Assembly: GCA_943736015.1 (NCBI GenBank)
Contig: OX031065.1
Span: 29,278,427 to 29,342,426 of the forward strand
DNA length: 64,000 nucleotides
Direction of reading: 5' to 3'
From: Tridacna crocea
Taxonomy: Eukaryota > Mollusca > Bivalvia > Cardiida > Cardiidae
Shown: in pieces, positions 1 through 64,000 of the stretch
How positions within the stretch are numbered: position 1 is the stretch's first letter
Layout: the number at the start of each line of letters is the position of its first letter
Notes under the pieces: model-generated
The model's database searches: none
What the model was told of the DNA's origin: nothing
The model's input: the letters and a program-made list of their open reading frames with translations, nothing else
Made by a program: the position numbers and the translations under genes

Positions 1-840
1 GAGGCGACAATTTCAATTCAATATTCATGATAACTGGTTAGAATGTTTGTCTTGGTGATAGAGCTGTGAGAAATGGGTCATGTTGGGTCAGAAACTAGGT
101 CATACCTTAGAGAATCATGATTACATGCTGGGGATTAGTATAGCCAAAGTTAGTGAAAATGTTTGTCTTGATGTTTAGGATGTGCTTTAGAAATTGTCAT
201 GTTGAGTTAACCCATCACCACATAATCCCTACTTTTGACAACTCTGAGAAAGAAGCCTTTAGAAAACATTGTGGGAAATGGAGGAAATGCTGGTAACCAA
301 CATTTTCTCCTTTTCCCACATGTTTTCTACCTTCACAAAGCAAATTTCAAATTTTCAGTCACTTTTATTTTGTTGTCTGCTAATGCTTTCGATTTGGACA
401 AACCTAAAATATTGTTGTTTGGTAAGGAGTTAAAAAGTAGGTCACCAGGACAAATAGAAAAAGCATATGCACATTCTGGAGGCCACATTTTCAGTCCAGT
501 TCTTATAAGACTTGATTAGAATGTTTTTTGATATCTCAGAGAGGTTTGAAACGAGTCTCATCTAGTCAAAACTATGTAAGGAACAAGTCTTAGAAAAACC
601 ATGTGTGCATTGTTGAGGCCACAGTTTCAGTTTAAGAATGTTTGTCTTGATAACAGTGAGTTTTAAAGTGGGTCTTGTTGAGTCAAAAAGTTGGTCAATT
701 AGAAAATCTTTGAAAAAGCTTATATTCACTCAAGAGGCCACATAATCTGCCCAGTACTCATAAAAGTTTGACAAAATCTCTTGGTATCTAAGAAGTGATC
801 AAAAAAGTTGTGTTTGATAAAAAAGGTTCAAGTGAGCAAT
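1..840 (+). repeat. GGTCA-rich tandem repeat, interrupted by a MITE
   Basis: Degenerate ~150-bp monomers: 'GAGGCCACATTTTCAGTCC', then 'TCAGAATGTTTGTCTTGAT', then 'GGGTCATGTTGGGTCA', 'AAACTAGGTCA', 'TTAGAAAAACC'. The array continues past the window start. The MITE at 207-433 sits inside it. Confidence 0.8.
207..433 (+). mobile_element. TTAA hairpin MITE, family A
   Basis: Family A reference orientation (+): TTAACCCATTACCACACAAT start, GAAAGAAGCCTT before the stem, TTTTCAGTCACTTTTATTTT after it, GTTTGGTAATGGGTTAA end. Termini are inverted (TTAACCCATTACC / GGTAATGGGTTAA) and the central ~60 bp is a palindrome. It carries no ORF. Here the stem has a few mismatches. TTAA ends suggest mobilisation by a piggyBac-type (or Kolobok-type) transposase, which is inference. 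Confidence 0.85.
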
Positions 841-945
841 TTTACACTTGTCCAAATTCAAAGCACTTTTAACAGCAACATCAAAAACTTCCAAACACTG
901 TTAGAAAAAGCAAAATGCTGGTTACCAGCATTGTTTCAAAAGCCT
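836..945. mobile_element. Family A fragment
   Basis: Retains CCAAATTCAAAGCA and the stem tip AATGCTGGTTACCAGCATT; both ends are lost. Confidence 0.5.
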
Positions 946-1039
946 TCTTCTTGAGTTCTTCTGTTACCGTCAACCAGACAATGATCAAAAGTGAGAAAGG
1001 AATGCGCCCTTTTTCTGTGACAATCAATAGTCCTTTGAA

Positions 1040-1130
1040 AGAAACTAGCTGAATTGGGGATTTGAATTAGTGACTCCTTGGCTCAACTGCTGCATGCTAC
1101 TGACTACGCTAACAGGCTCCCCCATCGGGA
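1040..1130 (-). repeat. tRNA-like SINE head (pol III boxes)
   Basis: The minus strand reads an A-box-like TAGCGTAGTCAG and, about 45 nt later, a B-box-like ATTCAAATCCCC. The acceptor stem does not pair properly, so I read it as a tRNA-derived SINE remnant, not a tRNA gene. Confidence 0.4.
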
Positions 1131-1284
1131 TAAATACTACTGTCGCTTGGAAGATGCCCAATATATTATCTTAAACAAGTACTGTAGAGCATAGGCATGT
1201 GATTTTTATGCGCCTTGTCATTCTTTTTAATGTAGTTTTCTCTACTTGCTCGAATTTATATTTCTAAAAAACAATATTTCAAGT

Positions 1285-1408
1285 ATTCCCCAAGTACAAG
1301 ACAGAGTTACAGAAGATTCCAACTTGGAACATCTACAGCGGCTGAACATAGATGATAGCTCAACCAAAACCTCAGATGCACAATATGGCACAAACACAGG
1401 GCCAAAAG
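1285..1408 (+). CDS. RIPK1-like: RIPK1-like gene, first visible exon (linker)
   Basis: Open frame reading IPQVQDRV...TNTGPK, ending in phase 1 at a GT donor at 1409 (AAAG|GTAGCT). The acceptor is ambiguous: AG at 1283, AG at 1294 or AG at 1235 would all keep the frame, so the true start lies between 1236 and 1301. The peptide is acidic and hydrophilic, as expected for the linker after a kinase domain. Neighbouring sequence in both introns is repeat. Confidence 0.65.
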
Positions 1409-4400
1409 GTAGCTTGTTTTTTGTTGTCCCTATTCCAAACCAGACAGCGCCATTTTTTTTACTATTGCTGAGTGGATGCCTCATAAAAAATCATGGAAAA
1501 CCAACAAAATTTCTTTTTCCTTCAATGTTTTTTAAATACCATCTTTGGACCACATTTAATTCATTATTTGGGCAACATGGATAATCATGAATCAAATCAA
1601 GCAGCAAAGTGCCATATTTTATCTACTTTTTTGTGCTCACTTGTGCACAAAGTCCTGAAGATGAGCTTTTGTGATTGTGATGTGTCCATAGTGCATTGTT
1701 CGTCATAACATTTACTTTGTGTATACTCTAGAGGCCACATTTTTGGTCAGATACTCGTGAAACTTGTCAGAATGTTTGTCTTGATCATATCTTGGACAAG
1801 TATGCTGATGTGTCATATCCAGTGGAAGACTAGGTCACTAGGTCAAATCTTAGAAAAAACATGTTCGCCCTTTAGAAGCCAAATTTATGTCCAAAACTCT
1901 TGAAAATTGGTCAGAATGTTTGTTTTGATGAAACCTCAAATGTGTTTAAAAAAATGGGTCAGGTCAGGTCAAAAACTAGGTCACTCGATCAAATCTTAGA
2001 AAAACCTTGTGTACCCTTTAGAGGCCACATTTTCAGTCCAAAAATTTGAAAAATAGTAAAAATGTTTGTCTTAATATCCTGTACAAGTTTGAAAATTGGT
2101 CATGTACGGTCAATAACTGGATCACAAGGTCAGATCTTAGAAAAACCTTGTGTATGCATTAGAGGCCTCATTTTATATTCAAAAACTCTTGAAAGTTAGT
2201 CAGAATGTTTGTTTGGATGATACCTCAGACGAGTTCAAATTTGGTCTTTTTCATTCAAATTCAGTTAAAAGTCCCATTTTCGTAAAATTGATGTCTCACA
2301 AAATTAATTTACAGCTGCATGTACTAAGGTACACAAAGTACTGATATATTAGAACATGGGGTGCACTGCTACTCTAAAACAGCAAAAAATTAAACAGGTT
2401 ATTCACAATTTGTGTCAATTCTATTAGTAATATATCAAAAATGTTCATATTTTAGCATGTCCCAAACAAGGGTGATGAAATGCCAACGCCAAATTAGAAA
2501 TCTTTAAATTCATTTATGGAATAAATCTTTGATCAAAAGGGATGAAAATATGTCCTACTGTAAAACCACAATACTACAAACCCCACACATCACACTTCTT
2601 ACTTTATGATAACGTATGTATACATGTCTCACACTTGTACATCAGATACGTGAACAAAGTAAAAGTCAGATTTTTAAAGGTAATACATTGAATTCTTTTG
2701 AATGTTTAAGTCTCAGTTTTCTTCAAAATTATCATATTTTAACTTATGAAAATCAAAATCTGTTTATATATATCCATAAAACAAACAGGTAGAATGTTGC
2801 CAATAAAAAACATACTGGTACATATAAAATGAGTCGGATACGTTAAACTATTTATGCTGATAATAAAACCGATACATATTTGACAGAGCAGATGATGCCA
2901 AAAACTCGTTCTTCAGGTACTTAGTAAATATCTTTACAATACACAGTTCTGTTCGATGGCGATTATCAATACAGCAGCGTCAAGACTATTTAGAACATCA
3001 GATACGTTTTTGTCAGATACGTGATATAAATAAATAGCCATTATGATACACTAACAATTTGGGTTGTTTCTTACATTCATTCACACATTTTTGTTTGATA
3101 TGGCGCCATACTTGTACAGGAAATAACACAAGGTCAGGACATTTGCCCCAGCACAAAATATGTAAAGTTTATTGTTGTTGTCAGAGGTTACAAGTGGTGA
3201 AAGGTAAGATTTCGTTATGCTGTGTATTCCAAAGTTGCTACTTATATAATTATGACAAGCATAGTCATCCACTTTGTTCATGATCTTTTTTCAGTGCATG
3301 TTCTTGAGCTATTAGGAGCAATTCCAATGTACGTTCATTTAACATATCTGATTTGTCATACACATATCTGACGAAAACAATTTGATAAATTCTTACTCAA
3401 ATGTAGAGGATGATGTATGAATTTTACATAGATTGATATAACAAAATGCAAAGCAATGCTTATAATCAGAATATTATCAATTGACGGTAGATGCAAACAG
3501 ACATGTTTTGCCTGTTTAACTTTTCTGATGAATCTGTTAACGTATCTAATGAAAATTGAACCAGTAGTTTCTTTGCAATGACCCTGTAAACCAGATAAAA
3601 TATGGGTTGACTTTAACAAGACCATTTATTCTATAGAAGATCCATTACTTTATGGGAAAGAGAGACGCCAGTTTAAGTTGATTGAAAAAGACGATGCCAT
3701 TTATGCAAATTTGTCAAGTTAACATATCTGACTACTTAACAATTTGTTAACAAACTTTCTCACGAATTCTTTTTTCAGTAAAGACATACTTTCTAGACAT
3801 TTTTACATACATGCTAATCGAGAGTGTGATGACTGCAGGCTCAACAATGGCTTATTATGTTGTAATACTCAAATCCATTCCCTGTTTGGCTTTGTCAGTG
3901 TTTGGTTGGTTTTATTTTGAGACATAGTGATTGTCTGTATATATCTATTAGTTCAATTTTTTTTTAAAGTAATCAAATTTCTTTGGTTGAGCAGGGACTC
4001 TTTAAGTGTTTTTATTGTGGTTTTATAGTTAAACACAACTTTAAAGCATATTGCAGTGCTTATAACTTTCAAATCATCAGTTACAATAATTTCATCAGGT
4101 ACGTTAATGTCAAAAGAAATATTAAATCAGTTTATAAAAAGTGTATATTGATTGACACAGAAAAATGATAAAACTTGTAGTTAATACAATTATTTTGTTT
4201 TGACACTTAGGTTTATGATAGGTCATAAATCTTTAGTTTAAAAGAGCTACAGTTTTGAGAATAAAAGATATTTGGAAAAACGGAAGTCATCTCCACTTCA
4301 TATTATCATTATCATAGAAATATTTTTTGCTTTTACTTGCTTATTACTTTGACATCTATTTATTTCGACCAACACTAGATGTAAGACTTTCAAATTCATG

Positions 4401-7400
4401 TTTTGATCAAAGTACTTTGCAAGAGGAAGTTTCATAAAAAAAATCTTAGAATTTAACAAATCTGATGTTTGAAACAGGGGGTGTCGATATCGTAGCCAAT
4501 TTCAATACAAAACCTTAAGAATTTGAATCAACCAATGTTCATTTCATGTTTTAGAGTTGATGTTAAAAACAGTAATATAAAGAAATGTTAGAAAATGGAC
4601 TTTCGATTTTTTAACATATTCAGTGTTGTAAATGGGCCTTTAACTCTTTACCACACTAGAAAATTTAGGACTGGTCCAAATTGAAAGCATTTGCAGACGA
4701 CAAAATAAAGGTGACTGAAAAATAGAAATTTGTTCTGGGAAGGGTAGAAAACAGTGTGGGAATAGGAGAAAATGCTGGTTACCAGCATTTTCTCCTTTTC
4801 CCACAATGTTTTCTAAAAGTTTCTTTCTCAGGGGCGTCAAAAGTAGGGATTGTGTGGTAATGGGTTAATTGAATTTGAGTGTTTTGGGTCTTTAAATGGG
4901 ACACTGAATCAAACATTTGAAACCTTGTGCACACTCTAGAGGCCACATTTTCAATCCAAAACTCTTGAAAGTAGGTCAGAATGTTTTTGTTGATAATATC
5001 TGAGACAGGTTCAAAAATGGATCATGTCATGTCCAAAACTAGGTCAGTGGGTCATATCTTTGAAAACCTTGTGTACTTTCTAGAGGCTACAATTGTAGTG
5101 CAATTCTCATGAAACTTGGTCAGAATATTTGTCTTGATGATTTCTTGGACAAGTTTACAAATGGGTCATTTCAGTTCAATAGCTAGGTCACTGAGTCAAA
5201 TATTTGAAAACAATTTTCTGTCAAATACTCATGAAAATCTTGGTAAAATGTCAAAAGGGATTGAAAAATGGGTCATGTATGGTCGAAAGACTTAGGTGAG
5301 TGACTTCAGGGCCACCATAGCCCTCTTGTTTGAAGATTCCTGTTGGAAACATCATTTAGAACCATCATTAGAAACCAGTAATTTCTTCTTTTACCAAGCT
5401 GTTTTTGAAGTTATGGTATTTCCCTGGCCCTAGCTTGGTCTGACATTTTATGATATCTGTTACAGTTGTAGATATTTACTTCAACTTGGAGAAGCTGTCT
5501 CCTTTCAAAGGGGAACCTATAGCAAGGGCAGATATCTATCAAAGTATTTTTGACCCGGATATCATGCCCTATTTTTCATCATGGAAATTTTAACCTATTA
5601 CCACACAATCCCTACTTTTGACGCCCCTAAGAAAGAAGCCTTTAGAAAATATTGTGGGAAAAGGAAAAAAATGCTGGTAACCAGCATTTTCTCCTTTTCC
5701 AAAAATGTTTTTTCTTTACCCTTAACAAAACTAATTTTAAATTTTCAGCCACTTTGATTTTGCTGTCTGCAAATGCTTTCAATTTGGACAAGCCTAAAAT
5801 TTTGTCGTTTGGTAATGAGTTAACTGAAAGTCAAGCAACTGCAGACACTTCATAGCACTGGCATGGGGTACTCTTGTTTTTAGATACCATTGCTTTGGAC
5901 CATGTTTGGTTTTGTGTCTAAGCAAAGAATCATTATGGACAAGACAGTGTGAATCACAGTCAAGCAGCACATTAAGTGCCATCTGATTCTGAATTCATAG
6001 TTTTGTATTTTGTGCGAGTATTTGTCCAAGATGACCTTAAAAGTGCAATTGTATGGTTTTTCTTTCCATTCTTCTTTTCGTTTATGCTTTTGTTATTATC
6101 CCCTGCCAAAAGTGGAGGGATATAGTTTTAGTGTTATCTGTCTTTCCGTCTGTCTGTGTTTCGTCCAGGAGAATATCTCTAATACCAGAGTGTCTTGTCC
6201 AGGAGAATATCTCCAATACTAGAGGGATATAGTTTTAGTGTTGTCCGACCGTCTATCCATCCATCCATCCATCTGTGTTCGTCCCGGTAAATATCTCCAA
6301 TACCATTGGACGGAATTTCGTGAAACTTTATAGAGGTGTACAATAACCCTTCTGCCACTACACTTTTTAGCTCACCTGAGCACAACATGCTTAAGGGAAG
6401 CTTTTAGGATCACCCGGTGTCCGTCATGCGTCGTCCATCGTGCGTCATCAACAATTCTTTAAACATCACTGTACAAAAATTAAGGAACTCCTAAAAATTC
6501 TTCTTTTCTGAAACTGCTGGTCAAATTTTGAAAGGACTTTTACAGGTGACCTTTTTAAAATTGCTGGGCAAAATAATGATTTTGTTTCCAGTGTTTCAAT
6601 ACCTCGAACAAAGAATGGCTTAAGTCCTCTCAAAAATTCAGGTGAGCAATCCAGGGCCATCTTGGCCCTCTTGTTTTTGTTTTTTTGATTTGATGGAAAA
6701 TGACCGACTTGGAGCAATTTTAAGTTACACTTAAGTACACTTTTGATGTTTGGAGTCTTGTCTTGAAAACTTTACGGAGTTTTTACATTGAACTTGTCAC
6801 ATCTATCAACCACCATTAGGAAATGCAGGAAAAAAAGTTTTACCCACATTGACCGTGCAATAGCAAAGTTATATACCCTTGTTTTTGTAATAAGGTGTCA
6901 AAAGGGGGCTTCATGTTATATTTCATTCCATTTCTTGTGAACGCAACTCCTCCCACATTTCTTGACAGAATTGAATAGAATTTTCACAGAATCAGAATGT
7001 TTCTCGTCATGTGACCTATGCATATTGTCAAGGTTTCACGATTTGCAGCTGCATTATGAAAAAAGGGGGCTTCATGTTTTATTTCATTTTATTTCTTATG
7101 AGCACAATGCCTCCCACATTTCTTGGCAGATTTGGGTGGAATTTTCACATAATCGTGTGACCTACCACATATTGTCAAGGTTTTGGGATTTGTAGCTGCA
7201 TCATGGAATAAGGGGGTGTCATGTTGTATTTCATTTTTCACCAATACCTCTTTCATTACTGGACATATCTCAACAGATTTGGACGAGATTTTCACAGATC
7301 ATGTGACCTAGCACATATTCTCAGGGTTTTGCAATTTATCACTGTATCATGGAAAAAGTGGGGGCTTCATGTCAAATTTATTTTTTATCAATGTCTCAAC

Positions 7401-10400
7401 TTAAGGACATAGTTTCATGAAACTTCGTATTTTTATTGGTTGATCAAAGCCAGTGACCAATAAGTCCATTGTGTATCTGTCTCTCTATCCATCAGTCTGT
7501 TTGTAAACCTTTTCGATCACAATTAACACCATATATCCATTCAGCTACCCAGGTAGGTGCTCGAAATTTCAACACTTTAGTCTCTAGCTAGGTACTTGTA
7601 ATGGCAGCAATGTGTCAGCATATATTGTGAGAGGAATATCTTCTAAAGTCCTTGACAAAAATTTTTGTCATTTTGTAAAGAGTTTAACCTCTTTACCACA
7701 CAACGAAATATTAGCCTTGTTTAAAATGAAAGCTTCTGCAGATGAGAAAAATAAATTTTGACTAAGAAATAGAAATGTGAATTAGGAAGGGTAGAAAACA
7801 TAGTGGATGAAGGAGAAAATGCTTGTTACCAGCAGTTTCTCCTTTTCTTACGATGTTCTCATAAGCCTTCTCTCTCAGGGTCGTCAAAAGTAAGGATTGC
7901 CTGGTAATGGGTTAACCCTTTACCCCATAAGGCATTTCTATGGTATCTCTAATTGACCCTAAATAACAGCAAGGATGAAGCAGTTTCTTATGTGTATATG
8001 ACACCTTTTGATAGCATAGAAAACATTGTGACAAAAGGTGAAATTGCTCGTCACGAGCAATTTCACCTTTTGCCACAATGTTTTCCAAAGGCTCATACAA
8101 GCAATGCATAGAAATGAGTATCTGTGGAGTAAAGGCTTAAAAGGACCAACAATAGTTACTATTGGTACAGTTATGTTGAAATCAATATGTCTGTTACTTT
8201 TTTTGACAGCCAGTGAAACCATTGAGGAAACAGTAAGTAGTTTTTCTACCCTTTCGACCCTTTCCCAAACAACCCCTGGTTTTTACAACCCTGAGTTACA
8301 ACCCTGAGATAGAAGCCTTTTCAAAACATTGTGCTGATTACCAGCATTTTTTTACTTTTGCCACAATGTTTTTTACAACACTGGAAAGAAATTTCATTTT
8401 CTTGGGTTGTGTGCAAGGGCTTCCAATTTGAACCAGTCTAAAATTTTGTCGTTTGGTGAAGAGTTAAAGACAAATCTTACTGTTTTAAGCACATTAAGTT
8501 TTTTGTCAGGAATAATATGAGGTTATTTAACATGCTTGGGTATAATACTTTATTCTGTTGGATGAATACACTGCAGAACCAGCCTATATTATGGACAAGG
8601 TGACAGCGGAGTCCAAAATATAGACTGGCTCTACTGTGTGTGAAAGTGTGTGAAAGTAAACGACAAGTATAGGGTCGTTTCAATTTGAATAATCAATAAA
8701 AAGAAATCAAAACATATCAAAAGAGGTTTTTGAAGTTGCTTTTTTACAACAGACTTCGGTAGACTACTCTTCCGGTCCAATATCGATATTTGGGACTCTA
8801 GTCTCGTTTTGAAAAATCCATACTGGACTCTTGCCTCATTCTGGAAAATCCGTATTGGACTCTTGAATCGTTCTGAAAAATAGCTGATTAGTTGATGGTT
8901 CAACCAGTGAAATTAGCTGTTAATGTTTTCATAACTCTTTAATTGAAGGAGGAAACAGTGGTTCCTGCACACTAGTTTCGTCGGTACACAGTGTATGCTC
9001 TTCAATGGGAGGGAAATATGACATAATTTGCACACATTTACCATGCATTTCTCCTGCTTTAAGTAATATTGTAATACCATCTTGTAGAGCTGTGACAAGT
9101 ACTCAAGTACCCGGGTATCGGGTAGGGTAACGCTGGTACCCGGGTACTAAATCATTACCTGGGTACCAGATGATATAATAGTAATTTTGTAAGTAAAGCT
9201 ATAATTGTGAAGTTCCAATGAAATCATTTGATCTTAATTTAAATACACGCACAAGATAAAACATATAATCCACTCCAATACATCACCAGGAAGTAAATAA
9301 TCAAAACAGCTTGAAATAAGGGTGTAACTCTTATCTCCATTGAAAAAAACAAATATGCGCTATTTACTTGTCAGGCAAACAAAATTGGTACCGTAGACCA
9401 TCAAGACAATCAAAATATAGGAGACATACCTCAACAGAGGAATGAAGACATGATGGATGCAGTTGTAGAACAGAATACAGACAACATCCAGAGTAGAGAG
9501 ATGGAAATGGAGCAGAAAAATAATAATGACCAAGACATTGTCAGACCTAAAGAAACAAAAATGCCAGGTTCTTTTCCAGAACCTTCAGTGGTGAATCTGA
9601 AGAATTCTAATGATGCTTTTCAAGGTGTAGGTCCATTTTTGGACATTGGTCTTAAAAGGTTTGTAAAAATTTACTTTTTTTAACCTACACATATGGCTTC
9701 ATCGATCCTACATTTCTCTTGCCTTACATCAATTTTCAATGTGTTGTTTTGTGAGGGGGGTATTTCATGGTAAATAAACAAACACAACTGGTTTGGATGT
9801 GACCAAAGTCTGAACAAAAAGGGGGTAAATAGAACATGAGGTTTTTAGCTACACTGGCCTTGGGCTTATGTCATGGCCTGTGTCCGCCTTGCCTCCGTCT
9901 GTGCATGTGTGCATTAACTTTCATTTCAAACATCTTCTTCCCTTAAACTAACCATCCAAATTTTATGAAACTTCACAGGTATTATTTTGCCATGGTCCTC
10001 TTCAGAGTTTCTTGAAAGAATTCAATTCCTTAAAAAACTCTGGTTGCCATGGCAACAAAACTGAAAAAAAAATTAACATTTTGAAAAATCTTCTTCTCTG
10101 AAACCAAGAGGCCTGGGGCTACTGAATTTGGCATGTAGCTTTGTCTAATGGACTTCTACAAGTTTCTTTATATAATAGGCCTGGGGTCAAAATTGGCGCT
10201 ATTCCAATGATCACAAGTTTAACATAGGCTTCCATAGAGAGTAACTTTAATTTCAACAATTATCAAGGGATATAACTTTTATAAAGGATAGTTTGTTACT
10301 ATTTACCTCCCTTGATCTTACTTGATCATCAAACTGTAGTGATACATGGTAAGTGCGAGATATTTAAGTTTTTAGCTCACCTGAGCACAACGTGCTCAAG

Positions 10401-13400
10401 GGGAGCTACTGTGATCGGTCGTCGTCCATCTGTCTGTCCGTCCGTTTTAATTTCTTTAAAAATCTTCTCCTCCAAAACCAGATGGCCAATCTTAATAAAA
10501 CTTGGCAGGAATGTTTGTTGGGTGAAGCTCTACAAAAATTGTTAAAAGAATTTAATTCCATCAAAAACTCTGGTTGCCATGGCAACAAAATGGCTGAAAA
10601 TGGAAAAAATCTTTAAAAATCTTCTTGTGACAAACCATAAGGCCCAGAGCATTCATCTTTTGTTTGAAGCATCATTGGGTGGCCCTTTACCAAAATTTAA
10701 AAATTATTCCCCTGGGGTCATATTTGGGCTTTGCCCGGGCGCACCCTATTTTACATTGAAACAGAGAAGGAAATCTTTAAAAAACCTTCTTCTGACAAAC
10801 CATAATGGCTATAGCATTTATATTTGGTATGTAGCATTATCTGATGATCCTCTACCAAAATTGTTAAAATTATTTCTCTGCGGTCATATTTGGGCTCTGC
10901 CCGGGCGCACCCTATTTTAAAACCTTTAAAAATCTTCTTGTGACAAAACATAAGGCCGGGAGCATTCATATTTTGTTTGAAACATCATTGGTCGACCCCT
11001 TACCAAAATTGTTAAAATCATTCCCATGGGGTCATATTTGGGCTTTGCATGGGTGCACTCTGTCTTACATAGAAACAAAGAAGGAAATCTTTAAAACTTC
11101 TTCTGACAAACTATAATGGCTAGAACATTCCCTTTTAGTGTGTAGCATAATCTGATGATCTTCTACCAAAATTTTTCTGCGGTCATATTTGGGCTCTGCC
11201 CGAGCGCACCCTATTTTAAAATCTTTAAAAAACTTCTTGTGACAAACCATAAGGCGGAGAGCATTCATATTTTGTTTGAAGCATCATTGGGTGACCCCTT
11301 ACCAAAATTGTTGAAATTATTCCCCTGGGGTCATATTTTGGCTTTGCCTGGGTGCGCCCTATTTTACATAGAAACAAAGAAGGAAATCTTTAAAAAATCT
11401 TCTGATGACAAATCATAACGGATAGAGCATTCATATTTGGTATGTAGCATTATCTGATGATCCTCTACCAAAATTGTTAAAGTTATCCCTCTGCGGTCAT
11501 ATTTGGGCTCTGCCCGGGTGCACCCTATTTTAAAATCTTTAAAAAAACTTCTTGTGACAAACCATAACGGCTAGAGCATTCATATTTTGTTTGAAGCATC
11601 ATTGGTTGACCCCTTTCCAAAATTGTTAAAATTATTCCCCTTGGGTCGTATTTGGGCTTTGCCGGGCCACACCCTATTTTACGTAGAAACAAAGAAGAAA
11701 ATCTTCTGATGACAAACCATGATGGTTAGAGCATTTATATTTGGTATGTAGCATTATCTTATGATTCTCTACCAGAATTGTTAAAATTATTCCTCTGCGG
11801 TTATATTTGGGCTCTGCTCGGGCACACCCTATTTTAAAGTCTTTAAAAATCTTCCTGTGACAAAACAAGGCCGGGAGCATTCATATTTTGTTTGAAACAT
11901 CATTGGGTGACCCCTTACCAAAATTGTTAAAATTATTCCCCTGGGGTCATATTTTGGCTTCGCCCGGGCGCACCATATTATACATAGAATCAAAGAAAGA
12001 AATCTTTAAAAAATCTTCTTCTGACAAGCCAAAATGGCTAGAGCGTTCCTATTTAGTATGTACATGTAGCATCATTGGTTGACCCCTTACCAAAACTTAA
12101 AATTAAAATCTTTAAAAATCTTTTTGTGACAAAACGAAGGCCGGGAGCATTCATATTTTGTTTGAAACATCATTGGGTGACCCCTTACCAAAATTGTTAA
12201 AATTATTCCCCTGGGGTCATATTTGGGCTTCGCCGGGCGTGCGCACCATATTATACATAGACACAAAGGAGGAAATCTTTAAAAAATCTTCTTCTGACAA
12301 ACCATAATAGCTAGAGCATTCCTATTTAGTATGTAGCATTACCTGATGATCCTCTACCAAAATTATTAAAATTATTCCTCTGCAATCATATTTGGGCTCT
12401 GTCCCTATTTTAAAATCTTTAAAAATCTTCTTGTGACAAACCATATTGCCGAGAGCATTCATATTTTGTTTGAAGCATCATTTGGTGACCCCTTACCAAA
12501 ATTGTTAAAATTATTCCCCTTGAGTCATATTTGGGCTTTGCCCCGGCACACCCTATTTTACATTACAAAGAAGGAAACCTTTATAAATCTTTTTCTGACA
12601 AACTATAATGGCTAGAGCATTCATATTTGGTATTTAGCATAATCTGATGATCTTCTACCAAAATTGCTAGAATTATCCCTCTGCAGTCATATTTGGGCTC
12701 TGCCTGGGCGCACCCTATTTTACATAGAAACAAAGAAGGAAATCTTTTAAAATCTACTTGTGACAAACCATAAGGGCTATCAAGAGCATTCATATTTTGC
12801 ATGTAGCATCATCTATTGACCCTTAATAAAAATAGTTAAAAAATTATCCCCTTGGGATCCTATTTGGGATCTGTGCCCTGGTGCACACTTTTTCACATAG
12901 AATCATAGAAGGAAATCTTTTAAAATCAGTTCTATCTAAAAAGGAGAAATTGTTTGTAACAAGCAATTTCTCCTTTCTCACAATCTTTTCTACCATATAG
13001 ATCACTTATTTATCATTTTAAATACACTTTAAAGTGTCGTCTGCAATTTGTTTCAATTTGGACCAGTCTAAAATTTTGTCGTCTGGTAATGGGTTAAACT
13101 ACAAGTCAAAAAGGGAACAAGACACTGTGAAGAGAAAAATTGATGATAAGCAGCAATTTTTACCTCCACTGGCCAAAGACAAAGAAGAAAATCTGTAAAC
13201 TAGCCTGCCCTTGATAAACCATATAAGTTACAAATATACTCAGGTGAGTGATATAGGACCATCATGGTCCTCTTGTTTGATAGAAAATATTCTGTTTTCT
13301 GGGAAAGTGATTCATTTTAATGCTAATAGTAATGCTCACATGAGTGGAGTATTAAATTCAAAGTAAGGTTCTATTATTCAGGTTTTTTTTCCCAAGAACT

Positions 13401-16400
13401 TTACCTTTCATGCCAATGAATAAACTTGCTTGTATTGTCTGACAGTGTTTATTTTTTCAAAGGCCCTGTTTTTCAGGGTCATGAACACTTCAATTTGTAG
13501 GGTAAAGGAATAAAAAGCCAGTGGAGTGATACAGGGCCATCATGGCACTTTTTTTAAACTCCACTGGCCAAAGGCCAGTGGGCTTATGTCATGGCTCGTT
13601 GTTCATCGTGAATCCGTCCCTCCGTCCGGTCGTCCGTGTATCTGTCCGTTAACTTATTTCAAACATCTTCTTCTCTGAAACTACCCATCCAAATTTGATG
13701 AAGCTTCACAGAAATAATCCTGCCATGGTCCTCTTCAGAATTTCTTGAAGGAATTTGATTCCTTAAAAAACTCTGGTTGCCATAGCAACAAAACTGAAGA
13801 AAGACATTTTCTAAAATCTCCTTCTCTGAAACCACAATGTACAGGGCTACTGAATTTGGCATGTAACTTTATCTAATGGACCTTAAATAAGTTTCTTCAT
13901 ATTATAGACCTGGGGTCAAAATTGGCTCCATTCCAGGGATCACAAGTTTAACATGGGCTTCAAAATATAGTCACTTCAATTTAAACTGTAATTTAAGGCG
14001 CCATCACACCATGACGTTCTGGTCAACGTTCTCTCAGCTTTTCAATCGTTCGATTTTTGAGTGTTCTAGAATGAGGATTTCACATCTGGCATGTTATTAA
14101 CGTGTGTGTAACGCATGACTAGCGTGTATCAGAGAAGAGTGTAACAGCAAACAAGTAAGATACCTCTGATACCTCCATATGCATGGACGTTTGGGAAACA
14201 CTTGAATGACGCTAAATGAACGCCAAAAGGACGTTTGTTTCACTTTAGTCACACGCAGAGTGTGCTAGGAGACCGTTCAGCGGTCGTTGACAGGTCGCCA
14301 GTGAGTCGTTCACTGCAAAGCAAACGATTTGTAACAACCAAGTAATGCTACCGTAATGACTGACTAGCGATAGCCGAACATGTGCAATGCTCGTTGAACA
14401 TTAGTAAAACGTCCCACAATGTTCTTTAACGATCTTCAGCGTTTAAAATTAAATGTTGAAGAACGTTGGTGTCCTTGAGAACTTTTGTGCATGTTCAAAA
14501 CTTTTTTTCCGGACTAGCGTTCTCCGCCGATTCCTGACGATCACCGACATTTACTAGCGTTCCCACAATGCTCTTCTGGCTCTATCCCAGCGACCATGGG
14601 CGACTAACAATGTTTCCACAAACGTCGGAAAACGTTGACCAGAACATCATGGTGTGACGGCCCCTTAAGGGAAATAACTCTTTTTTATAAAGGGTAAAGT
14701 TTGTTCCTATTTACATGGTTGGTGCTAGATATTAAGTTTTTTGATAGAAAATACTATGTTTTCAGGGAGAGTGATTCATTTTGATGCTAATAGTTATGCT
14801 CACATGAGTGGAATAATAAATTCATAGTAAGGTTTTTATCATTTAGGTTTTTTCCCTAGAACTTTACCTTTCATGCCAATGAATTAACCTACTTGTATTG
14901 CCTGACAGTATTCATTGTTTTTGAAGACCCTCTTTATCAAGGTCATGAACACTTCAATTTGTGGGGTAAAGGCTTAAAAAGCCAGTGGAGTGATACAGGG
15001 CCATCATGGCCCTCTTGTTTGTTTGTTTGTTTTAGTGAAAAATGGAAATTCATTTTATCTCATGAACATCATGGATAATATTTTCATGAGTGGCCGCTCC
15101 TGAAAATATTACCCATAATGTCATTATCTTCAGCTAGATGGCATTCTACAAATACACATCTATCTAATTTGGGCATTCTGGGTACAGAGCTGAACAAACG
15201 ACAAGTGTTACTTTGAATCCAAACTAGAATAAACATTTACTCAACAAAGCCCTACATTATATGATTCATTCAGCTATGATCAGCTAGCATGTAACCTAGG
15301 CATGGGCTGTTTATTAACTCTTTACCAAACAACAAAATTTTAGACTGGTCCAAATGGAAAGCAACAGCCAACAGCAGACAACAATTCTATTGTGGCTCAA
15401 ATGATGGAATAACATGTCTTCAATAGGGTAGAAAGCATTGTGGTTACCATCATTTTCTCCTTTTCCCACGTTTTAAAAAAGTTTCCTGTCTCAGGGTCGT
15501 TGAAAGTCGGTATTAGCTAATAGCTTTGGTATGAGTTCTGCTTTTCCCAGATATACGGGGATAGGTGATGCCTCATAGCTTTTCCCAGGTATACAGGGAT
15601 GGATGATGTGTCATAGCATTCTGGTTGAATCTTTGAAAGATTATGACATGTGCTGACAATACTGTTTTTAGCCAAGCTCATTGTATTTCAGAGAAATAAT
15701 ACCAGAACAGCCTTACTCGAGTGTTGAAATAGACGAACTGTCCAAAAAAGGTAAAAATTCTTACACCATTACTGAGCAAACTCATATTCACCTTCACTCT
15801 TTACCAAACAACAAAATTTTAGACTGGTCCAAATTGAAAGCATTTGCAGATGACAACATAAAAGTAATTGAAAATTTGATATTTGTTTTGGGAAGGGAAG
15901 AAAACATTGTAGGAAAAGGAAAAAATGCTGGTTACCAGCATTTTCTCCTTTTCCTACATTGTTTTCTGAAAGCTTCTTTCTCAGCATCATCAAAAGTAGG
16001 GATTGTGTGGCAATTGATTAACCAAACATTACCAAATAGTAATGAACCTAATGAAGAAAGCTAATGAAAACAATGTAAGAATGAGAGAAAATGCTAGTAG
16101 CTAGCATTTTCTCCTTTTCCCACAAAGTTTTCAGACAAATCCCGTAACCCTTTACCACATAATCCAAACTTTTAACACCCCTGTGAAAGAAGCCTTTTGA
16201 AAACAGTGTGGGAAAAGGAGAAAATGCTGGTGATCAGCATTTTCTCCTTTCCCTACACTGTTTTCTACCTTATCCAAGACAACTGCAACAATTTTGGTCA
16301 CATTTAGTTTGTCCTCTACACATGCTTTTGATTTTTGCTGTGTGAAAAAGGGTTAATTTTTCCAAATCTAGTTTATTGTCTGCAAATGCTTTTGAATTGG

Positions 16401-19400
16401 TCCAGTATAAATTTTGTCATGTGATAAAGGGTAGTGGCTATCAACTTTACCTCAAAAGCCCTCCCCATCAGGGTTGTTAACTCATTACCAAACGACAATA
16501 TTTTAGGCTTGCCCAAATCGAAAGCATTTGCAGACGACAAAATGAAAGTGACTGAAAATTTGAAATTTGTTTTGTGAAGGGTAGAAAATATTGTAGGAAA
16601 AGGAGAAAATGCTGGTAACCAGCATTTTCTCCTTTTCCCACAATATTTTCTAAAGGCTTCTTTCTCAGGGACATCAAAAGCAGGGATTGTGTGGTAATGG
16701 GTTAACCAGACAGAAAAATTTCACAGACATGTCCAAATTGAGAGCCTCTTCTAATGAACGAGAAACTTCGCAACAAATACAAGGCTGAAATACAAACCAC
16801 ACCCGACTGGATTCAAACATGAGTGGAAAAGATCATTGTTTTTTTAAAATTTCATAAGATATAGAGGATATTTGTCTTTTTCGGTGAAAAATCGAAATTT
16901 ATTTCATCGAGAGGACACTGTCGGTAATATTTTCACGAGTGGCACAGCCACTCATGAAAATATTACCGTTGGTGTTCATGAGATGAAATAAATTTCGATC
17001 TTTCACCGAAAAAAACAAATATTCTATTTATGGCATGCTTTTAACCCATTCTGGGAGGAGCTTTATCAAAATCCAGTGCATTTCTTTTCCGTTATTCCCC
17101 GTGGCATACCTCTCACGCATAGCAACGCATTACAATATTGCATCAAGCGCGATAAATGTAAGGTTAATGACGTCATATTTCCCATCTGGTTGTCAGGCAC
17201 GTGCAATTTACCTAGGCGACAAGAACATGAAAATCGGTATTTTCACTGGTGGTACCAGTGTAAATTGGAAAAATGTTTTCACTGCTATTTCTCTATATCC
17301 TACCGGAAATCATGAAATAAGAACATCTTAATTCACATTGCCAAACAGAATTCTCCCCGTCACAGTTGATAGGTATTGACTTCATAAGGGAGGAAGCTTT
17401 GCAGTAAAGAAGGACTTATCTCCCGTCATTATTTTGAGTAAGAATTTGCAAAAGATAATTCTGGTGTAGGTCAAATGATAGGAGTTATAAAGGGTAAAAG
17501 AAGTGGGTAAAAGGAGAAAATACTGGTAGCCAGGATTTTCATCTCCTTTTCCCTCAATGTTTCTACCCTTTACAAAACAAATTTTTAAAAACAAATTTCA
17601 AAATTTCAGTCACTTTTATTGTGTCGTCTTAAATGCTTTCAATTTGGACAAACCTAAAATTCTGTCATTTGGTAAAGAGTTAATTACAAAGTTGCATTAA
17701 GCCCCCATTTTACTTGTATAAAGATGATGAATCTGAATTAAATTGTTATGTCTTGCAGGGACATTTGGACCAGAACCTCCAAAACGATCTCATGTTGATC
17801 TGCTACAACCTTGGGCAGAAATTCCAGATTCAAACATGCAGTCACAAGCTGGACCACAGCCATATATTTACAAGAGATCAAACACAAGTGAGAAGGTATG
17901 TACAAACTTGTAATCCTTTATTTGATTACATTTTTGCCTAGAAATTATTTTGAGTACCCACACTATATATATATTGTAAAAATATATATAATTATCATAT
18001 AACTCTCCTTAATGTGATGCAGCCATTACAAATTTTCTTGTCTCACAAATGTGTGAGATAAGAAAATAGTGCTTTATATGGTCAATACACTGTTATTATA
18101 CGCTTCATTTCTAAAACATTGCTGGCCTAGGTTTCTGAAGGAAATTAGCGGTCAAAGTTCTTGTCATGATAAAGTTGTTAATTCAATCACTGTTAGACTC
18201 AAACAAAAATCAGTATTATGCAAGTTTCTTCGGAACTATTTGCGTTCGTAATGTACCTGTCAATGTAAGTGCACAGGCTTCATGTAAAGTTCACTACACA
18301 TGATACATGTATGCCTCTGGTTTAACACATTTTGGACTGTAATTCTTGTTATAAAGTAATGTGATATACAGGATCTGACATGAGTTGATTTTTGAGATAA
18401 AAATTTATCAAACAAGTCTACAAAAATGTTATTAAGCAAGCCTTTGGCGAGCTTAATAACATTTTTTGTGGACAAGTTTAATAATTTTTTTTTTTTTTAC
18501 CAAATACAGCACTATTTTCTTATCTCACACATGTGTGAGACAAGAAAATCTGTAATGGCTGTATCAGATTGAAAACAAGGAGAGTTATGTGATAAAAAAA
18601 TAATCTGACACATTGGTTTTTGAGATAAAAATTTATTAAACTTATGAAATGAGATACTGTCATAGCCCTGGCATTACAGTTGTGCAAACACTTTGACATT
18701 TTTTAATACATGTATTATCAAAAATATCCATCAAAAAGGGAACTCTCATACAGCATAGGAAGATAACGATCAAAGTATTTTTACACAGTTATGGCCCTTT
18801 TTAACATGAAACTTTCCCCCAAATTCAAGCACATACAGGTGAAGCTTGGCACCAACATGCGATGTTTGCTTTCACAATGTTTTCAACTCTTTCAAAAGTA
18901 TTCTGTTACTTTAGCAATAATGGAAGAGCCACAAACTTTGTTGTCTAGTAAAGTGTGAATATATCAAAAATGTTTACTGATGTAATGTATGTTCTTTTAA
19001 AGCCACCCAGTAAAAGTGAATCGACATCACGCCATCCACCAAAATACAGGAATCAAACATCTGAAGGCGGGACACCACCACCAAATCAAACTCCACCTAT
19101 GGGAGGAGCTACCAGATTTGGAGAACCAATAGGACAACCTGGGAGAATGACAATTAGCCATCAACATTGTATATTAACCTTTTTCACAATTTGTATTTGT
19201 CTCACTTTTTGTACTAAGTGAATTACAAAGATCAGATAATAAGGAAATACTTGAACCTTGATAAATTAACCAATAAGCAAAAATAAGTCTTTGGTAAACT
19301 TTAACTCCTTACCACATGATCCCAAACCTTAAAGAAGAGACCGTTTAAAAATGTTGAAGGAACGTTCTCCTATTAGCCAATCAGCTCTTTTATCCTTTTA

Positions 19401-22400
19401 CCAAGTTTAAACCACCCTGATGAAGAGACCTTTTCAGAACATTGTGGGAGAAAAGGAGAAAATGCTGGTGACCAGCATTTTCTTCTTTTCCAATAATGTT
19501 TTGTACTTTGAAGAAAAAAGTTGTCATCCTAGTCATGTCTATGTTCTCCTCTATAAATTTTTCAAACTGAATGAGTCTAAAATTTTATCTGTTTGTAAAG
19601 AGTTAACCCTCTACCAAACAATCCCTGGTTTTTATGACCATGAGATAGAAAGCCTTTTGAAAACATTGGGGAAAAAGACGAAAATGCTGGTAATCAGAAT
19701 TTCCTCCTTTTCTCACAATGTTTTCTACCCTTATAGAAACAAATTTTTAAGTTATGTTTGTTTTGTCTTCTGCAAGTGCTTTCAATTTGGACCAGTCCAA
19801 AATTTTGTCATTTGGTAAAGGGTTAAAGGCATGTTCTAGCATTTTTAGCCTCTTTTATTTGTCAACTGCAAATGCCTTGAATTAGGAAATATCTAGAATT
19901 TTCTCATATGGTATAAAGGGGACATGGACCACACAAAAGTTGATTTAATATTTTTGGAAGCCAGACTCTTGTTACAGTTGTTAATAAGCTAGTGTCTTGT
20001 TACAGTTGTTTATAAGGTAGAGTCTTGTTACAATTTTTTTATACCCCCACAAAACAAATGTTTTCGGGGGTACACTGGAATCAACCTGTTTGTCTGTTTG
20101 TCCTTCTATCCGTGTGTCTGTATGTCTCTTTGTCCATCCGTCTGTGTGTCCATCTGTGAACATAATACTAGTAATTTTATGTTGCAAACTCCTCCTACAA
20201 ATTTCCTTCAATTGTTTTGAAACTTTGCACTTATATTGATCATATATTAAAGATTTGCAAGACGCAATTTTCAAGTGTCAACTCTTCCTGGTTCAGGAAT
20301 TATCTCCCCTTGAACTTGCACCTTTTTCTGTCAAAGTGCTGGCGGGGTTATTATGTCACATTTACTGACAGCTCTACTTATTTCATGCCTTTTGGTAGTT
20401 TATTGGGAAGTAATGGTGAATTATAGAGTTTTATAAATAATAGAGTTTGAAAATAACAGTATTTTGTTGCATCACTCCTTAGTTGAAGGTGGAGACAGTG
20501 GTTCCCACACACTGGTTACTAAGGAAAACAATGCTTGCCAACCAACCAGACAGAAATATTGCACTCTATGTGATACTGTAATATTTTCTTGTGTGGGGAG
20601 TTTGCCATGGAGAATCACCAATGAAAACAGTGCTAGATTTTGATGAAATTTCCATCTTTCACAGAAAAAAAAAACATATACTCTCTACAGAGCTCCAGAT
20701 AATGGTATTCTAAAGTCATTATTTCTCTTCAAAACCCTATGTTGTGGGTACCCAACTACCCATTGGGAATGTCTCAAAGAGACGATTCAGATGGGTACCA
20801 ACACCTTAGGGGTAGTGGAGAATAATTAATATATTCAATTATAAAATCAAAATCTTTTCCACTATCTGAAGTTCTGTTCTCTATGTATTTTTCAAGCTGG
20901 AGGAGGATTTACACACATAGATATGGACCAAAATAGCAAGGTTCAGCCCAACGTGCAAGTTGGTGACCGCAATGTTATGGTGGTGGGTGGCAGCAGGAAC
21001 TCTGATTCAGATGATGAACGTAGAGGAGCAAAAACTTCTACAAAAAGGAAATCAAAGAAGAAAAGCAATCGCCATTTAAAGTTGCCTGGTAATTTGAATG
21101 TTGATACTATTTACCCTTTATCACAAAATGCCCAGTTTGAATGAAATTTATCATTTTCCCCCTTTTTTTGCACAATGTTCTGACCTCTTTCAAAGAAACA
21201 TATCATAAGGAGAGCAAAGTTCAAGTTTGCAAATGCTTTTAATTTAGACAAGTATAAAACTTTGTTGTTTGACTGAAGAGTTCAGATGTAGCCAAGATTA
21301 TGATCTTAAATGCTTTATCTCAACTCTATACCAAATAACAAAATTTAAGAATAGTCAAAATTAAAAACATTAGTAGATAGCAAATTTGGATTAACTCTTT
21401 ACCCCATAAGGCATTTCTATCGCATCTCTAATTGACCCTAAATAGCAGCAAGGATGTAGCCGTTTCTTATGTGTATATGACACCTTTTGATAGCATTGAA
21501 AACATTGTGGCAAAAGGTGAAATTGTTCGTCACTACCAATTTCACCCTTTGCCACAATGTTTTCCAAAGGCTCCTACAAACAACGCGTAGAAATGAGTAT
21601 CTATGGAGTAAAGGGTTAAATAAATTGTCTTTGAAAGGATAGAAAACATTTTGAGAAGAAAATTCTGATTGCCAGGGTTTTATCCTTTTCTCACAGTGAT
21701 AGAAAAAAAAGATATATATTGCAGTATAAAGGGTTGCTTTTACCATACTATTCCTACATACAGACAGTCTAGAACAAAGATCAAAGTGCATCCTGTGACA
21801 AGTCTGATCTTGATTTTTGCTGTAAACAGTATAACTGTAAGTTGTAATTTCAAGTCTCTACCACAATATCAAAAATTTTAAGGACCCTGGAAAAAGAGCT
21901 TTTGCAAACATTGTTGGAAAAGGAGAAAATGCCTGTATCCAGCATTTTCTCTTTTTTCCCAAAATGTTTTCTTTTCTTGCAAGGACAAATGTCATCACTC
22001 GAACCACATTTAATTTGACGTTTGAAACACTTTTAACCCTTTACTCCATAGATACTCATTTTGATGTATCAACAACAGACAGCTTTTGAAAACATTGTGG
22101 GAAAAGGAGAAATTGCTCGTAACGAGCAATTTCTCCTTTTCCCACAATGCTTTCCACTCAGTCAGATATTTGTATCCTCATTTGTCAATATTTTTGACAT
22201 CATATCTTTATTTGCTGCTGAAATGGAAGAGCCTCAAATTGGCATATTAGGTAAAGGGTTGATCAAACAGTCTAGCATTTTTGTGTTGCAAAAAGTTAGG
22301 CTTTACAATTGAAAAAAAAAAACAGATGTGAGCTGTCAATAGATGAGTGAAATAATGCAGTGGTGCTTGCAAGAAACATGACAGGGACCTTAGCTGACAG

Positions 22401-25400
22401 CATAGAACAGATAAAGATCAGACTGCACAGGATGTCCGGTCTGGCCTTGGATCTCTAAAGTCTGCTCTTTAGTCAATCCAAAACTATATGATAAAAGTCT
22501 TTCTGTGTGACAGGGGAATGTAATTAGTAGGTGTAACTTCTTTTCTGGTTTAGCCATTTCAAAATGCACACTGTGACATGCTAGTGTACAGAAATTACCA
22601 CCATTACATGGGGTTTTAGGTTATATACCCATGTAATTGGCACAGGATAAATGACATTGAAAACACTAGTATAATTATTGTGGAAAATGATTTCAATAAT
22701 AAGCCACTTTTTGGCACTATCTCTCTCTTAATTTTTAGGGACTTGGTTGTGGCAACTTAGGTTTAATGTAGAGTATTAGAAATCTTATCTGACTCTTTTC
22801 TATCTTAAGATAAGCCTGTAGAAAATGATGATATAGACGTAGTTTGTGTGGATATCGGTCGTGACTGGAAAAGGTTGTGTCGTGGGCTGGGCCTAGATGA
22901 TCCCCGTATTGAACAGATTTATCAAGATTATCATGTTAGTGGGCAATATGAGGTACTTTTCTTGCCATGTATTCTTAGTCTTTTTATTAACCCTTTACCA
23001 CACAATCCCGACCCTCAGAAAGAAGCCTTCTGAAAACACTGTGGGAAAAGGAGAAAATGCTGGTAACCAGCATTTTCTCCTTTTCCCACAATGTTTTCTA
23101 CTCTTCAAAAAACAAATTTCAAATTTTCAGTTACTTTTTGTCGTCTGCATTTAATGCTTTCGATTAGGACAAGCCTAAAATATTGTCGTTTGGTAATGAG
23201 TTAAGTGTTTTTCCAGTTTCATAGCCAAGCAAGATATCTCACTTGGTGGCATACAGGGCTTTACAACCCTTTATCACACAATGCCAATTTTTAACAACCA
23301 TGAGAAAGAGGATTTTTGTAAGATATTGAGGGAAAAGGTGAAAATTCTGGTAACAAGCATTTTCTCACAACATTCTCTGTCCTTTCAAAAAATTACCTCA
23401 TTTAAGCCACAATTAATTTGTTGTCTGCAATTGCCTGCAATTTTGACAAGGCATAACCCTTTACCAAACAATCCCCGGTTTTTATGACCCTGAGCTAGAA
23501 GCCTTTTGAAAACATTGTGGGAAAAGGAGAAAGTGCTGGTAACCAGCATTTTCTCACTTTCTCACAATTTTTTTTTCTACCCTGCCAGGAACAAATTACA
23601 ATTTTTGAGTTATGTTTCTTTTGTCATCTGCAAATGCTTTCAATTTGAACAAGTGTAAAATTTTGTCGTTTGATAAAGAGTTAAATCTGTCTGAACGAAA
23701 ACGAGCAGTCTATTTCCTCCATCAGCAATATCAACTGTAACTCTTTACCAGACGACCAAATTTTGGATTAGTCCAAATTGAAAGCATTTGCAGACGACAA
23801 AATAAATGTGAATCAGAAGTTGAAATTTTATATGAAAAGGGTAGAAAACATTGTGGGAAAAGGAGAAAATGCTGGTTACCAGCATTTTCTCCTTTTCCCA
23901 CAATGTTTTCAAAGGCTTTCTTTTTCAGGATCGTTAAAAGTCGGGATTGTGTGGTAAAGGGTTAACTCTGCCACACAATCCTGACTTTTATCAACCCCGA
24001 GAGAGAAGCCTTTTGAAAACATTGTAGGAAAAGGAGAAAATAATGGTAATCAGCATTTTCTCCTTTTCCCACAATGTTTACTACTCTGTCACAGACAAGT
24101 TTCATCATTTAAGTCACATTCAATTTGTCATCTGCAAAATCTGCTGAAGGGCAAAACCAGAGGTGGTTGGCTGATTTTTTTTTTTTTTACCAAGGATTGA
24201 TGATAGTTGTTGTGATAAGATTCATTCCTTTTGAGTGACTGATTATTGTTTGATAATGGTAATATTGGAAAGCAGCTGTGGCTGGAAAAAAAAACAGTGA
24301 ATGTATAAATATAGCCAAAAAAACTCCTGGAAAATATATAAAAAGGAGAACTGGCAGTGTACAATCTAGAGCGCAACAATACACCGTATACCCCATAAAG
24401 TCTCCAAATGGCGCAATTATTAACTAACCGTAAGCCTAACGGGATGCACTTGATAGTTAAAAAGCCATTCTGTGAATAAGGGATGTTTTCCTCTGTTAAT
24501 GCTCTTTCCGCTTTACTCATTGCCAAATGACAATATTCTAAGCTTGTCCAAATCCAAAGTATTTGTGGATGACAACATTAAAGTGACTGAAAATTTGAAA
24601 ATTGTTTCGTGAAGGGTAGAAAACATTGTGGGAAAAGGAGAAAATGCTGGTTACTAGCATTTTCCCCTTTTCCCACAATGTTTTCTAAGGGCTTCTTTCT
24701 CAGGTCGTCAAAAGTAGGGATTGTGTGATAATGGGTTAACAAAACATAAAACTGAACTTTCCAGTAAACTGAACACTTTACCCAACAATTTCAAGAAATG
24801 ACAAACCTGAGGAATAAAGCATGGAAAATATTGTGGGAATAACATTGTAGGGTTTTCTCGTGATTTTTTTTCTGTTTCATGCAAAGGTAAATACAAAACA
24901 ATCCCAGTTATGACAGGAATAAAGCCTTGAAAAAGCAGTGGAAAAAATATGGAATCCTGTAAATCAGCCCTTTCTGTTTTTAGCTCACCTGAGCAGAAAG
25001 AGTTCTAGGTGAGCTTTTTTTGGTGGTGCTGTGTCTAGTGTGTGTCGTCTGTCATCAACTTTTACCTTGTATACACTCTATAGGCCACAATTACAGTCCA
25101 ATAATTGCGAAACTAGGTCAGAATGTTTGTCTTTATCATGTACATATTTGAAATTGGGTCATGTTGCTTCAAAAACTAGGTTAGTTGGTCAGATTCTAAA
25201 AAAAAACTTGTATATAAACTGCAGGTCACAATTTCAGTCCAAAACTTTTGAAAGCTGGACAGAATGTTTGTCTAAATGATATCTCGGAAGAGTTTGAAAA
25301 TGGGTCATGTGAGGTTAAACCTTGTGTAGGCTCTAGAGACTATATTTTCAGTCCAAGGCTCTTGAAAGTTGGTCGAGCGTCCTGATGATATCCCAGACGA

Positions 25401-26999
25401 ATTCAAAAATGGGTCATGTCGGGTCAAAAACTAGAAACTAGAAAAAGCTTGTGTACAAGATGGAGCCTAAATTTTCAGTTAAATAATTTTGAAGGCTTGG
25501 CTGAATGTTTGTCATAATATCTTTAACCTTTTAACACACAAATCTCATTTTTTACACCCCCGTGAAAGAAGCCTTTTGAAAACTTTATGGGAAAAGGAGA
25601 AAATGCTGGTTACCAGCATTTTCTCCTTTCCCAAAATGTTTTCTTCCCTTCCAAACTCAGACTTTAATTCTTTAGTCAAATTCATTTTGTTGTCTGCAAA
25701 CCCTTTCAGTTTGGACCAGTCGAAAATTTTGTCATTTGGTAAAGGGTTAAAAAGAGATTGAAATTAGGTTATGTTTCGTCAAAAGACTCAGGTGAGCAAC
25801 TTCAGGGCTACCATGACCCTCTTGTTTCCACATTATTTTCAACCCTTTCAAAGACAAATACAAGTTTTGAGTCGTATTCAATTCTGTCTACAATTGCTTT
25901 CAATTTGGACAAGTCTAAGATTTTGTAGTCTGGTTAATAGTAACTGTAAGCAACATTAACTTCGACGTCTGCAAATTTTGTTTTCTAGTCAAGAGCTAAC
26001 CCTTTACCAAACAACCCTGAGTTTTAATGGCCCAGAAGTAGAGAGCTTTTGAAAACATTGTGGGAAAAGGAGAAAAAATGTTGGTAACCAGCATTTTCTC
26101 CATTTCCCACAATGTTTTCCACTCTTTTACTGATGAACACTATCATTTCAGCCACTTTTTATTTGTCCTCTTCAGAAACTTTTGATTTGGACTTAATTCA
26201 TTACCAAACGAAAAAAAATTATGTTTTTCCAAATTGAAAGCATTTGCAGACGATAACATAAAAGTGACTGAAAATTTTAAATTTGTTTTATGAAGTGTAG
26301 AAAACATTGTGGGAAAAGGAGAAAATGCTGGTTACCAGCATTTTCCCTTTTCCAGGAATATTTTCTTAAGGCTTCTTTCTCAAAAGTATGGTTTGTATGG
26401 TAATAGGTTGACTCAAGTTTTGTTGTTTGGCAAAGAGTTAAGGTGGATATTGCTGATGGAGGAAATTGATTCCTCATTTTCATTTAGACAGATTTAACTC
26501 TTTACCAAATGACAAAATTTTAGTCTTTTCCAAATTGAAAGCATTTGCACACAACAAAATAAACATGACTTAAATATTGAAACTTGACTTTAGAAGAGTA
26601 GAAAACATTGTGGGAAAATGAGAAAATGCTGGTTACCAGCATTTTCTCTTTTTCTCACAATATTTTCAGACGATTTCTTCCTATGGGTTGTAAAAACCAG
26701 GAATTGTTTTGTACAGGGTTGAGAAAAAAAGAAAAATACTTAACAGATGTTGAAATATTTTTCTTGCATGCATAATAAAACACTTAATAAAATATGATGA
26801 CAGAAGGTGAAATAAAAAATCGTAAGTAAAGCATTATATATTTTTTTTTATTATCTCTTCACAGGTTATATACCAATCTTTGAGAGTCTGGCGAAACAAG
26901 ACGGGGCAAGCAGCAACAGTTAGGGTCCTGGGACAACATCTCTCAAATATTGACAGGGACGATTTAATAAAGAAATTGAATGAACTACACAGGGATTAG
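1285..26999 (+). CDS. RIPK1-like: RIPK1-like RHIM and death-domain protein, C-terminal part (8 exons)
   Basis: Eight exons join in frame to 405 visible residues ending at TAG 26997-26999; splice phases agree at every junction (1, 2, 1, 0, 1, 1, 0). Residues 1-249 are a polar, Pro/Asn/Gln/Ser-rich linker with no recognisable fold. Residues 269-279 are a RHIM (VQVG, then N-x-M), the amyloid motif by which RIPK1, RIPK3, ZBP1, TRIF and fly IMD-pathway proteins assemble. Residues about 294-306 form a Lys/Arg-rich tract. Residues about 324-401 are a death domain with G-x-x-W-K, R-x-L-G, D-Y, L-x-x-W, A-A-T-V and D-D-L landmarks. RHIM then C-terminal death domain, some 40 residues apart, is the order in vertebrate RIPK1, where a kinase domain lies N-terminal; that part would be upstream of this window. 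Expected role: cytosolic signalling downstream of death or immune receptors. Alternative: an IMD-like adaptor with no kinase. Exon content is clear; orthology is inferred. Confidence 0.85.
1714..2260 (+). repeat. GGTCA-rich tandem repeat array
   Basis: About four monomers of the 1-840 type. It contains the direct repeat AGGTCACTAGGTCA at about 1824-1837. It lies just after the first visible exon of gene 1. Confidence 0.75.
2340..4639. other. Intron stretch with scattered TCAGATACGT motifs
   Basis: No gene or MITE seen. About ten copies of TCAGATACGT(TAA), or its reverse TTAACGTATCTGA, lie in both orientations (e.g. 2641, 2832, 2997, 3013, 3341, 3361, 3538, 3719, 4093). It may be the inside of a large non-autonomous transposon. 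Confidence 0.4.
4640..4868 (-). mobile_element. TTAA hairpin MITE, family A
   Basis: Complete, with both TTAA ends. In this orientation it starts TTAACTCTTTACCACAC and ends GTGGTAATGGGTTAA. Stem nearly intact. Confidence 0.88.
4866..5327 (+). repeat. GGTCA repeat with capped 3' end
   Basis: About three monomers, ending in the tail TGACTTCAGGGCCACCATAGCCCTCTTGTTT shared in form by other arrays here. It starts at the MITE boundary. Contains AGGTCAGTGGGTCA. Confidence 0.75.
5590..5823 (+). mobile_element. TTAA hairpin MITE, family A
   Basis: Complete, with small A insertions in the left stem arm (GGAAAAAAATGC). Confidence 0.88.
6098..6366 (+). repeat. GGGATATAG / CTGTCTGTCCGTC repeat
   Basis: Repeats 'GGGATATAGTTTTAGTGTT', a CCATCCATCC run, and 'GAATATCTCCAATACCA', with an internal duplication. 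Related copies: 29430-29640, and more distantly 20041-20350. Confidence 0.6.
6370..6677 (+). repeat. Short capped repeat element, head to tail
   Basis: Head AGCTCACCTGAGCACAACAT, tail AGGTGAGCAATCCAGGGCCA...GGCCCTCTTGTTTT, with one short core unit between. It is the shortest complete example of the capped architecture in this window. Confidence 0.7.
6895..7440 (+). repeat. Tandem repeat, ~165-bp unit
   Basis: Three to four units built on GGGGGCTTCATGTT, TTTCTTGNGAGCACAA, CCTCCCACATTTCTTG and 'TTTTCACA...TGTGACCTA'. No coding potential recognised. Confidence 0.7.
7684..7915 (-). mobile_element. TTAA hairpin MITE, family A
   Basis: Degenerate stem (AGCAGTTTCTCC, CTTACGATGTTCT). Its right TTAA (7912-7915) is also the left TTAA of the next element. 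Confidence 0.82.
7912..8140 (-). mobile_element. TTAA hairpin MITE, family B
   Basis: Family B, this orientation: TTAACCCTTTACCCCATAAG start, CATTTCTATGGTATCTCTAA, TTTTGATAGCATAGAAAAC, stem ACAAAAGGTGAAATTGCTCG and mirror around a TCA loop, GGCTCATACAAGCAATGCAT, GGAGTAAAGG(G)TTAA end. Same length and plan as family A, but unrelated flanks and stem sequence. Confidence 0.85.
8250..8467 (+). mobile_element. Family A, degenerate
   Basis: Left end CCCTTTCCCAAACAAC without TTAA; part of the left stem is deleted; CCCTGAGTTACAACCCTGAG is a local duplication. Right end GGTGAAGAGTTAA. Confidence 0.65.
8475..9374. other. Intron with a tetra-repeat GGACTCT... region and GGTACCCGGGTA palindromes
   Basis: No gene seen. 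At 8760-8880, GGACTCTNGNCTCGTTNTG-AAAAATC is repeated three times at about 46 bp. At 9107-9165, GTACCCGGGTA-type palindromes are clustered. Confidence 0.45.
9397..9658 (+). CDS. RIPK1-like: RIPK1-like gene, linker exon 2
   Basis: Encodes a Gln/Asn/Glu/Met-rich stretch (DHQDNQNIGD...FLDIGLK) with no domain that I recognise. The acceptor AG at 9395-9396 fits the phase-1 end of the previous exon; a stronger-looking acceptor at 9374 would need a different upstream phase. The donor is AAAAG|GTTTGT, leaving phase 2. This is the longest exon seen of this gene. Confidence 0.7.
9838..10320 (+). repeat. CACTGGCC-type repeat (copy 1)
   Basis: CACTGGCCTTGGGCTTATGT, then CTTCTTC(C/T)CTNAAACTA, then CTCTGGTTGCCATGGCAACA. 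It is homologous to 13556-13985. Contains a perfect GTTGCCATGGCAAC at 10043-10056. Confidence 0.65.
10372..13277 (+). repeat. Large capped array of ~316-bp dimers
   Basis: Head AGCTCACCTGAGCACAACGT at 10376; tail CTCAGGTGAGTGATATAGGA, then CCATCATGGTCCTCTTG to 13277. The core is about seven copies of a dimer whose two ~158-bp halves differ: one reads CTTGTGACAAACCATAAGGC and CCCCTGGGGTCATATTTGGG, the other CTTCTGACAAACCATAATGG and CTCTGCGGTCATATTTGGGC. Short ORFs on both strands here are artefacts of the repeat. Confidence 0.85.
12930..13097 (+). mobile_element. Family A, left-truncated, in the capped array
   Basis: Retains the stem (AGGAGAAATTGTTTGTAACA...GCAATTTCTCC) and the right side through GGTAATGGGTTAA. 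Confidence 0.65.
13267..13556 (+). repeat. Duplicated ~290-bp segment (copy 1)
   Basis: Closely similar to 14733-15020: GATAGAAAATA, AGTGATTCATTTTNATGCTA, CTCACATGAGTGGA, AAGCCAGTGGAGTGATACAG. This is the 3' end of a repeat whose next copy follows directly. Confidence 0.7.
13556..15020 (+). repeat. CACTGGCC-type repeat (copy 2), with inserted TTAA element
   Basis: Starts CCACTGGCCAAAGGCCAGTG and ends CAGGGCCATCATGGCCCTCT. The 676-bp element at 13993-14668 interrupts it: GTCACTTCAATTTAAACTGT before and GGGAAATAACTCTTTTTTAT after are the usual core sequence. An X-box-like GTTGCCATAGCAAC lies at 13776-13789. Confidence 0.65.
13993..14668. mobile_element. TTAA-flanked inverted-repeat element, 676 bp
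   Basis: The left end TTAA-GGCGCCATCACACCATGA and the reverse complement of the right end, TTAA-GGGGCCGTCACACCATGA, agree over about 37 bp. TTAA is duplicated. The inside has no ORF and is crowded with AACGTT/ACGTTC-like words. Non-autonomous; TTAA suggests a piggyBac- or Kolobok-type source. Confidence 0.75.
15314..15520 (-). mobile_element. Family A, stem half-deleted
   Basis: TTAACTCTTTACCAAACAAC start. The left stem arm is mostly missing (GCATTGTGGTTACCATCATT); the right end is eroded. Confidence 0.7.
15692..15750 (+). CDS. RIPK1-like: RIPK1-like gene, linker exon 3
   Basis: A 59-nt exon after a TTGTATTTCAG acceptor, ending AAAAAG|GTAAAA. It encodes EIIPEQPYSSVEIDELSKK. The phase-2 entry and phase-1 exit match both neighbours. 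A hairpin MITE begins about 42 bp after the donor, and the open frame simply reads on into it. Confidence 0.8.
15792..16021 (-). mobile_element. Family A, in the intron just after exon 3 of gene 1
   Basis: Intact stem with A for G changes (GGAAAAGGAAAAAATGCTGG). The left TTAA is mutated to TTCA; the right TTAA is at 16018-16021. Confidence 0.85.
16065..16356 (+). mobile_element. Family A stem fragment plus an adjacent copy
   Basis: 16065-16140 is a bare stem with tip ATGCTAGTAGCTAGCAT. 16145-16356 is a fuller copy with a GGAAAAGGAGAAAATGCTGG stem and GTGAAAAAGGGTTAA end. A further right-arm fragment runs to about 16432. Confidence 0.7.
16477..16705 (-). mobile_element. TTAA hairpin MITE, family A
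   Basis: Complete, both TTAA ends, stem almost perfect. Confidence 0.9.
16868..17023. mobile_element. ~156-bp near-perfect inverted repeat (TTCGGTGAAA type)
   Basis: Left arm TTTTTCGGTGAAAAATCGAA...GGTAATATTTTCACGAGTGG; right arm is its mirror ending CTTTCACCGAAAAAAACAAA. The centre is at about 16943-16948. Partial relatives lie at 15030-15110 and about 20640-20680. Confidence 0.75.
17480..17683 (+). mobile_element. Family A, degenerate, 75 bp before exon 4 of gene 1
   Basis: Stem remnants GGAGAAAATACTGGTAGCCA and CATCTCCTTTTCCCTCAATG; right end GGTAAAGAGTTAA. Confidence 0.65.
17759..17895 (+). CDS. RIPK1-like: RIPK1-like gene, linker exon 4
   Basis: Acceptor TCTTGCAG|GG and donor GAG AAG|GTATGT are both strong. 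It encodes GTFGPEPPKRSHVDLL...YKRSNTSEK, a Pro/Gln-rich segment with a short LLQPWAEIP patch that is the only hydrophobic part of the linker. The exon exits in phase 0. A degenerate MITE ends 75 bp upstream of the acceptor. Confidence 0.85.
17991..18596. mobile_element. ~606-bp element with ~85-bp inverted ends
   Basis: Left arm ATAACTCTCCTTAATGTGAT, then GTCTCACAAATGTGTGAGAT; right arm GTGTGAGACAAGAAAATCTG, then AAGGAGAGTTATGTGAT. A small hairpin GTTATTAAGC...GCTTAATAAC is at 18428-18466. No ORF. Lies between exons 4 and 5 of gene 1. Confidence 0.6.
19003..19168 (+). CDS. RIPK1-like: RIPK1-like gene, linker exon 5
   Basis: Follows a TTCTTTTAAAG acceptor. It encodes a Pro/Gly/Ser-rich segment (PPSKSESTSRHPPKYR...GQPGRMTISHQH). 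The only usable donor is CATT|GTATAT at 19169; this gives phase 1, which the next exon requires. Composition predicts disorder. Confidence 0.75.
19385..19826 (+). mobile_element. Two head-to-tail family A copies sharing TTAA 19603-19606
   Basis: First copy 19385-19606, with a good stem and diverged right arm; second copy 19603-19826, with AATCCCTGGTTTTTATGACC left flank. A further degenerate end lies at 19302-19360. Between exons 5 and 6 of gene 1. Confidence 0.75.
20041..20350 (+). repeat. CCCCCACAAAAC...CTGTCTGT repeat
   Basis: ACCCCCACAAAACAAATGTT, then TTCGGGGGTA, then CTGTTTGTCTGTTTGTCC. Similar in style to 6098-6366. Confidence 0.45.
20691..20875. mobile_element. AGCTCCAGATA inverted-repeat MITE (family D), copy 1
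   Basis: AGAGCTCCAGATA ends and CCCTATGTTGTGGGTACCCA inside. The central palindrome is diverged here (ATTGGGAATGTCTC / GAGACGATTCAGATGGG). It ends 21 bp before the RHIM exon of gene 1. Confidence 0.7.
20897..21088 (+). CDS. RIPK1-like: RIPK1-like gene, exon 6: RHIM plus basic tract
   Basis: The acceptor TTTTTCAAG gives a phase-1 entry. It encodes SGGGFTHIDMDQNSKVQPN, then the RHIM core at 20953-20985 (VQVGDRNVMVVGG), then an acidic patch (SDSDDE) and a run of basic residues (TKRKSKKKSNRHLK). The RHIM tetrad (I/V)Q(I/V/L)G is intact and is followed by the N-x-M/L seen in RIPK1 and RIPK3. The basic run could be a nuclear localisation or RNA/lipid contact signal; that is inference. Donor CCTG|GTAATT. 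Confidence 0.88.
20953..20985 (+). other. RHIM amyloid core motif
   Basis: Codons for VQVGDRNVMVV. VQVGD is as in mammalian RIPK3, and N-x-M is as in RIPK1. In known RHIMs this tetrad builds the cross-beta spine of hetero-amyloid signalling fibrils. No residue of the core appears lost. Confidence 0.85.
21318..21700 (-). mobile_element. Family A copy split by a family B insertion
   Basis: The left part 21318-21390 (CCAAATAACAAAATTTAAGA) and the right part 21619-21700 (GGATAGAAAACATT...) are the two sides of one degenerate A element. The B element 21391-21618 sits between them. Confidence 0.7.
21391..21618 (-). mobile_element. TTAA hairpin MITE, family B (inside a family A copy)
   Basis: Complete, TTAA at both ends. 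The stem has two tip mismatches (TTGTTCGTCACTACCAATTT). Confidence 0.88.
21855..22036 (+). mobile_element. Family A, left-eroded
   Basis: Stem TTGTTGGAAAAGGAGAAAATGC and mirror; ends ACTTTTAA at 22036, where the next element starts. Confidence 0.65.
22033..22262 (+). mobile_element. TTAA hairpin MITE, A/B-like third type (C)
   Basis: The left end is like family B (TTAACCCTTTACTCCATAGA). The stem base is like family A (GTGGGAAAAGGAG) but with tip AAATTGCTCGTAACGAGCAA. The right arm (TCAGATATTTGTATCCTCAT) is unlike either. The right terminus is TTGA. Confidence 0.75.
22810..22952 (+). CDS. RIPK1-like: RIPK1-like gene, exon 7: death domain first half
   Basis: The acceptor TATCTTAAG has a pyrimidine tract (CTGACTCTTTTC). 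It encodes DKPVENDDIDVVCVDIG, then RDWKRLCRGLGLDDPRIEQI and YQDYHVSGQYE. The G-x-x-W-K, L-G-L and I-x-x-I-x-x-D-Y pattern is that of death-domain helices 1-4. It ends in phase 0 at GAG|GTACTT. A MITE begins 35 bp downstream. Confidence 0.9.
22987..23204 (+). mobile_element. Family A, 35 bp after exon 7 of gene 1
   Basis: Complete, perfect stem, TTAA at both ends. Confidence 0.9.
23263..23684 (+). mobile_element. Two successive family A copies
   Basis: 23263-23452 is degenerate with a shortened stem. 23453-23684 is fuller, with AATCCCCGGTTTTTATGACC left flank and TTAA at the right end. Confidence 0.7.
23737..24140. mobile_element. Family A pair, opposite orientation, sharing TTAA 23962-23965
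   Basis: 23737-23965 is in minus orientation with a perfect stem. 23962-24140 is in plus orientation and truncated after TCATCTGCAAAATCTGC. Confidence 0.8.
24511..24739 (-). mobile_element. TTAA hairpin MITE, family A
   Basis: Stem intact except for tip TACTAGCATTTTCCCC. Left TTAA mutated; right TTAA 24736-24739. Confidence 0.85.
24979..25828 (+). repeat. Capped GGTCA array with an inserted MITE
   Basis: Head AGCTCACCTGAGCAGAAAGA; monomers as at 1-840; tail AGGTGAGCAACTTCAGGGCT...CCCTCTTGTTT. The MITE 25523-25750 lies between the last monomer and the tail, both of which are otherwise contiguous. Confidence 0.8.
25523..25750 (+). mobile_element. Family A inside a capped array
   Basis: Complete, TTAA both ends, strong stem (one stem arm TTTATGGG). 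Confidence 0.88.
25825..25937 (+). mobile_element. Family A, right half only
   Basis: Starts at the distal stem arm (CCACATTATTTTCAACCC) and ends GGTTAA. The break is at the stem. Confidence 0.6.
25994..26441 (+). mobile_element. Family A copy interrupted by a second family A copy
   Basis: The left part runs to TTTGATTTGGACT at 26192. The right part, CAAGTTTTGTTGTTTGGCAA...GAGTTAA, resumes after 26411. The inserted copy 26193-26411 is in the opposite orientation, with TTAA at its left and TTGA at its right. Confidence 0.78.
26494..26722 (-). mobile_element. Family A, 142 bp before the last exon of gene 1
   Basis: Left TTAA, right TTGA; stem with TTTTTCTCAC changes. Confidence 0.85.
26865..26999 (+). 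CDS. RIPK1-like: RIPK1-like gene, terminal exon: death domain second half
   Basis: A long T-rich tract precedes CTTCACAG|GTT. It encodes VIYQSLRVWRNKTGQAATVR, then VLGQHLSNIDRDDLIKKLNE and LHRD, then TAG. Q-S-L-R-x-W, G-x-A-A-T-V and D-D-L-I-x-x-L are death-domain helix 5 and 6 landmarks, shared in spacing with RIPK1. The protein ends right after the domain, as in RIPK1. A full hairpin MITE starts 3 bp after the stop codon, so it should lie in the 3' UTR. Confidence 0.9.
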   Translation, partial: VIYQSLRVWRNKTGQAATVRVLGQHLSNIDRDDLIKKLNELHRD

Positions 27000-27001
27000 A
27001 A

Positions 27002-27229
27002 TTAACCCTTCACCAAACAGTCCCTGGTTTTTACAGCCCAGTGGAAGAAGCCACCTGAAAACATTGTTGGAAAAGGAGAAAATGCTAGTAATCAGCATTT
27101 CCTCCTTTTTCAACAACGTTTTCTAACCTCCTAGATCAAATTTCAAATTTTGAGTAATGTTAATTTTGTCTCCCACAAATGCTTTCATTTTGGACCAGTC
27201 TAAAATTTTGTTGTTCGGTAAAGAGTTAG
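27002..27229 (+). mobile_element. Family A in the 3' UTR of gene 1
   Basis: Starts 3 bp after the TAG stop. Stem ACATTGTTGGAAAAGGAGAA...CTCCTTTTTCAACAACGTTT, with TTGTTGG / TCAACAA matched on both arms. The right terminus is TTAG. Confidence 0.88.
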
Positions 27230-27237
27230 GATTATTA

Positions 27238-28160
27238 TACGCCTGTTGAAGACGGGACGTATTATGGGATCACCCATGGCGGGCGGCGGCGTCCAGTTCT
27301 TTGTCCGGAGCATATCTCCATAACTATACTAGCTAGGGTTATGAAATTTCATGAGTAGATAAATCTCATCAAGGGGGAGTGCAGTGCACAGGAATCCTAA
27401 CTCTTGCTTGCTTAATTTTTGAGTTATTGCCCTTTGTCGTTTTTCATACTAGAATTTTGTCCAGAGCATATCTCTGAAGCTATACTAGCTAGGGTTATGA
27501 AATTTCATGGCTGGATAGATCTCATCAAGGGGGAGTGCAGTGGACAAGAATCCTAACTCTTGATTGCTTAATTTTTGAGTTAATGCCCTTTGTCATTTTT
27601 CATACTTGAATTTTGTCCGGAGCATATCTCCAAAACTATACTAGCTAGGGTTATGAAATTTCATGCATGGATACATTCCATCAAGGGGGAGTGCAGTGCT
27701 TATAAATTGAACTCTTGCTTGCTTAATTTTTGAGTTACTGTGGGAGAGTACATCTTATGAAATAGAACTGTAAGGAATTGTTCCTGCTTCCTAAACTTTT
27801 GTGTTTTTCCCCTGTATTGTTTTTGAGACTTAAATTTTGTTTGGAGGATTCTCCAATGCTATGTTAGCTATGGCTAGGAAATTTCATGACATGATATCTC
27901 TAGTTATTTCTACACATAAATTTTGACCACACTGTATCTCCAAGAGTATAGGTGTTGTCAATATGAAATTTCATCCTTTTATTTGTAGATTTTTTTTTTT
28001 TTTGAAAGATGTGAAATCAATACTGCCATTTGCTTCAATCAACAGCAAAAATTTCTGCACTATTATTTTTCTCTACCTCCCCTGTATGATTATTATGCCC
28101 CAGCTTTACAACTTGGGGTAAGATGGGCGTATCTTGCGACAATTTGCCACTCTTGTTTTT
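27238..28160 (+). repeat. Repeat element with ~170-bp tandem units
   Basis: Begins TATACGCCTGTTGAAGACGG and ends GGCGTATCTTGCGACAATTT, then a poly-T-rich end. Inside are about four degenerate units 'GGAGCATATCTCCATAACTA / GCTAGGGTTATGAAATTTCA / CAAGGGGGAGTGCAGTG'. A run of T at 27987-28000 separates the last units. Confidence 0.7.
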
Positions 28161-28336
28161 TACCATGCACAAGTAAGTGTTTCCATAAGAATATGCAGTG
28201 TTTTTTTCCCCTCCTTAGACAAACTTTAAGTTTTTTTTTTGAGACTTATTTCATATATTGTCTTCATTGAAATTCTGACAAGCGTAATAGACATGTACCA
28301 GAATTGTGGTCTAGCACGGTAATTGTATTTACCCAA

Positions 28337-28931
28337 TTAATCCTTTACCAAACAATCCCGAGTTTTCACGACCCTGAGATACAAGCCTTTTGAAAACATT
28401 GTGGGAAAAGGAGAAAATGCTGGTAACCAACATTTTCTCCATTTCCCACAATGTTTTCTACCTTGCTGGAAATAAATTCAATTTCTGAGTTACATTTATT
28501 TTGTTAAAAGCAAGTGCTTTCAATTTTGACGAAGTCTAAAATTTTTTGGTTTTTTAAAGGGTTAATCCATGACTGCATAACCCCAACTTTTATTGACCTT
28601 GAGAAAGAAGACTTTTAAAAACATTGTGGTAAAAAGAAGAGATGCGGGTAACCAGCATTTTCTCCTTTGCCCACAATGTTTTCTGTCCTATCAAAGACAC
28701 CTTCCATTACCCATTACCACACAATCCCTACTTTTGACATCTGAGAAAGAAGCCTTCAGAAAACATTGTTGGAAAAGGAGAAAATGCTGTTAACAGCATT
28801 TTCTCCTTTTCCCATAATGTTTTCTGCCCTTCACAAAACAAATTTTAAATTTTCAGTCACTTTTATTTTGTTGTCTGCAAATGCTTTCAATTTGGACAAG
28901 CCTAAAATTTTGTCATTTGGTAATGTGTTAA
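28337..28931 (+). mobile_element. Chain of three family A copies
   Basis: 28337-28565 complete; 28562-28705 shares its TTAA and lacks a right end; 28708-28931 begins within it and ends TTAA. The third copy has a shorter tip (AATGCTGTTAACAGCATT), still perfectly paired. Confidence 0.8.
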
Positions 28932-29429
28932 GTCATATTGAATATGTTGTCGCAATATGCTTTAGGTTTAGAAAAGTCTAAAAAATGTTCATGTGGTAAA
29001 GGTTAACTCTTCTTTGGCACTCAGGTCTCAAACTTGTATCAGGAAAAGTGGCTTAATCATCGATCAATTCTTGTATTAGTGTGTTTTCATACCAATATTA
29101 CAAGCAGTGGCAGGATCATAGCAAACTTGAACAATGTGAAAGAGAACAATCATAACATGGTAGGAATATCTTTGTTACCATGTAATTAATCTGTATCTGT
29201 TACGATTTATTAGCTAGTATATATGAAGAGTAAGTCAAGTTGTTGCCATGGCCTTGTCATTGTATATGTCATTGTCATCATGGTGTGAAAACTTTGACCT
29301 TTTGTTAAATCTGTTATTACTAAAGGTATTTACTTCAAACTTGGAAATTTTGTAAAAAGGAAATCCATACAATAGGGACAGGTAACCATCAAAGTATTCT
29401 TGATAAAGTCATGCCCCTTATTGTACCTA

Positions 29430-29640
29430 TATCCCCCTGCCAAAGGCAGAGGGATATAGTTTAAGCATTGACCCAAGCTTCTGTCTGTCTGTCTGTCCAT
29501 CCATGCATGAGTCCGTCTGTGAGAATATCTCCAGTATCGTTGGACAGAATTTCATGAAACTTTGTAAATGTGTGTTCTTTATTTGATGAAAAAATGGCCG
29601 ACTGGGAGCGATTTAAAGGTATGGGGTCAAGTGAATTTTT
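29430..29640 (+). repeat. GGGATATAG / CTGTCTGT repeat (copy 2)
   Basis: CCCCTGCCAAAGGCAGAGGG, then CTGTCTGTCTGTCTGTCC, then GAATATCTCCAGTA. Homologous to 6098-6366. The tail after 29585 resembles 6690-6740 (ATGGCCGACTGGGAGC). Confidence 0.6.
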
Positions 29641-29674
29641 CTGCAGGGCATATCATTTCAACAAAATTGCTTGT

Positions 29675-29903
29675 TTAACCCTGTACCAAACAATCCCTGG
29701 TTTTTAAGATCCAGAGGAAGAAGCCTTCTGAAAACATTATGGGAAAAGAAGAAAATGCTGGTAACCAGCATTTTCTTCTTTTCCCAGGATCTTTTATACT
29801 CTTCTAAAGTCAAGTTTCAGTTTTTGAGTCATATTTATTTTGTGGTCTGCAAATGCTTTGAATTTGGACACGGCTAAAATTTTGTTGTCTGATAATGGGT
29901 TAA
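29675..29903 (+). mobile_element. TTAA hairpin MITE, family A
   Basis: Complete. The stem carries matched changes on both arms (GGAAAAGAAGAAAATGC / GCATTTTCTTCTTTTCC). Confidence 0.88.
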
Positions 29904-30325
29904 CTTAGAATTTTCACAGAAAATCAAACATCCCCAGCTAAGTGTTGACATCTGCTGGCAGTGCTCTTGTTTTATATTATGGGCCACAGGCCTTCTTTTA
30001 CAATGAAGTATTTGTATTGTATTGTTAAAGTATTTGTATTGTATTTTTAAATCATATAGGCAAGAAATATAATGACCAAGGAAAAACGAAAGTTATTAGT
30101 GATTTTTTCTTTGTCATGATTTTTAGCTTGGCTAATTTCAAAGAAAATGCCAAGGGATTGCCATAAGCCTTAGCATCATTCTTTTCATTTGTCTTGTCTT
30201 GTTCAAACTTTGATATTTCATGATATCTCTATTACTACCAAAGATATTCACTTCAAACTCAGATTAGTTGTTTGCTCACAGAGCTTGGTTGTCCTATGAT
30301 AAACTGTACATTGATGGCAAAGTGT

Positions 30326-30555
30326 TTAACTCATTACCAAACAACAAAATTTTTGGTTTTTTCCAAATCAACAGCATTTGCAGACAACAAAATAAAAGTG
30401 CCTGAAAATTTGAAATTTGTTTTATGAAGGGTAGAAAACATTATGGGAAAAGGAGAAAATGCTAGTTACCAGCATTTTCTCTTTTTCCCACAATGTTTTC
30501 TAAAAGCTTCTTTCTTAGGGTCATCAAAAGAAGGGATTTTGTGTTGATGGGTTAA
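30326..30555 (-). mobile_element. TTAA hairpin MITE, family A
   Basis: Complete, both TTAA ends. Stem tip ATGCTAGTTACCAGCAT has one unpaired change. Confidence 0.88.
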
Positions 30556-30662
30556 CACAGATAGCAATTAGTGGTGTAACGAAGGTGAACTAATGGTTTG
30601 ACTGATGATTAAAAATCAGCAGCAGAGTTCTTGATATTTTGTGTAAAAATGATGTAACTTTT

Positions 30663-32165
30663 TAGCTCACATGAGCACAACGTGCTCAAGGGGAGCTTTT
30701 AGGATCACCTGGTGTCCGTCGTGTGTCGTCAACATTTCCTTAAACATCAGCTCCTCCTAAACGGCAGGGCCAATTTGGACCATACATGGCAGGATTGTTC
30801 CTTGGGAGGTCCTCTTTAAAAACTATTCACAGAATTTGATTCCATCAAAAACTCTGGTTGCCATGGCAACCAAATAGAATTTTCTTGGAAATTCTTTAAA
30901 AATCTTCTCCTCTGATACTGCTGGTCAAATTCTGAAATAATTTCACAGAGATGTTCCTTAGTTGACCCTTTCAAAACTTGTTCTTGAAATTTTGATCCAT
31001 CAAGAAACATGGCTCTAGTAAATGGGGGCTACTTGCACTATATGGCCATGAAGAAATTCTTAAGAATTCTTCTCTGAAACAGCTGTCAGATTGTGAAATA
31101 ATTTCACAGAGATGTTCTTTGGGTGACCCTTTCAAAATTTGTTTTGCAAAATTTTCATCCATCAAGAAACATGGCTCTGGTGAATGGGGGTTATTTGCAC
31201 TATAGGGAAATGAAGAAATTCTTAAAAATTCTTCTTCTCTGAAACCGCTGGTCAGATTGTGAAATAATTTCACAGAGATGTTCCTTGGAAGACACTTTTC
31301 AAAAGTTGTCCGCAAAATTTTTATTCGTCAAGACCCATGGCTCTGGTAAATGGGGGCTACTTGCACTATATGGCCATGAAGAAAAATTCGTAAAAATTCT
31401 TCTTCTCTGAAAGGGCTGATCAGATTTTGAAATAATTTCACAGAAATATTCCTTTGGTGACCTTTTCAAAAAATGTTTGCGAAATTTTGATCTGTCAAGA
31501 AACATGGCTCTGGTGCATGGGAGCTACTTGCACTATATGGCCATCAAGAAATTCTTTAAAATTCTTCTTCTCTGAAAGGGCTGATCAGATTTTGAAATAA
31601 TTTCACAGAAATATTCCTTTGGTGACCTTTTCAAAAAATGTTTGCGAAATTTTGATCTGTCAAGAAACATGGCTCTGGTGCATGGGAGCTACTTGCACTA
31701 TATGGCCATGAAGAAAAATTCGTAAAAATTCTTCTTCTCTGAAAGGGCTGATCAGATTTTGAAATAATTTCACAGAAATATTCCTTTGGTGACCTTTTCA
31801 AAAAATGTTTGCGAAATTTTGATCTGTCAAGAAACATGGCTCTGGTGCATGGGAGCTACTTGCACTATATGGCCATCAAGAAATTCTTTAAAATTCTTTT
31901 TCTCTGAAACGGCTGGTCAGATTTTGAAATAATTTCATAGAAATGTTTCTTGGCTGATATTTTTCAGAAATTGTTTTAGAAATTTTGATCGGACAAGAAA
32001 CATGGCTCGGACAGCTGTACATAAGCTATTTACACTATACAGACATGAAGAAATTCTAAAAAAATTCTTCTTCTCTGAAATGGGTGATCAGATTTTGAAA
32101 AAAGTACCTATGGTTCTCTCAAAAATTCAGGTGAGCAATCCAGGGCCATCTTGGCCCTTTTGTTT
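30663..32165 (+). repeat. Capped array of ~160-bp units
   Basis: Head AGCTCACATGAGCACAACGT; tail AGGTGAGCAATCCAGGGCCA...GGCCCTTTTGTTT. Core units 'CTTCTTCTCTGAAACNGCTG / TTTGAAATAATTTCACAGA / GGGAGCTACTTGCACTATAT'. Units beginning at about 31424, 31580 and 31748 are almost identical, so part of the array duplicated recently. A perfect GTTGCCATGGCAAC lies at 30857-30870. Confidence 0.85.
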
Positions 32166-32500
32166 ATATGAAACATGGGCTGATGGCAAGAGTTATATTG
32201 AACTGTCAAGGTATACATCTTTTAATTTTGAAAAATTTAAGTACCAAAAGACTTAGCGTAGCCTAATATGTACTAGCATACCACAAACTAACGGTCATGT
32301 GGAGGGATAGGGCTTTATATAAAAAATTATGTCAAAGATGGTGTCACAGTGGTAAATTATCACTCTGATACCATAATTTGGCTTAAACTAGGCAAGACTT
32401 TCTTCAACTTTAAGGATGATGTATACCTATCAGGAACTTATATAATTATGTGTTAATGGTTCAGCAATATTATGATGTTTATAATGTTGATCTATTTGAG

Positions 32501-32731
32501 TTAACCCATTACCAAACGACAAAATTTTAGACTGGTCCAAATTGAAAGCATTTGCAGATGACAAAAAAAAAAAGTGACGGAAAATTTAAAATTTGTTTTC
32601 TGAAGGGTAGAAAACATTGTGGGAAAAGGAGAAAATGCTGGTTACCAGCATTTTCTCCTTTTCCCACAATGTTTTCTAAAGGCTTCATTCCGAGGGGCGT
32701 CAAAAGTAGGGATTGTGTGGTAATGGGTTAA
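32501..32731 (-). mobile_element. TTAA hairpin MITE, family A
   Basis: A clean copy: perfect stem and TTAA at both ends, with only small A-run expansions. Confidence 0.92.
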
Positions 32732-32999
32732 TTGAGAATAATATTTTTGATTATTAAAACTTGGTTTCTGTATACATATGTGGTGGTTTAAATGGTAGAG
32801 TAGAATCCAGACATGATTTCATTCATTTTGATTGTATAAATGGTTTTAATGATTTTATTGACACAGACGACTTTATACCTGACTGCTCCTCAGCACAGTG
32901 CAGGCTGACCTGGGTTGATACTTCTTGCAAACATATTAAGCCCCCTTTTCATAGAGCACAGCTCATATATTGTGGATGTATAACTCTATAATGTAAGCA

Positions 33000-33260
33000 A
33001 CAAAATGAAAGTAACTGAAAATTTATAAATTTATTTTGTGAAGGGTAGAAAATATTGTTTTCTAAAGGCTTCTCTCTCTTGGTCGTCAAAAATAGGGATT
33101 GTGTGGTAATGGGTTAATTGTTATCTGCAAGTGCTTCGAATTATGTTGAATCTAAAATTTTGTCATTTGGTAAAGAATGGGAAAAGGAGAATATACTGGT
33201 TACTAATATTTTCCCTTATTCACTCAAAATTTTCAATGGGATTGTGTGGTAAAGGGTTAA
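33000..33260 (-). mobile_element. Stem-less family A copy and rearranged neighbour
   Basis: 33000-33118 keeps both flanks (GAAGGGTAGAAAATATTG, then TTTTCTAAAGGCTTC), but the palindrome between them is gone. 33119-33260 is a second, scrambled copy with a weak stem. Confidence 0.75.
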
Positions 33261-33434
33261 TTTATTACCCATTTCAAATCATTTTTTTGTCTTAAAGAAA
33301 ATAACTTAACAAAAGGATACAGAAGGTATAATACATGTTTCTTGAAAATATTTATGGTAAAAAGTGTTTCATTTTACTCAACACCATAATTTTTGGACGG
33401 GTGATATAAAAGAAAACGGAAATGCTTTGTGACT

Positions 33435-33657
33435 TTAACTCATTACCAAACAACATATTTTAGGCTTGTCCAAATCAAAAGCATTTACAGACGACAAAAT
33501 AGAAATGAAAATTTGAAATGTTTTTTGTTAAGAGTCAAAAACATTGTGAAAAAAGGAGAAAATGCTGGTTACCAGCATTTTCTCCTTTTCCCACAATGTT
33601 TTATGAAGGCTTCTTACTCAGGGTTGTCAAAGTAGGGATTATGTGGTAATGGATTAA
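33435..33657 (-). mobile_element. TTAA hairpin MITE, family A
   Basis: Complete, both TTAA ends; stem good except for GTGAAAAAAGG at the left base. Confidence 0.88.
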
Positions 33658-33743
33658 AAGTTTTCCTGATGGTTCCAAGAGGTACTTTAGTCAATGGTGA
33701 ATACTATTCCAAGGTCATCAAATCCAGTCTGACGAAAGCTTAT

Positions 33744-33870
33744 TTAAACCATTACCACACAATCCCTACTTTTGACGCCCCAGAGAAAGAAACCTTCACA
33801 AAACAAATTTCAGTTTTTCAGTCACTTTTATTTTGTCGTCTGCAAATGCTTCTGATTTGGACAAGTCTAA
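33744..33870 (+). mobile_element. Stem-less family A copy
   Basis: CACACAATCCCTACTTTTGA and GAGAAAGAAACCTTCA run directly into CAAAACAAATTTCAGTTTTT; the palindrome and its base are deleted. The right end is truncated. Confidence 0.75.
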
Positions 33871-34289
33871 CTTGGGGGTATATTTTGCAATATGCTAGTA
33901 CATATTAGGCTACACTTGTGCAAGAAGCTCTTCACATAGTAGCAACATAGGGACGCTGGCATACTGGTCTTATAGTCCAGATTTTGCCCCATTGGTTTGG
34001 GCTATATCAAACTTTTAAGAATTCTCTTCATGGAAGTAATAGCATGGCTTAGCTAGTCACTTGACAGGCTTGTGCATGTGTTCAGTGAATCGGAATCATG
34101 GATGAAGAAGTCCATTGAATTGGGGGAGTTAGTGATACCAAGTGAATGTGCCAAATTTTGGTCTACATGTCATTCTTTGTCAGACTCTTGTGAGATGTAA
34201 ATATCAAGCTATGTCTGTGTTATAAAAAATATTGATTATATTTTTAAGAGAAAATAAATTCTAAGACAGCAAAACATACAGATTGTTGT

Positions 34290-34930
34290 GTTTAGCTCAC
34301 CTGGGCACAAAATGTGGAAGGTGAGCTTCCGTGATCTTGCTTTGTCAGTCATGCATCATCCGTTGTCAACTTTTACCTTGTGTGAGGCCACATTTTTTGT
34401 TTGATACATGTACTTGTGAAATTTAGAATATTTTTCTTCATGATATCTCGTATGAAGTTTGAAAATGGGTCATATTTGGTTTAAATCTAGGTTACTAGGT
34501 CAAGCCGAAGAAAAACCTTGTGAGGCTACATTTGAGTTCGGTACGCTTGAAAGTTATTCAGAAGGTTTGTCTTAACCCTTTACTCCATAGATACTCATTT
34601 TTAAGCATTGCTTGTGGGAGCCTTTTGAAAACATTGTGGCAAAAGGTGAAATTGCTCATCACGAGCAATTTCACCTTTTGTCACAATGTTTTCTATGCTA
34701 TCAGAAGGTCTCATATGCACATAAGAAACTGTTAAATCCTTGCTGTTATTAAGGGTCAATTAGAGAGAGAAATGCCTTATGAGGTAAAGGGTTAATGATA
34801 ACTTGAATGAGTGAAAAATTTTGTGTATGCTCTAGAGGCCAAATTTACAGTCCAGTAGTCTTGAAAGTTTGTCAGAATGTTGGTCTTATGATTCTTGAAG
34901 CTTGAAAAGATAGTTCCATTGTATACAGGT
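34290..34930 (+). repeat. Capped GGTCA array with an inserted family B MITE
   Basis: Head AGCTCACCTGGGCACAAAAT; monomers GAGGCCACATTTTTTGTTTG and TCTAGGTTACTAGGTCAAG. The B element 34572-34795 lies inside; sequence after it (GCTCTAGAGGCCAAATTTAC) continues the monomer. Confidence 0.7.
34572..34795 (+). mobile_element. TTAA hairpin MITE, family B
   Basis: Plus orientation: TTAACCCTTTACTCCATAGA start, GCCTTATGAGGTAAAGGGTTAA-type end. Stem GGCAAAAGGTGAAATTGCTC and mirror. Confidence 0.88.
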
Positions 34931-35032
34931 AAATTCATCACCTATAATGAATCCGGAATCATGTTTCCTTTGTCTACTTTATTATGTTACACATGAAGCA
35001 GTTAAACAGTAACAAAACATGTTTTCCTCAGT

Positions 35033-35640
35033 TTGACAATAATCTTGTCATTTAGCCCATTGCAGAGATGTATGGTGAGAGTAACGAACGACAACTCTGC
35101 TCGGAGATTGGACAACACTATCAACACAACATCCAAAATGGCGGCTTCGATCAAGATTAACATCAAGATTATGCGTTGTCTGCGCATGTCATATTCTTCG
35201 AAGATTCGACTGTCTTATATGACGCATCACTACTAGCCCCGAAAGCGGGCTGACTGTAAATATTACGCTCTATAAAGTAGCAATGTTGAAAATAGCTTTT
35301 ACGTATCAATACGTTTGAGGAGAAATGAGACCTGCTTTAGCAGCAGATTTCTCTAAACTGGTGATCATAGTTGAGTGAATTGCAAGAGGTAGCGTTTTAT
35401 TGGGTAAACCTTTTTTTGTTTTAAATTCAAAGTAACGGTTGTCGCGTAGGAAAGTGGTTCGGTTCTGTACCCAGGATGCCCATATCAGATAGATGAGTAT
35501 TTATAGAATGCCATCTAGCGGGAGATAATGCAAGATTATGCGCCAATCTGCACGTTTTAGCGTGTATTACCAAGATTTTGGTGACGCCAGTTTCCAATGA
35601 CGGCAGTTTTCATTGAATTGCGGCACTCGGGAGGGAAATT
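35033..35640. repeat. TCTAGCGGGAGATAAT repeat, copy 1
   Basis: Shares long blocks with 39890-40420: GCGCATGTCATATTCTTCGA, GCCCCGAAAGCGGGCTGACT, GAGGAGAAATGAGACCTGCT, AATGCCATCTAGCGGGAGAT. A fragment also occurs at 15118-15200. Confidence 0.7.
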
Positions 35641-35814
35641 CTAATTTGTCAGCGTACATCACTTTCTTTCAAACCAAAAAAAAGGTAAAATTCGCTTAAC
35701 AAAGGTTGGACCAGTATAACTTTGCTGCAGTGTAATAAAATCTTTGCACGGTCAGGTGACAGGGGACTTTGAAACTTGTTTACGGCTGTAGGGAATCATG
35801 TCGCCCCGAGCCAC

Positions 35815-36060
35815 ACAGGCTAGGGACGACACGATTCACCACAGCCGTAAACAAGTTTCCAAGTCTTCTTTTGGTTCAGGGCGGCATGATTCACCACAGC
35901 CGTGTACAAGTTTCAAAGTCGTCTTTGGTTCGGGGCGACAAGATTCACCACAGCCGAGACCAAGTTTCGAAGTCGCCTGCCACCTGACTTTCGGCTTGGG
36001 GCGACATAATTCACCACAGCCGTGAACAAGTTTGCAAGTCCCCTCACTCCCCTGCCACCT
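35815..36060 (+). repeat. Four-unit ~55-bp tandem repeat
   Basis: ATTCACCACAGCCGTNNACA begins units at 35834, 35889, 35943 and 36009. Each unit ends 'TTCGGGGCGACA'. Its open frames in two phases are a product of the repeat. Confidence 0.8.
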
Positions 36061-36179
36061 GTACGTAAAATTTACAATGTTTCAGGAGTCATATTTCCTG
36101 TCCTTGTATCATGAAACTTGGTAAGAATGCTTTTTTGGTTAGGATCATTTTTACATTGGCTCTAAATTATTTTCGTCTA

Positions 36180-36222
36180 CGGAACATTGGCTCAGTTTGA
36201 AGATCCAGGGCCATGATGGTCC
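36180..36222 (+). repeat. Orphan tail of a capped element
   Basis: CCAGGGCCATGATGGTCCTT-TTGTTT without a matching head nearby. Confidence 0.45.
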
Positions 36223-36289
36223 TTTTGTTTGTAGAACACCCTAAGGATATACAAATGTGTAAAGTGTACCCCATGATGGTGGAAAATAA

Positions 36290-36464
36290 ATAATAATTCC
36301 TTAGACAACAAAAATTTTGACCTGTCCAAAATAAAAGCATTTGCAGTTGACAGTTTCAGTGCAACTGCTGGTTGCGAGCATTTTCTCCTTTTTTCCACAT
36401 TGTTTTTCAAGCTTCTCCCAGGCTCATTAAACCCCGGGATTGTGTGGTAGCCTAAAGGATTAAT
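36290..36464 (-). mobile_element. Family A, internally deleted
   Basis: Left flank TTTGACCTGTCCAAAATA; most of the left stem arm is missing; right end GGGATTGTGTGG...GGATTAA. Confidence 0.65.
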
Positions 36465-36569
36465 TCTTGATTTACTGAATAAGTAAAACTTTTAAGCTGA
36501 TGGTAAAGCCCAAATTTTGCTTTTTCATCTTGACTCTTTTCTTCCGTGAAAAAAGAAAAAATTCTTATA

Positions 36570-36640
36570 GGACAATGTAGATCCAAGATCAGATTGCACT
36601 TTCTGCGCAGCTTGATCTTGGATCTACACCGTCTGCAGGT
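36570..36640. repeat. Short inverted repeat GTAGATCCAAGATCA
   Basis: GTAGATCCAAGATCA, about 30 bp, then TGATCTTGGATCTAC. Related words at 22400-22465 and 36755-36810. Confidence 0.5.
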
Positions 36641-36904
36641 CTTTGGATTGTGTTTAATGGTTTATGGGTAATGATAAAGGAGACAGTTCGCTTATTTAAC
36701 CCTGGTCAGTACTATAGAAGGCAACAGAACAGGAGCATTTGTTAACAGAGCAGTTCAAGATCAGACTGCACAGAACGTGAAGTCATATTTCAGATCTAGA
36801 CATACGGTCTAATTACATGTATTTGCATAAACCCTAAAGACATCATTCATTGTTTTAATAAATTATACTTTAAACTGCCGATAGTGCACGAGTTGATATA
36901 TTTC

Positions 36905-37095
36905 AGAGTTCCAGATAAGAGGGAGTGATGGTATTCTAAACTCGTTAATTTTCTTTGAAACCCAAAGTTGTGGGTACTCATTAGAATCGTCTCGATGAGA
37001 CGATTCTAATGAATACCCATAACATAGGGTTTAGGGGAGAATAATTAATATCTTCAATTTTGAAATCAAAATCACTCCCTCTATCTGGAGCTCTC
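36905..37095. mobile_element. Family D MITE, copy 2
   Basis: AGAGTTCCAGATAAG / CTATCTGGAGCTCT ends; central palindrome CATTAGAATCGTCTCGATGA and mirror; CCCATAACATAGGGTTTAGG. Confidence 0.8.
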
Positions 37096-37668
37096 ATTAT
37101 TTGGCACAAAAAATAATGTGAACATACGGCCCAAACTACCGGAGGTAGAAATGTATTCTTAGTAGTCTGATCTTAATTCACACTACCCGACAAAGCAACT
37201 GTACGCTAGGCTACAGTACGAGGTGTAATCAGTTCGTCTTTAGAATATTTCAAGTAACATAATCGATCATTACGTGATACTTTTCTGGTTTTGTCTCCAG
37301 TCAAAAACCTTAATAAATATTGAATTTGCTGGCTGATTGAGAGATCAATAAAATAATCTATCGATTGATTGATTGATTGGTGATGAGCTCAAACTGATAT
37401 ATAGATCTTTTTAACTGATTGTTAAATTAACTGATAAATCGATATATTGATTTACATCTTAATATTGGGCATTGTCTTAGCTTTACCTGTCATGTCTAAA
37501 TATGAAAGAATAAGAAAAAGTTTATTGACAATAGAATTATAAACGAGAACGTAGATAAAGCAGCAAAACAATACAATATACTTTATGGTATGACTGACGA
37601 TCAAATATTCGGTAACAATCGGTGAACTCCGCTCTGCCGATTGTGACGTTATGGTATACATGTTGACC

Positions 37669-37683
37669 GTTGCTACGAACAAC
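37669..37683 (+). promoter_or_regulatory. Imperfect X-box-like site upstream of gene 2
   Basis: GTTGCT-ACG-AACAAC, 133 bp before the ATG. It matches the RFX X-box pattern GTNRCC(0-3 N)RGYAAC with about two mismatches. RFX sites at this distance are usual in ciliary gene promoters. This is suggestive only. Confidence 0.22.
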
Positions 37684-37776
37684 GTTTATTTAGCAGACGT
37701 CCCGTATATTGGGTAGAGTTTTAACAATCGTACTGCAGTGGCAAGGGATTTAAATTGGCTGGGATAATAAATTTAA

Positions 37777-56858
<19,082 letters not shown>

Positions 56859-57097
56859 ACATCTTTTGATCAGAGAGAAAAAGAAAACCATCAAATTATC
56901 TTACTTTTTGTATATTTGTTACTCAATTTGGGCCCATTTTTGGCCTATTTATTTTACATGCAGAATGTTTTCATATTACATAGAATGCTTTGAAATAGTT
57001 ATAAGTTGTTCTCTTTTTCATCATTGGTGGTTCACATATTTTCACATTTCTTCACATTTATGTGATGTCTAAAAATAGATAAAAAAGGTTATAGCAA

Positions 57098-57103
57098 TTA
57101 AAC
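57098..57103 (+). promoter_or_regulatory. Possible poly(A) signal of gene 2
   Basis: ATTAAA, 240 bp after the gene 2 stop codon, after T-rich sequence. Variant signal; weak evidence. Confidence 0.25.
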
Positions 57104-57135
57104 TCATTAACAGGAGACTTTTGATTTTAATTGCC

Positions 57136-57362
57136 ATTAAATTTTTACCACACAACAAAATTATAGACTGGCTGAAATTTAAAGCACTTGCAGGTGACAA
57201 AATGAATGTGACAGAAAAACTGAAATTTGGTTTGGGAAGGGTAGAAAATCCTGTGGGGAAAGGAAAAAATGCTGCTTACCAGCATTTTGTCATTTTCCCA
57301 CATTGTTTTCAAAAGCTTTCTTCTTCAGGGTTGTCAAAGGTCAGGATTGTGTGGTTATGAGG
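57136..57362 (-). mobile_element. Family A, diverged
   Basis: TTTTTACCACACAACAAAAT, tip CTGCTTACCAGC, right end GTGTGGTTATGAGG without TTAA. Confidence 0.7.
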
Positions 57363-57437
57363 TATGAGGATATGGTTCTTACTTTAAGAGAACCTTAATA
57401 TTTGGTATATATCTTCGTTGTAGATCTTTACTGCTTA

Positions 57438-57480
57438 GTACTCAGGTGAGCGATATAGGACCATCATGGTCCTCTTGTCT
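57438..57480 (+). repeat. Orphan tail of a capped element
   Basis: ACTCAGGTGAGCGATATAGG, then ACCATCATGGTCCTCTTG; same form as the tail at 13241-13277. Confidence 0.55.
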
Positions 57481-57584
57481 TTTGTATCTATGCACACTTT
57501 CTCTTTGGAATTAAAAGCATATGCAGATGGCTATTACTTAGTACATAATAGAATACATGTTAGCTACGAGTATAAAGATCTTTT

Positions 57585-58145
57585 ATTTACAAGATGGAAA
57601 ACATTGTGGGAATAGGAGAAAATGCTGGTTACCACTGTGTTTTCCATGACCATTTTCTTCTTGTCATAAAAAACCTGGAATTGTTTGGTAAAAGGTAAAG
57701 GTGGACGAAAATTGTATTGTTTCAGTATTCACCATGTAGTATTAGAAAGTTTTTCAGAAAAAAAATGTGAGGTGAAAAACATTGTGGGAAAAGGAGAAAA
57801 TGCTGGTAACCAGAATTTTCTCCTTTTTCTACATATTTTTTTCCAACCCAGCCTTTTTCGTCTGGGCCATAAAAACACTGAAATTATTTGGTACAGGGTA
57901 AAGATGGACAAGATTTTACTGTTTCAGTATTCACCGTATAGTATTAGAAAGTTTTTCACAAAAATATAAGGTGGAAAACATTGTGGGAAAAGGTTACCAG
58001 CATTTTCTCCTTTTCCCACAATGTTTTCCATGGGCCATTTTCTTCTGTATTATAAAAAACTGAAATTGTTTGGTATAGGGAAAAGATGGATGAGATTTAA
58101 GTGTGTCAGTATTCACCATATAGTATTAGAAAGTTTTTCACGAAA
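57585..58145 (+). repeat. Hairpin element turned into a ~190-bp tandem array
   Basis: Three units each contain a GGAAAACATTGTGGGA...stem, 'CCATTTTCTTCT', 'AAAAACNTGNAATTNTTTGG' and 'CAGTATTCACCNTNTAGTAT'. Stem 1 lacks its right arm, stem 2 is whole, and stem 3 lacks part of its left arm (GGGAAAAGGTTACCAGC). Confidence 0.75.
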
Positions 58146-58167
58146 TATTTTCATGACTGTATGTATC

Positions 58168-58400
58168 GACCCTTTCCCAAACAATCCCTGGTTTTTACGA
58201 CCCTGAGATAGAAGCCTTGTGAAAACATTGTGGGAAAAGGAGAAAATGCTGGTAACCAGCATTTTCTCCTTTTCCTACAATGTTTTCTACCATACTAAAA
58301 ATAAATTTCAATTTTTGAGTTACCGGTATGTTTATTTTGTCGTCTGCAAGTGCTTTCAATTTGGACCAGTCTAAAACTTTGTCGTTTGGTAAAGAGTTAA
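58168..58400 (+). mobile_element. TTAA hairpin MITE, family A
   Basis: Perfect tip; left TTAA mutated; a GTTACCGGTATG insertion in the right arm; right GAGTTAA. Confidence 0.88.
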
Positions 58401-58707
58401 TAATTGAGTGGCGTTCTGTGCAAAGGGGGTATGATGCATTATACCGAGTAAGTCATCACAGAATTACGGATCTATTATTTCTATTTTGCCTCACTGCTAA
58501 CTGAATCATGAAGTAGAATGGCCCTTGGACATGCAGAAAATTTATAAATAGAAAAAAAGGTTTAACCTGTGTCAATGCACATGGTTTGCACAGGCTGGTA
58601 TTGGTCATTACTCTTAGCAGATGCATTAGACCCCCTTTTCACAGATCATGGCTCATAATGTTTGTTTGAGATACTATGTGAAATACATGTATCAGTATTA
58701 TTTAAAT

Positions 58708-58936
58708 TTCAACCTTTTACCACAGACTGATGACTTTCAACACCCCTGAATGAGAAAGCTTTTAAAAACATTTTGGAAAAGGGGAAAATGCAGGTAACAA
58801 GCATTTTCTCCTTTTCCCACAATGTTTTCTATCCTGCTGGAAACAAATTTCTATTTTTGAGTGACATTTATTTTGTAGTCTGCAAGTGCTTTCAATTTGG
58901 ACCAGTCATAAATTTTGTTGTTTGGTAAAGAGTTGA
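58708..58936 (+). mobile_element. Family A, diverged stem
   Basis: GGGGAAAATGCAGGTAACAAGC tip; ends GAGTTGA. Confidence 0.78.
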
Positions 58937-59053
58937 ATCTTATCATACATGGCTACTTAGACTTCACCAATTTTTTTTTTAACAATCTTAGCGCCATAGG
59001 CCGAAACAAAGACAGCTGTGGATGACAAAGAAATAGTTCAGAATCTGCTGTCT

Positions 59054-59247
59054 GGGCTCATATTCATCAACCATTCTTTAAAATATTCTTAGTCTTATTC
59101 TCCAAGCATTTCTAAATTTGTAGGTAACACAACTTCTGATTGGCTAAATTTTAGCCAATCAGAAGTTGTGTTACTTACCAATATAGAAAACTCTGGAGAA
59201 TAAGACAAAGAACATTGGTAATTAAGAATGTTTGGTGAATATCAGCC
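59054..59247. mobile_element. Family E MITE, copy 3
   Basis: GGGCTCATATTCATCAACCA to TTTGGTGAATATCAGCC; inner mirror ACTTCTGATTGGCTAAA / TTTTAGCCAATCAGAAGT. Confidence 0.78.
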
Positions 59248-59323
59248 TTGATCTTTGATTCATATAATCCACTTGGTTGTTCAAGCATATCAGATTCAAT
59301 TATCTAAGTTTTCAGTGGAACGC

Positions 59324-59552
59324 TTAACCCTTTCCCAAACAATCCCTGGTTTTTACGGGTGAGGAATAGAAGCCTTTTGAAAACATTGTGGGAAAAGGAG
59401 AAAATGCTGGTAACCAGCATTTTCTCCTTTTCCCACAATGTTTTCTACTCTATCATATAGAAAAATAATCTTTTTAGCAACTATTAATTTGTCATATGCA
59501 AAATGCTTTCAATTTGGTCTGGTCCAAAAATTGCCGTTTGGGAAAGGGTTAA
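59324..59552 (+). mobile_element. TTAA hairpin MITE, family A
   Basis: Perfect stem and tip; TTAA at both ends (TTTCCCAAAC subtype). Confidence 0.92.
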
Positions 59553-59673
59553 GCCTTCGAAAGAGTTAGGTACATTTATGGTTTATATTCGAATTTTGAA
59601 TAGTCAAGGTTTAGCCATGCTCAATTCCTTTGTCATTGAATTTTGTTTAAATACATTGCCACCTAACCAAGTC

Positions 59674-59863
59674 AGAGCTCCAGATAGACGAAGTGATTTT
59701 GATTTCAAACCTGAAAAATATTAATTATTCTCAACTAAGCCCTATCTTGTGGGTACTCATTAGAATTGTCTTGATGAGACGATTCTAATGAGTACCCACA
59801 ACATAGGGTTTGGAAGAGAAATAATGGATTTAGAATACCATCATTCCTTCTTATCTGGATTTC
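59674..59863. mobile_element. Family D MITE, copy 4
   Basis: AGAGCTCCAGATAGACG to CTTATCTGGATTTCT; central CATTAGAATTGTCTTGATGA / mirror, GAGTACCCACAACATAGGGT. Confidence 0.82.
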
Positions 59864-60640
59864 TGCCAAGTGTTTTTTGCCTTGCTGCAAAGAAAACAAA
59901 TCCATATGGCTAGATCTAATGCTTTGTATAAGGCAAAGACTAAATATAGTTTTACAGATTGGCCCTGTGTAAATATCTTTTTTCATGAAGACAAAAATAT
60001 TCACTGCTCTACTTTCAAGCTCTTTGTAGTCAAGTATTGAATGATGTTAATGAAGGCACTCTCACGATTCACTCCCATTTTGAAAGGATATACTTTATAT
60101 ATCATGCATAAGTTTCTGCATAATTATACATATTACACATTGTCAGTATTACTTGTATCTAAATATTTATTGAATTTCATCCAAATGATATGCTTTTACC
60201 AGTGCATATATACATGTATATTTAAGAAAAGAACAGAATAGAATAAACTAGAGCTGTCACTGAATGTGAATTAATACCCCGACCAGTGCTTTGATTTTGT
60301 ACACAGAGGAATACACATACAGACAGGCCGATCCCAGTAAACCCCCATAAACATTCGTTTTGCAGGGATATAATCATATGTGAACCCTTCTCCAACGATC
60401 ACGTCTTTATAACCAAAGGAAGAGAGGTTTTTAAAGCAATGTTGATCACAGAGAAAGTAATGGCTTTTTCTAGTACAAAATTGATACAGTGAGCAGGACA
60501 TTTCGACAACACGATCTTTCAGTAAAAATAGCTTTTTTGTGAAGAAATCATCTGGTATTTTCTAACACTCTTGAACGTTTCTTGATCACAAAGAAAACAA
60601 CTGATATTGGATGATATTGTTGATTTTTGTTTTGGAACAG
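59864..60640. other. Intergenic stretch, nothing recognised
   Basis: AT-rich, no clear repeat or exon by eye. Confidence 0.4.
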
Positions 60641-60649
60641 TTTTTGTTT

Positions 60650-60900
60650 GTTAAACACAATCCTGAGTTTAAAAGAACCTGAGAAAGAAGCTCTTCAAAA
60701 ACATCATCTGTTATACATAATCTCAAGTTTAAACAACCCTGACAAAAAAGCCCTTTGAAAAGACTGTGGGAAAAGGACAAAATGCTGGTAACCAGCATTT
60801 TCTTCTTTTTGCCCAATCACATTATATGAGCCATGTTTCATTTGTATCTGCAGATGCTTTCAAGTTGGACATACCTAAAATTTTTTTGTGTGGTAAAGAG
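60650..60900 (+). mobile_element. Family A, old, with duplicated left end
   Basis: The left flank (ACACAATCCTGAGTTTAA, CCTGAGAAAGAAGC) occurs twice before one stem with tip CTGGTAACCAGC. Right end GTGTGGTAAAGAGC. Confidence 0.65.
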
Positions 60901-61114
60901 CACTGTGAACTCAATTCAGTAGTTCATTTACATTATAACAGAGTCTTTCTGCAACATGTTGAGCGTTTGCATTATGCTTATGTGTAATTTATGCTAGAAG
61001 ATGGTATTGCGATATATATTTTATTTTTTCAACAGTCTGTTACTTTTTCTATTCATGTACATTCCTGTTGCTCTTTTACTACATTTTATTGTATAGTGAA
61101 CTGTGTGTTGCTCA

Positions 61115-61120
61115 AATAAA
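61115..61120 (+). promoter_or_regulatory. Possible poly(A) signal, orphan 3' end
   Basis: AATAAA in TTGCTCAAATAAAACTTTC, preceded by about 100 bp of T-rich, repeat-free sequence. It looks like a transcript end, but no coding exon was found near it; it could be a distal alternative 3' end of gene 2. Confidence 0.25.
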
Positions 61121-61256
61121 ACTTTCATGAAAAACAAAATTTAAGCTTGACATACTTTCATGGCTTTCCTCCACAAAACCATCCATGGCCATCAGAATGC
61201 ACAAATAATTATATAATTTTACATGTTGGTATTTTACATACATATTGCCTACTTCA

Positions 61257-61480
61257 TTTAGCCCTTTACCACACAGCAAAATTTCATACTGGTCTACATT
61301 GAGGAAATTCATAGACGAAAATTGTCATGTTTTCAAATAATAATACTTGTTCTTGAATAGGTTATAAACATTGTGAGAAAAGGAGAAAATACTGATAACC
61401 AGCATTTTCTCCTTTTCCTACAATGTTTTCTACCCTTCCCACAGCAAATTTCAACTTTTCAGTTAAATTTGTAATGGTAA
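61257..61480. mobile_element. Symmetrised family A copy
   Basis: Both sides of the stem carry the same flank: TACTGGTCTACATTG...GTTATAAAC on the left and its mirror type GTTTTCTACCCTTCCCACAG, then AATTTCAACTTTTCAGTT, on the right. A normal copy has two different flanks. Confidence 0.65.
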
Positions 61481-61858
61481 AATTACTCAAGTTTTGGGGA
61501 TTTCTATTCAAATGGCTATGCCAATCAAAAATGTTTTGACCCATGTCAGCCTCCGAAAGGTGATAGGGCTCAATACTTTTGGCAGATGTATTAAGCCCTT
61601 TTTAACAGAGCCTGGTTCAAATGTTGATACACAGACACACACAATGAATGAGGGGCATATAGCAAGGGCTATAGATTGCTTGCCTTCAGCCAATTAAGTA
61701 AAGAAGAGACCTCCTGAAACCTAATATTTCTTTTAACACTTTAATCTCTCAGTATATTCAACATTACAAAGTCATTAAACAACACTATTTACAAAAGTTT
61801 TGCATGCATAAAAAATGATGAACATGACGTAATAATATTACCAGCATATTTAGCCCTT

Positions 61859-62074
61859 TTCAACCCTTGACCAAACAGTTTAACGACCCCGAGATAGAAG
61901 CCTTTTGAAACATTGTGGGAAAAGGAGAAAATGCTGGTAACCAGCATTTTCTCCTTTTTCCCACATTGTTTTCTACCCTGCTGGGAAAAAATTCAATTTT
62001 TGAGTTTTTTTTGTCTTCTCCAAGTGCTTTCCATTTCGACAAGTCTAAAATTTTGTCGTTAGGGAAACAGTTAA
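61859..62074 (+). mobile_element. Family A
   Basis: Left end CAACCCTTGACC without TTAA; perfect tip; right TTAA. Confidence 0.82.
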
Positions 62075-62135
62075 TGTGTGAGGGAAACAACATAACAAAG
62101 CTCCTATCACTTGAAGACGTTTTTTTCTTTTGCCA

Positions 62136-62364
62136 TTAACCCATTACCACACAATCCCTACTTTTGACGCCCCTGAGAAAGAAGCCTTTAAAAAACATTG
62201 TGGGAAAAGGAGAAAATGCTGTTAACCAGCATTTTCTCCTTTTCCCACAATGTTTTCTACCCCTCACAAAACAAAATTCAGATTGTCAGTTACTCTTATC
62301 TTGTCGTCTGCAAATGCTTTCGATTTGGACAAGTCTAAAATATTGTCGTTTGGTAATGGGTTAA
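62136..62364 (+). mobile_element. TTAA hairpin MITE, family A
   Basis: A clean copy: TTAACCCATTACCACACAAT start, GGTAATGGGTTAA end; one mismatch at the tip (CTGTTAACCAGC). Confidence 0.92.
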
Positions 62365-62467
62365 TTTTACTTTGAAAAGTAATACTGCAAATGTAGAAAT
62401 GCTTCACTCATGGTGAGCAATTTCTCCAGCTGCCATTTTTTTTTTCTTTTTCGTGTGTATTTATATG

Positions 62468-62953
62468 TATTAACCCTCTAAAGTACAATCCTGATTTTTA
62501 ATGACTGAGAAAAAATTTTAAAAATATTGTGGGAAAAGGAGAAAAATGCTGAAAACCAGAATTTTAGTTCTTTTCCAGCAATGTTTACTACTCTATCCAA
62601 GTTTAACCCTTTACCACACAAGCCCGACTGTTTACGACCCCGAAAAAAGAAGCCTTTAACCCATTACCACACAATAACCAGCATTTTCTCCTTTTCCCAC
62701 AGTGTTTTCTACCCTTCCCAGAACAAATTTCAAATTTTCAGTCACTTTTATTTTGTCATCTGCAAATACTTTCAATTTGGACCGGTCTAAAATTTTCTCG
62801 TGTGGTAGAGTTAAACAGCATTTTCTCCTTTTCCCACAATGTTTTCTACCCTTCACAAATCAAATTTTAAATTTTCACTCACTTTTATTTTGTCAACTGC
62901 AAATGCTTTCGATTTGGACAAGCCTAAAATATTGTTGCTTGGTAAAGAGTTAA
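62468..62953 (+). mobile_element. Pile of three or four broken family A copies
   Basis: 62468-62590 truncated copy; 62601-62655 left end only, then TTAACCCATTACCACACAAT-AACCAGC, a left end joined straight to a right stem arm (62656-62815); 62816-62953 right half only. The breaks cluster at the stem. Confidence 0.72.
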
Positions 62954-63178
62954 ACCTTTACCCCATGAGGCATTTCTATGGTATCTCTAATTGAACCTAA
63001 ATAACAGCAAGGATGAAGCCATTTATTATGTGTATATAACACCTTTTGATTGCATAGAAAACATTGTGACAAAAGGTGAAATTGCTCGTCACGAGCAATT
63101 TCACCTTTTGCCACAATATTTTCCAAAGGCTCCTACAAGCAATGCGTAGAAACGAGTATCTATGGAGTAAAGGGTTAA
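62950..63178 (-). mobile_element. TTAA hairpin MITE, family B
   Basis: Begins at the TTAA that ends the preceding A fragment; stem nearly perfect. Confidence 0.9.
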
Positions 63179-63406
63179 GATACTGATTTTGTCGTCTTCA
63201 AATGCTTTTGACTGGTCCACAACATTGTTGTTTTGTTTAGGGTTAATGCTTATTTTTCATTGATAATCCATCTCTAAAAGCCATGTTGCGAAAGACGGCT
63301 AAAGTAAATTTCTTTAAAAGCCTTTACCACAAAACTGTTGATATAACAAAATTGAAAGCATATGCATGTATATATTATATGTATGTATATGACAAATCAA
63401 ATGTAA

Positions 63407-63622
63407 CCGTAACTCATTTCCAAACTACAAAATTTTAGGTTTGTCCAGATTGAAAGCATTTGCAGAATGACTGAAAATTTGAAAGTTTGTTTTGTGAAGG
63501 GTAGAAAACATTGATGGAAATGGAGAAATGGTGGTTACAACATTTTCTCCTTTTTCCACAATATTTTCAACAAGTTTATTCCTTGTATTTGTTAAAACCA
63601 GGGATTGTGTAGTATAGGATTA
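63407..63622 (-). mobile_element. Family A, old copy
   Basis: GGAAATGGAGAAATGGTGGTTA stem with several losses; right end GATTGTGTAGTATAGGATTA. Confidence 0.65.
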
Positions 63623-64000
63623 TGGAGATTACAAGCTCACATCATCTATAAAACATAACTGAACTGGGATTTTTCAACAATGTTTTCGGTATCTGTACAA
63701 TGTATGGTTGTTAAAAGCAGTATTTGTTCAGTAATGGGAAATGAAAATAATTAAATTCAAACACAAAACAAGAGAAATAATGAAAGCGGAATAATGGGGA
63801 TGGTGACTTTGTACTACAATCTTTTATGAAGTTATATTCAATGACTGTTTATTTTGTTCTCTATTAGTAGCATGCTACAGCATAACACAAGAACACTCCA
63901 TGTGAATGCCAAAACTTGACTGGAATTGCTTTCAGAAAAAGATTTTCAGTGAAAAATTTAAGTTCAATACAAAGGAGTGTAACTAGGCTAAATGTTGCAA

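Follow-up and report, generated by a model that had tools for sequence, protein, structure and literature searches.

The window, i.e. the whole stretch of 64,000 nucleotides of Tridacna crocea DNA analysed here, very probably carries the C-terminal half of a RIPK1 orthologue of invertebrate, probably spiralian, type; its kinase exons would lie upstream of position 1 and its main output would be NF-kB. The gene is real. Nine plus-strand exons were joined across positions 1305–26999 by eight GT-AG junctions, all of them in phase (Table 1). The joined product is a C-terminal fragment of 413 residues which is open on its N-terminal side. Direct observation covers the phase of the exons, the presence of a death domain and of a RHIM-type core, and the order in which these stand.

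Table 1. Exons of the RIPK1-like gene in the window.
Feature	Position	Strand	Evidence and remarks
Putative exon 1 (3' part), begins the intermediate region without known domains	1305–1408	+	Frame open; donor GTAGCT; phase 1; weak
Putative exon 2 (23 bases)	8210–8232	+	GT-AG, phase 1 to 0; weak owing to shortness
Putative exon 3, polar intermediate region	9375–9658	+	GT-AG, phase 0 to 2
Putative exon 4, intermediate region	15692–15750	+	GT-AG, phase 2 to 1
Putative exon 5, intermediate region	17759–17895	+	GT-AG, phase 1 to 0
Putative exon 6, proline-rich intermediate region	19003–19168	+	GT-AG, phase 0 to 1; weak-looking donor GTATAT
Exon 7 with the RHIM (core VQVGDRNVMVV) and a basic linker after it	20897–21088	+	11-residue pattern; phase 1 to 1
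Exon 8, first half of death domain	22810–22952	+	Pfam Death in joined protein
Exon 9, remaining half of death domain, with stop codon	26865–26999	+	Contains the strongest Death stretch found when frames were scanned unspliced

The phases at the ends of exons 1 to 8 are, in this order, 1, 0, 2, 1, 0, 1, 1 and 0. A preliminary description of this DNA had given matching phases to exons 7, 8 and 9, and these three exons are indeed separated by GT-AG introns and join in phase. The joined protein of 405 residues proposed there has 413 residues in the present model, a difference due to the uncertain start of exon 1, whose acceptor is a guess. Exon 3 falls within one of the seven stop-to-stop frames of at least 120 amino acids in the window, and so does exon 4, whose frame is largely repeat. 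The fraction of G at the first position of the joined codons was 0.31, compared with 0.18 at positions 2 and 3 (excess 0.13). An excess of at least 0.12 was reached by none of 2,000 equal-length non-exon samples, which were taken from the rest of the window and each read in one arbitrary frame. Between 26999 and 30000 the sole AATAAA/ATTAAA is located at 28471, which was counted against the RIPK1 reading. Confidence in the gene model drops toward the 5' side, with exons 1 and 2 as the weakest.

The evidence for the death domain is secure: a match to Pfam Death was detected at residues 333–409 of the 413-residue joined protein (E 1.1e-12), so that 4 residues follow it. The unspliced raw frame of 17001–26990 also yielded Death in two stretches (E 7.5e-9), and this detection is the positive control for the frame scans reported below. 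The best match among solved structures in the PDB was 9kv7_A, labelled RIPK1, with 38.8 bits and E 6.7e-9. This match spans residues 322–407 with 31 identities in 86 aligned residues. A further RIPK1-labelled chain, 9vin_i, showed 28 identities in 81 aligned residues; the PDB listing names no species for either chain. FADD came second with 36.2 bits (E 4.1e-8), just 2.6 bits behind RIPK1, and TRADD ranked after both with 23.3 bits. The match to FADD 9ncq_H covers residues 330–394 (23 of 64 aligned residues identical). Thus, by score the death domain of FADD is nearly as similar as that of RIPK1. FADD contains a death effector domain and is not known to have a RHIM.

Homodimerisation of RIPK1 has been described as broken by mutation of K599, R603 or K627 (PMC12297241). 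If the 116-residue chain of 9vin_i is assumed to finish at residue 671, a numbering with which the letters at the three positions agree, two of these three residues are kept in the mollusc protein. K342 and R346 are the equivalents of K599 and R603, and V370 stands where RIPK1 has K627. The Pfam family bDLD3 also matched the death domain, but below its cut-off (E 0.095), and this was taken as chance. When a collection of viral contigs was searched for the death domain, 22 stretches fitted a pattern and none of them was confirmed.

The RHIM-type core VQVGDRNVMVV occupies residues 277–287, with the tetrad VQVG at 277–280. VQVG fits the RHIM tetrad published as (V/I)-Q-(V/I/L/C)-G (PMC9444067), and it precedes the death domain as the RIPK1 tetrad does. 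The tetrad alone is weak evidence; when the protein was shuffled 200,000 times, 8,442 of the shuffles contained one. The extended 11-residue pattern, whose extension (N, then hydrophobic positions) was our own choice based on known RHIMs and was set after the motif had been seen, was present in 14 of 200,000 shuffles. It occurs once in the protein and once in the six frames of the window, at the same site, and it was matched one time in total across 150 Markov-1 simulated windows. This extension agrees with the core of mouse RIPK3 as printed in PMC7955032, where 5 of the 10 residues at 448–457 are identical to the core found here. According to the same source, the first RHIM strand of mouse RIPK3 is VFNN and its replacement blocks necroptosis there. 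The strand after the tetrad fits mouse RIPK3, with N-V-M-V for N-S-L-V; the strand before it, VFNN, has no clear counterpart.

For the two domains that the preliminary description had assigned to the joined protein, Pfam supported the death domain and returned no RHIM family at E up to 10. The same null result was obtained for a 43-residue piece around the core; the model may miss RHIMs as divergent as this one. Likewise, no RHIM chain was matched in a PDB search with the RHIM stretch. Judged from its sequence, the RHIM appears good, yet less secure than the death domain.

The distance from the tetrad to the Pfam death domain is 52 residues. Between the 11-mer and the domain there are 45 residues; the earlier statement had placed the RHIM core about 40 residues before a terminal death domain. 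The tetrad is preceded by 276 residues. Human RIPK1 has its kinase up to residue 285 and its death domain at residues 573–669 of 671 (table in PMC9573974), and the tetrad ends at residue 542 according to a mutant name in PMC12119088, with Q540 given in PMC9444067. Taken together with this human layout, the 276 upstream residues place the expected end of the kinase at about, or beyond, the left edge of the window. Seven three-frame plus-strand scans, which covered the window except for 8 bases at 26993–27000, revealed no kinase (E up to 1 in two scans and up to 0.1 in five). On the minus strand of 27001–56972 no family was found. MbeD_MobD appeared in one frame of 17003–26992 with E 0.014, below the cut-off, and was taken as chance.

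The upstream kinase, the formation of filaments, the partners and the output of the protein are predicted by analogy, the models being vertebrate RIPK1 and the zebra mussel protein whose function has been tested. The death domain would pair with the death domains of receptors or of adaptors such as FADD and would thereby gather several copies of the protein. The gathered RHIMs would then stack into a cross-beta filament, which in turn may recruit further RHIM proteins as well as the ubiquitin/IKK machinery. The main output would be NF-kB activation together with caspase-8-type control, rather than MLKL necroptosis.

This view of the output draws on several published accounts. Zebra mussel and several further spiralians, as well as lancelets, have been described as possessing clear RIPK1 homologues (PMC12119088, eLife 2025), where a homologue was defined by a homologous kinase, a C-terminal RHIM tetrad and a death domain. 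Zebra mussel and Lingula are reported there to share a conserved RHIM. The C-terminus of zebra mussel RIPK1 activated NF-kB in human cells and mutation of its RHIM attenuated or prevented this effect, whereas mammalian RIPK1 C-termini activated NF-kB even with a mutated RHIM (PMC12119088). A survey of 34 phyla reports that MLKL was not detected in Mollusca (PMC11476962), and necroptosis was set aside here for this reason. In oyster reference annotations RIPK3 was described as absent and RIPK1 as annotated, and the authors allow for low identity or for annotation gaps or errors (PMC8917759). Given a mollusc host, classical MLKL necroptosis appears unlikely, and NF-kB signalling via death-domain recruitment followed by RHIM stacking would be the better supported role. 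Most likely, the gene encodes a spiralian orthologue of RIPK1 that serves as an NF-kB scaffold.

The RIPK1-like reading of the preliminary description stands in part. The order of a RHIM followed by a terminal death domain and the proximity of this domain to RIPK1, by 2.6 bits over FADD, were retained. The proposed necroptotic role is poorly supported in view of accounts just cited: no MLKL detected in Mollusca (PMC11476962), no RIPK3 in oyster reference annotations, which may contain errors (PMC8917759), and NF-kB activation by the zebra mussel C-terminus (PMC12119088). A canonical RHIM in a lophotrochozoan death-domain protein is also not a novelty, since such homologues had already been reported from zebra mussel, other spiralians and lancelets in PMC12119088.

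A close described counterpart is the zebra mussel (Dreissena polymorpha) protein XP_052232845.1, likewise spiralian, which by its description in PMC12119088 shares the C-terminal arrangement of a RHIM tetrad and, after it, a death domain. It was reported with a kinase, a part which falls outside the window here. Vertebrate RIPK1 likewise has its RHIM ahead of a C-terminal death domain, at a similar spacing and with IQIG where VQVG stands here. It differs in that the first RHIM strand is not evident in the mollusc protein, in which the K627 equivalent is V. Drosophila IMD is also a death-domain protein with an amyloid motif (PMC7885112), but its core is RHIM-like, whereas the core found here is canonical and is preceded by a long upstream region.

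Three other explanations were weighed against a RIPK1 orthologue. It is rather unlikely that exons 7–9 are real and that some or all of exons 1–6 are spurious or belong to another gene, a situation which would be compatible with the RIPK1 reading. The 23 bases of exon 2, the weak-looking donor of exon 6 and two long early introns of 6,801 and 6,033 bases speak for it, and the frames holding exons 1–5 gave no Pfam family match. Furthermore, six of the seven GT sites within 19003–19229 are in phase 1, and consequently the phase match between exons 6 and 7 is little evidence. Against this stand the eight in-phase junctions, in order on one strand, and the first-position G excess of the joined codons, which no non-exon sample reached. 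IMD is not known to have a kinase, and a kinase-less adaptor with a RHIM and a death domain that works like arthropod IMD is improbable for the protein described here. In such a scheme the RHIM of a receptor would seed that of the adaptor, and the death domain would call FADD and a caspase-8 homologue for Relish-type NF-kB activation. The kinase was not found in the three plus-strand frames of the window, the death domain is nearly as near to FADD as to RIPK1, and the nemertean Lineus ruber is reported to have an imd gene that encodes a death domain (PMC9835746). However, the 276 in-phase coding residues upstream approximate the length of the RIPK1 intermediate domain, and the core is canonical here while that of IMD was termed RHIM-like (PMC7885112). 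In addition, the nemertean survey reported no RHIM in the two species searched (PMC9835746), and the spiralian homologues of PMC12119088 possess a kinase by definition. That the gene never had a kinase, its product being a canonical-RHIM and death-domain adaptor between RIPK1 and arthropod IMD, is quite improbable; if true, it would suggest a single RHIM-death-domain ancestor for IMD and RIPK1.

It is very improbable that the 11-mer resembles a RHIM by chance, for instance as a linker stretch similar to an HSP20 beta-hairpin, in an ordinary death-domain protein. Pfam HSP20 scored 15.3 bits (E 0.021) over residues 265–333, the same stretch as the RHIM. When the 65-residue RHIM stretch was compared with the PDB, small heat-shock proteins made up four of the six matches (best E 0.24), and the 413-residue query matched Hsp26 with E 0.91. 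The lack of a RHIM family among the Pfam matches points in the same direction. The HSP20 score is, however, below the cut-off of 20.8 and fell to 12.6 bits (E 0.15) on the unspliced frame. The 43-residue core piece matched no family at E up to 10, and the HSP20 score thus depends on the flanks. Moreover, the RHIM pattern is rare by chance and is found at the same position as in RIPK1.

The literature on invertebrate RHIMs is not uniform, with PMC12119088 on one side and PMC9573974 and PMC9835746 on the other. RHIMs were stated to be found solely in vertebrate RIP kinases (PMC9573974). In bivalves, an iridovirus protein with a CARD and a RHIM was described as similar to bivalve sequences (PMC12452177), which suggests that bivalves have more RHIM proteins. 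As a further invertebrate RIPK1, the T. crocea protein would be in line with, and strengthen, the published idea that signalling by RHIM and death domain is older than vertebrates and that NF-kB activation, not necroptosis, was its old role (PMC12119088). It speaks against the earlier statement that RHIM-regulated RIP kinase functions arose in vertebrates (PMC9573974). It adds one sequence to a known group and no new idea, and is mostly expected.

Several further features of the window were recorded. Putative exon 4 encodes VEID-E inside the intermediate region, which we take to resemble a caspase site. RIPK1 is cut by caspase-8 in the corresponding region. A palindromic repeat with the half-site TGTGGGAAAAGGAGAAAATGCTGG is present throughout the window in 91 copies at up to 3 mismatches, compared with 0 expected; examples lie at 23844–23910, 24617–24687 and 43950–44000. 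Within 20000–28000 it often forms near-perfect 33-base inverted pairs which are one base apart. The repeat looks like an abundant miniature element filling introns; no match was found in the genome contig or viral contig collections, and a search by its letters found no paper. A degenerate tandem array (10606–12927) lies in the intron that separates putative exon 3 from putative exon 4; its units of approximately 299 bases are built of halves of approximately 150–166 bases, and no protein family was matched there on the plus strand. Approximately 11 kb downstream of the RIPK1-like gene, at 37900–38055 on the plus strand, a stretch matched SPMIP8 (sperm microtubule inner protein 8) in Pfam with E 8.4e-20.
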